NCBI GenBank assembly: GCA_900314905.1
Contig: OMXA01000012.1
Span: forward strand, 1 to 54,164
Direction: 5' to 3'
DNA length: 54,164 nucleotides
Origin: an uncultured Erysipelotrichaceae bacterium
GTDB lineage: Bacteria > Bacillota_I > Bacilli_A > Erysipelotrichales > Erysipelotrichaceae
The notes beneath the pieces were generated by a model, which saw only the letters and a program-made list of their open reading frames with translations, was not told the DNA's origin and searched no databases. Position 1 is the stretch's first letter. Each line of letters opens with the position of its first letter. Below, piece by piece: positions 1 through 54,164 of the stretch. Both the position numbers and the translations under genes were made by a program.

Positions 1-256
1 GAATAACATAATAGCAAGCAATGAAATTGTTGAGGTTGTTGCATAGACGGTGACAAAAAAACGGACATTTAAGTTGTTCTAAAACTTGACATAGTACCAC
101 TTTGTTATATGCTGCTATATCTGAGATTTCAGATTCTTTTACCGTACTTCCTGACCAGAACCACATCGGTTTTTTGCGTTTCCATGCATAGATGCCGATT
201 CCTGTAAACAGCAGGCTGACAGGTATCATAATTATCAACCATATGATATTATCCAT
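1..256 (-). pseudogene. 5' part of a small membrane-protein gene, cut off near position 100
   Basis: An ATG at 256 follows a good ribosome site (GGGAGGA, seven bases upstream). It opens a frame with one hydrophobic helix (IIWLIIMIPVSLLFTGIGIY), then KRKKPMWFWSGSTV and a conserved-looking tail ISDIAAYN. From memory, this matches the first half of small Firmicute membrane proteins of about 110 aa that continue with a second hydrophobic part. Here the reading after AYNK (about 100-106) turns into unrelated sequence rich in Cys and Asn and runs off the window. The gene lies 27 bases downstream of the recombinase on the same strand. I infer an insertion or recombination junction; the 3' half is not visible. 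Confidence 0.5.
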
Positions 257-283
257 TGTGATCCTCCCGCCATATCTCAAATT

Positions 284-2011
284 CTATTCTTTCAGATATT
301 CTACATCTTTCGGTTCATACGGCACTGAAACGAAGTCCTTCTTTTGGTGGTACAAGCAGCATACAGTCTCAATAAGCGTTGACTTTTCCAAGGGCAATTC
401 CTTGACCTCATGCCCCTGGACAGGAACCGGGAAGGTAAACACGATATTACGGATCCAGTTGCCGTCTGGACGCTTCTCAGGATAAAGATCGACCCTTTCT
501 ATAATGGCTCGTAACAGCGCTTTCTTGTCCAGTTCGTCCATTTCACTGTAGAGTTCATCAAACGCCAACAAAAGCTGATACACGTTCTCTCCGGAGATCT
601 GTTCGCTGCGGATCGTCTGAATCTGTTTCCGGATCTCCTCCATCTGTTGCTCTGCTTCTGCAATCTTATCGTACAGATCATCGTATCGGCGCTGCAGGTC
701 AAGGATCTTCCGCTCATAATGCGGATCCGAAACATCCATGGTGTCCATCTGAGTCTCGAGACGGCTTTTTGTCCAGAGAAACTGTCTCAGTTGGCCTTTC
801 ACGGTGTCCAGTACTTTCTCCAGATCTTCAGTATTGACTGCAATACCGATCTTCTTTTGAATGGCCTCTTCGAACTGCTTGTCATGAACCATGGCGGAGA
901 TAATGGCTGCTACGTAGCGGTCGATCTCTGTCTGCTCCAGATTTGTGCGGAAAGAGCATCTGTGGCCGGTCTCGCCGCGCGTGTTCTTGCAGTAGTAGTA
1001 ATACCTGGTCTTGTTATCTTTGCTGTGAGCCTTGGCGATATTGCCATATAAGGGCTTTCCGCAATCAGGACATCTCAGCAGCCCTGAAAGAAGATGGACA
1101 TGATTGACATCATGGACTTTCTCCCGGCGATACGCATTCTTTTTCCGTTTTTCCTGTGCCAGGTTCCAGTCGGCTTCAGATATGATGGCTTCGTGTTTCC
1201 CATCATACACCGGGAACTCCGACTGTTCAACCACATGCATCTCATTCCGGGTGCCGATCTTCTTTTCTGTCCGTCTTCGGCCGTATGCAATCTTGCCCAT
1301 ATAGACCGGATTATCAATTACCTTTTTTACGAAGTGATCTGAAAACCCCGGGATCGTTCCATTCTGTCGGATCTTTTTCACATAGCCGTGATCATTCAGG
1401 TATTTTGCTACACTGCTTGTGCCTTCGTTGGTATGGATATAACGGTCATAAATGAGCCGTATGACCTCTGCTTCGTCCTCGGAGATCATCAACTCACCAT
1501 CGACCAGTTTGTAGCCGTAAGGGGCAAATCCGCCATTCCAGCGGCCTTCTCTGGCCTTCTGCTCACGTCCGGCCATCGTCTGGGTTCGGATGTTCTCACG
1601 CTCGATCTCCGCTACTGCGGACAGCACGGAGATCATCAGCTTTCCGGCGTCCTTGGAGCTGTCGATCCCATCTTCCACACAAATCAGGTTCACACCGAAA
1701 TCCTGCATCAGCTGTAGTGAGTTCAGCACGTCCGCAGCGTTACGCCCGAATCGGGACAGTTTGAACACCAGCACATAGTCAACATCGTCTTTACGGTCCT
1801 GGATATCCTGGAGCATACGCTGGAAATCCAGACGGCCCTGGATGTTCTTCCCGGAGAAACCCTCGTCCGAATACTCACCGGCAATCGAATAATCCTGAAA
1901 CTCAGCGTATTTCCGCAGCTTATCCTTTTGGGCTTCCAGACTGTAGCCATCGACCTGGATCGCCGTCGAGACACGCGTATAGATATAGCATTTTTGTATC
2001 TTTTTGGTCAT
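284..2011 (-). CDS. large serine recombinase (site-specific recombinase, TnpX/phage integrase type)
   Basis: 575 aa. The N-terminal resolvase domain (about 8-150) begins with YTRVST, giving the catalytic Ser15, and has the arginine-rich active-site helix KLSRFGRN near residue 85. A 'recombinase' DNA-binding domain follows (about 165-275), then a zinc ribbon (CPDCGK near 315 paired with CKNTRGETGHRC near 345), then a long coiled coil (about 390-480), the normal order for large serine integrases that move phages, ICEs and mobilizable elements. It overlaps the upstream HTH gene by one base (TGATG), so the two are translationally coupled. Its presence marks 1-3.8 kb as mobile-element DNA. The partner attachment site is not identified. 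Confidence 0.95.
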   Translation of the reverse strand: MTKKIQKCYIYTRVSTAIQVDGYSLEAQKDKLRKYAEFQDYSIAGEYSDEGFSGKNIQGRLDFQRMLQDIQDRKDDVDYVLVFKLSRFGRNAADVLNSLQLMQDFGVNLICVEDGIDSSKDAGKLMISVLSAVAEIERENIRTQTMAGREQKAREGRWNGGFAPYGYKLVDGELMISEDEAEVIRLIYDRYIHTNEGTSSVAKYLNDHGYVKKIRQNGTIPGFSDHFVKKVIDNPVYMGKIAYGRRRTEKKIGTRNEMHVVEQSEFPVYDGKHEAIISEADWNLAQEKRKKNAYRREKVHDVNHVHLLSGLLRCPDCGKPLYGNIAKAHSKDNKTRYYYYCKNTRGETGHRCSFRTNLEQTEIDRYVAAIISAMVHDKQFEEAIQKKIGIAVNTEDLEKVLDTVKGQLRQFLWTKSRLETQMDTMDVSDPHYERKILDLQRRYDDLYDKIAEAEQQMEEIRKQIQTIRSEQISGENVYQLLLAFDELYSEMDELDKKALLRAIIERVDLYPEKRPDGNWIRNIVFTFPVPVQGHEVKELPLEKSTLIETVCCLYHQKKDFVSVPYEPKDVEYLKE

Positions 2012-2244
2012 CAGGCGTCCTCACTCTCTGACGGGCCTTCCCGGACTTCGGCGGTCTTATCCTTGATCAGTCCTTCCATCCGGATATAGTATTCCAGCAG
2101 CCGCAGGACATACTCCGGAGCATGCCTGTTATCACGTTCCCATTCCGTCACTGTCCTGTAGGGGATATGGAAGTACTCGCAGAACTCCTTGCGTGTCATT
2201 CCGGTGCTTTCTCTCAATTCAACTATTCTATCCTTGAAATCCAT
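2011..2244 (-). CDS. small helix-turn-helix regulator coupled to the recombinase
   Basis: 77 aa. The first 45 residues form an Xre/Cro-like HTH (RESTGMTRKEFCEYFHIPYR, then TVTEWERDNRHAP), followed by a hydrophobic helix and an acidic tail. The start at 2244 has a strong ribosome site (AAAGAGGAA). The stop shares a base with the recombinase start, so this is the leader gene of a two-gene operon. The promoter just upstream carries a perfect inverted repeat, which suggests autoregulation and control of recombinase expression. Its DNA target is inferred, not shown. Confidence 0.85.
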   Translation of the reverse strand: MDFKDRIVELRESTGMTRKEFCEYFHIPYRTVTEWERDNRHAPEYVLRLLEYYIRMEGLIKDKTAEVREGPSESEDA

Positions 2245-2269
2245 TGAGTTCCTCTTTCATATAATCAAG

Positions 2270-2332
2270 GCGAAATACACATTGTGTATTTACTATACCA
2301 CATCATATGCAGTTACGCAATGTGTATTTCGC
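2270..2332 (-). promoter_or_regulatory. sigma-A promoter of the HTH-recombinase operon with paired operators
   Basis: On the minus strand TTGCGT (2320-2315), a 17-base spacer and TATAGT (2297-2292) form a promoter; TGG just before the -10 gives an extended -10. The 15-mer GCGAAATACACATTG lies at 2270-2284, and its exact reverse complement lies at 2318-2332, so one copy overlaps the start site and the other overlaps the -35. The inner copy also belongs to the 19-bp palindrome AAATACACATTGTGTATTT (2273-2291). This is a classic repressor-operator arrangement. The likely binder is the HTH protein encoded directly downstream. Confidence 0.8.
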
Positions 2333-2339
2333 TTTTTTC

Positions 2340-2567
2340 TTACTGTTTTCTGCAGCGGTCAATAGTGTTATGATAGGCATTCAGCCGCCGGGAGACTTCT
2401 TCGGGTGGTATGCCTGGGTTGATATCTACAGAAGAGCGAATTGCTTCTATCAGCCGTTCTTTCCTTCGCCTCAGAACGGATGGACCATGTTTGACCATCA
2501 GTTTCGCCATCAGATCTGAGAATCGGTCAAATGCCGCTTTTTCTTCAAGTGTATTGGAAGGGGTCAT
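2340..2567 (-). CDS. small conserved-looking protein of unknown function
   Basis: 75 aa from an ATG at 2567 that has AAGGAG seven bases upstream; an in-frame ATG at 2597 lacks such a site, so I prefer 2567. The protein is charged and helical (EEKAAFDRFSDLMAKLMVKH, then RRRKERLIEAIRSS) with no membrane segment or cysteine. I recognise no family. Its stop lies inside the AT-rich stretch just beyond the recombinase operators, so it is probably an element accessory gene. Upstream, CATCCTATC (2595-2603) and its complement (2667-2675) bracket a possible -10 (2638-2633). Confidence 0.6.
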   Translation of the reverse strand: MTPSNTLEEKAAFDRFSDLMAKLMVKHGPSVLRRRKERLIEAIRSSVDINPGIPPEEVSRRLNAYHNTIDRCRKQ

Positions 2568-2705
2568 TCTTTTCTCCTTGTTTTCAGTTATCCACATCCT
2601 ATCCCATCCTGAAATGTGATTTTCACACCCAATTTATACTTTCATTATTTATTGAATGAAGGGATTGATAGGATGGGTATTTAATTGATAAGTTTTTAAG
2701 TACCA

Positions 2706-3122
2706 TTAGTCTTTTATAGTGTTGGGATCGCCAGTATTGGGAAAACCGTCGTTGGCTCCGCCTGTCAACTGATTCTCCTGTCCTGGAGAGTCTGTCCGTA
2801 GGGTTGTCGGCTGTTCTTCCTGATCCAGCGGACGTTCCCTAACCAGATACTCTGTGTCTGCCAGCTGACCGGTCTCTGTCCGGATCCTGCGCCTCGTAAC
2901 ATATCCATACCGCTCCAATTCATTCACTGTGCTGCGAACCGAATCGAGCCCATCCTTGCTGAGCCGGGAAAGCCCTTTCATGTTGTAGTTCCAATCGTCC
3001 GGAAGACTCAGCATGACCGACAGCAGCCCCTTGGCCTTCAGTGACAATCGTTTGTCCTTCAGATGATAGTTGGCCATGACCGTGTAATTCTTTGTTCGCT
3101 CTACGCGAAATACCTGTGACAT
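2706..3122 (-). CDS. replication-initiator-type HTH protein, apparently shortened
   Basis: 138 aa with a perfect ribosome site (AGGAGGT) before the ATG at 3122. Residues 1-90 match the N-terminal winged-helix module common on ICEs and plasmids (FRVERTKNYTVMANYHLKD, LSLKAKGLLSVMLSLPDDW, then a recognition region ending ELERYGYVTRRR). As I know the family, members usually continue for 100-200 further residues after a Pro/Asn/Thr-rich linker. Here translation stops soon after the linker (NTGDPNTIKD), so this is either a natural short form or a 3'-truncated copy. It follows a promoter and a 14-bp-stem hairpin. Confidence 0.75.
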   Translation of the reverse strand: MSQVFRVERTKNYTVMANYHLKDKRLSLKAKGLLSVMLSLPDDWNYNMKGLSRLSKDGLDSVRSTVNELERYGYVTRRRIRTETGQLADTEYLVRERPLDQEEQPTTLRTDSPGQENQLTGGANDGFPNTGDPNTIKD

Positions 3123-3204
3123 TGCTTTTTACCTCCTTTGTCTATTTCGGAAAACTGTGAGTAGGACACCCGGAGGTTTTTTGCTTTTGGTGAAAAACAA
3201 AAAG

Positions 3205-3278
3205 CCGGGTCACATAGATGCACACCGACAGACGAGCTCGAAAGCCCGCCAAAACCGATATGTGTCTATGTAACCCGG
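3205..3278 (-). terminator. long stem-loop plus U-tract in the leader of the HTH gene (attenuator candidate)
   Basis: Read on the minus strand, CCGGGTTACATAGA (3278-3265) pairs with TCTATGTGACCCGG (3218-3205), followed at once by CTTTTTGTTTTT. The single non-Watson-Crick position is a U-G wobble in minus-strand RNA but a C-A mismatch in plus-strand RNA, so selection acted on the minus transcript. The 46-base loop contains further pairing (CACA with TGTG). It lies between the promoter at 3342-3370 and the gene start at 3122, the position of a transcription attenuator. Confidence 0.65.
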
Positions 3279-3341
3279 CGATCAAACTGCCGGTGGCTGC
3301 CCCAATTGCAGCCCACTGTACCTGTTCTATCAGACAGATAC

Positions 3342-3370
3342 TCTATATAATCGAAAACTCACCTTGTCAA
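3342..3370 (-). promoter_or_regulatory. sigma-A promoter for the replication-type HTH gene
   Basis: Minus-strand TTGACA (3370-3365), a 17-base spacer and TATAGA (3347-3342). This predicts a leader of roughly 210 bases before the ATG at 3122, including the strong hairpin at 3205-3278 and a weaker one around 3290-3325. An 8-bp inverted repeat (GAATCGGG 3386-3393 with CCCGATTC 3399-3406) sits just upstream of the -35 and could be an operator. Confidence 0.6.
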
Positions 3371-3466
3371 GAGAGATCCGATAACGAATCGGGCTAGACC
3401 CGATTCACTCAAGGTCCCTTTTTCCGGACCGATACAAATATACCAACACAACATTCTGCTGTCAAT

Positions 3467-3503
3467 ACGCCAAAAACACGTTGACGGTTTTTGGCGTCAA
3501 CGT
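3467..3503. repeat. two overlapping, mutually exclusive perfect hairpins
   Basis: ACGCCAAAAAC (3467-3477) is the exact complement of GTTTTTGGCGT (3487-3497), and ACGTTGACG (3478-3486) is the exact complement of CGTCAACGT (3495-3503). The loop of each hairpin supplies an arm of the other, so only one can form at a time. No gene covers the site. Such structures occur at origins of transfer, single-strand origins and integration sites; next to the repeat array this fits an element origin. Which role applies cannot be told from sequence. Confidence 0.55.
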
Positions 3504-3504
3504 A

Positions 3505-3680
3505 ACTGCTCGCCAAACTTTCACTACCTGGCAAGCAGTGCATTGCCGTCCATATCTACTACTTGGCAAGCAATGCATACCTGTATGATTTGGTACTTGG
3601 CAAGCAGGGCATACCCATACAGGTTTTGCAAATTGGCAAGCAGGGTCCGGATAGCTGTTTACTGCTTTTCAAGCAGTGTA
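3505..3680. repeat. iteron-like array, consensus TTGGCAAGCAG
   Basis: Five direct copies of TTGGCAAGCAG(N)GCATA-like sequence start at 3528, 3563, 3597, 3633 and 3666 (the first CTGGCAAGCAG, the last TTTTCAAGCAG), a step of 33-36 bases. One inverted copy with one mismatch lies at 3505-3517. The sequences between copies differ. No gene covers 3123-3849. The regular spacing and adjacency to hairpins and a replication-type HTH gene suggest binding sites for an element initiator or relaxosome protein. Confidence 0.6.
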
Positions 3681-3849
3681 CAGATCCGGACCTGCGCCAA
3701 TTTCTACACCAGGCTCGTTGGGAACACATCCCAAACCCAGAGATCGCACAATTGCGAGCTGCGCGTTTTCAAAAAACGCTGGGAATGTCTTTATGCCATT
3801 TTTCAAAAGCACTCCGGTTAGGCAATAATGAAAAAACCACATTTCCTCC

Positions 3850-4401
3850 TTACTTTTCTAACTTAAAAAGCTTAGCGGTTATATTTGAAATCAAAACGGA
3901 AAGTAAGATTCCACTGATGACGACAACGGGAAGCGCCCATGTCGGACTGACCGCCATCAAGGCATCCGCATATCCGGCAGGCATTTCTTCAACAGCACAT
4001 TCATACGTATAAGCCCGATTGAACCATATCTGACCGTAATAGCCAAAACTTGAAAAGGTCATCGGGATTGTGGCAATCACATCGCCTTTCCAGCTATACT
4101 TGAAAGCAGCCCGAATGACTTCAGCCAGAATAACGATAGCAATCAGAGGAATCACGTGCCATGCTGTAGCGTCTTGTATGACAAGAAGCAGACCGATAAA
4201 CAGGCATGCTGCCACACCCGGAGCCTTGCCTCGCCTGAATGCTGTGATGATGACGCCTGACAACAGGATTCCCGCAGTGATTTGATAACACACGAAGAAG
4301 ACCGGATGAATGGAACCGGTGACGCATACCAAGGCAGTAACAACAGCATAGAGCAACGCGTAAAGTGCCACTCGCAAAGCATTCTTTTTGTAAGTCTTCA
4401 T
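3850..4401 (-). CDS. MptD-family putative ECF transporter S component (copy 1)
   Basis: 183 aa, from an ATG at 4401 with AAAGGA seven bases upstream; ATGs at 4431 and 4419 would overlap or abut the upstream ABC gene. About five or six hydrophobic helices alternate with short loops, and the C-terminal part has VEEMPAGYADALMAVSPTWA, shared almost exactly with the paralogue at 7943-8515. That repeat identifies the Trep_Strep/MptD family, predicted substrate-binding membrane subunits whose ligand is not established. It is the last gene of the four-gene unit and borders mobile-element DNA. Confidence 0.8.
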   Translation of the reverse strand: MKTYKKNALRVALYALLYAVVTALVCVTGSIHPVFFVCYQITAGILLSGVIITAFRRGKAPGVAACLFIGLLLVIQDATAWHVIPLIAIVILAEVIRAAFKYSWKGDVIATIPMTFSSFGYYGQIWFNRAYTYECAVEEMPAGYADALMAVSPTWALPVVVISGILLSVLISNITAKLFKLEK

Positions 4402-4418
4402 TGATCTTTCCTTTCTCA

Positions 4419-6149
4419 TTAGATACTCCAACCGGCGCTGGCGATCTGAAGCTGTGTCATACGTCTGAAAATACCATTTTCCCTTGTGAGAAGTTCATCG
4501 GGACTGCCCTCCTCGGCGACCTTGCCGTCTGAGAGAACGACGATCTTGTCGGCGGCCTCCACAGTGCGCATGCGGTGGGCAATAACCAGCACGGTTTTTC
4601 CGACCAACAGTCTTGACAGAGCGCCCTGTACCTTCGATTCATTCTCCACGTCGAGGGAGGCCGTTGCCTCGTCCAGCAGGATGATAGGCGCGTCCTTCAG
4701 CAGCGCGCGGGCAATAGAGATACGCTGGCGCTCACCGCCGGAGAGCTCGCTGCCGTTTTCGCCGATAACCGTGGCATAGCCCTGCGGCAGCTTCGTCGCA
4801 AATTCGTCGCAGTTGGCCAGTCTTGCCGCCGCCAGGACTTCCTCGTCGCTCGCGTCCTTTTTCCCGACGCGGATATTTTCCAGGATACTGTTGTTAAAGA
4901 GCGTCACATCCTGAAACACGATGGAATAAACACTCAGCAGCGTTTCCGGATCGATCTTGGAAATATCCTGTCCGCCGACTGTGATCCGGCCGCGGCTGAC
5001 ATCCCAGAACCGGGCGGCCAGGCGGGAGACGGTGGTCTTTCCGCCGCCCGAGGGGCCGACAAGAGCCGTGACCTCACCCTGCTTTGCGGTAAAGCTCACA
5101 TCGTTCAGCACTGCTTTATCCTGCTCATAGGAGAATCCGACGTTTTCAAAGCGGACATCGTATCCCTCCGGATGGAAGTCTGCCGTTCCGGTCTGCGCCG
5201 GATGCTCCGCGATCTCATTCATCCGCTCTACGGGCACGGTCAGCAGATTCAGCATGCCGAGATTTATCAAGTTGCCGCTCATGGGCTCGTACAGGCGGGA
5301 GGCCACCAGCAGGAAGGCAAAGAACTCCATCACATTCAGCCGTCCCTGCGAAAGCATGACACTGCCGACCACGGCGACCGTGCCGATGCCTATCTTCAAT
5401 AGCAGCTGGGCCGAGACGATGAAAACCGCCTGCCCCAACTCCGCGCCGATGGCCTTCTTCTCCACGTCGTCGATCTTCTCTTCCAGCTCAGAGAGATAAG
5501 CGCCCTCGGCGTTGCAGCTTTTCAGGTCGCGGGATACTTCGATGAACTCCTGCACGGCGTCGTTCAGCCGTACCTTGGATTCCGACTGACGGCGGATGAA
5601 ATGCGCCTGCACCTTCCGCGACGCCGCCACAATGAAGATGGCGATGGGGATCGGCCACACAGCCGCCATGGCCATCTCCCATTTGTAGAAGAAGAGGCCG
5701 ATGCAGATCAGCGACGTGGAAATCAGACTGCCGTAGAACTGCGGGATCTGGTGAGAGGAGGCGTGCTCCAGGGTCTCACTGTCCGCCATGATCGTGTTTG
5801 TCAGGTCTGCCAGATCCTTTTTCCCGAAGAAGGACAGCGGCAGCTTCCGCAGCTTTTCCGCCAGGGAAATACGGCGCTTGCCGGACTCCACATAGGTTGC
5901 GAAGAACGTGGCGTTGTACTGCCAGTAATTCGGCAGATAGATCAGCACCAGACAGGCTGCCGCAAAGAGAAGGTAATACGCCCAGCGTCCGGCGGCTGTT
6001 CCGGCCAGATAGTCTCCGGTAAAGGTAAACAGCAGCCCGACCGGGATCATCAGGGCGAGATCTGCGAGCGTTACCGCCAGGATCGCCTTGAGCATATCCG
6101 CGGCGCCCTTTTCCGTCAGCGCAAAGCGCTTCATCAAAGTTCGTTTCAT
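4419..6149 (-). CDS. ABC half-transporter, fused permease and ATPase (B subunit)
   Basis: 576 aa. The N-terminal six-helix domain (about 1-320) is followed by an ATPase domain with Walker A GPSGGGKTT (about 370), signature LSGGERQRISIARA (about 475) and Walker B IILLDEATASLD (about 500), then the H-loop IAHRMRT. Architecture is the exporter fold, but heterodimeric pairs of this type also act as importers of siderophores (YbtP/YbtQ). The start overlaps the stop of the next half-transporter by four bases (ATGA), pointing to a 1:1 heterodimer. Flanking S-component-like genes favour import; the substrate is unknown. Confidence 0.9.
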   Translation of the reverse strand: MKRTLMKRFALTEKGAADMLKAILAVTLADLALMIPVGLLFTFTGDYLAGTAAGRWAYYLLFAAACLVLIYLPNYWQYNATFFATYVESGKRRISLAEKLRKLPLSFFGKKDLADLTNTIMADSETLEHASSHQIPQFYGSLISTSLICIGLFFYKWEMAMAAVWPIPIAIFIVAASRKVQAHFIRRQSESKVRLNDAVQEFIEVSRDLKSCNAEGAYLSELEEKIDDVEKKAIGAELGQAVFIVSAQLLLKIGIGTVAVVGSVMLSQGRLNVMEFFAFLLVASRLYEPMSGNLINLGMLNLLTVPVERMNEIAEHPAQTGTADFHPEGYDVRFENVGFSYEQDKAVLNDVSFTAKQGEVTALVGPSGGGKTTVSRLAARFWDVSRGRITVGGQDISKIDPETLLSVYSIVFQDVTLFNNSILENIRVGKKDASDEEVLAAARLANCDEFATKLPQGYATVIGENGSELSGGERQRISIARALLKDAPIILLDEATASLDVENESKVQGALSRLLVGKTVLVIAHRMRTVEAADKIVVLSDGKVAEEGSPDELLTRENGIFRRMTQLQIASAGWSI

Positions 6150-7927
6150 ACCGCTTCACCCACCTTCCAGTTGACAGCCTTCTGATACTCCGCCCACATG
6201 TCCGCGTAGAGGCCGCCCTTTTCCAGTAGTTCGTCGTGCTTTCCATGTTCTTTCACATGACCGTTATCCAGCACATAGATCCGGTCGGCTTTACGGATTG
6301 TGGAGAGACGATGGGCGATCATGATCACCGTCCGCCCCTTGGCCATCTCCTGGAAAGCCAGCTGCACCTGCGCCTCGCATTCCGGATCCACAAAAGCGCT
6401 GGCTTCATCCAGTATCACCACATCCGCATCCTTCAGCATGGTGCGGGCAATGGCGATGCGCTGCTGCTCGCCGCCTGAGAGGTAGGTCCCCTGGGTGCCC
6501 AGAACCGTGTCGATCCCCTGGGGCATACGCTCAAGGATGTCCGTACATTGGGCTTTTTTCAGAACTTCCAGCATCTCACTCTCGGTCGCGTCCGGCTTGG
6601 CGATCCGCAGATTGTCGGCAATGGAGCGTTTGAGCAGGCGGCTGTCCTGAAATACATAGGCCACATGCCGCATCAGCTCTTCCTTGGAGATCTGGCGGAC
6701 ATCTACGCCGCCGAGCAGCACCTGGCCCTCCTGCGGGTCAAAGAATCGTGAGATCAGCCCGGCGACCGTCGTTTTTCCGCTGCCGGACGGGCCGACGATG
6801 CCGACGATTTCATTTCTTTCCGCTTTCAGGGACAGATCGGACACTGCCGCCGGAGCGTCAGGCGCATAGCGGTAGGTCACGCCTTTCAGCTCCACCGTCG
6901 CGCCGCGCGGTTCCTGACCGTGCTCCGCTTCCGGCAGGGGCTGCAGGCCGAGGATCGAGTCCACCCTGGCCACGGCGTCCTTGACCTTCATGCCGTTCTC
7001 GCTCATGAACATGACCTTGCTCATGGCCGTGGCGATGGCGGGGGTGAAGATGACATAGAACAGGAAGTTCAGCAGGATATCCATCCGATAATTCTCACCG
7101 CGGATCAGGAACAGCGTCACGCCGAGAATAAAGACAAAGGCGCTGTTGATCAGCACGGTGTACCCCAGCATGGACTTGCGCATCATCCGGGTATAGTGCA
7201 TGCAGAATTCACAGTAATCATCGATGGAGGCCTTGAAGCGGTGGAAGGAAAACACGGTCTGCCCGAAGGTCTTGACCACCGGAACGCCCCGCACATACTC
7301 AACAGCCTCGTTGCTCATGCGTTCCAGGGCGTTCTGGTAGAGCCGCATATCCTCCTGCATGGCCGGACCCGCCATACGCATCATGGCGGCAAAGCTGAGG
7401 ATGATGGGAATCAGGCAGGCGACGCCGTAGCGCCAGTCGTAGACAAACAGCATCACCAGCATGCACAGCGGCATGGCGATCGCGCCTGCCATGTCCGGCA
7501 GGTTGTGGGCCAGCAGCGTTTCCGTAGAGCCGGTCACTTCCGTCACGATCCGGCGCAGCTTGCCGGAGCCCATCTCATCCGCAAAACCGATGGGGAGGCA
7601 GGCAATGTGGCGCATCAGCGCCTTTTTCATGTTGGCGGCCGTACGGAACGCGCTGCCGTGAGAACAGACCAGCGCGCCGACATAGACCAGCGCGGCCAGG
7701 ACGGCGAAGAGGACGGCCATCCACCCGTTGCGCACGATCCCTGTCGCCCGTGAGAAATCCGGCTGCACTTCCAGCACTTCACGGATGATCCTCCACAGGA
7801 AGACGAAGGGCATCAGGGACAGCACGCTGCTCAGTGCGGAGAGAATCAGCGACAGGTAGGTCAGTATCTTAAAGCTGCCTGCGTATTCCAGCAGCTCCGA
7901 CAGCGCGCTTTGCTTCTTTTCTTTCAT
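6146..7927 (-). CDS. ABC half-transporter, fused permease and ATPase (A subunit)
   Basis: 593 aa with six predicted helices in the first 320 residues, then Walker A GPSGSGKTT, signature LSGGEQQRIAIARTML, Walker B DVVILDEASAFVDPE and H-loop IAHRLST. Both ATPase sites of the pair look complete, because this subunit and the one at 4419-6149 keep full signature motifs and the Walker B glutamate. It starts 15 bases after the MptD-type gene and overlaps its partner by four bases. Probably the partner half of a heterodimeric importer or exporter; direction cannot be read from sequence. Confidence 0.9.
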   Translation of the reverse strand: MKEKKQSALSELLEYAGSFKILTYLSLILSALSSVLSLMPFVFLWRIIREVLEVQPDFSRATGIVRNGWMAVLFAVLAALVYVGALVCSHGSAFRTAANMKKALMRHIACLPIGFADEMGSGKLRRIVTEVTGSTETLLAHNLPDMAGAIAMPLCMLVMLFVYDWRYGVACLIPIILSFAAMMRMAGPAMQEDMRLYQNALERMSNEAVEYVRGVPVVKTFGQTVFSFHRFKASIDDYCEFCMHYTRMMRKSMLGYTVLINSAFVFILGVTLFLIRGENYRMDILLNFLFYVIFTPAIATAMSKVMFMSENGMKVKDAVARVDSILGLQPLPEAEHGQEPRGATVELKGVTYRYAPDAPAAVSDLSLKAERNEIVGIVGPSGSGKTTVAGLISRFFDPQEGQVLLGGVDVRQISKEELMRHVAYVFQDSRLLKRSIADNLRIAKPDATESEMLEVLKKAQCTDILERMPQGIDTVLGTQGTYLSGGEQQRIAIARTMLKDADVVILDEASAFVDPECEAQVQLAFQEMAKGRTVIMIAHRLSTIRKADRIYVLDNGHVKEHGKHDELLEKGGLYADMWAEYQKAVNWKVGEAV

Positions 7928-7942
7928 GCGGAGCCTTCTTTC

Positions 7943-8515
7943 TCACTGCAAAGCCGCAGCCTGTTTTTTCATCACTTTCTCGGCGAGCCTCATGCCGAGG
8001 ATCGCCACGGGGATCGTCAAAAGCAGCATAACGATCAGCATCGGGATGTTGTCGATCACAGGCTTCATGGCGTCCGCGTAGCCCGCAGGCATTTCCTCCA
8101 CGGCCGCAGCGAGCGATCCCGCCGTATCCGTCCACCAATGCGCGGAATAGGCGTAGAAGGAGAAGGCCAGCGGGATGAAGCTCAGAAGTACGCCGCGCAG
8201 CGTTTCATAGCCGCAGAGCTTCCGGATGAGTTCGGCGGCAAGGGCCAGAAGGATCAGCCCGATGATCATCGGCGGGTTTCCCTCTCCCATAATCAGTCCG
8301 ACGATCAGCACAAAGCCGTTCAACAGCAACGCCGCACCGAAGCCCTGGATCGTCGAAGCGGTATAGAGATACAATAAGCTGAACAGGATTGGGACAAAGG
8401 TCCCGGCATAGGCGTAGCAGGCTGGATGGATCAGTCCGCAGCTGGAAGCGAGGACGAACAATCCAAGATAGATCAAGGCCGCGAGCAGAAGACGAAATAC
8501 GGGAAGCTTTTTCAT
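7943..8515 (-). CDS. MptD-family putative ECF transporter S component (copy 2)
   Basis: 190 aa, about six hydrophobic helices, with VEEMPAGYADAMKPVIDNI near residue 135 matching copy 1. The start at 8515 has AGAGGTG as ribosome site and is the first gene after the promoter/operator at 8540-8592. No ECF A or T component is encoded nearby. The S components could work with the two fused ABC proteins in this unit or with a shared ECF module elsewhere. The ligand is unknown. Confidence 0.8.
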   Translation of the reverse strand: MKKLPVFRLLLAALIYLGLFVLASSCGLIHPACYAYAGTFVPILFSLLYLYTASTIQGFGAALLLNGFVLIVGLIMGEGNPPMIIGLILLALAAELIRKLCGYETLRGVLLSFIPLAFSFYAYSAHWWTDTAGSLAAAVEEMPAGYADAMKPVIDNIPMLIVMLLLTIPVAILGMRLAEKVMKKQAAALQ

Positions 8516-8539
8516 TGAGACACCTCTTTTCTTGATATT

Positions 8540-8592
8540 TTAGTTAGGCATGACTAACTAACGGTTTATATGAAAGGCTTGACGATCATCAA
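8540..8592 (-). promoter_or_regulatory. promoter and GTTAG-N6-CTAAC operator of the ABC/MptD unit
   Basis: Minus-strand TTGATG (8592-8587), a 16-base spacer and TATAAA (8570-8565) form a promoter. Directly downstream is a perfect palindrome, TTAGTTAG-N6-CTAACTAA (8540-8561), covering the expected start of transcription. The inner core GTTAG-N6-CTAAC is the same as in the two sites upstream of the 15-gene unit at 18656. A repressor bound here would block initiation, the usual mode for TetR-family proteins. Confidence 0.8.
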
Positions 8593-8597
8593 GCCTT
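8574..8597 (-). terminator. terminator hairpin after the 15-gene unit, overlapping the next promoter
   Basis: AAGGCTTGA (8574-8582) and TCAAGCCTT (8589-8597) are exact complements around six bases. On the minus strand the hairpin follows the alpha/beta hydrolase stop and is followed only by TTTCAT, a weak U-tract. The -35 of the next promoter lies inside the stem, so terminator and promoter share bases. Leaky read-through into the transporter unit is likely. Confidence 0.55.
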
Positions 8598-8610
8598 GTA
8601 TTTTTATGCT

Positions 8611-9387
8611 TTATCGTTCCTCGAAGAAAGCCAGCGCCTGCGCGGCAAACTCCTTCGGATGCATCATGACGTATTCGCCGTGCATGCTGTGCGGGATTGT
8701 TACCACTTCGATCTGCGGCAGATATTCCCGGTACCATTTCAGATCCCGGTAGCGGCCGGACCATTCCTCGTCCCCGACCCAGAACTGGATCTTTGACGGG
8801 ATAGCCGGAGCCTTCTTCGGTACGGAGTAGTTGTTGGCGGACCAGAAGATGTTCCAGATCGTTTTATTGCTGAAGGTCTTCAGGTATTTCCGCATTTCCT
8901 CGTATTCTGCTCTGTAGTGTTCAGGATCCCTTGCATAGCGCTCCGGCGGGCAGCCGAGCGCCATCAACCGGATCGAAGTCCGCGCAGTCTTGATCATGAA
9001 GAAGTCCTTTACGCAGATCAGTTTGCAGACCCATTTTGGGAGCTGATAAGGCGCCGTTCCGGCGTCTATGATGACTCTCTCCGCCGGGATGTCCTGCGTC
9101 GTCAGAAAACGGACCGCCATCCCGCCGCCGAAGCTGAGCCCATACAGCGCGTCCAACCGATCGATGCCGCGCTCTTTCAGCCAGCAGACCGTATCGTCCA
9201 CGGTCCTTTCCACGGAGATAAAGTCCGTCCCTTCCTCCGGGTCGTGTCCATCCGGCGTCACCAAAAGGACATGGAACCGCGCCGCCAGCTCCCGTGCGGC
9301 ATAGGCGAATTCCTGCCAGGGCTCGCAGCTCCCCGGGAAGAAGAGGAGGACCTTTTCATTCTGTTGTCCGAATTCGTGAATCAGCAT
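8611..9387 (-). CDS. alpha/beta hydrolase
   Basis: 258 aa. The nucleophile elbow GLSFGG gives Ser85, preceded by an oxyanion region LLFFPGSCEPW. A late PHSMHGEYVMMHP supplies the catalytic His, and the acid is probably in WVGDEEWSG. No signal peptide, so cytoplasmic. It is the last gene of the 15-gene unit, with its ribosome site (GAGGAAA) just after the stop of the preceding membrane-protein gene. Candidate role: hydrolysing an ester or amide bond of the compound handled by this cluster. Substrate unknown. Confidence 0.8.
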   Translation of the reverse strand: MLIHEFGQQNEKVLLFFPGSCEPWQEFAYAARELAARFHVLLVTPDGHDPEEGTDFISVERTVDDTVCWLKERGIDRLDALYGLSFGGGMAVRFLTTQDIPAERVIIDAGTAPYQLPKWVCKLICVKDFFMIKTARTSIRLMALGCPPERYARDPEHYRAEYEEMRKYLKTFSNKTIWNIFWSANNYSVPKKAPAIPSKIQFWVGDEEWSGRYRDLKWYREYLPQIEVVTIPHSMHGEYVMMHPKEFAAQALAFFEER

Positions 9388-9397
9388 GACGATTTCC

Positions 9398-9877
9398 TCA
9401 AAACAGCAAAACGACGATTCCGGCCACGAGAGCCGCGCCGACGATCCAGATCAGCGTCAGGATGCCGCGCTTTTTCATAACCTGCGGCCAGGCCTGAACG
9501 AAGGGGATCTCCTCGGTCCCCGGAATGATCCAAAAGCGGCTGTGTCCGACCCAAAGCCGGTCGATGACAATGCCGTCGTACCAGTTCATGACCTCAAGAA
9601 ACAGCAGCGCCTGCCAATAAGCCGGCCAAAAGCGGCGGACGCCGTTCCAGAGTCCGATGATCAGTACCAGCGCCGAGAGCATGACCAGAAAGAACGGGAT
9701 CATGAAGTACTTCCTTTTTCTGGCGACGGTCTCCCGATTTGTCAGGCCGAGGGCATATACCTTTTCCTGTACAGGCTTGGGATAGAAATACAGTCCGTTC
9801 AACGCGCTGCTGCCCACAGCGAGCTTCACCATCATTGTAAACAGGGCGCAGAACAGAATCAGCTGCAAAACGATCAT
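9398..9877 (-). CDS. small membrane protein, paralogue of 11230-11733
   Basis: 159 aa with about four hydrophobic helices (N-terminal, about 55-75, 85-105 and C-terminal). Between helices lies MNWYDGIVIDRLWVGHSRFW followed by IIPGTEEI, which aligns by eye with FDIVCLDWLLLTKSHFF plus YPETEG in the protein at 11230-11733. So this unit contains two related membrane proteins, each beside an ATC-hydrolase-like gene. I recognise no named family. Function unknown. Confidence 0.65.
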   Translation of the reverse strand: MIVLQLILFCALFTMMVKLAVGSSALNGLYFYPKPVQEKVYALGLTNRETVARKRKYFMIPFFLVMLSALVLIIGLWNGVRRFWPAYWQALLFLEVMNWYDGIVIDRLWVGHSRFWIIPGTEEIPFVQAWPQVMKKRGILTLIWIVGAALVAGIVVLLF

Positions 9878-9890
9878 ATCTTAGCCGCCC

Positions 9891-10499
9891 CTAATCTTTC
9901 CTGATGCAAAAATCGCAGCGTTCACCGCCCCGACCGAGCGTTGACGTCCGTTCAAACTTTAGACCCGGCAGGTCGCCGTAAACATGGTCATCCGCCCCGC
10001 AGGAGATCTTCGTTAGCTCCGGGCATCCCAGCTCCGTAAAATAGCGGTTGTACGGGCAGGACACCACGTCCATCCGGTACTCGCCCTTCTTCTTCGGGTA
10101 GAAAACGTTTTTAAATCCGCTGTTTTCTCCGAACATCTTACGGGTCAGCGGATCCCACATCTTTACAAACAGGCTTTGCATACCGGGCAAGCGCAGCAGC
10201 GCCGAGAGCTTCTTCGCGGCAGCGTCCGCCGTTTTGAAGGTTGCGTCTTCTATGACCCGGTAGGCATCATCCTGGCCGATGCTCTCTTTCAAAGTCAGAT
10301 AGATGGCGGCAGCCGGGAAGATCTTGTTTTCCGTATGGAAACGCACGCCGTCGGAGAGGGAAGTGTACTGCTCCAGCAGCGAGGCCAGCCTGTCCGTCGC
10401 CTTCTGCCACAGGGCGTCGCTCTGCGCCTTCGGCAGCCGACGGTCGATCTCCGCTTTGAATCTGCCTTTCTTTTTCATGATCTTCTGAGAAGATGTCAT
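9891..10499 (-). CDS. L-2-amino-thiazoline-4-carboxylate (ATC) hydrolase family protein, copy 1
   Basis: 202 aa, soluble. The C-terminal half has the family's cysteine pattern: SCPYN (C148), C159, ISCGADDH (C167) and ERCDFC (C195, C198). The family is named after an enzyme opening the thiazoline ring of ATC on the way to cysteine, but most gut Firmicute members have no tested activity. The cysteines together with Asp could bind a metal or an Fe-S cluster; that is inference. The start overlaps the stop of copy 2 by four bases. Confidence 0.75.
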   Translation of the reverse strand: MTSSQKIMKKKGRFKAEIDRRLPKAQSDALWQKATDRLASLLEQYTSLSDGVRFHTENKIFPAAAIYLTLKESIGQDDAYRVIEDATFKTADAAAKKLSALLRLPGMQSLFVKMWDPLTRKMFGENSGFKNVFYPKKKGEYRMDVVSCPYNRYFTELGCPELTKISCGADDHVYGDLPGLKFERTSTLGRGGERCDFCIRKD

Positions 10500-11233
10500 T
10501 TCCTGCTCCTTTGCGAATCATTCTTTTTTCGGCTGATGATAAGGCCCTGCTCGTTCTTCACGTTTTCATAGTTTGCAGCGAGCGGGTTCCTGTCTCCGAC
10601 AATGCAGTAATCGCAGCATTCAGAAGAGCCGCAGGTGCCCTCCCGGATCAGCGCCGCGTGAAGCTTCTGCATGGCAAGGTGGTCGCAGTTGCACATTAAC
10701 GGCAGCACGTCCTCCAGATGGCGCCGTTTGGCAAATTCGGCATTCGGACATTGGGTAAAGCTGTAGCGGACGACGCCGTTGGCCCTGTCGTAGGAGTAAT
10801 ACCCCATGCGGAAGGACGCGGGGAATGCCTTGATCTCTTTTTCTCTGAGGTCATTTGCGCGCTTGAAGGCCTTGTTTGCCAGGCGGTTATCCAATCGACG
10901 GTTGAGATCAAATACCTTTCCCAGCACGTCAAAGCTACCCATAAAGCAGTCATAAACATCCTGCTGTACATCCTCCAGCGGCGGCTTGTCCGGCACGGTT
11001 ACGTACCAGGCGAAGATCAGAATCGGGTCATAGATGCTCACGGTCATTTTCACGCCGCCAAGTGCAGGCTCATCCTTCAAGAATTCCGCATACTGCAGTT
11101 GGATCTTTTCCCACAGCTCGGACGCTGTTTTTTCGTCATAATAGCGATGCAGCAGCTTCTGAACACACTGCTTTGCCTTTTTGGTATAGATCGCATGTTT
11201 GGAACGGTCAATCGGTAAGTCTTTTTCTTTCAC
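10496..11233 (-). CDS. ATC hydrolase family protein, copy 2
   Basis: 245 aa from a GTG at 11233 that has GGAGGG five bases upstream and overlaps the preceding stop as GTGA; an ATG at 11251 lacks a comparable site. The conserved pattern is TQCPNAEF, then PLMCNCDH, then SSECCDYC near the C-terminus, followed by a basic tail of about 35 residues ending RKKNDSQRSRK. Soluble. It sits between a small membrane protein and copy 1. Same caveats on substrate as copy 1. Confidence 0.75.
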   Translation of the reverse strand: MKEKDLPIDRSKHAIYTKKAKQCVQKLLHRYYDEKTASELWEKIQLQYAEFLKDEPALGGVKMTVSIYDPILIFAWYVTVPDKPPLEDVQQDVYDCFMGSFDVLGKVFDLNRRLDNRLANKAFKRANDLREKEIKAFPASFRMGYYSYDRANGVVRYSFTQCPNAEFAKRRHLEDVLPLMCNCDHLAMQKLHAALIREGTCGSSECCDYCIVGDRNPLAANYENVKNEQGLIISRKKNDSQRSRK

Positions 11234-11733
11234 AGCTGCCCTCCGAACCACATCGCAATAAGCGCCATCAGCGCCGCAGCGAACGGGAAAACCGCCAGAC
11301 GGATCATCTGCTCTTTCCGGTTGAAGCCGAAGGAATGATACCCCGCACAGCCCTCCGTCTCAGGGTAGAAGTGCTGGAAGAAATGCGACTTTGTCAGCAG
11401 CAGCCAGTCCAGGCAGACGATATCGAAGGCCTTCCAGAGATAGAGCATGACGGCGAACCTCAGCCAATGCTGCCAGAAAGAAAAATCGTTCTTTACGCCG
11501 TCCCAGCCGCCGTACACGAACGCACCGACCATGGCGAACAGACTGATGATCGCCAGCTTCCAGCCGAGCGCATGCGCCCCCGGAAAGCGCTCCTGGTGCT
11601 CGATCGCCGCGGCCTGGATATCTTTCGGCGCGGTGGTGAAAAAGCGCCTGTCCTGGATCATCGCGACTGCGGCGTACAAAAGCAGACACACCGATAGGAT
11701 AAAAACGAGAGTCAGCAACAAGGTAAGCAGCAT
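11230..11733 (-). CDS. small membrane protein, paralogue of 9398-9877
   Basis: 167 aa with four hydrophobic stretches: the first 25 residues, about 57-75, about 90-110 and the last 25. The conserved loop FDIVCLDWLLLTKSHFF with YPETEGCAGY parallels the paralogue at 9398-9877. The gene order membrane protein, ATC-like, ATC-like, membrane protein is mirror-symmetric and suggests duplication of a two-gene module. Function unknown. Confidence 0.65.
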   Translation of the reverse strand: MLLTLLLTLVFILSVCLLLYAAVAMIQDRRFFTTAPKDIQAAAIEHQERFPGAHALGWKLAIISLFAMVGAFVYGGWDGVKNDFSFWQHWLRFAVMLYLWKAFDIVCLDWLLLTKSHFFQHFYPETEGCAGYHSFGFNRKEQMIRLAVFPFAAALMALIAMWFGGQL

Positions 11734-11740
11734 CCGATCC

Positions 11741-12364
11741 TCACTTTCTTGCCAGCACGGTGATCCACGGCATCTCCGGGTGATGCTCCGCCTTGATCTC
11801 CGAAAAACCTGCGGCTTTCATAGCATTCTGAAGCTGCTGCACCGTATAGTAAGCCATTCCATCTATGATTTTCGCGTATCGGAGGGTCACCTCGTCCGTA
11901 CCGTCCGATTCGTTGCAAATCAAAAAAGATCCGCCCGGCTTCAGCACACGGTACACTTCGGTAAAACACTTCTCCAGACCGGGCCAGAAATAGACGGTTT
12001 CAAAAGCGGTTGCCAGATCAAAGCCGTCCACTTCAAAGGGAAGCGCGGAGACGTTTCCCTGTACCACGCTGCACCTGCCAGCCCTGATCGCCTGACGATT
12101 TGTTTTCTTCGTCATCTCAACGGAGACTTCGGAATAATCCAGTGCGGTAAGCTTTGCTTTCGGATAGCGTTTCAGGAGCTCACGGGCGTTTCGGCCGCCT
12201 CCGCACCCAAGATCGACTATGGCAGATGCGTCGATACCGCGCAGAGAGGACATGCCCCATTCGGCCAGTTTTGCGTGGCCGATGTTCATGCCTCCTGCCA
12301 TCAGCTTTCCGAGAAAGCCCTCCGGCTTCCGGGTCTGATTGCACAGTTTTTGAAAAAGGCCCAT
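11741..12364 (-). CDS. class I SAM-dependent methyltransferase
   Basis: 207 aa from the ATG at 12364, reading MGLFQKLCNQTRKPEGFLGK. The frame stays open further upstream, but only by reading antisense-like sequence inside the previous gene, so I reject the longer form. SAM-binding motif I is IVDLGCGGGRNARELLKRYP near residue 50, with the acidic end of strand 2 at LTALDYS and motif IV-like GNVSALPFEVDGFDLATAFE. This matches the UbiE/type-11 group of small-molecule methyltransferases. Its neighbours on both sides belong to the same transcription unit. Confidence 0.85.
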   Translation of the reverse strand: MGLFQKLCNQTRKPEGFLGKLMAGGMNIGHAKLAEWGMSSLRGIDASAIVDLGCGGGRNARELLKRYPKAKLTALDYSEVSVEMTKKTNRQAIRAGRCSVVQGNVSALPFEVDGFDLATAFETVYFWPGLEKCFTEVYRVLKPGGSFLICNESDGTDEVTLRYAKIIDGMAYYTVQQLQNAMKAAGFSEIKAEHHPEMPWITVLARK

Positions 12365-12374
12365 GTTTCTCGCC

Positions 12375-13160
12375 TCACTTTTTCCCAATGAGGAGGGCGG
12401 AACCGGCGAGCTCCATCCAGACGGATTCCCATTTCGTGATCCAGGTCCCGTCCGTTGTGTCGATAAGCCGGACGTCCGCATAGCCCATGTCTTTCAGTTT
12501 CTTTACAAACGCCTGCATATCGCCGTACTTTGCTTTGGAAAAGATGTCGTGGATCGCAAACATGCCGCCCTTTTTCAGCACCCGCAGGGTCTCCAACAGG
12601 TAGGCCTGCCGGTCGCCGGGAATATTGTGGTAGACATAGTTGCTCACCACCGCGTCGAAGCTTTCATCCGGGAAATCAAGGTGCGTCGCATCTCCTCGCT
12701 GAAAGCTGACGTTGCTCACACCCTCGGCTTTGGCGTTGCTCTCACACAGGGGCTTGTTGAAGGAGGCGTATTCCTTTCCCCAGCGGTCGATGCCGATAAA
12801 GGCAGCCGTCGGATTGCGCTTGGCGCAGGCAATGGCCAGCGCCCCGCTGCCGCAGCCGACATCAAGCCCTTTGCCGTCGTCCGGCAGTTTGACGTATCCC
12901 GCGATCCCTTCGATGATCTTCCGGGACATCTGCCGCTTTCCGTTATAGGAGAAGGCGCGGTAAAGGAGGATCATCCAGACAGAAACGCACAGCCCAATGA
13001 TCGTTCCTGCGAGGAAGACGATAAACAGCACGGTTTTCAACGTGCCGGAAACAATCCCCGTCAGTCCGAATACGATAAACAAAATCAGGAATACTGCTGT
13101 CGCAGCAAAGCCGGAAAGTACCATGCCTTTCGGCATCCAGTTTTTGTAATCAGGCTTCAT
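12375..13160 (-). CDS. membrane-anchored class I SAM methyltransferase
   Basis: 261 aa. Two long hydrophobic helices in residues 12-70 (FAATAVFLILFIVFGLTGIV and VLFIVFLAGTIIGLCVSVWM) anchor a cytoplasmic methyltransferase domain with LDVGCGSGALAIACAKRNP, FIGIDRWG and FDAVVSNYVYHNIPG. The start overlaps the MBL-fold gene stop by four bases. Membrane attachment suggests a lipophilic substrate or coupling to the membrane proteins of the same unit. Substrate unknown. Confidence 0.8.
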   Translation of the reverse strand: MKPDYKNWMPKGMVLSGFAATAVFLILFIVFGLTGIVSGTLKTVLFIVFLAGTIIGLCVSVWMILLYRAFSYNGKRQMSRKIIEGIAGYVKLPDDGKGLDVGCGSGALAIACAKRNPTAAFIGIDRWGKEYASFNKPLCESNAKAEGVSNVSFQRGDATHLDFPDESFDAVVSNYVYHNIPGDRQAYLLETLRVLKKGGMFAIHDIFSKAKYGDMQAFVKKLKDMGYADVRLIDTTDGTWITKWESVWMELAGSALLIGKK

Positions 13161-14023
13161 GTCGTCTTCACCTTTCTCAGCCGCACGGTCCGTGCGCTCT
13201 CTTCCGTATCATCGTCCTCAACGTAGCCGTCATAAGGCGCAGCGGGGTCGGTGTATTTCTCCGCAAAAGGTTTACATAATTCTTTTCTGCGGAGGAATGC
13301 AAAGTCGAGATCGTCCGTCCAGCCTGTGTGCCCGGTGATGATCTTCAGAGGTTTGTTTCGTCTGCGGAGTTCCTTCTCCAGCTTTTCCAGCGAACGGACC
13401 GCCAGCTTGTTGTCCTCGGCCAGCGTGGCGATAAAGCTGTAGCCTCCGTCCGCCCCGAACCAGATCGTGTCGCCGGTGAAAAGGTACTCGTCGTCAATGA
13501 GATAGACCATGTGGCCCCAGGTGTGGCCGGGAACCAGCAGGCACTCGATCTTGATATCGCCGATCTGAAAGACCTCGCCGTCGCGCAGCAGGACCTTTTT
13601 GTTCTCCATCCTGACCATTGGCAATTTATATAGCCCGTGGAATACTTTTCTCCGTGTCTCGCCGGTGAGATAGCGGTTCTCGATCTCGCCGATATAGACG
13701 GTGGCGTCGCGGAAAAGCTGCTCGCTGTCCGTCTCCAGCGCGCCGACGTGGTCTGTGTCCTGGTGCGTGATCAGAATATGTTGGATGGTCGACGGATCGA
13801 TGTCCAGCCAGCCCATCTTTTCCCGCAGCCGGGCGTAGTTATAGCCCGCGTCGATCATGATCGTGACGTTGTTCTTCGTGTAAAAGTAGATGTTGGCGAC
13901 CCACTCACGCACACAGGCGACATGCTCGTCGATGCGTCCGGTGTTCAGAGGCTTGAAGATTGCCTTACCGCGAAACAGCAGGCTCATGGACTTTTTCTGA
14001 TGGTCCGAATCTTTCCTTGCCAT
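13157..14023 (-). CDS. metallo-beta-lactamase-fold hydrolase
   Basis: 288 aa. The metal motif reads THQDTDHVGA (H87, D89, D91, H92): an HxDxDH variant in which Asp replaces the second His of the classical HxHxDH. Later ligands are VPGHTWGHMVYL, FTGDTIWF and ITGHTGW. The C-terminus is acidic then basic (DDDTEESARTVRLRK). Soluble. Members of this fold cleave thioesters, lactones or phosphodiesters, so assignment stops at fold level. Lies between two methyltransferase genes. Confidence 0.85.
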   Translation of the reverse strand: MARKDSDHQKKSMSLLFRGKAIFKPLNTGRIDEHVACVREWVANIYFYTKNNVTIMIDAGYNYARLREKMGWLDIDPSTIQHILITHQDTDHVGALETDSEQLFRDATVYIGEIENRYLTGETRRKVFHGLYKLPMVRMENKKVLLRDGEVFQIGDIKIECLLVPGHTWGHMVYLIDDEYLFTGDTIWFGADGGYSFIATLAEDNKLAVRSLEKLEKELRRRNKPLKIITGHTGWTDDLDFAFLRRKELCKPFAEKYTDPAAPYDGYVEDDDTEESARTVRLRKVKTT

Positions 14024-14032
14024 CTCTCGACC

Positions 14033-14713
14033 TCACTTTCTGCAGCGGAAGCAGCCCATGCCTTCCAAGGAAGACACGCTGACTTCTTCATACATGCCTG
14101 TCAAACGTTGGCGCAGGCTGTCCTCCGTCTCAAAGGGCGGGGTAAAGAAACCCTTCGGGACATACAGCTTTTTGATGAACCAGTCGGTCCTTTTGCATCC
14201 GCCCTGAATGTAAAAGCAGCCGCAGAAGGTCCCGCCCTTCTTCAATACGCGGTATGTTTCGCGCCAGGCCGCTTCCTTGTCCGGAAAAGCGTGGAAGCCG
14301 TTCAGGGAGAGGACGATATCAAAACTCTCGTCTTCAAAGGGCAGCGCGCCGACATCTCCCTGCACGAAGGTGATATTATTGATCCCGGCGTGTTCGGCGC
14401 GTTTTTGCGCCGTTTCCATCATGGCGGCGGAGTAGTCCAGGCAGGTGATCTCAGCCTCCGGGAGATCTTTGTAGACCGGCATGGTCAGCACGCCCGTTCC
14501 GACCGGAACCTCCAGCAGCTTCCCGGAGAAATCTTCCGGAATCCCCGACAGCGCTTTTTCCAGGTACCGGAGGTTCTTGTCTCCGTCCATGTTCCAGACG
14601 ATCCGGCAGATCGCCTTTCCGGCAAGCGTGGAATATGTCATCATCCCGTCATAGAAGCTGGCATGACCGCCCGTCAGCTTATATGCGCTTTTGATCTGTT
14701 CTTTCCGGGTCAT
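14033..14713 (-). CDS. class I SAM-dependent methyltransferase
   Basis: 226 aa. Motif I LLEVPVGTGVLTMPVYKD has the usual DxGxG acidic residue replaced by the EVPVGTG form, followed by ITCLDYSAAMME and FVQGDVGALPFEDESFDIVL. The C-terminus ends GMGCFRCRK, with two cysteines two residues apart. Soluble. Likely a small-molecule methyltransferase; the substrate is not evident. Confidence 0.85.
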   Translation of the reverse strand: MTRKEQIKSAYKLTGGHASFYDGMMTYSTLAGKAICRIVWNMDGDKNLRYLEKALSGIPEDFSGKLLEVPVGTGVLTMPVYKDLPEAEITCLDYSAAMMETAQKRAEHAGINNITFVQGDVGALPFEDESFDIVLSLNGFHAFPDKEAAWRETYRVLKKGGTFCGCFYIQGGCKRTDWFIKKLYVPKGFFTPPFETEDSLRQRLTGMYEEVSVSSLEGMGCFRCRK

Positions 14714-14717
14714 TCGC

Positions 14718-15551
14718 TTATCCTCCGAAAACGATCTTCACGATCTTCATCTTCACCAGACTGTCGCAGAAGCGGATCATCAGCTTGTGAAAAAGCCCCA
14801 CGTTCTTATAAATATCCCGGTAGCCCCGCATGTAGCTCTTTGCAGTCACAGCGGCGAAATGATCGCTCCAAGACTCCAACTCTTTCTCATTTTCAAGAGA
14901 GAAGAAGGCGCTCACATCGGTGATCCCGGCCTCTTTGAGCCAGGTCTTCCGCATCAGCTTCGCGCCGCGTTCGTTGCAGGAGTCGAAAACCAGCACCGCG
15001 CCGGGGAAGCGCTCTGCCATGGCGGAGAACAAACGCCTGACGTCCTCGGTTTTGAAGTAGTATAACACCCCGGCGGCGAAGAATACCGCGCCGTTTGAAG
15101 CGTCGATCGCGTCCATCCATGTGAAGTCGTTGAGATCGCAGGCAAGATTTGTTTCCCGTTCCCCGGTGGGCAGCAGGTCGCTCCGCACTCGGATCACGTC
15201 CGCAAAATCCAGGTTGTATCCCCGGCAGCGTCCGTTGTCCACCTTGGAAAAGGTGTCATCCAGCCCACAGCCGAGATTGACCACGGCGGCCTCCGGGGAC
15301 TCTTTCAGATAGGCCTCGACCTCGCAGCGCAGGTCATACTGCCGCTGCGCCACCTCCAGCGCGCCGAAGAGTCCCGCCGGGGACTCCATCTTTTTCCGCT
15401 TCTCTGCAAAGTCATAATCCAGCGAATCACAGATGCGCTTTGCCGCCGGATCGGAGAATAGTTCCGGGAAGCGTTCGGAACAAACCAGCCGCCCGAAGAG
15501 CGGGATGACCAGCGTCTCCTGCACTGTGTTTTTCTCAATGTGGTATTTCAT
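14718..15551 (-). CDS. leucine-carboxyl-methyltransferase-like (LCMT/PPM family) SAM methyltransferase
   Basis: 277 aa. The N-terminus (VQETLVIPLFGRL, SLDYDF) plus VVNLGCGLDDTFSKVD and YNLDFADVIRVRSDLLP are typical of the LCMT-like family, which in bacteria often methylates carboxyl or hydroxyl groups of polyketide- or peptide-like molecules. A C-terminal part follows (RGYRDIYKNVGLFHKLMIRF). It belongs to a different methyltransferase family from its three neighbours in the unit. Start at 15551, first in its row after the ZIP gene. Substrate unknown. Confidence 0.85.
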   Translation of the reverse strand: MKYHIEKNTVQETLVIPLFGRLVCSERFPELFSDPAAKRICDSLDYDFAEKRKKMESPAGLFGALEVAQRQYDLRCEVEAYLKESPEAAVVNLGCGLDDTFSKVDNGRCRGYNLDFADVIRVRSDLLPTGERETNLACDLNDFTWMDAIDASNGAVFFAAGVLYYFKTEDVRRLFSAMAERFPGAVLVFDSCNERGAKLMRKTWLKEAGITDVSAFFSLENEKELESWSDHFAAVTAKSYMRGYRDIYKNVGLFHKLMIRFCDSLVKMKIVKIVFGG

Positions 15552-15562
15552 ATGTCTTCACC

Positions 15563-16342
15563 TTATCCCAACGCCACGTCCAGCGCCATCATCAGGCTGA
15601 AGCCGATGGCAAAGGACACGACGCCGATGTTGGAATGTTCGCCCGCGGACATTTCCGGGATCAGTTCCTCCACGACCACGTAGAGCATGGCGCCCGCCGC
15701 GAAGGACAGCAGATAGGGCATAGCCGGCACCACCAGCCCCGCTACGATCACAGTCAGCGCGCCGAAAACAGGCTCGACCGCGCCGGAGAGAACGCCCAGC
15801 CAGAAGGACTTCGGCTTGCTCTTGCCCTCGGCGTAGAGCGGCATGGAGATGATCGCACCCTCCGGGAAGTTCTGAATGGCGATACCCAACGCCAGAGCCA
15901 GCGCACCGCCCGCTGTGATGTTTCCCGAACCGCTTAAAAGCCCTGCATAGACGACGCCCACCGCCATCCCCTCGGGTATGTTGTGCAGGGTCACGGCAAG
16001 GACCATCATGGCGGTCCGTGTCAAATGGCTCTTCGGTCCCTCCGCCTGGTCGATGCTCCGGTGCAGATGCGGGACGACATGATCGAGCAGCAGCAAAAAC
16101 AGGATGCCTGCCCAGAAACCGAGGAAGGCCGGAAGAAAGGCGAGCTGCCCCATAGCGGAAGACTGCTCGATAGCCGGGACGATCAGGCTCCAGATGGAAG
16201 CCGCCACCATGACGCCTGCCGCGAAGCCGGTCAGCGCTCGCTGCACGCCGCGCTTCAGGTCGTTTTTCAGAAAGAACACGCAGGCGGCTCCGGCTGAAGT
16301 GCCGATAAAGGGGATCAGAAGCCCCGTGAAGACCGCGTTCAT
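15563..16342 (-). CDS. ZIP-family metal transporter
   Basis: 259 aa, about eight hydrophobic helices. Helix 4 carries the metal motif HNIPEGMAVG and helix 5 carries QNFPEGAIISMP, the GufA-like pattern in which Gln replaces the first His of helix 5. This family carries zinc, iron or manganese inwards. The start overlaps the HMA gene stop by four bases. Its place in a unit with an HMA protein and ABC uptake genes points to a metal connection for the whole cluster. Confidence 0.9.
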   Translation of the reverse strand: MNAVFTGLLIPFIGTSAGAACVFFLKNDLKRGVQRALTGFAAGVMVAASIWSLIVPAIEQSSAMGQLAFLPAFLGFWAGILFLLLLDHVVPHLHRSIDQAEGPKSHLTRTAMMVLAVTLHNIPEGMAVGVVYAGLLSGSGNITAGGALALALGIAIQNFPEGAIISMPLYAEGKSKPKSFWLGVLSGAVEPVFGALTVIVAGLVVPAMPYLLSFAAGAMLYVVVEELIPEMSAGEHSNIGVVSFAIGFSLMMALDVALG

Positions 16343-16593
16343 TTTCTCCCGAACAGCCCTTTCTTCTTATAGGGGGCTGCCTCAACGTTCAGGCAGGTAT
16401 AGCCCGTCGCGGCGATGGCCGATTGCAGTCGCCCGGCATCCACCGCTTCTTCCGACAGAAAGCTTGCCTCGCCCTTCGCGTGGGAAGCAGAGACCTTCTT
16501 CGCAGAGGGGACGGCCTTGCGGATCGTGTCGCAGATATGTGCCTCGCACATGGAGCACATCATCCCGTCAATTTTCAATGTCGTTTTGACCAT
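16339..16593 (-). CDS. heavy-metal-associated (HMA) domain protein, CopZ-like
   Basis: 84 aa. A single ferredoxin-like HMA fold with the metal site GMMCSMCEAHI (C13, C16) at the expected position, and a C-terminal extension ending in the basic stretch YKKKGLFGRK. Such proteins bind soft metals (Cu+, Zn2+, Cd2+) and hand them to transporters. It is coupled to the ZIP gene (ATGA overlap) and lies five bases after an ATC-like gene. Metal identity cannot be told. Confidence 0.85.
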   Translation of the reverse strand: MVKTTLKIDGMMCSMCEAHICDTIRKAVPSAKKVSASHAKGEASFLSEEAVDAGRLQSAIAATGYTCLNVEAAPYKKKGLFGRK

Positions 16594-16597
16594 CGTC

Positions 16598-17233
16598 TTA
16601 TCCTTTCAATTTCTTATACCCGCAGTCGCAGTACGGACCGCCGGAGGCAAGCGTGTACTGCCGCAAGAACTCCGTCGTGCCGCCTGCTTTGCTCATGGTG
16701 TAATCCAGCGCACACATGGCGGGGACGATTTCCGAGATGCCCAGTTCCCGCATCAATGTGCAGATGCCGCATTTGGAAAAGCGGGCTTCATAGCCGCTGC
16801 CGTCCGGATAGGGCATAAACTCCATGTTCCAGGAATAGGGGTTCCGGTTGGCGGCGTTCAGCGCCGCCGTGGCCTTCATGCCGTCAAAGTCTTTTTTGCT
16901 GAACTTCTTTTTCCCTGCCATCCGGCAGAAGGCCCGCATGGGGCCGATCATCATGGCCTTGGCGTAGTACTCCGTCATTTGCTCCAAAGTCGGCTTATGC
17001 TCCATGTTCAGGTAGAAAGCCGCCAGCATGGCGCAGTTAACGATGTTCATTTTGAAGCGGTCGGCCTTCTCAAACTCCGGCAGCCCGGCGATGATCTCTT
17101 TGTATTTCGGCAGGGCTTTCTTTTCGGTCTCTGTCGCAGCTGACTCGCTGAATCCGAAAACACCGACCATCTCCTCACGAAACGAGCGGTGGAAAAGCAG
17201 CCACATTCCCATGGGCATACCGATGTATTTCAT
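16598..17233 (-). CDS. ATC hydrolase family protein, copy 3
   Basis: 211 aa. The C-terminal pattern is SKCGICTLMRELG, PAMCALDY and GGPYCDCGYKKLKG. The last pair is C-x-C (C202, C204) instead of the CDxC of copies 1 and 2, and the first site is CGIC, so its metal or active site may differ. The middle part (TAALNAANRNPYSWNMEFM) resembles the family. Soluble. Start overlaps the upstream membrane-protein stop by four bases. Confidence 0.7.
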   Translation of the reverse strand: MKYIGMPMGMWLLFHRSFREEMVGVFGFSESAATETEKKALPKYKEIIAGLPEFEKADRFKMNIVNCAMLAAFYLNMEHKPTLEQMTEYYAKAMMIGPMRAFCRMAGKKKFSKKDFDGMKATAALNAANRNPYSWNMEFMPYPDGSGYEARFSKCGICTLMRELGISEIVPAMCALDYTMSKAGGTTEFLRQYTLASGGPYCDCGYKKLKG

Positions 17234-17916
17234 TTACCCACCTTCCTTGATGCGCTCAGCAGGCCGCTCATCATCCATAGGTTGCCGATACTGATCCAAC
17301 CGGTGGCCAGCGCATTGGTCAGTCCATAGTTTCCGATCAGCCGCATCACGACGGCAAAAACGAAACCAAACAGTACGGAGAACACCCAGCACCGACGCGG
17401 AAGCGGCGTATGGCCTTTGGAGAACGCCCGGATCTGCACGACGGCGGCAAGCAAGAAAAACACGAGGAAAATCACGGTCACGGGCAACAGGAACCATCCG
17501 ATAAAACACAGCATCTCCTGTATAGCCGTCGCGGGATCGTCCGCATAGAAATGCTTCAGCATCCAAACCGCCATGCAGCAAGGCACGTGAACGCCGCAGC
17601 CACCAAAAGCCAGACAGCCGATGATACCGGCCCGGTAAGCGTGAGCGTCCTTTTCAGAAAAGGGCTTCATCATTCGGTAGATTGCAAACCAACACAGGCA
17701 CTCAATGGGGATGCCGATGAGCCCCAGCAGCGCCGAGACGATGATCCTGCCGTCCGACACGGACAAATACCGCGTGAACACGGCGGGAAGATTCGTCACG
17801 GACGGATCGCTCACGCCCCAACCGAGAAGCATGTCTCCCGTCAAGACCATGAGCGAGGCCAGGATCCCAATTTTCAAAAGATGTCGAATGCGCTGCCAGT
17901 CAAGCGTATCGTTCAT
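17230..17916 (-). CDS. multipass membrane protein, DUF6796-like (copy 2)
   Basis: 228 aa from the ATG at 17916 (MNDTLDWQRIRHLLKIGILA), which overlaps the upstream stop by four bases. The open frame continues to 18606, but that extension is the antiframe of the previous gene. About six helices. LKIGILASLMVLTGDMLLGW, a conserved Asp in helix 1, and GRIIVSALLGLIGIPIE align by eye with the paralogue at 17913-18656. The family name is from memory. Function unknown; probable integral membrane partner of the ATC-like gene next to it. Confidence 0.65.
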   Translation of the reverse strand: MNDTLDWQRIRHLLKIGILASLMVLTGDMLLGWGVSDPSVTNLPAVFTRYLSVSDGRIIVSALLGLIGIPIECLCWFAIYRMMKPFSEKDAHAYRAGIIGCLAFGGCGVHVPCCMAVWMLKHFYADDPATAIQEMLCFIGWFLLPVTVIFLVFFLLAAVVQIRAFSKGHTPLPRRCWVFSVLFGFVFAVVMRLIGNYGLTNALATGWISIGNLWMMSGLLSASRKVGK

Positions 17917-18656
17917 TCCAAAGCCTCCGCGTTTTTCAGCTCTCCCGCCTTGCTCATTTCCCGCAGCAGGATCAGGCCCAGGAGCAGCACCAGCGCATGC
18001 CCGAAGGATTCCGTGCCGTGGTCGAGCTGATTCAGCGGCCAGGGCAGCAGTGTAAAGAGATTTCCGACGATCCCCGGCATCATCAGCGGATTGCAGAGCG
18101 TGGCCAGGATCCGCGCGAGCGTGCCTTTGAGCGGAACGATCTTCTTCCAGACCATTACGATCATGACGACGGTCAGCCCGAGATCGCAGAGAATGAAGGC
18201 GATCAGCATCGGTGCGGCGTTTGCGTAGAACACCCGGTTGGCGATATCCGCCGCAGTCTGCATGTCGCCATAGCTCTGATAAATGTATTTGAATATCAGT
18301 GCCACATTCATAAACATGGCATGGACATAGGACCAGGCGACCGTCCCGGTAATATAGGCGATGCGAAACAGTTTCAACCACTTCCGATTTTTGTCTTCCG
18401 TAATATGGATCTTCAAAAGACCGTACATGCGGTGAAAACCCATGTAGTACAGGAGTGTTCCGACAAATCCGCAGAGGATACTGGCTACCATGCGCCAGGT
18501 GCCCATCTCCAGATAGGCAACACGCACCATGAAGCCAATGTTCTCGGTTGTCTGTCCTTTGCCGGTAGCGGCAAACAGGAAGTCGCCGATCACATACAGA
18601 AGGCATCCGATAATGCCAATGATCAAAAGCCGTTTTGACTTATTTCTGACAAACAT
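17913..18656 (-). CDS. multipass membrane protein, DUF6796-like (copy 1), first gene of the unit
   Basis: 247 aa from the ATG at 18656 with GAAAGG about ten bases upstream; an in-frame ATG at 18701 falls in the operator region and has no ribosome site. About seven helices, starting IIGIIGCLLYVIGDFLFAAT, with WRMVASILCGFVGTLLYYMG and an Asp-containing first helix shared with copy 2. As the promoter-proximal gene of a 15-gene unit it is likely central to the system. Role unknown; it could be a substrate channel or an assembly factor. Confidence 0.7.
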   Translation of the reverse strand: MFVRNKSKRLLIIGIIGCLLYVIGDFLFAATGKGQTTENIGFMVRVAYLEMGTWRMVASILCGFVGTLLYYMGFHRMYGLLKIHITEDKNRKWLKLFRIAYITGTVAWSYVHAMFMNVALIFKYIYQSYGDMQTAADIANRVFYANAAPMLIAFILCDLGLTVVMIVMVWKKIVPLKGTLARILATLCNPLMMPGIVGNLFTLLPWPLNQLDHGTESFGHALVLLLGLILLREMSKAGELKNAEALE

Positions 18657-18706
18657 AATGCATCTACCTTTCAATATATGAGACACAGTAAAGCACCCCA
18701 ACTGAT

Positions 18707-18841
18707 GTTAGCCACAGCTAACCGCTGGCTAAAAAAAGAGAAAACGAATCTTTATCAGAAAGATGTTTTCTTTGAAAGCAAGCCAAATACAGAGGTTAGC
18801 CATCTCTAACCACATTATACTCTAAACTCCGAAGAAATCAA
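18707..18841 (-). promoter_or_regulatory. promoter with two GTTAG-N6-CTAAC operators for the 15-gene unit
   Basis: Minus-strand TTGATT (18841-18836), a 16-base spacer and TATAAT (18819-18814). Operator O1, GGTTAG-N6-CTAACC (18794-18811), begins three bases after the -10 and covers the start site. Operator O2, GTTAGC-CACA-GCTAAC (18707-18722), lies in the leader about 72 bases further on and 50 bases before the ATG. Both share half-sites and spacing with the site at 8540-8561. Two sites may allow looping or cooperative repression. Confidence 0.85.
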
Positions 18842-18843
18842 GA

Positions 18844-18875
18844 GGGAATCGAAAAACATGGGCTTCTCGATTCCC
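18844..18875 (-). terminator. intrinsic terminator after rlmD
   Basis: GGGAATCGA (18844-18852) pairs exactly with TCGATTCCC (18867-18875). On the minus strand the hairpin follows the rlmD stop at 18891 and is followed by TCTTGATTTCTT. The promoter of the 15-gene unit begins two bases beyond the stem, so this hairpin marks the edge between the housekeeping operon and the accessory cluster. Confidence 0.7.
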
Positions 18876-18890
18876 CCTAAACAGTCTTTG

Positions 18891-20495
18891 CTAAATCATC
18901 TGAAAATGCTTTAGTGCAGTCTCTATCGCCCTGGTCTTATCCTCTGGACATCCAGGCTGTTTAGAATCCGGAGATTTCGGTTTGTTATAGTTCTGCCGCT
19001 CGATGATCCCGTGCTTCCGCTTTACCTGGGCAATATTCAGGTGCGTCACATGAAATCCATACTTTTCCTGCACCCACTCCTGGATCTTCTCGTATGTAGC
19101 GCCTTGCCGAAACCCGGACATGTCCAGTTCTTCAAGAGAGAATTCAACTCTGACATTCTGACTCGATATGCTTCCCTTGGAAAGTTGGACAACCGTCTCA
19201 ACATGAAGGGTCCCTGGTAATAAATCAACAGGCTGCACCAGTTTAAGCTCATACCCGTTGCTGCACATGAAAGCAGCATCTCTGGCAAGAGTCGCCGGAT
19301 CGCACGAAACGTAGACAAGCCTGTCAGGAGAAATCTTCAGGATTGCTTTCAGTGTATCTTCAGAGCAGCCTTTTCTAGGGGGATCCACAATTACCACATC
19401 TGCTCTGATATGATTTGCAATCAGTTTTCTTGCTCCCGCCTGAGCATCAGCCGTGAAAAAATCAATATTCTCTCTGTGATTGATTCTTGCATTGATCTCC
19501 GCATCCTTCACCGCATCATGCACAATCTCGATTCCGTAGACTTTCTTTGCATGCATGGAAGCCAGAATGCCGATAGTTCCGGTGCCGCAATAAAGATCTA
19601 TCACGGTTTCCCTGCCAGTCAGTCCGGCAGCTTCAAGAGCCTTGCTGTAAAGGATTCTTGTGGCATAAGGGTTGATCTGATAAAAAGACCGTGCGCTGAT
19701 GCGGAACCGGCAGCCGAGCAGTTCTTCTTCAATATACGGTTTTCCCCATACTGTGATTTCTTTTCCATCAAGAATCACATTATCTTCTCTCCGGTTGATG
19801 ACTGCCAGGATGCTGACAATCTGAGGATACTTTGCAGTCAGCCTGGAAACCAGCTGATCTGAATTGCGGAACGGATATTCCCGTACTACCAAGCAGACCA
19901 TCACCTGCCCAGTCATATGCGCATGTTTGATCAGTACGAAACGCATGGCTTTTGCACAGCTCAGTTCCGCAAACCAGCGATGGCAGTCACGGATGATTGC
20001 ATTGGACAGATCCGTCTGCACCCAGCATCGATCAAATTCCACGATCGTATTCGACCGAGGCTGATAGAACCCCATCAGAACTTTTCCATCAATCACCTGC
20101 ACAGGAACCTGGACTTTGTTCCGATAACCAGTCCGGTGTTCCTCAGTGAGAATCGGCTCCGGAGAAATCTCCATGCGTGCATTCTGCCGGAATACTCCTC
20201 TGACCTTGTCTTCCTTGAAACGCTTCTGCGTTTCCTCGTCCATGTGCATCAGCTGACAGCCTCCGCATTTCCGGTAAACGGAACACGCCGGCTTGACACG
20301 ATGCTCTGAAGGCTTCAGCAGCCTGATGATGCGTGCATAGCCATAATTCTTCTTCATGGCGGTGATTCCAAGTTCTGCTTCTTCCCCTTCAAGAAGCCCC
20401 GGGACGAAGAAAACAATTCCGCCGATATGAACTACGCCTTCGCCATCATATGTATACCCTTCGCAGGTTCCTCGCCAAACTTCATTCTTCTGCAT
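18891..20495 (-). CDS. rlmD: 23S rRNA (uracil-5) methyltransferase, RlmD/RumA type, with C-terminal extension
   Basis: 534 aa from the ATG at 20495 (a GTG two codons earlier is possible). An N-terminal TRAM domain is followed by the Fe-S cysteines C-x5-C-x2-C around residues 71-80 (YRKCGGCQ), then SAM-binding VIDLYCGTGTIGI and catalytic VDPPRKGC and YVSCDPATLARD. The last about 90 residues (SLEELDMSGFRQGATYEKI, KRKHGIIERQNYNKPKS, KTRAIETALKHFQ) are a basic extension I know from some Firmicute members. It methylates U1939-type sites in 23S rRNA. Last gene of the pcrA-gat operon. Confidence 0.9.
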   Translation of the reverse strand: MQKNEVWRGTCEGYTYDGEGVVHIGGIVFFVPGLLEGEEAELGITAMKKNYGYARIIRLLKPSEHRVKPACSVYRKCGGCQLMHMDEETQKRFKEDKVRGVFRQNARMEISPEPILTEEHRTGYRNKVQVPVQVIDGKVLMGFYQPRSNTIVEFDRCWVQTDLSNAIIRDCHRWFAELSCAKAMRFVLIKHAHMTGQVMVCLVVREYPFRNSDQLVSRLTAKYPQIVSILAVINRREDNVILDGKEITVWGKPYIEEELLGCRFRISARSFYQINPYATRILYSKALEAAGLTGRETVIDLYCGTGTIGILASMHAKKVYGIEIVHDAVKDAEINARINHRENIDFFTADAQAGARKLIANHIRADVVIVDPPRKGCSEDTLKAILKISPDRLVYVSCDPATLARDAAFMCSNGYELKLVQPVDLLPGTLHVETVVQLSKGSISSQNVRVEFSLEELDMSGFRQGATYEKIQEWVQEKYGFHVTHLNIAQVKRKHGIIERQNYNKPKSPDSKQPGCPEDKTRAIETALKHFQMI

Positions 20496-20507
20496 ATTCA
20501 CTGTCCG

Positions 20508-21182
20508 TTATTCCGCTGCAGCCGGAGAAGAAGTATCTTCAGTATCTCCAGCACTGACACTCATCTCGCCCCCAGAAGATGCAGAAGGAGCTGGCTGATT
20601 GCGCTCTTCCACTTTCCGGCGCAGTTCCTCTGCTAGGTCTGCATCGACCGGCTCGCTGACCAGCTGAGTTTCAGGTGCATCCATCGAGCTTGTCTTTGTC
20701 ATAACCACATAGACAAAATCTGCCGCATCCGCATCAGAATCTTCTGTATACACGTGAATTTCAAGATCATACATCTTCATGTTATCGTGCTGAGAAAAGT
20801 AGACTGAAGGATCCAGCACTGAAGACACCTCATCATAGATCGAGGAAGCCAGAGAAGATGCAGCATCTGCAGAAGCATCATCACTGATATCAGCATAAAT
20901 TCTGAGCGTACCAGCAGCGAGATTGCAATGCGTATCCTCCACCCCGCTCATGCCCTTTACGGCAGAAGAAATCTGCTTCAGCTGATCGCTGGTAATGGAT
21001 GGATTCAGATCGCCTTCATAACGATCTCCAAGAATCGGCTTGCCAGTATCCCCGGCTGCCGAGAAGAGAATATATCCAAGAATCACAAACGGTGTGATAA
21101 ACAGAATAAAAACTGTCCAGAAAACAAATCTGGTCCGCTTATACGCCCTCGATTTCTTCTTTTTCCGAACAGTCTTTGCCAT
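20508..21182 (-). CDS. single-pass membrane protein of unknown function
   Basis: 224 aa with ribosome site AGGAGAAT. A very basic N-terminus (RKKKKSRAYKRTR) precedes one hydrophobic helix (about 18-42), giving N-in topology. The outside part has an alpha/beta pattern (KQISSAVKGMSGVEDTHCNL, LRIYADISDDASADAA, KMYDLEIHVYTED) that could be a small secreted-type domain, and a low-complexity Ser/Ala/Glu tail. It lies between gatB and rlmD in the operon. I recognise no family. Confidence 0.7.
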   Translation of the reverse strand: MAKTVRKKKKSRAYKRTRFVFWTVFILFITPFVILGYILFSAAGDTGKPILGDRYEGDLNPSITSDQLKQISSAVKGMSGVEDTHCNLAAGTLRIYADISDDASADAASSLASSIYDEVSSVLDPSVYFSQHDNMKMYDLEIHVYTEDSDADAADFVYVVMTKTSSMDAPETQLVSEPVDADLAEELRRKVEERNQPAPSASSGGEMSVSAGDTEDTSSPAAAE

Positions 21183-21191
21183 ATTCTCCTG

Positions 21192-22634
21192 TTATTCTCC
21201 GATCCGTTTCGAAAGCTCTTCCTTGATCAGCCCTGAAACCATTCCCGGATTTGCCTTGCCTCTGGACTGTTTCATGACCTGTCCGACCAGGAATCCTACC
21301 GCACGTTCCTTGCCCGCGGCATAATCGCTGATTGCCTGCGAATTTGCATCCAGAACCGACTTCACCATCGCTTCGATTGCACCAGCATCAGAAATCTGGG
21401 ATAGTCCCTTCGCCTTGGCGGCCTCTTCCGGATTCTTTCCGTTCATGACATCATCAATCAGATCCTTTGCCTGCTTGCTTGAAATCTTTTTATCATCGAT
21501 CATTGCAACAAGCTCAGAAAGATCTTCCGGTTTCAGTGCGCAATGATCAATCGTCTTCTCATTCTTGTTCAGCCATGCACTGACATCACTCAGCAGCCAG
21601 TTGCAGACACTCTTGGCATTCTTCGAAGTCTTCATGCACTGCTCAAAGAATTCTGACATTTCCTTATTTGCAATCAGAATATTGATATCATGATCGCTGA
21701 GACCATATTCCTTCTCATACCGCTCTTTCCGTGCATCCGGCAGTTCAGGCATATTCTCCTGAATCTTCCGGATCCATTCCGGATCCAGACGGATCGGGAA
21801 GATATTCGGCTCCGGGAAGAATTTGTAGTCCACATTGCCTTCCTTGCGGCGCATCAGTTCTGTAGTCTGAGTCTTATCATCCCAGCGACGTGTCTCCTGG
21901 TGCACTTCACCGCCGGATTCCAGAACCTTCTTCTGACGTTCCACTTCATAGTCAACTGCTCTTCCGATATTGGAAATGCTGTTCAGGTTCTTGATTTCAT
22001 TCTTCGTGCCGAGCACAGAAGATCCTTTCGGCTTGATCGACACGTTGACATCGCAGCGCATGGATCCCTCTTCCATCTTGACATCCGAAACTCCGACATA
22101 ATACAGCGTCTGACGCAATGCTTCGACATAAGCCTCAGCCTCCTGGCCAGTCGTCATATCCGGTTCAGAAACAATTTCAATCAGCGGCGTTCCTGCCCGG
22201 TTGTAGTCCAGAAGCGTTTCATTCACTGAGGCAAGATGATACTGCTTGGCAGTATCTTCTTCCATATGAATGCGATTGATCCGGATCTTCTTCTTTCCAT
22301 TCGGCGTATCAATCATCACATAGCCATTGCGGCCGATCGGATGAAACTGCTGCGTGATCTGGAATCCTTTCGGAAGATCGGAATAGTAATAGTTCTTCCG
22401 GTCAAATTTCACAACCGGATCAATCGTCAGATGCAGAGCAGTGCACGCCTCAATTGCCAGCTTCACCGCTTCCCGGTTCACACAAGGCATTGCGCCTGGT
22501 TCCCCGAGATCAATCTCATTGACTGCCGTATTGGCCTTGCGGCCATAGGTGCATGGAGCTCCTGAAAACATCTTCGTTGCTGTCTTCAGCTGTACGTGAA
22601 TTTCAATGCCAATTGTCACATCATAGTCTGCCAT
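21192..22634 (-). CDS. gatB: aspartyl/glutamyl-tRNA amidotransferase subunit B
   Basis: 480 aa, the family's usual length. N-terminal GIEIHVQLKTATKMFSGAPC with the zinc/kinase region, LPKGFQITQQFHPIG, LIEIVSEPDM and MRCDVNVSI are all signature blocks of the GatB kinase domain. The C-terminal GatB/YqeY helical and tail domains (KQAKDLIDDVMNGKNPEEAA, GFLVGQVMKQSRGKANP) are intact. With GatA and GatC it converts Glu-tRNA(Gln) and Asp-tRNA(Asn) to Gln- and Asn-tRNA. One base separates the gatA stop and this start. Confidence 0.97.
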   Translation of the reverse strand: MADYDVTIGIEIHVQLKTATKMFSGAPCTYGRKANTAVNEIDLGEPGAMPCVNREAVKLAIEACTALHLTIDPVVKFDRKNYYYSDLPKGFQITQQFHPIGRNGYVMIDTPNGKKKIRINRIHMEEDTAKQYHLASVNETLLDYNRAGTPLIEIVSEPDMTTGQEAEAYVEALRQTLYYVGVSDVKMEEGSMRCDVNVSIKPKGSSVLGTKNEIKNLNSISNIGRAVDYEVERQKKVLESGGEVHQETRRWDDKTQTTELMRRKEGNVDYKFFPEPNIFPIRLDPEWIRKIQENMPELPDARKERYEKEYGLSDHDINILIANKEMSEFFEQCMKTSKNAKSVCNWLLSDVSAWLNKNEKTIDHCALKPEDLSELVAMIDDKKISSKQAKDLIDDVMNGKNPEEAAKAKGLSQISDAGAIEAMVKSVLDANSQAISDYAAGKERAVGFLVGQVMKQSRGKANPGMVSGLIKEELSKRIGE

Positions 22635-22635
22635 C

Positions 22636-24051
22636 TCATTTCACCTCCGCATGAAGATCTTTATAACCAGTGATCTCTTCAATCGCCTTTCCGAAATCAA
22701 ACATTGTTTCTTCTTCAAACGCCCGGCAGGTCAGGTTCACACCGATCGGGCATCCTTCTTCAAATCCCATCGGAACTGTCATGGAAGGGTAACCGCTGAA
22801 ATTGCCGATGCACATAAAATTCTCTGCAATCAGATAGTTATCGCTCAGCTCATCCAGACTGCGGTCATTCAGCTTCGGCGCAATTCCTCCGGAAGCAGGC
22901 GCAATCAGACAGTCTGCATCTTTCAGACAGTCTTTCAGCTGATTGACAATGAGTCTGCGGACCTTCTGTGCCTTGCGGAACAGACGTTCCTGGTTCTCTT
23001 CAGACAAGCCATAGGAACCGATGACAAACCGCCTCCGGATCAGCGGGCCGAATCCTTTTGTGCGGGAATTCGTCATGATCTCCTGCATGGAAGCTCCTTC
23101 TTCCCGGACTCCGAACCGGATTCCATCAAGATTCGAATGATTCGAGGTAGCCTCACAGTTTGCAATCAGATAATAAGTCGGCAGCATCGCTTTCATCAGA
23201 TCATCATCAAAATGGAACACTGACACTTCAGCCCCGCGTTCCTTCAGCTTCGCCATGAGGTCATTGAACATCTTCACAGTTTCCTGATTCTGCAGCGAAT
23301 CCATCACATTTCCGAATACCGCAATCTTCTTTCCATGCATATCAGAATTGAGCAATGCGGAATAATCCGGAACCGGACGATCCGAAGACGTCATATCGCG
23401 GTCATCTCTTCCAGCCAGAACCTTCAGCGTCACGCACGCGTCTTCAATCGAACGTGTGAAATAGCCGACATGATCCAGCGAAGATGCGTACGGGATGATG
23501 CCATAACGGCTGATGCGGCCGTAGGTCGGCTTCACGCCGACGATGCCGCAGAAGCTTGCAGGCTTGCGTACGGAATCACCGGTATCGGAGCCGATTGCCA
23601 TCGGAACCACTCCGCTTGCAACAAGAGCTGCGCTGCCGCCGGAAGAACCGCCGGTGATTCTGGTACGATCCCATGGATTGTATGCAGGTCCTCTGAAGCA
23701 GGTCTTATTCGTTCCGCCCATTGCCAGCTCATCCATCGATGCCTTGGCAATCGTCACTGCCCCGGCAGCCTTCAGCTTGTCCACAATTGCTGCATTGTAG
23801 ATCGGCACATAGCTGCTGAGGATCCGGGATCCTGCGGTCGTCAGAATTCCTTTCGTATTCACGTTATCTTTGAGGGCAATCGGAACCCCGCGCATCAGTC
23901 CTTCTTCCGGGAGTTCCTTCAGCTGTTCTTCCGGATCCACGAACGTGATGACATCATTCAGCTTCGGCTGAAGCTCTTCTGCCTTCTCGTAGGCTCTGCG
24001 GCAGCGTTCCGCTGCGCCAGCCTTGTCTTTTGCCATCTCTTCGATCATCAC
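22636..24051 (-). CDS. gatA: aspartyl/glutamyl-tRNA amidotransferase subunit A
   Basis: 471 aa amidase. The Ser-cisSer-Lys triad is readable: ALKDNVNTKG (Lys), TGGSSGGSAALVASG (cis-Ser) and GSDTGDSVRKPASFCG (nucleophile Ser). Most bacterial GatA proteins have TGGSIRQPA in the last motif; the D and K variants here are the form I remember from Mollicutes and relatives, supporting an Erysipelotrichia origin. The N-terminal helix is shorter than in many homologues. The start overlaps the gatC stop by four bases. Supplies ammonia from glutamine to GatB. Confidence 0.97.
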   Translation of the reverse strand: MMIEEMAKDKAGAAERCRRAYEKAEELQPKLNDVITFVDPEEQLKELPEEGLMRGVPIALKDNVNTKGILTTAGSRILSSYVPIYNAAIVDKLKAAGAVTIAKASMDELAMGGTNKTCFRGPAYNPWDRTRITGGSSGGSAALVASGVVPMAIGSDTGDSVRKPASFCGIVGVKPTYGRISRYGIIPYASSLDHVGYFTRSIEDACVTLKVLAGRDDRDMTSSDRPVPDYSALLNSDMHGKKIAVFGNVMDSLQNQETVKMFNDLMAKLKERGAEVSVFHFDDDLMKAMLPTYYLIANCEATSNHSNLDGIRFGVREEGASMQEIMTNSRTKGFGPLIRRRFVIGSYGLSEENQERLFRKAQKVRRLIVNQLKDCLKDADCLIAPASGGIAPKLNDRSLDELSDNYLIAENFMCIGNFSGYPSMTVPMGFEEGCPIGVNLTCRAFEEETMFDFGKAIEEITGYKDLHAEVK

Positions 24052-24344
24052 TTCACCACCCGCGGCAGGACAAAATGTCCTTCCAGCTTCTTATCTACAT
24101 TCGACAGTGCTTCTTCCTGAGTGATGACGTTAGACACCTGATCATCTCTGAGAAAAGAAGTCTCTTCTTCAAACGGATAGATCATCGGCTCAACGCCATC
24201 CGTATTCACTGCATCCAGCAGCTCAAGCTGCCGGTTCAGCGTATCAAACTCCTTCACGATGTCATCTGCCTCCTGATCGGACAGATCAAACATCAGCTGA
24301 TGAGCCAGGCCTCTGAAATATGCCGCATCATGTTTTTCTTCCAT
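24048..24344 (-). CDS. gatC: aspartyl/glutamyl-tRNA amidotransferase subunit C
   Basis: 98 aa, usual length. Helical N-terminal part (HDAAYFRGLAHQLMFDLSD), then LLDAVNTDGVEPMIYPFEEE, whose VEPM block is the family signature, and a C-terminal end VDKKLEGHFVLPRVVK. It wraps around GatA and stabilises the complex. Ribosome site AAGAGG; 60 bases separate it from the upstream ligA stop, where a weak GC-rich hairpin lies near 24390-24407. Confidence 0.93.
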   Translation of the reverse strand: MEEKHDAAYFRGLAHQLMFDLSDQEADDIVKEFDTLNRQLELLDAVNTDGVEPMIYPFEEETSFLRDDQVSNVITQEEALSNVDKKLEGHFVLPRVVK

Positions 24345-24403
24345 ATCAAGCCTCTTTTTTCCAATGTTTCATTCTAAAGGCAACCCCTGCGGATTGCAAC
24401 TGA

Positions 24404-26386
24404 CTAGGAATCGAACCGTTTTGTGAATTCATCTTCCGATAGAATCGGAATATTGAGCTGATGGGCTTTCTGATTCTTGGAAGACGTCGAATTCACATCA
24501 TTGTTGATCAGATAAGAGGTGCTCTTCGAAACAGAACCAGTAACCTTTCCGCCCTGCGATTCGATATATGCCTTCAGTTCGTTCCGGTTCCTGTAGTGAT
24601 GCACCTCTCCGGTAATCACGAAGGTCAGCCCTTCGCAGCGGTTTCCGCTTGCTTTCTGCGTCGTTTCCTGCACGGTGATCATCGGAAGCAGGTCATTCAG
24701 CACCGCAAGATTCTCCGGATCATGAAACCAGGTCACAAACGCCTTGCTCTTTTCAGGGCCGATCCCATCAATCTTGGAGAACACATCATCCTGTTCAGCA
24801 GACGCTGCTGCCGAAAACAGTTCTTTCCATGAATAAGTACTGAGCAGTTTCTTTGCAACATCCGGTCCCACCAGCGGAATGCATAATGCATAGATCAATC
24901 TGGCGTCCGTTACAAAGGAAGCCTTTGCGATCGAATCGACCAGATTCTTTGCGCTCTTCTCTCCGAATCCATCCAGCTGCGCAATCTCTTCCCTATGCAG
25001 AGGCAGTCGGTAGACATCCGCAAACGTTCTGATCCAGCCCTCATTGATAAATCTCGATAAAGTCTGTTCCGAGATGCCATCTACATCCATGCCTGCTTTC
25101 GAGACAAAGCGTGTGAACTTCTTCAGAGACTTAGCCGTGCACTTCGGATTTGTGCAGCGCAGCGTCTTCGTTCCGGAGATCTCACTTTCATGAATCTCCG
25201 TGGGTGCACCGCACACCGGACATACCGCCGGGATTGCCAGAGTTCCTTCCGTATGGCTCACATGAATGACCTTCGGAATGATCTTGTTTGCCTTGATGAC
25301 GGAAAGTGCCGTTCCTGCACCTCCGATCCCAAGCCGCTGGCACTCGCTGATATTGCAGAGGCTCGCCCTGCGGACCGTCGTTCCTTCGAGCTCCACCGGA
25401 TCGAATACAGCCACCGGTGTAATAGTCGAAGCAGCACAGGACCACTCCACATACTCCAGCTTCGTCTCTGCGGATTCATCCTGCCACTTGAAGGCAAAGC
25501 CCGCCCTGGTCGCATGATGACCAGTCACCGAGCCGGTGCTTGCATAAACCGTATCGTCATACGAAATGACAAGGCCGTCTACCGGATACGGATTGGATCC
25601 GTCCGTGACCTTCTCTGTCCACGCATCAATACGGGATCTGATGGTTTCAAGATCCGGATGATCAATCCGTTCATGATCGACCGTCCTGAACCCGAGTCCT
25701 TCCAGGAACTCCATGCGCTCACCCCAGGAAACGATCTCATGCTCACTGTAGACCAGCGTGAACGGAATCCATCGGATTCCCCTGCGCCTGACTTCTTCAG
25801 CATCTTTCAGGGAAAGCGAACCGCTGGCAAGATTTCTCGGATTCGCATAGTCTTCATCGCTTTCCATGCGGAACTTTTCAAAATCCGCATAGCTGATCAC
25901 TGCCTCGCCGCGGATCACCAGATGTCCTTTTTCTGAAATCTCCGGCAGGATGCCATGAATGGCAGAAGCAAGATGCGTGATATTCGTCCCGATATGACCA
26001 TCTCCGCGTGTCACGACTTTCGTCAGCTTCCCGCTGTCATAAGTCACTACCAGGGTCAGACCATCGAGTTTCCAGGACAGCCAGATCGGTCTGCCTTCTG
26101 CCCATTTCACCAGATCTTCCGGTTTCTTTGTTTTGGCAAGCGACAGAGCCGGAAATTCATGCGGCTCCTTCTGCCCGGCAATCGAATCTGCGCTGACTCG
26201 GTTTGTAGGGGAATCCGGCAGAATTTCTCCGGTTTCCTGCTCGAGCTTTTTCAGCTCATCGAACATGGCGTCCCATTCATAGTCCGTCATCTGTTCCGTC
26301 TTGCCGTTGTAATAAGCATCTGCTGCAGCATTCAGCTGATCGATCAGCTGACGCATGCGCAGGGTCTTGTCTTCTGCTTCGCTCAT
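24404..26386 (-). CDS. ligA: NAD-dependent DNA ligase, divergent form
   Basis: 660 aa. The Ia domain and adenylation domain have the catalytic lysine in LSWKLDGLTLVV (family usually KxDGxA), TRGDGHIGTN and NPRNLASGSLSLKD. The OB fold carries CAASTITPVAVFDPV where the usual form is TGRTGxITPVA. A four-Cys zinc finger (CPVCGAP, CTNPKCTAK), HhH repeats and a C-terminal BRCT domain (EGLTFVITGEVHHYRNRNEL) follow. All domains are present, so it is probably active. Seals nicks in replication and repair. One base after the pcrA stop. Confidence 0.93.
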   Translation of the reverse strand: MSEAEDKTLRMRQLIDQLNAAADAYYNGKTEQMTDYEWDAMFDELKKLEQETGEILPDSPTNRVSADSIAGQKEPHEFPALSLAKTKKPEDLVKWAEGRPIWLSWKLDGLTLVVTYDSGKLTKVVTRGDGHIGTNITHLASAIHGILPEISEKGHLVIRGEAVISYADFEKFRMESDEDYANPRNLASGSLSLKDAEEVRRRGIRWIPFTLVYSEHEIVSWGERMEFLEGLGFRTVDHERIDHPDLETIRSRIDAWTEKVTDGSNPYPVDGLVISYDDTVYASTGSVTGHHATRAGFAFKWQDESAETKLEYVEWSCAASTITPVAVFDPVELEGTTVRRASLCNISECQRLGIGGAGTALSVIKANKIIPKVIHVSHTEGTLAIPAVCPVCGAPTEIHESEISGTKTLRCTNPKCTAKSLKKFTRFVSKAGMDVDGISEQTLSRFINEGWIRTFADVYRLPLHREEIAQLDGFGEKSAKNLVDSIAKASFVTDARLIYALCIPLVGPDVAKKLLSTYSWKELFSAAASAEQDDVFSKIDGIGPEKSKAFVTWFHDPENLAVLNDLLPMITVQETTQKASGNRCEGLTFVITGEVHHYRNRNELKAYIESQGGKVTGSVSKSTSYLINNDVNSTSSKNQKAHQLNIPILSEDEFTKRFDS

Positions 26387-26387
26387 A

Positions 26388-28589
26388 TCAGCCCTCTGTC
26401 TTGTTCTTTTTCTTCAGAGAAGGATGCCCGGCCGCAATCTTATGAACCCCGGCAGGATACGCAAACGCAATCGTCGCAATACCGCCATTCACACTGATTA
26501 CGACTCCTTCGCCGAACTTGGCATGTTCCACCACATCACCAGTCTTCACACCGCCTTTTCTGGATGGCTCGAGAACCGATTTCGTCCGGATCAGATCCAT
26601 CTTCGGTTCGGATGGAACCGCACGGACTCTGGTACTCTGCGCCATTCTTCTTCCGGAAGAAGCTTCCTCCTGCCGCTGTCCGCCGATATGCCGGATATAG
26701 GCAGGATCAATTTCTTCCAGGAAGCGCGAAGGGGTGCGCACCCGCTGCAGAATGAAGCTGAAGCCTCCAGCTTCCGTCAGAAACAGCTCTTTTCTTGCCC
26801 GGGTAAAAGCGACATAGGCGAGCCGGCGTTCTTCTTCCACGCCGCGCATGCCTTCATTCATCGCCCGCTCATTCGGGAAAATACCATCATTCAGATCCGT
26901 CACGAATACGGTATCGAATTCAAGTCCCTTGGCCGCATGCACCGTCATCATCTGCACGCAGTCTGCCGTCTGTGCCTCATCCCGGTCTCCATACAGAGAC
27001 ACTTCCTGCAGGTATTCATCCAGAGTCCCATCCGGATTGTTTTTCACAAACTGGCGGATATCATCAATCAGTTCCTTCAGGTTCTCTACCCGATCTGAGT
27101 CTTCCGGGTTCTCTTCCAGGGAAGCCTGATATCCGGATTCGGTCATGATCCTGCTGAAAAGCTTGTCCAGCGAATATTCTCCGCTCTTCATGTCTTTGCG
27201 CCAGGATTCTACCTGAGAAGAGAACTGATCCAGCATTTTCTGGACCTTTCCGGAAAACAGAGGTCCCTTCTTCAGAACCTCATACATGCTGCAGGACTCT
27301 TCCTCGGCCTTTGCGGCTAGTGTTTCCAGAGTTTTCTGACCGATTCCTCTTTTCGGCCGATTGACGATTCTGCGGAACGACAGATCATCGCCGGAAACCA
27401 CCATGCGCAGATAGCATAATGCATCCTTGATTTCCTGACGTTCATAGAATCTCGTGCCGCCGAAAATGATATAAGGCACAAACGCATCCCGCAGCCCTTT
27501 TTCGATCGAACGGGACAGATAGTTGGAACGATAGAGAATTGCCATGCTGCGGTATTCTTCGCCCCTGGCATGAAGCTTGCGGATCTCTTCTGCAATCCAT
27601 GCTGCTTCATATTCATCACTCATCGCGCTGTAATGGACAATCTTTTCATCACTCTTGTTGGTCGTGAACAGATCCTTTTCCAGACGATGCTTATTGTTTT
27701 TAATCACCGAGTTCGCCCCATTCAGAATGCAGGCAGTCGAACGGTAGTTCTGATTGAGCATGATCGTCTCAGCTCCAGGAAAGTCCTTCGTGAAGTTCAT
27801 GATGATATCTACATCCGCGCCTCTCCACGTATAGATTGTCTGGTCCGGATCGCCGACTACATAAACACTGTTATGGTCACCGGCAAGCTGGCGGATCAGC
27901 ACATACTGCATGCGGTCGATATCCTGGAACTCATCCACATGGATATAGGCAAAGCGGTTCTGCCACTTTGCCAGAATATCCGGGAACTTCCGGAACATCC
28001 GGACGGTCCAGAAAATAAGGTCGTCAAAATCGAGCGCATACAGCTCTTCCTGACGTTTCAGATAGTATTCATACACCTTTGCCTTGGTCTTCTCTCCGGA
28101 GTACTTCCCGGCAATCTCCATTGCCCTTTCCGGCGTGATTTCCGCAGCCTTGTTGTTCGAGATGTAATCCAGCATGGAGCCGAAGCTGAACTGCTGCGTA
28201 TCCACTTCATACTTCTTATAAGCCTCTTTCAGAATCGACTTCTGATCATCCGCATCCATGACCGTGAAATTCCGCGGATATCCCATCGACTGAATATCCT
28301 GGCGCAGGATGCGCACGCAGAGACTGTGAATCGTACTGATCCAGGGCATGCCTTCTTCTTCCTTCAGCATTTCCCGGATCCGTTCTTTCATTTCATTCGC
28401 TGCTTTATTCGTGAACGTGATTGCCAGGATCTTCCATGCAGGCACCTGTTCTTCTTCGATCAGATGTGCAATCCGCATCGTCAGAACACGAGTCTTGCCG
28501 CTGCCTGCCCCTGCCACAATCCGCAGATATCTGGAATTACTCAGTACTGCTTTCTTCTGATTCTCATTCAGCAATCCGGTATCAATCAT
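26388..28589 (-). CDS. pcrA: ATP-dependent DNA helicase, UvrD/PcrA type
   Basis: 733 aa, normal length. Helicase motifs are in order: I AGAGSGKTRVLTMRIAHL, Ia TFTNKAANEMK, II VDEFQDIDRMQ, III GDPDQTIYTWRGAD, IV ILYRSNYLSR, V VMTVHAAKGLEFDTVFV (reads MMTVHAAKG) and VI RLAYVAFTRARKEL. The tail has the PcrA tudor-like domain GDVVEHAKFGEGVVISVNGG. Acts in repair and in removing RecA and RNA polymerase. The start overlaps the GNAT stop as ATGA. Confidence 0.96.
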   Translation of the reverse strand: MIDTGLLNENQKKAVLSNSRYLRIVAGAGSGKTRVLTMRIAHLIEEEQVPAWKILAITFTNKAANEMKERIREMLKEEEGMPWISTIHSLCVRILRQDIQSMGYPRNFTVMDADDQKSILKEAYKKYEVDTQQFSFGSMLDYISNNKAAEITPERAMEIAGKYSGEKTKAKVYEYYLKRQEELYALDFDDLIFWTVRMFRKFPDILAKWQNRFAYIHVDEFQDIDRMQYVLIRQLAGDHNSVYVVGDPDQTIYTWRGADVDIIMNFTKDFPGAETIMLNQNYRSTACILNGANSVIKNNKHRLEKDLFTTNKSDEKIVHYSAMSDEYEAAWIAEEIRKLHARGEEYRSMAILYRSNYLSRSIEKGLRDAFVPYIIFGGTRFYERQEIKDALCYLRMVVSGDDLSFRRIVNRPKRGIGQKTLETLAAKAEEESCSMYEVLKKGPLFSGKVQKMLDQFSSQVESWRKDMKSGEYSLDKLFSRIMTESGYQASLEENPEDSDRVENLKELIDDIRQFVKNNPDGTLDEYLQEVSLYGDRDEAQTADCVQMMTVHAAKGLEFDTVFVTDLNDGIFPNERAMNEGMRGVEEERRLAYVAFTRARKELFLTEAGGFSFILQRVRTPSRFLEEIDPAYIRHIGGQRQEEASSGRRMAQSTRVRAVPSEPKMDLIRTKSVLEPSRKGGVKTGDVVEHAKFGEGVVISVNGGIATIAFAYPAGVHKIAAGHPSLKKKNKTEG

Positions 28590-29338
28590 TTCTGTCTCAT
28601 GCTCCAGTAACCAATGTCTTCATAACCGATCTTCTTATAGATCCTTGCCGCCTGCGGATCCGTATAGAACAGGCATGGCATTCTGCCCTCCGCCAGAAGA
28701 TCATCCGAAAGCTTTGCCACACACGCCTCGGCATAGCCATGAGAACGGTAATCTTCTCTGGTGCAGACAGAAACCACCATTGCCATGTTCCGGCACTCTG
28801 CGGAAGTGGAAGCAGTAGACACCAGTCTTCCATCCTTTCTGATTCCGTAAAACCGGGATCCTTTTTCCTCAAGGTCCACACGGATCGCTGAGTGCGGAAA
28901 CGAAGCCGCCAGCAATTCAGCAATCTCTCCAGCATCCTCTTGTCCGAGTCTTACCACCTCAGAAGTGTCTGCTTTTCCATATGGCTTCTTCATTGCCGCA
29001 AATCTGCATTCGGAATGAACCGGGAAGCCGTCCAGTTTCAGACTCGTGATCAGACCAGTCTCGCCGCTGACTGTCACCACATCCAGCCGCTTCAGCAGTT
29101 CTTCCAGGAACTCCTGATCAATCCGGTTCTCATAGCTCTGAAGAATCAGCGACCTGCCATGCGCATAATAAAGAAATACCGAATGGATACCCGAAGCATC
29201 TTCGTCAATCCATACGGATACTTTGTCTCCATCTATCCCGAAATTCTCGATATCTCCGATCAGAAACAGGTTCATTGCCGGGTTCTGATCGAGATATGCA
29301 GAGAGCTCCGGTAAATCTTTTTCTTCTGCTTTTCTCAT
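28586..29338 (-). CDS. GNAT family N-acetyltransferase
   Basis: 250 aa. The C-terminal acetyl-CoA fold shows VVSVCTREDYRSHGYAEACV (motif A, RxxGxx variant) and LFYTDPQAARIYKKIGYEDI (motif B). The N-terminal half resembles a second degenerate GNAT-like domain (DLPELSAYLDQNPAMNLFLI). The protein heads the pcrA operon and its ATG is six bases after a consensus TATAAT, with no ribosome site, so the transcript may be leaderless. Substrate unknown. Confidence 0.85.
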   Translation of the reverse strand: MRKAEEKDLPELSAYLDQNPAMNLFLIGDIENFGIDGDKVSVWIDEDASGIHSVFLYYAHGRSLILQSYENRIDQEFLEELLKRLDVVTVSGETGLITSLKLDGFPVHSECRFAAMKKPYGKADTSEVVRLGQEDAGEIAELLAASFPHSAIRVDLEEKGSRFYGIRKDGRLVSTASTSAECRNMAMVVSVCTREDYRSHGYAEACVAKLSDDLLAEGRMPCLFYTDPQAARIYKKIGYEDIGYWSMRQK

Positions 29339-29344
29339 GAGTAG

Positions 29345-29384
29345 ATTATACCATCAGTCCCGTTAAACTCCCCGCATGATATAA
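29345..29384. promoter_or_regulatory. divergent promoters between the GNAT-pcrA operon and the methyltransferase trio
   Basis: On the minus strand TATAAT at 29350-29345 ends six bases before the GNAT start codon. On the plus strand TATAAT lies at about 29379-29384, preceded by TGA (extended -10), and is followed by AAAGGA ahead of the ATG at 29403. Neither has a clear -35. The shared gap is only 64 bases, so the two promoters may compete. Confidence 0.6.
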
Positions 29385-29402
29385 TGACCGAAAGGAAAAA
29401 AC

Positions 29403-30290
29403 ATGAGCGGAATATTACGAGCAGATCAATGGAAAGATTATATCCTTCTGGACGCAGGAAACGGTGAGAAACTGGAGCAGTGGAAAGGAATCACTCTGCG
29501 CCGTCCGGATCCTCAGGCCATCTGGCCCAGCGACCCGGAAGAATCTCTTTGGAAGCATGCAGACGCAGTCTATCATCGTTCCAGCAAAGGCGGCGGTCAG
29601 TGGGAATACCGCAAGCAGCTGCCCGAGTCCTGGACCGTCTCCTTCCGGGAACTTACCTTCAAGGTATCTCCGACCGGATTCAAGCACACCGGCCTCTTTC
29701 CGGAACAGGCAGTCAACTGGGACTGGATGAGCGATCTGATCCGGGCTCACCAGAACGAGAACCTCAGAATTCTGAATCTCTTTGCCTATACCGGCGGTGC
29801 AACCATGGCATGTTCTGCGGCAGGCGCAGCCGAAGTCATCCACGTGGATGCCGCCAAGGGAATGGTTCAGTGGGCAAAGGAAAACCGGGACCTCTGCAGC
29901 CTTCAGAATCATACTATCCGTTTCATCGTCGACGATGTCATGAAGTTCGTGGAACGGGAAAAGCGCAGAGGACATACCTATCATGGCATCCTGATGGATC
30001 CTCCTTCTTACGGAAGAGGTCCGAATGGAGAAATGTGGAAATTCGAGAAAGAAATCTCAGGCCTGATCCGGGCATGCCTGGACGTTCTGGATTCCCATGC
30101 CTTGTTCTTTCTGATCAACAGCTATACTGCAGGATTCTCCAGCATTGTTCTGGAAGATCTCATGAAAACAATGATCCTGCCCGAGCACCCAGATGGCACA
30201 GTCACTGCTGGCGAAGTTGCGATTCCGATGAAAAACCGGAATCTGAATCTGCCCTGCGGTATTTATGGAAGATGGCAGCGCAATGATTGA
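29403..30290 (+). CDS. class I SAM-dependent methyltransferase (RlmI/RlmK-like)
   Basis: 295 aa, start with ribosome site GAAAGGA. The catalytic region has ILNLFAYTGGATMACSAAGA (motif I), VIHVDAAKGMVQWAKENRDL, and ILMDPPSYGRGPNGEMWKFE, in which DPPSYG is typical of rRNA base methyltransferases. No N-terminal PUA domain, so the exact rRNA target is unclear. Overlaps the pseudouridine synthase start by eight bases; both likely modify rRNA. Confidence 0.88.
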   Translation: MSGILRADQWKDYILLDAGNGEKLEQWKGITLRRPDPQAIWPSDPEESLWKHADAVYHRSSKGGGQWEYRKQLPESWTVSFRELTFKVSPTGFKHTGLFPEQAVNWDWMSDLIRAHQNENLRILNLFAYTGGATMACSAAGAAEVIHVDAAKGMVQWAKENRDLCSLQNHTIRFIVDDVMKFVEREKRRGHTYHGILMDPPSYGRGPNGEMWKFEKEISGLIRACLDVLDSHALFFLINSYTAGFSSIVLEDLMKTMILPEHPDGTVTAGEVAIPMKNRNLNLPCGIYGRWQRND

Positions 30291-30966
30291 AGTACTGTAT
30301 GAAGACAACCACCTGCTCTGCGTCAAGAAACCGGTAAATGTTCCCGTTCAGAAAGACGCAAGCGGCGACCTGGATCTTCTGACAATGTGCAAGGACTATA
30401 TCAAAGTCAAATATGCAAAACCAGGCAATGTCTATCTCGGTCTCGTCCATCGTCTGGACCGCCCGACTGGCGGAACGATGGTATTTGCCCGCACTTCCAA
30501 AGCAGCTTCCCGCCTCAGTGACAGCATCCGGAAGAAAGAATTCCGGAAAACCTACCTGGCAATCCTGGACGGGTCGCCAGAAGAAAAACAGGGAACTTTG
30601 ATCGATTACCTGGAGAAAGACCCGCGCACCAACATGGTCCGCGTCAGCGATCCTGCTCATGGCAAGAAGTGCGTGCTCTCCTATGAAGTCCTGGCTGAAA
30701 AAAAAGGCAGAGCTCTGGTCCGCGTGCATCTTGAAACCGGCCGAAGCCACCAGATCCGGGTGCAGTTTTCTTCCAGGAATCTGCCCCTGGTCAATGATCA
30801 GCGCTATAACCCGCGTGCTGAGCGCGGCCAGATTGCCCTATGGGCATATGATCTCGTATTCCCGCACCCGATTACCAGGGAGCCGGTGCGGGTCACTTCG
30901 TTTCCTCCGGAAAGTGCTCCCTGGAATCTGTTCGAGGTGAAGCATGTCTGTGAAACGAACCCCTGA
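30283..30966 (+). CDS. RluA-family pseudouridine synthase
   Basis: 227 aa from the ATG at 30283 (an earlier in-frame ATG at 30265 lies deep inside the methyltransferase gene). The signature LVHRLDRPTGGTMVFART contains the catalytic Asp of HRLD. Later blocks are EKKGRALVRVHLETGRSHQIRVQFS and YNPRAERGQIALWAYDLVFPHP. No S4 domain, as in the short RluA-like group. Modifies uridines in rRNA or tRNA; the site is not predictable here. Confidence 0.93.
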   Translation: MIEVLYEDNHLLCVKKPVNVPVQKDASGDLDLLTMCKDYIKVKYAKPGNVYLGLVHRLDRPTGGTMVFARTSKAASRLSDSIRKKEFRKTYLAILDGSPEEKQGTLIDYLEKDPRTNMVRVSDPAHGKKCVLSYEVLAEKKGRALVRVHLETGRSHQIRVQFSSRNLPLVNDQRYNPRAERGQIALWAYDLVFPHPITREPVRVTSFPPESAPWNLFEVKHVCETNP

Positions 30967-32287
30967 AAGAAAAAAGAAGAAGCGCAGAAGATATCGTCTG
31001 GTCATCCCCGGTCAGAACAGCACTCCCGCCAGAAAAAACTCAGCTGTCCGCAAAGCTCCGGCAAGAAAAAAGAAACGCGTGCATCGCCACCTGCGCAAGG
31101 AAATCTGGTTTGTGCTCGCCGGCATCGCGGCAGTGCTGCTCCTCATTTATGTGCCACGCATCCGCCAGTCCAATGCCCTGAAGAAACTCGGTTACAGCAA
31201 AGAAGCGATCGCTGAAATCCGGAAAGACAAGCTTGCCGATACATTGCTGGAAAATCATTATTACAGCGATTATCTGCAGAGCTCCATTCTTGACGGAACT
31301 CTCAATACCGACTATCTGGATCTCTACACAGCCGTTTCTTCCGACCGCGGTCTGGATGCCAGAGACTTTCTGATTGCCGGCCGTCTGAAAGACAAGGGCT
31401 ATGAGGCAGATCAGATTCAGAACCTGTTCAAGAATCTGGAATGGTGGGAAATCACCCCGCTCTTAGTCTTTGATTATCAGCCCATCGAAACCAATTATAT
31501 CGACGACGTCATCAGCCACCGTGACAGCAGCTCCCGAACGAACTTCGTGCTGAGCGGAACCTATTACACTCCCTACGGAAACACGAAAGCAGCAGACAGT
31601 TCCAGTATCACGATGCTGGTGAACAAGACCTACTACCTGGATCAGTCCTATTCACCAGCTGGCCTGACTGAGCTTTCCAGCTACTATGCTGCATCCGGGC
31701 AGCAGCTTGGCGCAGAAGCAGCAGCCGCCATGCAGGCATGGGGAGATGCCGGCCGGGGAGTGAACGTCTATTTCTATGCAAGCAGTGCATATCGTTCTTA
31801 TGAATCGCAGGAGACTGTTTATAACAACTATGTGCTCGCTTATGGCCAGGATGGTGCTGACGCAAGAAGTGCAAGACCTGGCTTCTCAGAACATCAGACC
31901 GGTCTGACCGTTGATCTGGCAGCAACCGGGGATGATGAAGGCCTGGAATTCAAAGATACCGCAGCTTATCAGTGGACCAGCACGAACTCTCAGGACTACG
32001 GGTGGATTCTGCGCTATCCCGAAGGCAAGGAGTCCATCACCGGATACGAATTCGAATCCTGGCATTACCGTTACGTCGGCGTTGAGATTGCCCAGGCAGT
32101 CTATAACTCCCAGCTGACTTATGATGAATTCTGGATGCTGTACCTTGCCCCATGGGAAAGTGAAGACAGCAAGCCCTCTGATGCGGTGCTGAACGCCGCC
32201 AGCTACAAAGTCTATTATCTCGGTCAGTCCGCTGAACCGGAAGCCTCTGCTTCCCCGGAACCCTCAGCGAGTCCTGCCGCAGGCTGA
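30944..32287 (+). CDS. D-alanyl-D-alanine carboxypeptidase, VanY/M15B type, membrane-anchored
   Basis: 447 aa. A very basic N-terminus (about 1-50) precedes one hydrophobic helix (IWFVLAGIAAVLLLIYVP), so the enzyme faces outward. The zinc-peptidase domain has SEHQTGLTVDL (His and Asp ligands), YGWILRYPEGKE and FESWHYRYVG (third ligand His). A middle stretch (about 80-200) is unassigned, and the C-terminus is a Ser/Glu/Pro low-complexity tail. Trims D-Ala from peptidoglycan peptides. Overlaps the previous gene by 23 bases with ribosome site GAGGTGA. Confidence 0.9.
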   Translation: MSVKRTPERKKKKRRRYRLVIPGQNSTPARKNSAVRKAPARKKKRVHRHLRKEIWFVLAGIAAVLLLIYVPRIRQSNALKKLGYSKEAIAEIRKDKLADTLLENHYYSDYLQSSILDGTLNTDYLDLYTAVSSDRGLDARDFLIAGRLKDKGYEADQIQNLFKNLEWWEITPLLVFDYQPIETNYIDDVISHRDSSSRTNFVLSGTYYTPYGNTKAADSSSITMLVNKTYYLDQSYSPAGLTELSSYYAASGQQLGAEAAAAMQAWGDAGRGVNVYFYASSAYRSYESQETVYNNYVLAYGQDGADARSARPGFSEHQTGLTVDLAATGDDEGLEFKDTAAYQWTSTNSQDYGWILRYPEGKESITGYEFESWHYRYVGVEIAQAVYNSQLTYDEFWMLYLAPWESEDSKPSDAVLNAASYKVYYLGQSAEPEASASPEPSASPAAG

Positions 32288-32304
32288 AAACCGATTGTTC
32301 CCTC

Positions 32305-32331
32305 AGACACCTGATCCTCCAGGTGTCTTTT
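32305..32331. terminator. bidirectional intrinsic terminator
   Basis: AGACACCTG (32305-32313) pairs exactly with CAGGTGTCT (32320-32328) around a six-base loop, followed by TTTATT on the plus strand. It lies between the carboxypeptidase stop (32287) and the convergent stop at 32330, so it serves the plus-strand trio and probably the minus-strand gene too. Confidence 0.8.
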
Positions 32332-33169
32332 ATTCTTCGGAATGCTCCTGCATCTCCTGATCTTTCAGAGCGCCGTAATGGCGATGCTTCATATCCGGGA
32401 ACACACGCACCAGACGGCTTTCCCCATGGCCTTTTTCGCCATATAGTTTCTGCCTCAATGCAGCATATCTCTGCTCCAGTTCCCTCTTGTCCCGGAATTG
32501 CGCCCTTGCAAGTTCAGCCTGAATTCTCGATTCCTGCACGCGCTGCGTCGTTTCCAGCGCCTGCTGTCCAAGCCGCTTCGACATCGGATCGGAGATGCTT
32601 CTCAGCAGTTTTCTCATCTGATCCAGGCGTTCGAGATCCCGATCCAGGGCATGAGCGGATCGGTTCGTCACATACAGATCAATGAGCAGTCCTGCATAGG
32701 CTATCATCAGAATCACCCACCGCAGCATCGTGCTGTGCGTGGTAAACGGAACTGCCAGCAGCAAGGGCTGAATCACCTCAATCAGAAGTACTGCAGCCAG
32801 GCCCCAGATCACGGTGAATTCCAGGCAGATATATCCTCTGAAATTGAATGGTTTCCGGCTGTAATCCCACCACTTCACATGAAAGGCTTTCTCCAGAATC
32901 ATGCCGCCAGCCAGCTCAATCAGATCGCCAGCACCTGCCCCGAACAGAAATACCACCCACGCAGGCACATGGACTCCCGCAGGAACCTGACTGGTCAGAT
33001 ACGTCACTGCCAGTCCTCCGAATCCGTAGATCGGGCATACCGGCCCATTCAGCATTCCGCAGTTGATGATCTTTCCCCGGACCGCCGCATTGTACAATAC
33101 TTCCCCGCACCAGCCTCCGAACGCATAAATCAGAAACAGCATTGCTCCTGTGTAAACAGCTTCCAGCAT
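32330..33169 (-). CDS. CmpB-type putative ABC transporter permease (predicted membrane protein)
   Basis: 279 aa from the ATG at 33169 (a GTG three codons earlier is possible). About five helices in the first 190 residues; FLIYAFGGWCGEVLYNAAVRG and CGMLNGPVCPIYGFGGL are the signature of PF06541-type proteins. The last about 90 residues are charged and helical, forming a cytoplasmic coiled-coil-like tail (RVQESRIQAELARAQFRDKR). Despite the family name no ATPase is nearby, and real function is unknown. Confidence 0.8.
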   Translation of the reverse strand: MLEAVYTGAMLFLIYAFGGWCGEVLYNAAVRGKIINCGMLNGPVCPIYGFGGLAVTYLTSQVPAGVHVPAWVVFLFGAGAGDLIELAGGMILEKAFHVKWWDYSRKPFNFRGYICLEFTVIWGLAAVLLIEVIQPLLLAVPFTTHSTMLRWVILMIAYAGLLIDLYVTNRSAHALDRDLERLDQMRKLLRSISDPMSKRLGQQALETTQRVQESRIQAELARAQFRDKRELEQRYAALRQKLYGEKGHGESRLVRVFPDMKHRHYGALKDQEMQEHSEE

Positions 33170-33311
33170 ATGAATCACTTTAACACATGCACATGTATTT
33201 TCTCTATCTCAGAATTGCAGAAGAATATCCTCCTCTGCAGAAATCTGCTCAGAGAAGCTCCGAACTATCTGCTGCTTGCAGACTCATTCTGCAGCAGATG
33301 TTCTTCCAGCA

Positions 33312-33340
33312 TTGACTCTTTCCGAAATGCAGTTTAAACT
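33312..33340 (+). promoter_or_regulatory. probable promoter of the 33387-34154 gene
   Basis: TTGACT (33312-33317), a 17-base spacer and TAAACT (33335-33340). This predicts transcription from about 33347, which would exclude the upstream in-frame ATGs at 33276 and 33330 and supports the start at 33387. The -10 is only a four-of-six match, so certainty is moderate. Confidence 0.45.
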
Positions 33341-33386
33341 TGCGGATAATGTGTGGGAGCTCTTCCCGCAATGCAAAGAAAACTAT

Positions 33387-34154
33387 ATGACTCTCACCAA
33401 ACAGCAGCTGCAGCGCTTCCAGAATGCTCTTGAGTTCATTGCCCTATCTGATTCATCTATGAAACAAGGCATCGGAACCGAAAAAGAGAAGAAACTCCAT
33501 GCTATGCTGAAACATTACATGGACCCGGACCCTTCTCATCAGGAAGTCGCAGTTCACGGATACATTGCCGATCTCTTTGACGGAGAAAGAATCACAGAAA
33601 TTCAGACCGGAAGCTTCGCCCCGATGCGTCCGAAGCTTTCTGCACTTCTTGGGGAATACCCGATCACCATTGTCCATCCAATTCCATCTGAAAAATGGAT
33701 CTCATGGATTGATCCGGAGACCGGAGAGATCACAAAGCGGAATAAATCTACTGTGACCGGTACCTTTTATCACGCCTTCCGTGAGCTCTACCAGATCCGT
33801 CCGTTCCTCCATGAACATAACCTTTCAATTGATCTTCTGCTGATCGACATGGAGGAATATCGCATGCTTGACGGATGGTCGAAAGACCGCAAGAAAGGAT
33901 CTCATCGCTTAGAACGGATACCTGTCCGCCTCACAGATGAACTTCTTCTTAAACAGCCGGAAGACTACCGTTCATTCCTGCCGGAATCTCTTTCAGAACC
34001 ATTTACCAGCGAAGAATTCATGAAAGCCGCATCCTCACGCAAGATCAGAACTGTTTCTCCTTCTGCGGTTATGAGAATTCTGGAAGGACAGGGAATCCTG
34101 GACGAAATCGGAAAGCAGGGAAACCGCATTCTTTGGTCCATCCGAAGAGACTGA
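33387..34154 (+). CDS. conserved hypothetical protein
   Basis: 255 aa from ATG 33387, chosen because a promoter-like pair lies upstream of it and because homologues I remember start close to MTLTKQQLQRFQNALEF; the ribosome site is poor. Recognisable blocks are KKLHAMLKHYMDPDPSHQEV, ADLFDGERITEIQTGSF, YPITIVHPIPSEKWISWIDP and DMEEYRMLDGWSKDRKKGS. The D-x-F...EIQT pattern resembles a restriction-like nuclease core; that reading is inference. The C-terminus looks like a winged helix (SAVMRILEGQGILDEIGKQG). Soluble. Confidence 0.7.
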   Translation: MTLTKQQLQRFQNALEFIALSDSSMKQGIGTEKEKKLHAMLKHYMDPDPSHQEVAVHGYIADLFDGERITEIQTGSFAPMRPKLSALLGEYPITIVHPIPSEKWISWIDPETGEITKRNKSTVTGTFYHAFRELYQIRPFLHEHNLSIDLLLIDMEEYRMLDGWSKDRKKGSHRLERIPVRLTDELLLKQPEDYRSFLPESLSEPFTSEEFMKAASSRKIRTVSPSAVMRILEGQGILDEIGKQGNRILWSIRRD

Positions 34155-34381
34155 AAAATCAGTTCTTTCCTTCATAGCATAATCAGCACATGATCTTCTC
34201 TTTTCCTACAGTGGTCTTTCATGATCTGCATTTGCTATCACACCGAAATATGGAAGATCATCTCTCCCAAAATAGCTTCGGCGGGATTGCCCCCTTTTCG
34301 AAGCACTTTCGGAAATTAAATTGTCAATACTGAAATGAGCTATGAAGATCCGGGCTATCAGATATTACGTGTCAAATGAAA

Positions 34382-34585
34382 TCAGGAATTTGGATCGGGA
34401 TTTACAGATTGCGGTGTCACGAATATCGTCATATCTGAAATGTTAGACTTAATCAATTCTGCAAGTTCTTCATAACCAGTTCCTTCCGGTGTAAAAAGAG
34501 GACGCGCAGCTGAAGAAACTGACTTGATTCCTCTATCATAGAAGTAGACGAGATCATTTTCATCAACCTTGACCAGATAGAACAT
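34382..34585 (-). CDS. short protein of unknown function, downstream of a lipoprotein gene
   Basis: 67 aa; ATG at 34585 with GGAAG about six bases upstream. Starts FYLVKVDENDLVYFYDRGI, with no signal or membrane segment, and ends SVNPDPNS. It begins 15 bases after the lipoprotein stop and is probably co-transcribed. The content is plausible for a folded alpha/beta domain but I recognise no family, and it could be a fragment. The 227 bases between here and the convergent gene ending at 34154 contain nothing I can name. Confidence 0.4.
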   Translation of the reverse strand: MFYLVKVDENDLVYFYDRGIKSVSSAARPLFTPEGTGYEELAELIKSNISDMTIFVTPQSVNPDPNS

Positions 34586-34600
34586 TGTATCTTCCGGAAA

Positions 34601-34924
34601 TTATTCGGAAGTTTCCTCGAAAGAAATTTCAGGTAGTTTTTTCGGAATCAGTTGCAAAGTCTCTAATCCTGCACGATCGGAATAGGTTTTATAATTCACT
34701 GCATATTCGGAATCTCCTGCTGCGGAATCGATTTCCGCAACGGCGGGCTGCCAGTCCGTTGTGCTCCGATCTCCCGAAAATTCGTACCAGATCTTATACT
34801 GCATCGTTTCTGGCTCATTTTTCAGCATGGCTGAGATCGCAGTATCTTTTTCAATCTGATTCCCGGAGGAACAGCCGCACAGCAGAAGACTCAAAAGAAG
34901 AACAATTCTGGCATTATTTTTCAT
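34601..34924 (-). CDS. small putative lipoprotein
   Basis: 107 aa from ATG 34924. The signal MKNNARIVLLLSLLLCGCSS has a lipobox ending LLCGC, so the mature protein (about 90 aa) should be lipid-anchored outside the membrane. The rest (MQYKIWYEFSGDRSTTDWQP, YKTYSDRAGLETLQLIPKK) is unassigned. Its start codon lies within the last readable codons of the alpha-amylase relic, so it may have been placed there by the deletion that removed the amylase 3' end. Confidence 0.5.
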   Translation of the reverse strand: MKNNARIVLLLSLLLCGCSSGNQIEKDTAISAMLKNEPETMQYKIWYEFSGDRSTTDWQPAVAEIDSAAGDSEYAVNYKTYSDRAGLETLQLIPKKLPEISFEETSE

Positions 34925-35468
34925 AGTTTCCATTCTCGTTGCTCACATCAGGATCCCAGGAATGTCCCTGGAACTGGTAGATCGTGACCTGATCTTCTGC
35001 CTCATCGAAGCAGGAAGCATCCTACTGAAAATCAGAATAGCGTCCATTCCTGCCAGGAAACAGAAACTTCGTCCAGAACGGATGCGGCGCATATCCTCCT
35101 GTTTCCTCAATCCGATCTGCAGAATCACATGGTGCAGCCATGGCAGTCTCCTGTTCATCTGCACCGCACTTCTAATTGAACACGATATCCGCAAATGAAG
35201 AGATTCCTGCCTTCTTCAAGGCATGCAGAAGATCCAGATACTGATCTCTAGTTGCGTACTTGGTCGCGACGCTGAATTTCCTGATCAGACTCTCCGAGAT
35301 CATACAGATCATAGGTGCCGTAACCGACAGTATGCATGCAGGCGGGAGCCAGATCTCTGTAATCCCGGTTTACCGGAAGAACGGGATCTGCTGCTTCAGC
35401 CGTTCCCAGTGTTTTCCATCTTCTTCCAGATACCATTCAAATCCCTGCAGCAGCAATCGATGATTCAT
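34925..35468 (-). pseudogene. relic of a cytoplasmic alpha-amylase (GH13), 5' third only
   Basis: From ATG 35468, overlapping the PPK2 stop by four bases, the reading MNHRLLLQGFEWYLEEDGKH and TGITEIWLPPA matches the start of intracellular bacterial alpha-amylases. After frame changes come VGYGTYDLYDLGE, KYATRDQYLDLLHALKKAGI, FADIVFN, KCGADEQETA, FWTKFLFPGRNGRYSDFQ and FQGHSWDPDVSNENGNY, all amylase blocks in order. In-frame stops replace residues after IPFFR, at VFN(H) and at FQ(W), and there are two frameshifts. The catalytic Asp/Glu/Asp part is missing entirely, so the gene is dead. It was probably the last gene of the esterase-PPK2 operon. Confidence 0.85.
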
Positions 35469-36346
35469 CTGTCTTCTTCAGGAAGCTCTGCTTCAATCTC
35501 CTGCTTCAGCTGTGCAAATTCAGCCAGCCGATCCTTGGTTACTTCCGGATAATGAGGGTCCATGTCCTTCAGCACAGACAGAATGATCTCGCTGACGAGA
35601 TAGCGCATGTACCACTTATGATCTGCCGGCACAATGTACCACGGGCATTCTTTCGTTGCCGTATGATTGATGGCATCTTCAAATGCCGACATGTACTCAT
35701 CCCAGTACTTCCGCTCATTCCAGTCAGACGCTGAGAACTTCCAGTTCTTCTCCGGTTCTTCAATCCGATCCAGGAACCTTCTTGCCTGTTCTTCTCTCGA
35801 GACATTCAGGAAGATCTTCACTGTCCGAACGCTGTTATGGTACAGATAAGTTTCAAAGTGCCGGATGTCTTCATACCGATTCTCTATTACCTGATCCGGA
35901 TCAATCCGATCTGCATGTGCCTGGGTTTCATACAGCTTCCTGACCTTCCCGATCAGAACATCTTCATACTGACTCCGGTTGAATATTGCGATCTCTCCTT
36001 TGGCAGGAACCTGCTGCTCAATCCGCCAGAGATAATCATGCGCCAGCTCCGCCGCCGAAGGCGCCTTGAACGCAGCTTCCCTCACCCCATGCGGACTCAG
36101 GCAGGACAGCACTGCCCGGATCGTTCCATCCTTTCCAGCCGCATCCATTGCCTGAAACAGAAAGATCACGCCCTCCTTCTTCTCAGCATACAGCTTATCC
36201 TGGAGCGCATCGATCTCGACATCATTCTCTTCCAGCTTCTCAGCAGCTTTCTTCTTGTTCGGACATAGCGAAGTCTCATCCGTCTTTGCATCGTGAATCC
36301 GGAACTTGCCCGTTCCATCAAACCGGTATTTCTCAATCTTCTTCAT
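35465..36346 (-). CDS. polyphosphate kinase 2 family protein (polyphosphate:nucleotide phosphotransferase)
   Basis: 293 aa from ATG 36346 with GAAAGGG nine bases upstream; it overlaps the esterase stop by 14 bases. The Walker A loop is FLFQAMDAAGKDGTIRAVLS, followed by FNRSQYEDVLIGKV, KIFLNVSREEQARRFLDRI and the lid region NWKFSASDWNERKYWDEYM. The one-domain length fits PPK2 enzymes that phosphorylate AMP/ADP or GDP from polyphosphate. Cytoplasmic. Regulation not visible. Confidence 0.92.
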   Translation of the reverse strand: MKKIEKYRFDGTGKFRIHDAKTDETSLCPNKKKAAEKLEENDVEIDALQDKLYAEKKEGVIFLFQAMDAAGKDGTIRAVLSCLSPHGVREAAFKAPSAAELAHDYLWRIEQQVPAKGEIAIFNRSQYEDVLIGKVRKLYETQAHADRIDPDQVIENRYEDIRHFETYLYHNSVRTVKIFLNVSREEQARRFLDRIEEPEKNWKFSASDWNERKYWDEYMSAFEDAINHTATKECPWYIVPADHKWYMRYLVSEIILSVLKDMDPHYPEVTKDRLAEFAQLKQEIEAELPEEDR

Positions 36347-37145
36347 ATTTTCCGACCCTTTCTGCAAATCGCTCTATCACCTGCCGGATACAGCGGTCCC
36401 AGTATGGCCAGCCATGCTCACCATGACCGCCCGTAAAAGAAGCCGAATATCCAGCCTCATTCAGTTTTTCAGCAAACTTCTGATTCATCTGTACATTGCA
36501 CGTTTCTTCTTCGCCGCAGAACACCATCATCTCCGGTTTCCATTCTGCCGCCGGATCAATCTTCTGGAACACATCTGTTTCCCCATGCTGAGTACGTGCT
36601 TCTCCGAAGATGTTATCCCAGTTCAGATCATCCGCAATGCCATTCTCCGCAAGCCATGCATGAATGATATCTCCCTGCAGCGCACCTGAAAGAACTCCGA
36701 TCAGAGAAAAGCGCTCCGGATGAGACAGGCCATGATATGCTGCAGCATATCCGCCCATGGAGCAGCCCGCCGCAGCAGTCTCTGCCCGTCTTTCAGAAAC
36801 CGGGAACACATGATGAACGAACCTCGGAAGTTCTTCTGAAAGAAAGGTCCCATATGCTCCGCCATGTACCATATCTATGCCGAAGCTGTCATGAAGCTGC
36901 GGAATCACCAGCGCAATTCCGGCCGCTTCTGCATAAGCCTCAGCATTCGTCCGATAGAGCCAGTCTTCTGCACAGCCATTGGCACAATGGAACAGATACA
37001 GAACCGAATAAAACTTCCGCCCGTAGATTTCATCTAATGAACTGTTCTGGCGGATTTCATAACTGCTTCCGATCGGAAGCAGCACCAGCACAGAAACCGG
37101 TTCCCCGAGTACTTTTGAATAGAAGGAACATTCACTCCGTATCAT
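36333..37145 (-). CDS. esterase family protein (EstA/S-formylglutathione-hydrolase-like)
   Basis: 270 aa with an excellent ribosome site (GGAGGAAG). N-terminal blocks SVLVLLPIGSSYE and YSVLYLFHCANGCAEDWLYR lead to the nucleophile elbow AAGCSMGGYAAAYHGLS; the C-terminal GGHGEHGWPYWDRCI carries the catalytic His. Members hydrolyse short acyl esters, including acetylated sugars. No signal peptide. First gene of an operon with PPK2 and the amylase relic, separated from patatin by a terminator. Confidence 0.88.
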   Translation of the reverse strand: MIRSECSFYSKVLGEPVSVLVLLPIGSSYEIRQNSSLDEIYGRKFYSVLYLFHCANGCAEDWLYRTNAEAYAEAAGIALVIPQLHDSFGIDMVHGGAYGTFLSEELPRFVHHVFPVSERRAETAAAGCSMGGYAAAYHGLSHPERFSLIGVLSGALQGDIIHAWLAENGIADDLNWDNIFGEARTQHGETDVFQKIDPAAEWKPEMMVFCGEEETCNVQMNQKFAEKLNEAGYSASFTGGHGEHGWPYWDRCIRQVIERFAERVGKYEED

Positions 37146-37215
37146 GTTCTTCCTCCAGTCTCACTAGCAGAGTATCGTTCTTTCTGATTCATTTCAATAC
37201 ACGCCCAATCAGAAA

Positions 37216-37233
37216 AAGCGTCCTGAGACGCTT
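37216..37233 (-). terminator. intrinsic terminator after the patatin gene
   Basis: AAGCGTC (37216-37222) and GACGCTT (37227-37233) pair exactly around a four-base loop. Read on the minus strand the stem is followed by TTTCTG. It touches the patatin stop codon and separates that operon from the esterase gene. Confidence 0.7.
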
Positions 37234-38138
37234 CACGCAGGGATCTTCTCTTCTGCAGGAGATGCCGCCTTCCTGGGATCCTGCCGATCCAGGAATCGAT
37301 AGATTTCCTCTCTCTGAGCTTCCATATCCGCATAGCCGAGATCATACAGCTTCCGGCAGTTCTCCCGGTCGCCCTTCCAGCGGCTGACCGGAATATCGAC
37401 GGAAGGACGCACATTGATTGCGCTGCCCTCGCTGACCAGCCGATTGATCAGATCAATCTGCTTGTAATAATTCACATGACGGATTGTATAATCCCGCTTG
37501 ATCTGCGGATAATTCTTATAAACCTTGCCCATCAGCCAGATAATCGCTTTCGGCGCCGGCTTGCGCACATAGTCTGCTGGCTTTGTCGTGATGATCAGGT
37601 GCTTCGTGACTCCCTGCTCTACAGACCGTTCAATCGGAATCATCTTCGTGATGCCGCCGTCAAGCAGCTGATGCCCATTCACCTTCACTACCGCTGAGGC
37701 AATCGGCAGTGCACAGCATCCTCTCAGAAGCTCCAGGCTGTCATCCATATCGTCTGGTGTGAAGAATACAGTCTTTCCCTGATCCAGGTCATAAGAGCCC
37801 ACTTCAATCGGGGCATGCATATCCTTCAGAGGCTGTATCGTCATATGTTCCTTGCCCTTCAGATCATCCTCAAACAGATGCTTATAAGCAACATAATACC
37901 CTTCTTTCAGAAATGCCCTGATCCCGACATTTTCCTTGTCTGCTGCGTAATCCGTAGACATATGCTCAGGAGTATGCTTATCGCCCTCCCAATAGCAGCA
38001 CATATAGACGGCTCCGCTGGAAATCCCGACCCCGTAATCAAACGTGATATGCTCATCATTCAGCCAGGCCAGAGCCCCCGCCGTATATGCTCCGCGGACA
38101 CCGCCGCCCTCCAGTACCAGTCCGTATTTCTCACCCAT
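37233..38138 (-). CDS. patatin-like phospholipase
   Basis: 301 aa. The oxyanion motif LVLEGGGVRGAYTAGALAWL, the nucleophile elbow GVGISSGAVYMCCYW (GxSxG) and the catalytic Asp in LLDGGITKMIP make up the Ser-Asp dyad. The C-terminal half (YKNYPQIKRDYTIRHVNYYK) is typical of bacterial YjjU-like patatins. No signal peptide. Last gene of the GNAT-cls-amidase-patatin operon, so a membrane-lipid or envelope role is plausible. Confidence 0.92.
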   Translation of the reverse strand: MGEKYGLVLEGGGVRGAYTAGALAWLNDEHITFDYGVGISSGAVYMCCYWEGDKHTPEHMSTDYAADKENVGIRAFLKEGYYVAYKHLFEDDLKGKEHMTIQPLKDMHAPIEVGSYDLDQGKTVFFTPDDMDDSLELLRGCCALPIASAVVKVNGHQLLDGGITKMIPIERSVEQGVTKHLIITTKPADYVRKPAPKAIIWLMGKVYKNYPQIKRDYTIRHVNYYKQIDLINRLVSEGSAINVRPSVDIPVSRWKGDRENCRKLYDLGYADMEAQREEIYRFLDRQDPRKAASPAEEKIPA

Positions 38139-38161
38139 AGACTTTTTCTCCCTGTGGTATC

Positions 38162-38893
38162 TTATCCTTCCGCTTCAGATCCTTCAACTGACGAATTCCC
38201 GTAATCGTCGCGGATCATCTGCATGAATTCTTCTACTCTGCCTTCGGTAATCAGCCGATGCGGACAGATCTTATCCATGAAATCCTCATGCAGACGAACG
38301 TCATCCGGCGTCAATCCATACGTCTTCAGAAGCTCCGCGGCCAGAGCTGCTGTATTGGCAAGTGTCTGTTCATAGTCATCGGTGAGATTCACGCACATCT
38401 CAATCCCGATTCCATGCATATTGCCGCCATCTTCTGCCCGGCCATCTCCTGCATTCCAGCAGATCTCATTATCGGGCACGTTATGATAAATCGAATGATC
38501 GTCCACCGTATAATGCCACGATACGATATCATTCTGATCCCCGGTCAGAAACGCACTGTGCGCAGCAGCGTCAGCACCTGCCTTCCGATTATCCGTCTCA
38601 TGGATAATCACATAGCGGATCTCCCGGATCTCTCCCGGCCGCCTCGGACTGTCAAACGGGATATGTGCATGCGTGATCTCAATCCCGTTTGCAGAAACCA
38701 GTTCCCGGTTCACCGCCATATAGATCCGTTCTTCAGGTTCTGCAGTCTGCTCTGCAGCAGCCTCCGAAGCCCTGCTTCGATTCTGAATCGCATAGATCAG
38801 AAGACCGATGATGAGGACCAGCAGAAGCCCGATCAGACCCACCATCCTTCTCGATGAACGATCCAGAAGCTGTTTTTTCTTCTTTCCTGCCAT
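38162..38893 (-). CDS. N-acetylmuramoyl-L-alanine amidase (type 2), membrane-anchored
   Basis: 243 aa from ATG 38893, which lies two bases after the cls stop; the frame upstream runs inside cls. A basic start (AGKKKKQLLDRSSRR) and one helix (MVGLIGLLLVLIIGLLIYAI) anchor an outside domain. It has RYVIIHETDNRKAG (first zinc ligand), DIVSWHYTVDDHSIYHNVPD, GIGIEMCVN and RLHEDFMDKICPHRLI (later ligands). Cleaves the amide between muramic acid and the stem peptide. Coupled to cls and patatin. Confidence 0.9.
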   Translation of the reverse strand: MAGKKKKQLLDRSSRRMVGLIGLLLVLIIGLLIYAIQNRSRASEAAAEQTAEPEERIYMAVNRELVSANGIEITHAHIPFDSPRRPGEIREIRYVIIHETDNRKAGADAAAHSAFLTGDQNDIVSWHYTVDDHSIYHNVPDNEICWNAGDGRAEDGGNMHGIGIEMCVNLTDDYEQTLANTAALAAELLKTYGLTPDDVRLHEDFMDKICPHRLITEGRVEEFMQMIRDDYGNSSVEGSEAEG

Positions 38894-38895
38894 AA

Positions 38896-40425
38896 TCAGA
38901 ATAACGGAGCCATCAGGTTCATAACCCCGCGCACCATGCGTACAATCAGATTTGTCTTCTGGCATTCCTCCAGCGTGACCCGGTGAGAGACCTTCAGTGC
39001 TTCCTCAAAGGATTCCCGGATTCTGATCACCTCAGGAGAATCATAGATCAGAATGCCATCTTCAAAGTGCAGATAATAGCTGCGGTAATCTGTATTCACT
39101 GAACCGACAACCGCCATCCGATCATCCGCAACAAAGCTCTTGGTATGATTGAACCCCGGACTATACTCGTAAATCTCAACCCCGCGCCGGATCAGTTCAG
39201 CATAGTTGTGTCTCGTGATTGAAAACACCATTTTCTTGTCAGGAATATGCGGGGTCAGGATTCTGACCTTCACGCCCTTTTCCGCTGCCAGACATAAAGA
39301 GGTCTTCATCGAATCATTGAGAATCAGATAAGGCGTATTGATATCAATATAATCTTCTGCATTCTGCACCAGATTCAGATGCGTGCTCAGGCCCAGATCA
39401 GCTTCATCTTTCGGGGTGTCGCTGAACGGCTGGAAATAGCCTTTCTGACCATGAAATGCTTCATTCGGAAGATGATAGCGGGCGTAATCCATCGTATCCG
39501 TATCTTTCTTCAGGTAGCTGAACATTCCAAGAAACATCACTGACAGCGACCATACTGCCTCTCCGCGGATCATGATCGCATCATCCCGCCAGTAGCCGAA
39601 TCTGCGGATCCGGTTTCCATACTCATCTGCGAGATTCACTCCTCCGGTGAACCCCACCTGATTATCAATCACACAGATCTTCCGGTGGTCCCGGTTATTC
39701 ATCTGAATCAGCAGCGCCGGCCGCAGCGTATTGAACCGATAAGTCTCGATCCCCATCTCATTCAGCTCACGATCATAATGCAGCGGCAGAGTGATGCAGC
39801 CGAAATCATCATAGATCAGTTTTACTTCCACTCCTTCTGCAGCTTTCTGCTTCAGCACGGCAAGCGTCTCGTCCCACATCGATCCCTTATCAATGATGAA
39901 ATACTCCAGGAAGATGAAGTGCTTTGCCTTCTTCAGCTCTTCCAGGAAAACCGGAAACCACTTCTCCCCGCTTGGAAAATAGACTGCATCTGTATCCCGG
40001 TAAACCGGAAAGCGGCTCTCATGGAGCGCATAATAGAAGATATTATGAACCGCAGGATCAATCTCTTTCAGATCCTTCATGATCGTCTCATCCTGCTTCA
40101 GCAGATGCTTCATGCGGATACTTGCCTGAGTCGTGCCATTGGACAGCTTCTTCGGCATCTTTCTGCCTGCGACAAGCAGATACATCATGCTTCCGAATAC
40201 CGGCAGGGTCAGAAGCGCCACGCACCAGGACAGTTTATAAGAAGGATCTTCTTCCTGATTGATCACGTAAACAGCTAAGATTACGCCGAATAATTCAGTA
40301 GCAGGAATAATCTGAAGATAGATTGCAGTATTCCAGAGCCATGAAAACAGCAAAGCAATCTGCAGGGCAATCAGCGCGATAATCACCAGCAGCCGGCTGG
40401 TGAGAATCTTCAGCAGTTTTTTCAT
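38896..40425 (-). CDS. cls: cardiolipin synthase
   Basis: 509 aa. Two N-terminal helices (about 8-65) precede two phospholipase-D active sites: NNRDHRKICVIDNQVGFTGG and FNHTKSFVADDRMAVVGSVN, both complete HKD motifs. NLADEYGNRIRRFGYWRDDA and NTPYLILNDSM are further family blocks. Condenses two phosphatidylglycerol molecules into cardiolipin at the membrane. It starts ten bases after the GNAT stop. Confidence 0.95.
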   Translation of the reverse strand: MKKLLKILTSRLLVIIALIALQIALLFSWLWNTAIYLQIIPATELFGVILAVYVINQEEDPSYKLSWCVALLTLPVFGSMMYLLVAGRKMPKKLSNGTTQASIRMKHLLKQDETIMKDLKEIDPAVHNIFYYALHESRFPVYRDTDAVYFPSGEKWFPVFLEELKKAKHFIFLEYFIIDKGSMWDETLAVLKQKAAEGVEVKLIYDDFGCITLPLHYDRELNEMGIETYRFNTLRPALLIQMNNRDHRKICVIDNQVGFTGGVNLADEYGNRIRRFGYWRDDAIMIRGEAVWSLSVMFLGMFSYLKKDTDTMDYARYHLPNEAFHGQKGYFQPFSDTPKDEADLGLSTHLNLVQNAEDYIDINTPYLILNDSMKTSLCLAAEKGVKVRILTPHIPDKKMVFSITRHNYAELIRRGVEIYEYSPGFNHTKSFVADDRMAVVGSVNTDYRSYYLHFEDGILIYDSPEVIRIRESFEEALKVSHRVTLEECQKTNLIVRMVRGVMNLMAPLF

Positions 40426-40435
40426 AACGCATCCA

Positions 40436-40894
40436 TTATAACAGACGGTACCGGTAGATGTTCTTCACCGTCTCTCCCCGTCGATACAGCCAGTGATCCG
40501 GAGGTACCTTCACAGTTCCATCAAGGATTCCATTCAGTTTCTCAAGTGTCTTCCGAGAAGGAATATTATCCGGAGAACAGGTAACGATCAGTTCCTCCAT
40601 GCCTTTCTGCTTCGCAATCTCAAACAGCAGCAGACAGGCCTGGTAAGCATAGCCATGCCCACGGTAGACTGAGAGCACGTTATATCCGATATTACCCGCA
40701 TAATAAAGCTCTTCATTCATACCATAGCGGAGATCGCATGATCCGACTCTGATATTCGTGCCATGAAGATAGATGCCGAACAGATCGGAAGGGACCATCT
40801 GGTTATAACGGCTTGCATCAATATGCCGATCCAGCATCAGATCCACGCACTTTCCTTCCACCCGCCTTGGCTTTCTGAAGAAACTTCTGAACAT
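40436..40894 (-). CDS. GNAT family N-acetyltransferase
   Basis: 152 aa from ATG 40894 (MFRSFFRKPRRVEGK). The open frame extends to 40993, but that part runs through a strong terminator, so I take the internal start. The acetyl-CoA site is YNVLSVYRGHGYAYQACLLL (motif A, RGHGYA), followed by IVTCSPDNIPSRKTLEKLNG, which resembles ribosomal-protein or amino-acid acetyltransferases. First gene of the operon with cls. Substrate unknown. Confidence 0.8.
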   Translation of the reverse strand: MFRSFFRKPRRVEGKCVDLMLDRHIDASRYNQMVPSDLFGIYLHGTNIRVGSCDLRYGMNEELYYAGNIGYNVLSVYRGHGYAYQACLLLFEIAKQKGMEELIVTCSPDNIPSRKTLEKLNGILDGTVKVPPDHWLYRRGETVKNIYRYRLL

Positions 40895-40950
40895 AAACTT
40901 ATTATCTTCTTTATTCCGAAATCCGGGAATAGTAATTCCCGCCGTATACA

Positions 40951-40975
40951 GAAAAGAGGATCCTTCCGGATCCTC
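40951..40975 (-). terminator. intrinsic terminator of the hydrogenase-to-thioredoxin operon
   Basis: GAGGATCC (40956-40963) and GGATCCTC (40968-40975) pair exactly; on the minus strand the loop is GGAA and the stem is followed by TTTTCTG. The stop codon of the thioredoxin-like gene overlaps the stem. This is the clearest terminator in the window and defines the 3' end of the long operon. Confidence 0.88.
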
Positions 40976-41621
40976 AGTCAGCAGTATCTTCAATCATCTG
41001 CGCGTAGATGCCTCTCAGTTCCGCAATCTGATCTGTATTCATCTGAGAATTCTCATCAGTAAGCGAAAAGCTGTCTACCAGGGACAGATGATGCCCTGTG
41101 ATCTTTCCGTTCTTGACGCCGATCAGCAGCGGAATCTGGAAATCCGGAAGCTCTGGTCCGTCCGGATTGGCTTCATCCTTCTGCCACTCAATCCAGTCGA
41201 GATTCCGGCAGAGCTCATTCAGCTCTTCTGTGCTTACCGCATGTTCTGCATCATTATTCAGACACACGTAGTAAACGGTAACCCCCATCTGCTTTGCCAC
41301 ATAGTTCACCTGCGGAATCGCCCGCTGACAGAATGGGCACCAGGTCGCGCTGTACAGAATCATACCGCTGCCGCCTTCCTCAATCAGCCGAGTCGCTTCT
41401 GTAAATGAAATCTCTTTCAGAGCAGGATCCGGATCGTCAAAGAACTGATAGCCGCTCATGTCAGGATTCTCATTCTTGATCGTAATCTCGATCGGGCTTG
41501 TGATCGTCACCTCAGGATATTCCGTTTCTGCAGAAGCAGACGCAGACGCGCTTGAGCCCGCCGATGATGAACATCCAGCAAGCATGCATGCCGCAAGCAC
41601 CAGACCAGTCAGTTTTCTCAT
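40974..41621 (-). CDS. thioredoxin-fold lipoprotein
   Basis: 215 aa from ATG 41621 (GAGGA ribosome site); earlier in-frame ATGs lack one. The signal MRKLTGLVLAACMLAGCSSS ends in a lipobox, followed by a Ser/Ala linker. The thioredoxin domain has ATRLIEEGGSGMILYSATWC with the redox motif WCPFC, and DFQIPLLIGVKNGKI with the cis-Pro region. The order CPFC suggests reduction or isomerisation of thiols outside the membrane. Last gene before the terminator. Confidence 0.88.
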   Translation of the reverse strand: MRKLTGLVLAACMLAGCSSSAGSSASASASAETEYPEVTITSPIEITIKNENPDMSGYQFFDDPDPALKEISFTEATRLIEEGGSGMILYSATWCPFCQRAIPQVNYVAKQMGVTVYYVCLNNDAEHAVSTEELNELCRNLDWIEWQKDEANPDGPELPDFQIPLLIGVKNGKITGHHLSLVDSFSLTDENSQMNTDQIAELRGIYAQMIEDTAD

Positions 41622-41679
41622 ATTCTTCCTCATCTGCGAAATGGTAACACGAACCACTCTCTGCATCAAGGAAAAGAAC

Positions 41680-42603
41680 CTATTTCAGCTTGCGGATCTC
41701 AGTCTTCTCGTAGAACGAATCAATCTTCTCCCTGGTTGCAAGACCTTTGGAATATGCCGTTGCGCTGCCGCAGCAGGCGCCGAACCGGAAGGAATCCAGC
41801 GGATCGCCAGTCCGGAGATAATTCATCAGGAATCCCGCCGTCAGCGAATCACCAGTTCCAACTGTGCTCACTGCTTTCTCCTGATGCACTACTTCACAGG
41901 CAAACAGCCCGCTGCTGCAGGCAAGCAGCGCTTCTTTTGCAGAATCCATCAGCACAAGCACATGCTGTGCACCCTGACTGCACATTGCTTCCGCTTCAGC
42001 AGCCGTCTCTTCCAGACTCAGATTTCTGCCAAGCTCCGCTTCGAGCTCGGCTTGCGAGCGCTTGATCAGGAAAGGACCATCTGCCAGCACATCCCGGATC
42101 ATCTCTGCATTGGTATCCAGGCATACACGGACTTTGTCTTTCACCGCATTTTCCAGCATCTCATGAATCTCTGCTGACAGATACTTCGGGCAATTCCCGG
42201 CCAGGACAAGGTAGTCTCCCTCATCCAGACGTTCCATCTTCTTCCTCAGATTGTCCATATCACTGCTTGTGATATACGGTCCTGCCGCATTCAGATCCGT
42301 CTCATCATCCTGCCCGGTCATCTTCACATTGATTCTTGTATTGCCCTCGATATATGTGAAATTCGGCTGTATGTACTCATACTTCTGCAGCAAAGTGATA
42401 TAGAAATCACGTGTAAACCCTCCGAGAAACCCGCAGGCTCTTGTCGGGATCTGCAGATTGTTCAGTACAATCGAAACATTGATTCCCTTGCCTCCAGCTT
42501 CATAGTATTCCAGCTGACTCCGGTTCACCGCATTCGTCTGAATCGGTTTCTCAAACTCCATGTAATAATCCAGAGACGGATTCATCGTGCATGTGCAGAT
42601 CAT
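41680..42603 (-). CDS. 1-phosphofructokinase-family hexose-phosphate kinase
   Basis: 307 aa PfkB/ribokinase fold. N-terminal TMNPSLDYYMEF, the glycine loop YYEAGGKGINVSIVL and C-terminal VSTVGTGDSLTAGFLMNYLR (anion hole, catalytic Asp) are family signatures. Where FruK and LacC proteins usually have IKPNxxEL, this one reads IKRSQAELEAELG, so the substrate loop differs. No PTS gene is nearby. Five bases from pepT, in an operon otherwise about redox sensing. Confidence 0.88.
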   Translation of the reverse strand: MICTCTMNPSLDYYMEFEKPIQTNAVNRSQLEYYEAGGKGINVSIVLNNLQIPTRACGFLGGFTRDFYITLLQKYEYIQPNFTYIEGNTRINVKMTGQDDETDLNAAGPYITSSDMDNLRKKMERLDEGDYLVLAGNCPKYLSAEIHEMLENAVKDKVRVCLDTNAEMIRDVLADGPFLIKRSQAELEAELGRNLSLEETAAEAEAMCSQGAQHVLVLMDSAKEALLACSSGLFACEVVHQEKAVSTVGTGDSLTAGFLMNYLRTGDPLDSFRFGACCGSATAYSKGLATREKIDSFYEKTEIRKLK

Positions 42604-42608
42604 TGAGA

Positions 42609-43829
42609 TTACTCCTTTCCGGCAGCTCGTTCTGCAATCCGGCGCACAAGCCTTGCAGCCTGCTCCAGTTCTTCCAGGACGCAGTATTCATAGCGGCCAT
42701 GGAAATTGCCGCCGCCATTGCCGAGATTCGGACAAGGAAGACCGCGGAACGAAAGCTGTGCTCCGTCGGTTCCTCCGCGGATCGGCACATTCTCCGGCAC
42801 AAGTCCGAGATCCTGAATGGACTTCCAGGCAATTTCCGATACCTCCGGATGCTCAGACAGAACTTCTTTCATATTCCGGTACTGATCCGCAAATGAGATC
42901 TCTGCCGTGCCTGCACCATATTCCTCATTGAACAGGTCGCAGACCTTCTGCATCAGGTCTTTCTTATCCTGGATCTTCTTGACATCATGATCTCTGAGGA
43001 TATATTCCAGCTCAGCCGTTTCAACATTCCCATGCATGCCGCAGAGATGGATGAATCCCTCTTTTCCTTCTGTATGCTCCGGAGTCATCGCTTCCGGAAG
43101 CGATGCCGCAAACCGGCACGCAATCTCACCGGCATTGATCATACGGTCTTTCGCTTCTCCCGGATGAATCGAGAAGCCTCTGAAATGAACCACTGCAGAA
43201 GAAGCGTTGAACGTCTCATCGCTCATGATCTTCACTGCATCGCCATCCATGGTATAGGCAAAATCTGCCCCCATCCTGGCAAAGTCAAAATAGTCCGGGC
43301 CTTCACCAATCTCTTCATCCGGCGTAAAAGCAACGCAGATTCTGCCATGCTTCAGCGAGGGATCATTCTGCCATTCCTCAAGCGCCTGCATGATGCAGGC
43401 AATCCCTGCCTTGTCGTCTGCTCCGAGCAATGTATTGCCATCCGTCACCAGCAAGGTCTTTCCCTTCAGCTTCTTCATCTGCGGGAAAAGCGAGACTCTC
43501 GTTGCAATTTCTTCATTCAGAGCAATATCCCCGCCATCATAGTTCTCAATGATCCGCGGGTTCACACCCGTTCCGGTAAAATCCGGAGCCGTATCCATAT
43601 GTGCAATAAATCCAACTGCCGGTGCCTCGTGATCCAGATTGGATTCGAGATGTGCATACACATAGCACTTGTCATCGCATTCCGCATCCTTCAGACCAAG
43701 CTCTTTCAATTCTTTTACCAGCATCTCTGCCAGCACAAACTCCTTGCTGGAAGAAGGATGTGTTCCCGATTTCGGATCGGATTGCGTATCCACCTTGCAA
43801 TAGCGGATCAGCTTCTCTGCTGCACTCAT
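42609..43829 (-). CDS. pepT: peptidase T (tripeptide aminopeptidase)
   Basis: 406 aa, normal length. Zinc ligands and catalytic residues are readable: VGFIAHMDTAPDFTG, LGADDKAGIACIMQ, VAFTPDEEIGEGPDYFD and the C-terminal PIRGGTDGAQLSFRG with NFHGRYEYCVLEE. Dinuclear-zinc M20B enzyme removing the N-terminal residue of tripeptides in the cytoplasm. Sits between the DUF1349 gene and the kinase in one operon. Confidence 0.96.
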   Translation of the reverse strand: MSAAEKLIRYCKVDTQSDPKSGTHPSSSKEFVLAEMLVKELKELGLKDAECDDKCYVYAHLESNLDHEAPAVGFIAHMDTAPDFTGTGVNPRIIENYDGGDIALNEEIATRVSLFPQMKKLKGKTLLVTDGNTLLGADDKAGIACIMQALEEWQNDPSLKHGRICVAFTPDEEIGEGPDYFDFARMGADFAYTMDGDAVKIMSDETFNASSAVVHFRGFSIHPGEAKDRMINAGEIACRFAASLPEAMTPEHTEGKEGFIHLCGMHGNVETAELEYILRDHDVKKIQDKKDLMQKVCDLFNEEYGAGTAEISFADQYRNMKEVLSEHPEVSEIAWKSIQDLGLVPENVPIRGGTDGAQLSFRGLPCPNLGNGGGNFHGRYEYCVLEELEQAARLVRRIAERAAGKE

Positions 43830-43848
43830 CTTCTCTGCCTCTTTCTAT

Positions 43849-44409
43849 TCATATCTTCTGCAGTTTCATCTTTGAAAACGTACAGTCAAAGCTGGAATCA
43901 CCCGGACTGCATGCATAGATGCCTGCCTGAACCGGCACCGAACTGCCTGCGAAATGCAGCCAGCGCATGTCGGTATAGACCTCTCCGTGAAAACTGTACT
44001 GGAACCTTGCATTGCCATTCCAGTACAGGATTCTCAGATACAGCCACCTGATCCCGGCGCCAAGCTGGCGGCAGCTGCGGTCTCCGTACCCATCTTCATA
44101 AACGGTACAGGAAAGATCCAGGAATTCCTTCCTGAATTCTACTCCTGCTTTCGCCCAATGCGTATTATTACGTTTCAGAAACAGTCCGCATTCTTCATCC
44201 AGATGCGTGAACTGATAGTCAATCTTCGTGCTGAAGGAAAAGCACTCCATCTGCGGCAGAATCATCCCGAAGGCATCTGTGCTGTCATACGAAAGCGAAT
44301 GAAAGCTCGTATAAGGCTGTGTCTCAAGGACAAGCCGATCATCTTCCAGAATATACAGTTCCGGTTTCCGGAACCATGTCAGTTCTCTCGGGCTGATCTC
44401 TCCATTCAT
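43849..44409 (-). CDS. DUF1349 domain protein
   Basis: 186 aa. Blocks ELTWFRKPELYILEDDRLVL, CGLFLKRNNTHWAKAGVEFR and WLYLRILYWNGNARFQYSFH match the DUF1349 family, a concanavalin-like beta-sandwich often linked to carbohydrates. No signal peptide. Begins five bases after the phosphatase stop. Its link to hydrogen metabolism is not clear. Confidence 0.8.
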   Translation of the reverse strand: MNGEISPRELTWFRKPELYILEDDRLVLETQPYTSFHSLSYDSTDAFGMILPQMECFSFSTKIDYQFTHLDEECGLFLKRNNTHWAKAGVEFRKEFLDLSCTVYEDGYGDRSCRQLGAGIRWLYLRILYWNGNARFQYSFHGEVYTDMRWLHFAGSSVPVQAGIYACSPGDSSFDCTFSKMKLQKI

Positions 44410-44414
44410 AACGT

Positions 44415-45605
44415 TCAGTACATCTCAATATGCACAATCTTTCCGATCTTCTTCAGGTTCTCCGCCATCTCCTTGATCAGGGCGATCTTCGCATTCAGCG
44501 AAATCGGAGAATACGCAATCGCATCATGAGCTGGATTATCACTTAATCCTACCATGAAAATGATGCCGCTGGCACATAGAAGCACCTTTGCAAGCATGGT
44601 TGCTCCATCTGTATCCTTCGACAGCATCAGTTCTTCCCGGAAGCCTGCATCGCCTGCTGCTTTTTCAAGGTATCTTGCAACCTTCTGCAGTGTCAGAACC
44701 CCTTCGGTGACCAGATCAATTCCTTCGATGAACCCTTTCGGAGGAACATCCGACTTCATGCTCATTAGATCATCTGTCGTCAATGCTCTCCCGGTAACCC
44801 TGGCGACAATCTGGCTCGTCGTGCCTCCGCAGCAGACCTTTTTCCCGGTTGCAGAAAGAAGCCGGTCAACCACTTTCTCATCGTCTTCCGGGCGGGAAGG
44901 AGGGCCGACCATCACAACCGTCTCCGTCAGCGGAATGATCCGCAGGCATACTGCAGTGGAATCATCTCCCGGCTTGCCGGCATACAGATAATTCACATTG
45001 GCAAGAAGAAGCCTTGTCGTCTCGTCTGGGGTATCATCCGGGCGCACTTCTTCCTGCAGATAGTCCTCAACTTCTTTCTGACCCCAGCCGAAATTCAGAG
45101 ACATGCCAACTCCGGCATGAAGCACCCCATCGCTGAATACGACAAACCGGTCACCTGGTTCCGCATGCATGCTGGAAACATAGATCTGCCGGCCATTCAT
45201 GACCATCTTTTCCCGGGCAATCCGGTAGATCTGATCTTCCCTCATGATCACCACATCCGGTCCGTCAAATTCCGCAATATAGGTATTCCCGTTATAGAAA
45301 ATCTGAATAATCGAAAACGTCGAATAGGCAATTCCCCGCTCTTTGCATACTGGCAGCGTAGCGGTGATCGTTTCCACTGCATCCGCAAGCGCCATCCCGG
45401 AAACAATCATCTCGCTGATGATCGTGCTGGTCAGCGTAGAAAGAATATTCGCCTTCACCCCGCTGCCAAGCCCATCTGCCAGAACCATGACAAAACATTT
45501 CTCGCCGCGCCGGATCTGAACCCGATCTCCGCACAGTTCTTCCCCGTATTTATTCAGCGAGCGCCAGCATGCATCAATGTAGATCAGATTCTCATTCATC
45601 TTCAT
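44415..45605 (-). CDS. SpoIIE-type (PP2C) serine phosphatase linked to a sensory hydrogenase
   Basis: 396 aa. The phosphatase part (1-220) has VMVLADGLGSGVKANILSTL, RFVVFSDGVLHAGVGM and GKPGDDSTAVCLRI, the Asp residues that bind two metal ions. The last about 170 residues (VMVGPPSRPEDDEKVVDRLL, KVCCGGTTSQIVARVTGRAL) form a separate domain with a Cys pair. Overlaps the sensory hydrogenase by 14 bases. From published classifications as I remember them, some group C [FeFe] hydrogenases pair with this phosphatase, implying an H2-responsive signal output. Target unknown. Confidence 0.9.
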   Translation of the reverse strand: MKMNENLIYIDACWRSLNKYGEELCGDRVQIRRGEKCFVMVLADGLGSGVKANILSTLTSTIISEMIVSGMALADAVETITATLPVCKERGIAYSTFSIIQIFYNGNTYIAEFDGPDVVIMREDQIYRIAREKMVMNGRQIYVSSMHAEPGDRFVVFSDGVLHAGVGMSLNFGWGQKEVEDYLQEEVRPDDTPDETTRLLLANVNYLYAGKPGDDSTAVCLRIIPLTETVVMVGPPSRPEDDEKVVDRLLSATGKKVCCGGTTSQIVARVTGRALTTDDLMSMKSDVPPKGFIEGIDLVTEGVLTLQKVARYLEKAAGDAGFREELMLSKDTDGATMLAKVLLCASGIIFMVGLSDNPAHDAIAYSPISLNAKIALIKEMAENLKKIGKIVHIEMY

Positions 45606-47277
45606 CCATTGCCTGCTTCAGCTTCGTCAGAGCAACCTTTGATTTTGCAGTCGTCTCGCCAAGCAGACTCGCAATTTCCTGAACGGTGCGCATCTGCTCA
45701 TCAATCACCTGCGACGTTACTTCTATCGTTTTTTCACGCATATTGCGCAGCTGCTTTTCCTTCGCGTCTTCCTGAGTACGATCCATCAGAATCACGACGG
45801 TATAAGACTGACCCTGCACTTTGACAATTGCATGATCAATCAGCTTATGATAGCCCTCATACCAGATCCGGATATACTCTGTCTTCCGTCCGGTAGCACG
45901 GATCAGCCGTTCCAGAGCGTCATCCGGAAGCACTGCCGATACCGGCATCCCGGTCGGATTCACCATATCCAGATCAAGCATGCGTCTGGCACTGGGATTC
46001 ATCTCCCGCACATTCAGATCCTTGTCGAGAACAACAATTCCATTCGGCGTATTCTCAATCACTACATTGGACAGAGACTCCGCTCTCTCCAGTGCACCAG
46101 GCAGACAGATTTTCGGATCCGCTTTGCCATCCAGAACGGCAATTGCTTTTGCCCGGCATGTCTCATAGCCGCATGCACCGCAGTCATGGATCTTATCTGC
46201 AGACGTCTTGCCCATCGCGATCAGTTCATCCTGGATCTCTTCTTCAGCATGCACCGGCCGGAAGATCTGTTCTCCCTTCCACCTGGCATCCAGAGAGAAT
46301 GGCAGCTCTCCCGGACCGATCCGCTTCTCTACATCAACATTGTCACGGATCACACTCTGGCCAAGCCATTCATTATGCTTGAAATGAGAAAGCAGAGGTC
46401 CGCCGATGCAGGATCCCTCGCAGGCACTCACTTCAAAGAAATATCCGGAAAGGGTTCCGTCCCGCATCGCTTCCAGCACTTTGCGGATTCTCATAACTCC
46501 CTCGACATTCACATAATGATAATGCTCGCTCTTCTCCATCGTAGCGATGATCCCGCCTGGAGTCGGGTATAATCTGGAAATCGATCCGGTAAAGCTTGCC
46601 CAGGCCGTCTTTTCTTCTTCTTTCAGACTGCTTTCTACCCAGTTCAGAACCTCTTCCATACTGATGCAGGCATCTACCGCACCCGCAAAACGAGCATCCT
46701 GGATCTCTTTATACTTGGCAATGCATGGCGAAAGGAATACGACCTTTGCATGCGGATGCTTCTCGCGGATCAGACGTCCATGCGCAATCAGAGGCGAAAC
46801 AACCGGAGCCATGTACTTCGTCAGATCTCCGTATTCCTTTTCAATCAGATTATTGATTGCCGGGCAGGCAGTAGAGATGATATTCTTCATTTCTCCTTTT
46901 TCTGCCAGGTTTGCATAAGCGCGGCTGACCAGTGCTGCTCCGCGGGCAGTCTCTTCAACTTCCGAGAACCCTCTTGCCTTGAGCAGCGTGATCAGATCAT
47001 CGAGCTGCGGCCATACTGCAGCAAAGCTAGGTGCCGCACTTAAAATGACTTCTTCACCGTCATTGAGCCACTTCTTCACCTGACTGAGTTCACTCAGAAC
47101 TTCCTTGGCATCATGAGGACATACACTGTAGCATCTTCCGCACAGAATGCATTCCTCTTCCACGATGGCAGGCATCTGATGGATATATGTCATTGCATTC
47201 GTCGGACATGCCCGCACACAGCGCATGCAATTATGGCATTGCGCTTCTTCCAGACGAATGAAGTGACCAGTGCTCAT
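45592..47277 (-). CDS. sensory [FeFe] hydrogenase (group C-like) with PAS domain
   Basis: 561 aa. Two N-terminal [4Fe-4S] motifs (CHNCMRCVRACPTNAM, CILCGRCYSVCPHDAK) precede an H-cluster domain with the relaxed signatures STACPAINNL, FLSPCIAKYKE and SACEGSCIGGP in place of TSCCPxW, MPCxxKxxE and ExMxCxGGCxxGGG. A further cluster motif (CGACGYETCRAKA) is followed by a PAS domain (about 405-505) and a C-terminal helix. This layout is that of HydS sensors rather than of high-rate enzymes. Overlaps the ferredoxin gene by four bases. Confidence 0.92.
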   Translation of the reverse strand: MSTGHFIRLEEAQCHNCMRCVRACPTNAMTYIHQMPAIVEEECILCGRCYSVCPHDAKEVLSELSQVKKWLNDGEEVILSAAPSFAAVWPQLDDLITLLKARGFSEVEETARGAALVSRAYANLAEKGEMKNIISTACPAINNLIEKEYGDLTKYMAPVVSPLIAHGRLIREKHPHAKVVFLSPCIAKYKEIQDARFAGAVDACISMEEVLNWVESSLKEEEKTAWASFTGSISRLYPTPGGIIATMEKSEHYHYVNVEGVMRIRKVLEAMRDGTLSGYFFEVSACEGSCIGGPLLSHFKHNEWLGQSVIRDNVDVEKRIGPGELPFSLDARWKGEQIFRPVHAEEEIQDELIAMGKTSADKIHDCGACGYETCRAKAIAVLDGKADPKICLPGALERAESLSNVVIENTPNGIVVLDKDLNVREMNPSARRMLDLDMVNPTGMPVSAVLPDDALERLIRATGRKTEYIRIWYEGYHKLIDHAIVKVQGQSYTVVILMDRTQEDAKEKQLRNMREKTIEVTSQVIDEQMRTVQEIASLLGETTAKSKVALTKLKQAMDEDE

Positions 47278-47528
47278 GACAGAGCTTCCGCAATTTCCTT
47301 CTTCAGGACTTCTTTCGCATTTTCAGCAGTCACCTGCGAAAGCTGTTTCCCATTCACCCTGATGCCGAGACCAAGATGATTCTGACATGCTTTCATGCAG
47401 AAAGAACCTTTTACGGCAACCTTATCTTCCCATCCGTTTTCCTTGATCAGCTCATTCAGGGTCTGCACGACCTGGCTGCTGCCCTTGACATAGCAGGCAC
47501 TCCCGATGCAAATCTCCACGTTCACCAT
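47274..47528 (-). CDS. thioredoxin-like [2Fe-2S] ferredoxin (NuoE-type)
   Basis: 84 aa. Cysteines C7, C12, C44 and C48 in CIGSAC and FCMKACQ follow the C-x4-C...C-x3-C pattern of the thioredoxin-like [2Fe-2S] fold used in NuoE/HndA subunits. Stand-alone here, without the NADH-binding subunit. Probably passes electrons between the two hydrogenase-type proteins encoded on either side. Confidence 0.9.
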   Translation of the reverse strand: MVNVEICIGSACYVKGSSQVVQTLNELIKENGWEDKVAVKGSFCMKACQNHLGLGIRVNGKQLSQVTAENAKEVLKKEIAEALS

Positions 47529-47548
47529 AATTGATCTGCCCTCCCAGC

Positions 47549-49024
47549 TCAGAATTTATGAGTCACATCCATATCAACCTGATCGAAGTCGTAGATTTCC
47601 ATGGATTTCGCAATGGTCTTCTTGTCAGTCTTCATATTTTCCTTCATCATGCGGCCCTTGACCTGCATCGGATCAGAGATGCATGCAGGTCCGGCAATAC
47701 AGCCGCCCGGACAGCACATTCCTTCCAGAATATCCTGCTGGAACTTGCCGGCCTTGATCAGCATCAGCTGCTTCTTGCACTCGATTGCACCATTGGCAAG
47801 ATAAGTCGTATATGGACCATCCCCTGCTTCTTTCGCCGCTTCTGCAACTGCTGCAGCAACCCCTCCCGTTGCCGCAAAATTGCGACCGTAGTTAGAAGGG
47901 TATTCCTTCAGTTCCTCGGCCGGAATCTCAGCCGGATTGATCTGTCTGGAAATCAGCAATGCTGCAAGCTCTTCATAAGTCAGCACATAGTCAACCGGCG
48001 TATTCTCGCTCATCGCTTCCTGCTTCTTGGCAAGGCACGGACCGATGAACACGATGCCATGATCCGGATGCTCCTGCTTCAGCTTGCGCGCAATTGCCAT
48101 CATCGGCGTCACGGTCGTGCTCTTATTGTTCTGATACTGCTCAGGGAAATGGATCTTCAGCATGTTGACAAAACCCGGACAGCATGAAGTGGTCATCGGG
48201 AGCCCTTTTTCCTTATGCTCCTTCAACTCCGCTGCTTCAAACTTTGCAACCGCATCTGCACCGATCGCAACTTCATAGCACTTCTCAAAGCCAAGCTTCT
48301 CAATGGCCTTCATGATCTGTGCCAGTGAGGTATTTTCAAACTGTCCCTGGATCGAAGGGGCAACGATTGCATAGCAGGGCGTCTTCATCTTCAGCAGCTG
48401 AACTACCGGAACCACCCATGAAATATCTTCAATCGCGCCAAACGGGCAGGCCCCTTCACACTGACCGCAGTTGATGCATTTTTCATCATCAATCACAGCA
48501 ATGTTATGCTTATCCCAGCTGATTGCCTGAACCGGGCAATGCGCATAGCAAGGCCGCTCTGTCACGACAATTGCATTATACGGGCAGGCTCTTGCACAGG
48601 CTCCGCACTCCTTGCACATGGAATAATCAATCTCAGAACGCGTTGTTCCGATATGCATCGCACCGAAGTGGCAGGCAGCCACACAGCTCTTCGCCATGCA
48701 GCGGCGGCAGTTATCTGTCACGCGGATCTTCTTGATCGTGCATCCGTCACAAGCCGCATCAATGACCTGAACGATCTGCTTCGGATTGTATTCTGCCGCA
48801 TCATTTGCCATCTTGCCTTCTGCCAGACGGATCCGCTGGCGCAGCACTTCACGCTCTTTATAGACACAGCAGCGCACCCGAGGCGTATCCATAGATACGA
48901 GCTTCTTTCCGTAATCGCGGATTGCTTTCTCATCGACCTGCCCGGTCTCATATACCTGCTTGCATAACTGAACCAGAATATCAAACTTGAACTGTCTGGA
49001 ATCGTTGCTGAACATGTTCTCCAT
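47549..49024 (-). CDS. monomeric [FeFe] hydrogenase, group B-like
   Basis: 491 aa with ribosome site GGGAGGGG. The N-terminal part has several [4Fe-4S] sites: CRRCMAKSCVAACHFGA, CKECGACARACPYNAI, RPCYAHCPVQAI and CINCGQCEGACPFGAI. The H-cluster domain shows MTTSCCPGFVNML, FIGPCLAKKQE and LEGMCCPGGCIAGPA, complete cysteine ligands with Cys in place of Ala in the third signature. Likely ferredoxin-linked H2 production or uptake in the cytoplasm. The maturases HydE, HydF and HydG are not in this window. Confidence 0.92.
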   Translation of the reverse strand: MENMFSNDSRQFKFDILVQLCKQVYETGQVDEKAIRDYGKKLVSMDTPRVRCCVYKEREVLRQRIRLAEGKMANDAAEYNPKQIVQVIDAACDGCTIKKIRVTDNCRRCMAKSCVAACHFGAMHIGTTRSEIDYSMCKECGACARACPYNAIVVTERPCYAHCPVQAISWDKHNIAVIDDEKCINCGQCEGACPFGAIEDISWVVPVVQLLKMKTPCYAIVAPSIQGQFENTSLAQIMKAIEKLGFEKCYEVAIGADAVAKFEAAELKEHKEKGLPMTTSCCPGFVNMLKIHFPEQYQNNKSTTVTPMMAIARKLKQEHPDHGIVFIGPCLAKKQEAMSENTPVDYVLTYEELAALLISRQINPAEIPAEELKEYPSNYGRNFAATGGVAAAVAEAAKEAGDGPYTTYLANGAIECKKQLMLIKAGKFQQDILEGMCCPGGCIAGPACISDPMQVKGRMMKENMKTDKKTIAKSMEIYDFDQVDMDVTHKF

Positions 49025-49049
49025 AGAATTGATCCCCTCCCTCGATCTT

Positions 49050-49625
49050 TCAGTCCGGCTTCTTCAGCGTGCGGAAGCTATGCTCATACTGAATCCCATA
49101 TTCCACACGCTTCAGCACATTCTCATCGGCAATCTGTTTCAGGATGCTGCGGGCAAACTCAATCGTGGCTCCCATGCCCCGTCCGGTAATCAGATTGCCA
49201 TCCGTGACCGCCAGCTCCATCTCATAAGTTCCTGAGAAGTCTGCTTCCTCAAAACCAGGGAAGCAGGTATAATGCCTGCCCTTCAGGATTCCAAGATGTC
49301 CGAGAATCGAAGGCGCTGCACAGATCGCACAGGTCAGCTTTCCGGCTCTGAAGTGCTCCTTCAGAGCATCTGTCAGAACCTGGCAGTTCTCCAGATTTCT
49401 GGTACCGACTTTTCCGCCTGGAAGAATCAGCACCTCATAATCTTCAGGAAGGAATTCCATCAGAACCCGATCCGCCTTCATCGTCACGCCATGTGAAGAA
49501 TGTACTTCAAGATCATCCGTAATGGAAATCATATCCACAGGTATGCCGCCTCTTCTCAGCATATCCACGGTAATCAGTGCTTCGCAGTCTTCAAATCCAT
49601 CCGCAAGAAAAATCGCACATTTCAT
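49050..49625 (-). CDS. DJ-1/PfpI family protein
   Basis: 191 aa from ATG 49625 (a GTG three codons earlier is closer to AAGGGA). CAIFLADGFEDCEALITVDM, EVLILPGGKVGTRNLENCQV and the nucleophile elbow KLTCAICAAPSILGHLGIL (Cys) are family signatures, with the conserved Glu in GFEDCE. DJ-1 proteins act as glyoxalase/deglycase or redox sensors. It is upstream of the hydrogenase gene (25-base gap) and probably shares its promoter, so a stress or redox role fits. Confidence 0.9.
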   Translation of the reverse strand: MKCAIFLADGFEDCEALITVDMLRRGGIPVDMISITDDLEVHSSHGVTMKADRVLMEFLPEDYEVLILPGGKVGTRNLENCQVLTDALKEHFRAGKLTCAICAAPSILGHLGILKGRHYTCFPGFEEADFSGTYEMELAVTDGNLITGRGMGATIEFARSILKQIADENVLKRVEYGIQYEHSFRTLKKPD

Positions 49626-49655
49626 GTGTATCACTTTTCCCTTCTGTTTGTAAAA

Positions 49656-49664
49656 ATTATAACA
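49656..49664 (-). promoter_or_regulatory. extended -10 promoter of the DJ-1/hydrogenase operon
   Basis: Minus-strand TGTTATAAT (49664-49656): TATAAT with TG one base upstream. No good -35 at 16-18 bases. The next gene start on this strand is 49625. The aminotransferase operon ends at 49693, just upstream, without an obvious terminator. Confidence 0.55.
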
Positions 49665-49692
49665 TTCCGGAGGATTTCTTTCCTAGCAGGAT

Positions 49693-50784
49693 TCAGAACC
49701 GTGAACGATTCAGATACTCGCTCAGCATCATCAGACCGTACTCTTCTGTGCGCGGATCGGCAGTAAACGTCAGTCTCAGATGATATTCGCAGTCAAAGCA
49801 GCTTCCAGGCACGAAAAAGACTCCGCTTTCCTCTAGCAGATCCTGAGCAAGCTTCCTGCTCGGAACGTCTGACTCATAGCGCAGAAAACTGACGGTTCCG
49901 TATTCCGGCATCACCAGCGACGCTTTCGGCTCCTGCTTCAGCCAGGCGCCCACGACTTTCCTGCAGGAAAGAATCCGTTCTCTGCTTCTAGTAAGCAGAT
50001 ACTCCTTATTCTGCAATGCCAGATAGCCAAGCGTATCCCGCAGCGGACCAGTTGAAATCATCGAATAATCACGGCGCACATTGATCAGATGAATCAGCTC
50101 TTCCGGTCCTCTGACCCATCCAAGTCTCAGGCCAGCCAGCGAAAAGAGCTTGGAAAGGGAAGAAGTAGATATTCCGTATTCATAGGCATCGGCGATACTC
50201 GGCATTTCAGGGTCCCGATATACTTCATCACAGAGGATCCAGGTCCTCTCCTTTCGGCATAGCGAAAACAGCTTCAGAAGAAGCTCCTGGTTCAGCACGG
50301 ATCCAGTCGGATTATTCGGCATATTCAGGATGACCATCTTCACCGGCTTTTCAAAAGCTTTCTGGAGATCTGAACCATCCGGCTGCCAGCCGGAAGCTTC
50401 GGATAGAGGAAGAACGACCACTTCACAGCCAAGCGAGCGTGGGACATCCTCAAACTGCTGATAGGAAGGCGTGAACGTAATCACCCGATCACCAGGTTCC
50501 AGGAGGCTATGCATGACCAGCTCATTTGCCTGCAGGCAGCCATCCGCAAGTGTGATCTGATCAATCGTACCGGAAGAATAAAGCTTCAGGATTTCATTCC
50601 GCAGACGCTCATCTCCGGGAATCACGCCGTAGTCCAACGTAATGGAATCCAGCAGATGATGATGGTCAAGTTCCTTCAGCTTCAGAAAAGAAAGCGGTGC
50701 AGCACACGTATCCGTCATGTTGCACACTGCTTGTCTTTCATAGCGATTCATCCACTGCTCCGTCTTGAAATCCGGAAGCTTCAT
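49693..50784 (-). CDS. PLP-dependent aminotransferase, capreomycidine-synthase-like
   Basis: 363 aa fold-type I enzyme. VILNMPNNPTGSVLNQE, WILCDEVYRDPE and the PLP lysine in STSSLSKLFSLAGLRLGWVR are clear. The N-terminus (KTEQWMNRYERQAVCNMTDT) resembles aminotransferases annotated near capreomycidine synthase (VioD), which acts on a hydroxy-arginine. It follows the ABC ATPase gene by 20 bases and lies under the arginine-type T-box, which strengthens an arginine-related substrate. Exact reaction unknown. Confidence 0.85.
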   Translation of the reverse strand: MKLPDFKTEQWMNRYERQAVCNMTDTCAAPLSFLKLKELDHHHLLDSITLDYGVIPGDERLRNEILKLYSSGTIDQITLADGCLQANELVMHSLLEPGDRVITFTPSYQQFEDVPRSLGCEVVVLPLSEASGWQPDGSDLQKAFEKPVKMVILNMPNNPTGSVLNQELLLKLFSLCRKERTWILCDEVYRDPEMPSIADAYEYGISTSSLSKLFSLAGLRLGWVRGPEELIHLINVRRDYSMISTGPLRDTLGYLALQNKEYLLTRSRERILSCRKVVGAWLKQEPKASLVMPEYGTVSFLRYESDVPSRKLAQDLLEESGVFFVPGSCFDCEYHLRLTFTADPRTEEYGLMMLSEYLNRSRF

Positions 50785-50804
50785 ATGACCTCCTTCAGAC
50801 AGCC

Positions 50805-51542
50805 TCAGTCATACAGGACTTTCGACAGGAAATCCTTTGCCCGTTCCGACTCAGGATGAGTGAAAAATTCCTGTGACGTATTCTGTTCCACAATCTCCCC
50901 ATTATCCAGGAAGACAACACGATTTCCGACCTTGCGGGCAAACCCCATCTCATGGGTTACCACCAGCATGGTCATACCCTGTGCTCCGAGATCCTTCATG
51001 ACCTCAAGCACTTCCTTGATCATCTCCGGGTCCAGTGCAGAAGTCGGCTCATCAAACAGCATGATTTCAGGATTCATGCACAGCGCCCGGGCAATTGCTA
51101 CCCGCTGCTGCTGGCCACCTGAAAGCTTAGAAGGATATGCATCCCGTTTGGACTCCAGGCCGACTTTCTTCAGATATTCCATGGCCAGTGCTTCTGCTTC
51201 CTGTGCGGATTTTTCCGCTACGCTCATCGGAGCCAGCATGCAGTTCTCAAGCACGGTCTTATTTGCAAACAGGTTGAAGTGCTGGAAGACAAAGCCCATC
51301 TTCTTGCGCTGAGCAGCATATTTCTGCCTGTCTGCACGATTCATGATTTCGCCATCCAGATAGATGGTTCCGCTTTCCGGAATCTCAAGACCATGGATGC
51401 ACCGGCAGAGCGTGCTTTTGCCGGAACCGGAAGGACCGATCAGACAGACAATCTCACCGTCATTGATCTCAAGATTGATATCCTTCAATGCTTTCAGCTC
51501 TCCGAACGATTTGTTCAGATGTTCTACCTTGATCTTACTCAC
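50805..51542 (-). CDS. amino-acid ABC transporter ATP-binding protein (GlnQ/ArtP type)
   Basis: 245 aa from GTG 51542 with AGGAGG ten bases upstream; a TTG three codons earlier would sit one base from that site. Walker [18 protein letters not shown], signature [17 protein letters not shown], Walker [16 protein letters not shown] and H-loop [12 protein letters not shown] are intact. Belongs to the polar amino-acid uptake family. Works with the permease and binding protein encoded upstream. Confidence 0.95.
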
Positions 51543-52206
51543 TGACTGCAAGCCTCCTCTCCAGCTTCTTTGAGAAATAAGAGGTAATCACCGTCATGAT
51601 CAGATACAGGATGCCTGCCAGAATCAGCGGATCCAGATAGTCATAGTACTTCTTGCCAAGCACCTGGGCCCGATACAGCAGCTCCAGGGCACCGATATTG
51701 GAAATCAGCGAACTATCCTTGATCAGCGTGATGAACTCTGAGACAAGCGGAGGAATGATATGACGGAATGCCTGCGGAAGGATGATCTCCTTCATCATGG
51801 TTCGATACCCGATCCCAAGCGTCTCGCAGGCTTCCCACTGGCCTTTGTCCACTCCCTGGATTCCGGAACGGATCAGTTCAGTCTGATATGCCCCTGAGTT
51901 GAATGACAGAGACAGAAGTCCGACCAGATACGGATTCGCACTCATACGTGTTCCCGTGATCCGCTGATAGAGGACCGGCACGCCTAGATAAAAGAACAGG
52001 ATCTGCAGCAGCATCGGGGTTCCCCGGAAGAGCTCCACATATATATTTGCAACCACATGAAGCACCTTGGAATGTGACAGCTTGGCCGCTGCCAGCAGGA
52101 TGCCGATCACGCAGCCAATTGCCACCGAACCCAATGCCAGCAGCAGACTGACTCCTGCTCCCTGGACCAGGAATGTCAGATTCTCTGCAGTAAAGATATC
52201 AGACAT
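51535..52206 (-). CDS. amino-acid ABC transporter permease (HisM/GlnP type)
   Basis: 223 aa with ribosome site GGAGTGAG. About five helices, and the ATPase-contact EAA loop [20 protein letters not shown]. Single permease gene, so probably a homodimer. Overlaps the ATPase gene by eight bases. Confidence 0.94.
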
Positions 52207-52222
52207 GAACTCACTCCTTTAC

Positions 52223-53029
52223 TTACTGAAGTCCGTACTTTTCTTTCAATGCAGCACAGTCATCACTTGCCAGGAACGCTGCCAGTGCCTTATTGACGGC
52301 ATCCATCAGCTCCGTATTGCCTTCCTTGGCAATGATATGCGTGGATTCGTCCAGCAGCACATGATCCAGCATCTTGAAGTTTCCAGTTGCTTCATAGTTC
52401 TTTGCAACAGCAATATCCATAATCACGGCGTCATATCCGCCAGCCTTCAGCGTCTCAATGGCAATGCCCATATCTTCCACCGCAGTCGTATGATCCGGAG
52501 AAAGCTCTTCTGCAACAGTCTCGCCAGTCGATCCCATCTGGCACCCGAGATTAGCTCCCTTGAGCTCATCAGTGCTGGCAATCGTGCTGTCTGCGTTTAC
52601 CAGTGCAACCTGGGCAGAATCATAATACGGATCCGAGAAGAGCACTTTCCGATCTTCAGCATAAGTAAATCCGGAGATTCCGAGATCAACCTGATCAGTC
52701 TGGATTGCTGAGATGATCGTGTCAAAGCTCATCTGTTTCCATTCATGCGTATAGCTGTAGCCATTCTCATTCAGCCAGGTGAACACCCACTCGCCCATAT
52801 CGTAATCAAAGCCAGTCAGATCCCCGCTGGTGGTCAGATCATCAAACGGCGGGTAGTCCGGTGACATCGCAATGATGATATTCTTTGATTCTGCGGAAGC
52901 GGCTGGCGCTTCAGAAGCCGCAGCGGCAGATGAAGATGAAGCGGCAGATGACGAAGACGATGACGAACCGCAGGCGGTCAGACTCATCGCAAGCAGCGCG
53001 GATAATGCAGCAGATACCATTTTTTTCAT
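52223..53029 (-). CDS. amino-acid ABC transporter substrate-binding lipoprotein
   Basis: 268 aa from ATG 53029 with AGGAGAAAG upstream; the frame extends further but lacks a site. Signal peptide with lipobox LTACGSS (Cys20), then a low-complexity Ser/Ala linker. The SBP-3 fold shows IAMSPDYPPFDDLTTSG, GFDYDMGEWVF, QMSFDTIISAIQTDQVDLGI and LGCQMGSTGETVAEEL. The specificity cannot be read reliably, but the T-box upstream points to arginine. Confidence 0.94.
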   Translation of the reverse strand: MKKMVSAALSALLAMSLTACGSSSSSSSAASSSSAAAASEAPAASAESKNIIIAMSPDYPPFDDLTTSGDLTGFDYDMGEWVFTWLNENGYSYTHEWKQMSFDTIISAIQTDQVDLGISGFTYAEDRKVLFSDPYYDSAQVALVNADSTIASTDELKGANLGCQMGSTGETVAEELSPDHTTAVEDMGIAIETLKAGGYDAVIMDIAVAKNYEATGNFKMLDHVLLDESTHIIAKEGNTELMDAVNKALAAFLASDDCAALKEKYGLQ

Positions 53030-53118
53030 ATTCTTTCTCCTCTTTTCTTTCTGATTCCATGATTCACAGCAATTCATTCGTCGGCCACTCTGCATCCCAT
53101 CACCTCCTTTTCCGTGAA

Positions 53119-53350
53119 AAACAAAAAAGCCGTCTCCATTCCAGAGACGACATGAACCGCGGTACCACTCTGATTGCCAGCTTCTTCAGCCAGCCACCTC
53201 TTTCCGTTAACGCCGGACCGCGTTTCTTCCTACTCCCATTCAGAAGAACTTCTCCCAGATGCGCTTCTCTGCTGCGGTTGCCGCCGGACTTCCACTCTGT
53301 TCCGGCTCGCTGATGGTCCTAAGCAGATACTCTTCTGTTCTCAGAACTTT
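53119..53350 (-). promoter_or_regulatory. T-box riboswitch, specifier read as CGC (arginine)
   Basis: On the minus strand the T-box core AGAGTGGTACCGCGG (53171-53157) precedes a terminator (stem 53131-53136/53144-53149 plus TTTTTT at 53128-53123). In Stem I, CAGA (53337-53334) and CTGC (53326-53323) pair with TCTG (53259-53256) and GCAG (53272-53269). The internal loop has AGAGTAT on one side and AGAAGCGCA on the other, which lines up with the glyQS loop CGAAAGGCA and gives CGC (53263-53261) as specifier. Uncharged tRNA(Arg) would allow read-through into the transporter genes. Confidence 0.88.
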
Positions 53351-53356
53351 GCAAAT

Positions 53357-53385
53357 ACATTAATTTAGCTGAGCAGATTTGTCAA
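53357..53385 (-). promoter_or_regulatory. sigma-A promoter of the T-box operon
   Basis: Minus-strand TTGACA (53385-53380), a 17-base spacer and TAATGT (53362-53357). The predicted start near 53350 gives a leader of about 230 bases to the terminator, the usual T-box length. Confidence 0.75.
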
Positions 53386-53456
53386 CGAAAAGTTTTCTAA
53401 AATAAATGAAAGAATATTCATTATCAGGAAAATAATCTGTCGTTTTCATTATAAAA

Positions 53457-53483
53457 AGCTCTGTCTCCCTGGGAGGCAGAGCT
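53457..53483 (-). terminator. intrinsic terminator upstream of the T-box promoter
   Basis: AGCTCTGTCTCCC (53457-53469) and GGGAGGCAGAGCT (53471-53483) form a stem with one G-U pair; on the minus strand it is followed by TTTTTATAAT. It insulates the T-box operon from transcription coming from the right. The gene it belongs to is not visible. Confidence 0.7.
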
Positions 53484-53503
53484 ATCTGAGCAATCCATTG
53501 AAA

Positions 53504-53524
53504 GGCTCGCATTTCCTGCGAGCC
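53504..53524. terminator. second hairpin, possibly a plus-strand terminator
   Basis: GGCTCGC (53504-53510) pairs exactly with GCGAGCC (53518-53524), loop of seven. Plus strand continues CTCTTTATG, minus strand continues TTTCAATGG, so the U-tract is weak in both directions. Together with the hairpin at 53457-53483 it looks like the 3' end of a lost or distant gene. Confidence 0.45.
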
Positions 53525-53980
53525 CTCTTTATGCGACCTGCTGCCGTTGACACCGGAACTTTGTGCCCATACGTCAATCATAACAGTCCGGAGGTTATTT
53601 CATTTTCCGTGCTTTCTGGAACTTGCTGCGTGTTGAACTATCAATCTCAATCGGTACAGCATCGATACATTTCCATTCATTCTCAGGAGTACTTGTCCGG
53701 ATATCGAATCCGTCCTCTTTTCCTTCTGTACTTTTTCCTTCCGGCTGTTGTCTGTTTCAGATTCCTGGATCACCTGTTCTCCGGCAGATCAGCAGATCTG
53801 AAGCAATTGTTAACGCAGGCTCATCTTTTCAGACGGCGCTGCCTCCATGAATTCCTGGTCTTCTCATATTCATGACCTCCCGGGAACTCTCTGTCAGGAT
53901 TCTCATTCCTGCTGGCTCCCTTTGCACTTTCTATATAATCTGTTTCCACTATAAATGGAAGCCCTTTCATTTTTGGCTTT
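53525..53980. other. stretch without a convincing gene
   Basis: No frame on either strand combines a start, a ribosome site and protein-like composition. The longest plus-strand frame (53498-53875) has none of these. A minus-strand frame without a start codon (53756-53595, ending DSSTRSKFQKARKMK) looks protein-like and could be the end of a decayed gene. Nothing else is recognisable. Confidence 0.4.
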
Positions 53981-53986
53981 CTCTGC

Positions 53987-54078
53987 TATAATGAGAAAGC
54001 GGGCGTACAAAAAGGGGATGTTGAAAAATCTATGATGTGACACATCAAGGTTTTGACAGCATCTCCTTTTTTCTATTA
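53987..54078 (+). ncRNA. candidate small RNA with long terminal hairpin
   Basis: TATAAT at 53987-53992 with TG one base upstream (extended -10) predicts transcription from about 53999. Then AAAAAGGGGATG (54009-54020) pairs with CATCTCCTTTTT (54060-54071); the one non-canonical position is G-U in plus-strand RNA. Inside is the palindrome TGATGTGACACATCA (54033-54047). The stem ends in a run of T, so the transcript would be about 75-80 bases. It could instead be the terminator of a short leader, or part of an insertion sequence end. Confidence 0.45.
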
Positions 54079-54164
54079 TGAAATCAGGAAGAATCCAGTC
54101 CTGATTGAGCTGTCATGAGCATATGAATCTACAATGGTAAGGTCAGGATTACCTGGGTGTATTC

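Follow-up and report, generated by a model that had tools for sequence, protein, structure and literature searches.

A GTTAG-N6-CTAAC box at a 19-gene transporter and enzyme cluster of an uncultured Erysipelotrichaceae bacterium, the probable operator of a DtxR/MntR-type repressor

Known metal-dependent repressors and the present locus

EqbA of Streptococcus equi is reportedly a DtxR-like regulator that accompanies a yersiniabactin-like siderophore locus (equibactin), and in this association the equibactin locus resembles the system described here. It differs in its genes, because Pfam shows no NRPS domain in the 19 proteins of the two units studied, which instead include methyltransferases, ATC hydrolases, an HMA protein and a ZIP transporter.

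DtxR and IdeR of Actinobacteria are winged-helix metal-dependent repressors of iron acquisition genes, and one IdeR dimer occupies a half-site TTAGG-N4-CCTAA, according to the passages of PMC8464063 that describe them. The present system is alike in regulator family and in iron acquisition targets, and the core of its box, TTAG-N6-CTAA, matches the spacing of that half-site. Unlike the IdeR site, the box lacks the inner GG/CC; an inner G is rare (4% of 103 sites), the outer G and C being fixed by the search pattern. The full 19-bp IdeR/DtxR box TTAGGTTAGSCTAACCTAA was not found in the window (the whole stretch of DNA analysed, 54,164 nucleotides), where the best match has 5 mismatches, and the regulon here consists of single boxes that are sometimes paired. 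The candidate repressor has 133 residues compared with approximately 230 in the matched IdeR chains, and its recognition helix differs from the IdeR residues given in those passages of PMC8464063.

MntR of Bacillus is similar to the candidate in length and provides its closest solved structures. It differs in that Glu99 is replaced by Cys in the candidate, in the targets found here (feoAB, flavodoxin and FecCD) and in the box, which does not resemble the B. subtilis mntH site given in PMC9861239. Among the matches listed from the open-licence literature, no DtxR or iron regulon was found in print for the host family, and those listed for TTAGTTAG with iron and repressor held nothing relevant by title.

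Palindromes, promoters and genes in the window

The window has just three exact copies of GTTAG-N6-CTAAC, at 8543-8558, 18707-18722 and 18795-18810; the three sites with identical half-sites and spacing described in the first-pass annotation are thus real. The first extends to TTAGTTAG-N6-CTAACTAA and the third to GGTTAG-N6-CTAACC (Table 1). No exact copy appeared in 200 random windows simulated with a first-order Markov model. Sites with up to two mismatches number five, below the chance mean of 8, so that the exact form alone stands out.

Both predicted promoters have the 16-base spacer claimed for them, and at both the box begins 2-3 bases after the -10, so that O1 and O2 would cover the expected start site. 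The transporter-unit promoter is absent from the promoter scan list because, with a score of 9, it fails the last-base rule of the scan, which gave 7 promoter-like sites in the region compared with 5.9 expected. O3 is not at a promoter; it lies within the leader, separated by 50 bases from the ATG of the first enzyme-unit gene, and its distance from O2 recurs in loci L256 and L032. The suggestion that each promoter adjoins the terminator of the preceding unit holds for the enzyme unit, where the hairpin is strong and lies on the minus strand. At the transporter unit the hairpin has no T run on the minus strand, which is the direction of the preceding cluster, and its role as a terminator of that unit is therefore unsupported. 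Rfam shows no RNA element at the boxes, its sole match being a T-box at 53140-53351.

The count of 19 genes was correct, with four in the transporter unit and 15 in the enzyme unit. That no regulator gene is present can be upheld for these 19 proteins, none of which matches a Pfam regulator family. Together the two units probably serve to scavenge metal by a metallophore-type pathway of uptake and processing, the chemistry of which we infer.

Table 1. Genes, predicted promoters, hairpins and putative operators of the two units (positions in the window)
Feature	Position	Strand	Basis or remark
Second Trep_Strep/MptD-like membrane protein	3850..4431	-	PF09605 (scanned as 3850-4398)
ABC transporter, membrane and ATPase domains fused	4419..6149	-	PF00664 and PF00005
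ABC transporter, membrane and ATPase domains fused	6146..7927	-	PF00664 and PF00005
Trep_Strep/MptD-like membrane protein, putative S component, transporter gene 1	7943..8515	-	PF09605; under NCBIfam cut-off
Operator O1 (putative), TTAGTTAG-GCATGA-CTAACTAA	8540..8561	.	Sequence; over expected start site of transporter unit
Transporter-unit promoter (predicted), -35 TTGATG (8592-8587), 16 bp, -10 TATAAA (8570-8565)	8565..8592	-	Consensus 9/12
Hairpin overlapping transporter-unit -35	8574..8597	.	Terminator-like on plus strand only
Alpha/beta hydrolase, last enzyme-unit gene	8611..9387	-	PF12697
Membrane protein by eye, without Pfam family	9398..9877	-	Pfam scan
ATC-hydrolase family protein	9891..10499	-	PF14196
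ATC-hydrolase family protein	10496..11251	-	PF14196
Membrane protein by eye, without Pfam family	11230..11733	-	Pfam scan
SAM methyltransferase	11741..12364	-	Pfam; start 12364 inferred, longer ORF to 12481 exists
SAM methyltransferase	12375..13160	-	Pfam
Metallo-beta-lactamase-fold hydrolase	13157..14023	-	PF00753
SAM methyltransferase	14033..14713	-	Pfam
LCM-type methyltransferase	14718..15551	-	PF04072
ZIP metal transporter	15563..16342	-	PF02535
Heavy-metal-associated (HMA) domain protein	16339..16593	-	PF00403
ATC-hydrolase family protein	16598..17233	-	PF14196
DUF6796 membrane protein	17230..17919	-	PF20599
DUF6796 membrane protein, enzyme-unit gene 1, ATG at 18656	17913..18656	-	PF20599
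Operator O3 (putative), GTTAG-CCACAG-CTAAC	18707..18722	.	Leader, 88 bp downstream of O2
Operator O2 (putative), GGTTAG-CCATCT-CTAACC	18794..18811	.	Sequence; over expected start site of enzyme unit
Enzyme-unit promoter (predicted), -35 TTGATT, 16 bp, -10 TATAAT	18814..18841	-	Promoter scan, consensus 10/12
Terminator-like hairpin after preceding gene (18891-20501)	18841..18878	-	Strong; touches enzyme-unit -35

The box in the host genome and in relatives

The draft host genome (2.14 Mb, 94.6% complete) has six exact boxes. The three outside the window precede gpmA, csoR-copA and DUF3793-flavodoxin; csoR-copA has a second box with one mismatch, 83 bp from the first, and a one-mismatch box lies 11 bases upstream of feoAB. 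Only 5 one-mismatch boxes accompany the 6 exact ones although 30 such variants are possible, while the reversed-pattern control gave 3 exact sites and 64 with up to one mismatch. Scanned genome-wide, the box is rare and stands before operons of one theme, and frequent copies away from promoters were not seen.

Comparisons with relatives, all based on draft assemblies, show that the box stays with the enzyme/ABC cluster in 80 related loci though the gene order differs. Its spacing is strict: N6 accounts for 94 of the 97 GTTAG/CTAAC pairs with spacings of 0-12 in these loci, all other spacings together for 3 and the reversed pattern for 0. Loci retrieved by other proteins gave ratios of N6 to other spacings of 26 to 4 (119 DtxR loci), 10 to 1 (25 ATC loci) and 2 to 1 (70 Fur loci). 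Most boxes in the cluster loci (70 of 94) fall outside mechanical ORFs, which span 92% of the sequence. The family sample as a whole holds 554 boxes and 571 reversed-control sites, so genome-wide counts alone are no proof of enrichment, and since the reversed pattern is a weak family-wide background, reliance was placed on the spacing controls. Co-regulation of the transporter and enzyme units, as proposed from the window, is backed by the rarity of the box, its single-theme targets and its association with the cluster at strict N6 in the 80 loci. At the level of sequence it is well supported that one common regulator would serve both units.

In relatives the box is found upstream of feoAB, flavodoxin, gpmA, class I aldolase, FecCD, ZnuA-like and csoR-copA genes as well as the same enzyme/ABC cluster, and a DHH/CBS protein also stands behind a box. 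This set of targets points to a metal-starvation regulon. All box sites were retrieved for six relatives (G013, G034, G038, G042, G046 and G059). A Pfam tally of 64 selected downstream proteins, four of them from the host genome, gave FeoA, TetR_N and methyltransferases (5 each), Trep_Strep (3) and DUF3793, CsoR, His_Phos (gpmA type), ABC, DUF6796 and LCM (2 each) among the families listed, which are the best 25 of 60. The 64 proteins comprise 62 of 79 ORFs (17 were dropped by eye, mostly short or antisense) together with gpmA and DUF3793, both added after the automatic choice had missed them; 9 of the 69 sites had no chosen ORF.

Candidate regulators and alternative readings

One clear DtxR/MntR-type repressor is encoded in the host genome, outside the window (G000:C19:4166-4564). 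This protein of 133 amino acids passes both Pfam DtxR domains (PF01325 with 50.3 bits and PF02742 with 53.7 bits, cut-offs 26 and 27). The ligand positions of MntR align with an Asp and a Glu of its N-terminal helix and with His, Cys, Glu and His, residues that we take to be metal ligands, with a Cys at the position of E99 of B. subtilis MntR. The same replacement is found in 84 of 90 DtxR-type proteins of the family, and in DtxR a Cys at that position is an iron-type ligand.

Box number tracks the presence of DtxR and not of Fur: the mean is 4.29 boxes in 122 genomes with a strong DtxR match and 1.35 in 23 genomes with none or a weak one (p 3e-7, ignoring kinship), while the control pattern is unrelated to DtxR (p 0.92) and box number to Fur (p 0.69). 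Within the family the exact box lies at most 400 bp upstream of 16 of 90 dtxR-type genes, compared with 0 for the reversed control and 0 of 40 Fur genes. The 90 genes are the best rows of a longer match list, 30 loci and then 60 from the rows that follow (some genomes give two or three, and G106, which lacks upstream DNA, was left out), and the Fur genes were hand-picked from the upper match rows, with some genomes skipped, many of them box-poor. Of 19 regions inspected, 7 have the box between dtxR and feo genes, identified by eye, that diverge from dtxR. GTTAG-N6-CTAAC is thus likely to be the operator of a metal-dependent repressor of the DtxR/MntR family, most likely the 133-aa protein, for which we infer binding, repression and metal.

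It is improbable that some other regulator (of Rrf2 or MarR type, for example) binds the box and that DtxR-type genes are mere targets, like some Fur-type and TetR genes, given the correlation of box number with DtxR, the linkage of box, dtxR and feo in the family and a spacing equal to that of the IdeR half-site. Some observations nonetheless fit such a regulator and speak against the DtxR-type protein. The dtxR-type gene of the host has no box upstream, and in the genus the family contrast vanishes, with a box before 1 of 30 dtxR-type genes (L157) and 2 of 30 Fur-type genes (L181 and L190). Nine genomes with a strong DtxR match have zero boxes (G088, G099, G120, G173, G174, G182, G190, G196 and G197), as do G047, G049 and G054 of the genus despite PF01325 matches above the cut-off. 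The DtxR reading is also weakened by G159 and G188 (88% and 80% complete), two genomes without a DtxR match that have 6 and 8 boxes. The TetR-type repressor favoured by the first-pass annotation, which would answer a small ligand, is very unlikely. The size and position of the palindrome are compatible with it but suit a DtxR dimer too, and the check proposed with it failed, as none of the 11 host TetR loci has an exact or one-mismatch N6 box in the retrieved flanks (two-mismatch N6 sites occur in L010, L015 and L016 and one-mismatch N7 sites in L007 and L014). Five TetR genes in the surveyed relatives do have a box, some of them beside ABC or MptD-like genes; having no close counterpart at the TetR loci of the host (46% over 48 aa at best), they would seem to be local regulon members. 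A rough HMM trained on five sequences found a TetR-like gene in only 5 of the 80 cluster loci, and targets like feoAB, flavodoxin and gpmA belong to the metal-starvation genes.

A manganese-starvation regulon under the same DtxR-family repressor, sensing mainly Mn(II), is possible but doubtful, since feoAB in the host and in relatives, FecCD and flavodoxin are among the targets and the Cys in place of E99 is of the iron type. The nearest solved relatives of the 133-aa protein being MntR, and the ZnuA-family binding protein and the DHH/CBS protein behind boxes, argue for it, as do the metal-independent enzymes among the targets. In a study of S. aureus, metal-independent phosphoglycerate mutase is said to respond to manganese starvation. 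The metal-independent aldolase of S. aureus does so too (PMC9973326). That the boxes are RNA hairpins (attenuators or terminators) is hardly credible: although O2 was scored as a weak hairpin of terminator type and O3 with part of O2 would fall in the leader, the stem has only 5 bp with a free loop, one arm sequence is kept at one spacing throughout the 80 loci, and O1 overlaps the expected start site.

The boxes, their conservation and strict spacing, their targets and, in part of the relatives, their linkage to dtxR can be read from the genomes; the mechanism proposed from them, with the DtxR-type protein as repressor, is as follows. When Fe(II), and perhaps also Mn(II), is sufficient, one metal-loaded dimer would sit on each box; those on O1 and O2, covering the -10/+1 region, and the one on O3, within the leader, would block transcription of both units. 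During metal shortage the repressor would leave the DNA and the 4-gene and 15-gene units would be switched on together, along with feoAB, flavodoxin, the metal-independent phosphoglycerate mutase and csoR-copA. We suggest only tentatively that, throughout a family of gut Firmicutes, the master regulator for iron/manganese is a compact DtxR-type sensor that works on single-dimer boxes. It would control a metal-scavenging pathway not described before (HMA and ZIP proteins, a metallo-hydrolase, ATC hydrolases, several methyltransferases, and a pair of ABC transporters together with MptD-like proteins) and would couple iron starvation to copper export via csoR-copA. Metal shortage would be a likely signal for this uncharacterised group of 19 genes, members of which are found again in varied order in many gut bacteria, and the 16-base word lets the same regulon be read from uncultured genomes.

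Fur was considered as the regulator and rejected: PF01475 has 0 matches in the host genome, 94.6% complete, and box number is uncorrelated with Fur, yet two of the 30 Fur-type genes examined in the genus do bear a box. Copper as the signal, suggested by the HMA protein and csoR-copA, was discounted, since feoAB, flavodoxin and gpmA cannot be counted as copper genes. Of 145 family genomes, drafts among them, 35 gave no Fur match, which suggests that Firmicutes without such a match may control iron by a short DtxR-type protein that occupies one-dimer sites. As regards the metal, the gpmA, class I aldolase and ZnuA-like targets speak for manganese no less than for iron.

Boxes and gene units in the window

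The palindrome GTTAG-N6-CTAAC (the box) was found by pattern scan in three exact copies in the window and in none of 200 Markov-simulated windows, which confirms the three identical sites of the first-pass annotation, and its count of 19 genes in the two units was correct. That annotation placed a box directly after the -10 of promoters with a 16-bp spacer, which holds for the two predicted promoters; the third box lies instead in the enzyme-unit leader. It also let each promoter meet a terminator, and this stands only at the enzyme unit, since the hairpin at the transporter unit resembles a terminator only when read on the plus strand. No regulator gene was found with Pfam among the 19 genes.

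Boxes, units and other features of the window
Feature	Position	Strand	Remarks
Large serine-recombinase-like and small replication-protein-like genes	284-3122		Left end, beside transporter unit; by eye; possible border of a mobile element
Transporter unit	from 8515	leftward	In order: MptD-like, ABC, ABC, MptD-like (Pfam)
First box	8543-8558		Directly after -10
Predicted promoter, transporter unit	8592-8565	leftward	16-bp spacer
Hairpin	8574-8597	plus	Terminator-like
Enzyme unit	from 18656	leftward	By Pfam: two DUF6796 membrane proteins, three ATC-hydrolase family proteins, HMA protein, ZIP transporter, four methyltransferases (one LCM-type), metallo-beta-lactamase-fold hydrolase, alpha/beta hydrolase; also two membrane proteins without assigned family
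Third box	18707-18722		Enzyme-unit leader, 88 bp downstream of second box
Second box	18795-18810		Directly after -10
Predicted promoter, enzyme unit	18841-18814	leftward	16-bp spacer
Terminator-like hairpin	18841-18878		Overlaps enzyme-unit promoter
T-box leader	53140-53351	minus	Rfam RF00230, 115.5 bits

The 88-bp spacing recurs exactly in two relatives (L256, 5369/5457; L032, 1501/1589) and box pairs elsewhere differ in distance, e.g. 45, 74, 96 and 129 bp. The distance may bear on looping or cooperative binding.

Conservation and targets of the box

A search with the LCM-type methyltransferase gave 214 loci, of which the best 80 were analysed. Most of these belong to MAGs of sheep, goat, cattle or other animal origin, labelled for example Solobacterium, Erysipelotrichaceae, Lachnospiraceae or Oscillospiraceae, and 51 of the 80 loci contained 94 exact boxes in total. 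The remaining spacings between 0 and 12 gave three matches combined, and two reversed controls gave none. ORF-like stretches cover 92% of this DNA and hold 24 of the 94 boxes. The unit gene preceded by a box varies from locus to locus, and for 39 boxes no unit gene lies 350 bp away or closer.

The draft genome containing the window as contig C31 (2.14 Mb, 94.6% complete) has six exact boxes, three of them in the window and the others before gpmA (L001), csoR-copA (L005; copA named by eye) and DUF3793-flavodoxin (L006). Allowing one mismatch adds only five: another box at csoR-copA (L021), a box 11 bases upstream of a feoA-feoB fusion (L024 and L436) and three in less clear surroundings (L020, L022, L023). 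The L022 box, which overlaps a coding-region start, is probably due to chance. The L023 site (G000:C49:2516-2531) is about 590 bp from a paralogue, recognised by eye, of the window methyltransferase at 11741-12364. In L006 (1534-2519) the DUF3793 gene is immediately upstream of the flavodoxin gene, behind the box, and in L100 a DUF3793 gene follows a box pair.

Because csoR-copA, mostly identified by eye, is repeatedly found near the box (L005 and L021, both 1501-1516, at G000:C37:8500 and 8583; also L033, L036, L038, L040, L047 and L115), the copper-export operon seems tied to a putative iron/manganese regulon. Further downstream in L021 is a sequence that we take to resemble the CsoR operator.

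An exact box is present in 58 of 61 genomes of the genus. Full inspection of six relatives (G013, G034, G038, G042, G046, G059; 65 sites among those listed), with some products named by eye alone, gave among others FeoA, CsoR, gpmA-type phosphatase, DUF3793, flavodoxin, FecCD, ZnuA-like protein, class I aldolase, Trep_Strep, ABC, DUF6796, LCM and other methyltransferases, a DHH/CBS protein, YgbA_NO and TetR. The YgbA_NO (nitrous oxide-stimulated promoter) family genes lie directly behind the box in two relatives (L092, L102). Other boxes, e.g. before transposase-like or surface-protein genes in G059, lack a link of this kind and may be due to chance; G059 has 17 boxes against 15 control matches. 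In a set of 103 distinct exact sites, the six-base spacer has no fixed base and is A/T-rich, and G beside GTTAG is rare (4%). Across the family the box (554 matches) does not outnumber its reversed control (571). Support for the regulon and its proposed repressor comes from the spacing and position of the box, the theme of its targets, the phylogenetic profile and, for part of the family, linkage.

The regulator

The box is probably the operator of a DtxR/MntR-type metal-dependent repressor. TetR, Fur and DtxR were the families surveyed. The TetR-type repressor suggested by the first-pass annotation was not borne out, as none of the 11 TetR loci in the draft genome has an exact or one-mismatch box in the fetched flanks, and Fur had no match in this 94.6% complete genome. 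It has one clear DtxR-family gene (C19:4166-4564; a second PF01325 match is below cut-off), which lacks a box; its protein has both DtxR Pfam domains and is closest to MntR among solved structures.

Within the family, 16 of 90 dtxR-type genes have an exact box at most 400 bp upstream (reversed control 0), or 28 when those with only one-mismatch sites are included, of which that in L359 looks like chance; none of 40 hand-picked Fur genes has one. By eye, seven of 19 inspected regions (L236, L239, L246, L251, L252, L255, L358) have dtxR and feo genes diverging from either side of the box, and four (L248, L337, L349, L354) show no feo gene in the fetched stretch. In four more (L362, L364, L368, L379) a one-mismatch box was found 51-65 bp upstream of dtxR, with no divergent feo gene seen. 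Genomes with a strong DtxR match average 4.29 boxes (122 genomes), compared with 1.44 without a match (16) and 1.14 with a weak one (7); strong match versus rest gives p 3e-7 without correction for kinship. For the control pattern there is no such difference (p 0.92), and Fur presence does not affect box count (p 0.69). A strong DtxR match goes with zero boxes in G088, G099, G120, G173, G174, G182, G190, G196 and G197, as does a PF01325 match above cut-off in G047, G049 and G054 of the genus, and boxes occur without a DtxR match in two genomes (G159, G188).

That a regulator of another type, for example Rrf2 or MarR, binds the box is unlikely, and it gains from the genus, where two of 30 Fur-type genes (L181, L190) and one of 30 dtxR-type genes (L157, 140 bases away) have a box upstream. 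This flat linkage lowered our confidence in a DtxR-type repressor and raised that in another regulator. As the boxes in L181 (1931-1946) and L190 (1385-1400) precede Fur/PerR-type genes by 82 bases, the box may in some species control a Fur-type regulator too.

Operator type and metal

According to PMC8464063, IdeR binds TTAGGTTAGSCTAACCTAA as two dimers, the first on repeats 1 and 3 and the second on 2 and 4, and the half-site TTAGG-N4-CCTAA can take one dimer. Sequence comparison finds TTAG-N6-CTAA, the core of the box, in both half-sites. The box is most simply read as a one-dimer operator of DtxR type whose preference at the flanking bases is altered.

We infer the metal, the repression and the enzyme-unit product. 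Unlike Bacillus subtilis MntR with Glu99, the DtxR-type protein of the draft genome has Cys, as do 84 of 90 family members, the other six having His. Cys at this position is the iron-type ligand of DtxR. The feoAB, FecCD and flavodoxin targets point to iron, which we put first as the metal that would be sensed; gpmA, class I aldolase and ZnuA-like targets could also fit manganese. The gpmA-type phosphoglycerate mutase reportedly has a manganese link in another study, and PMC9973326 describes one for the aldolase.
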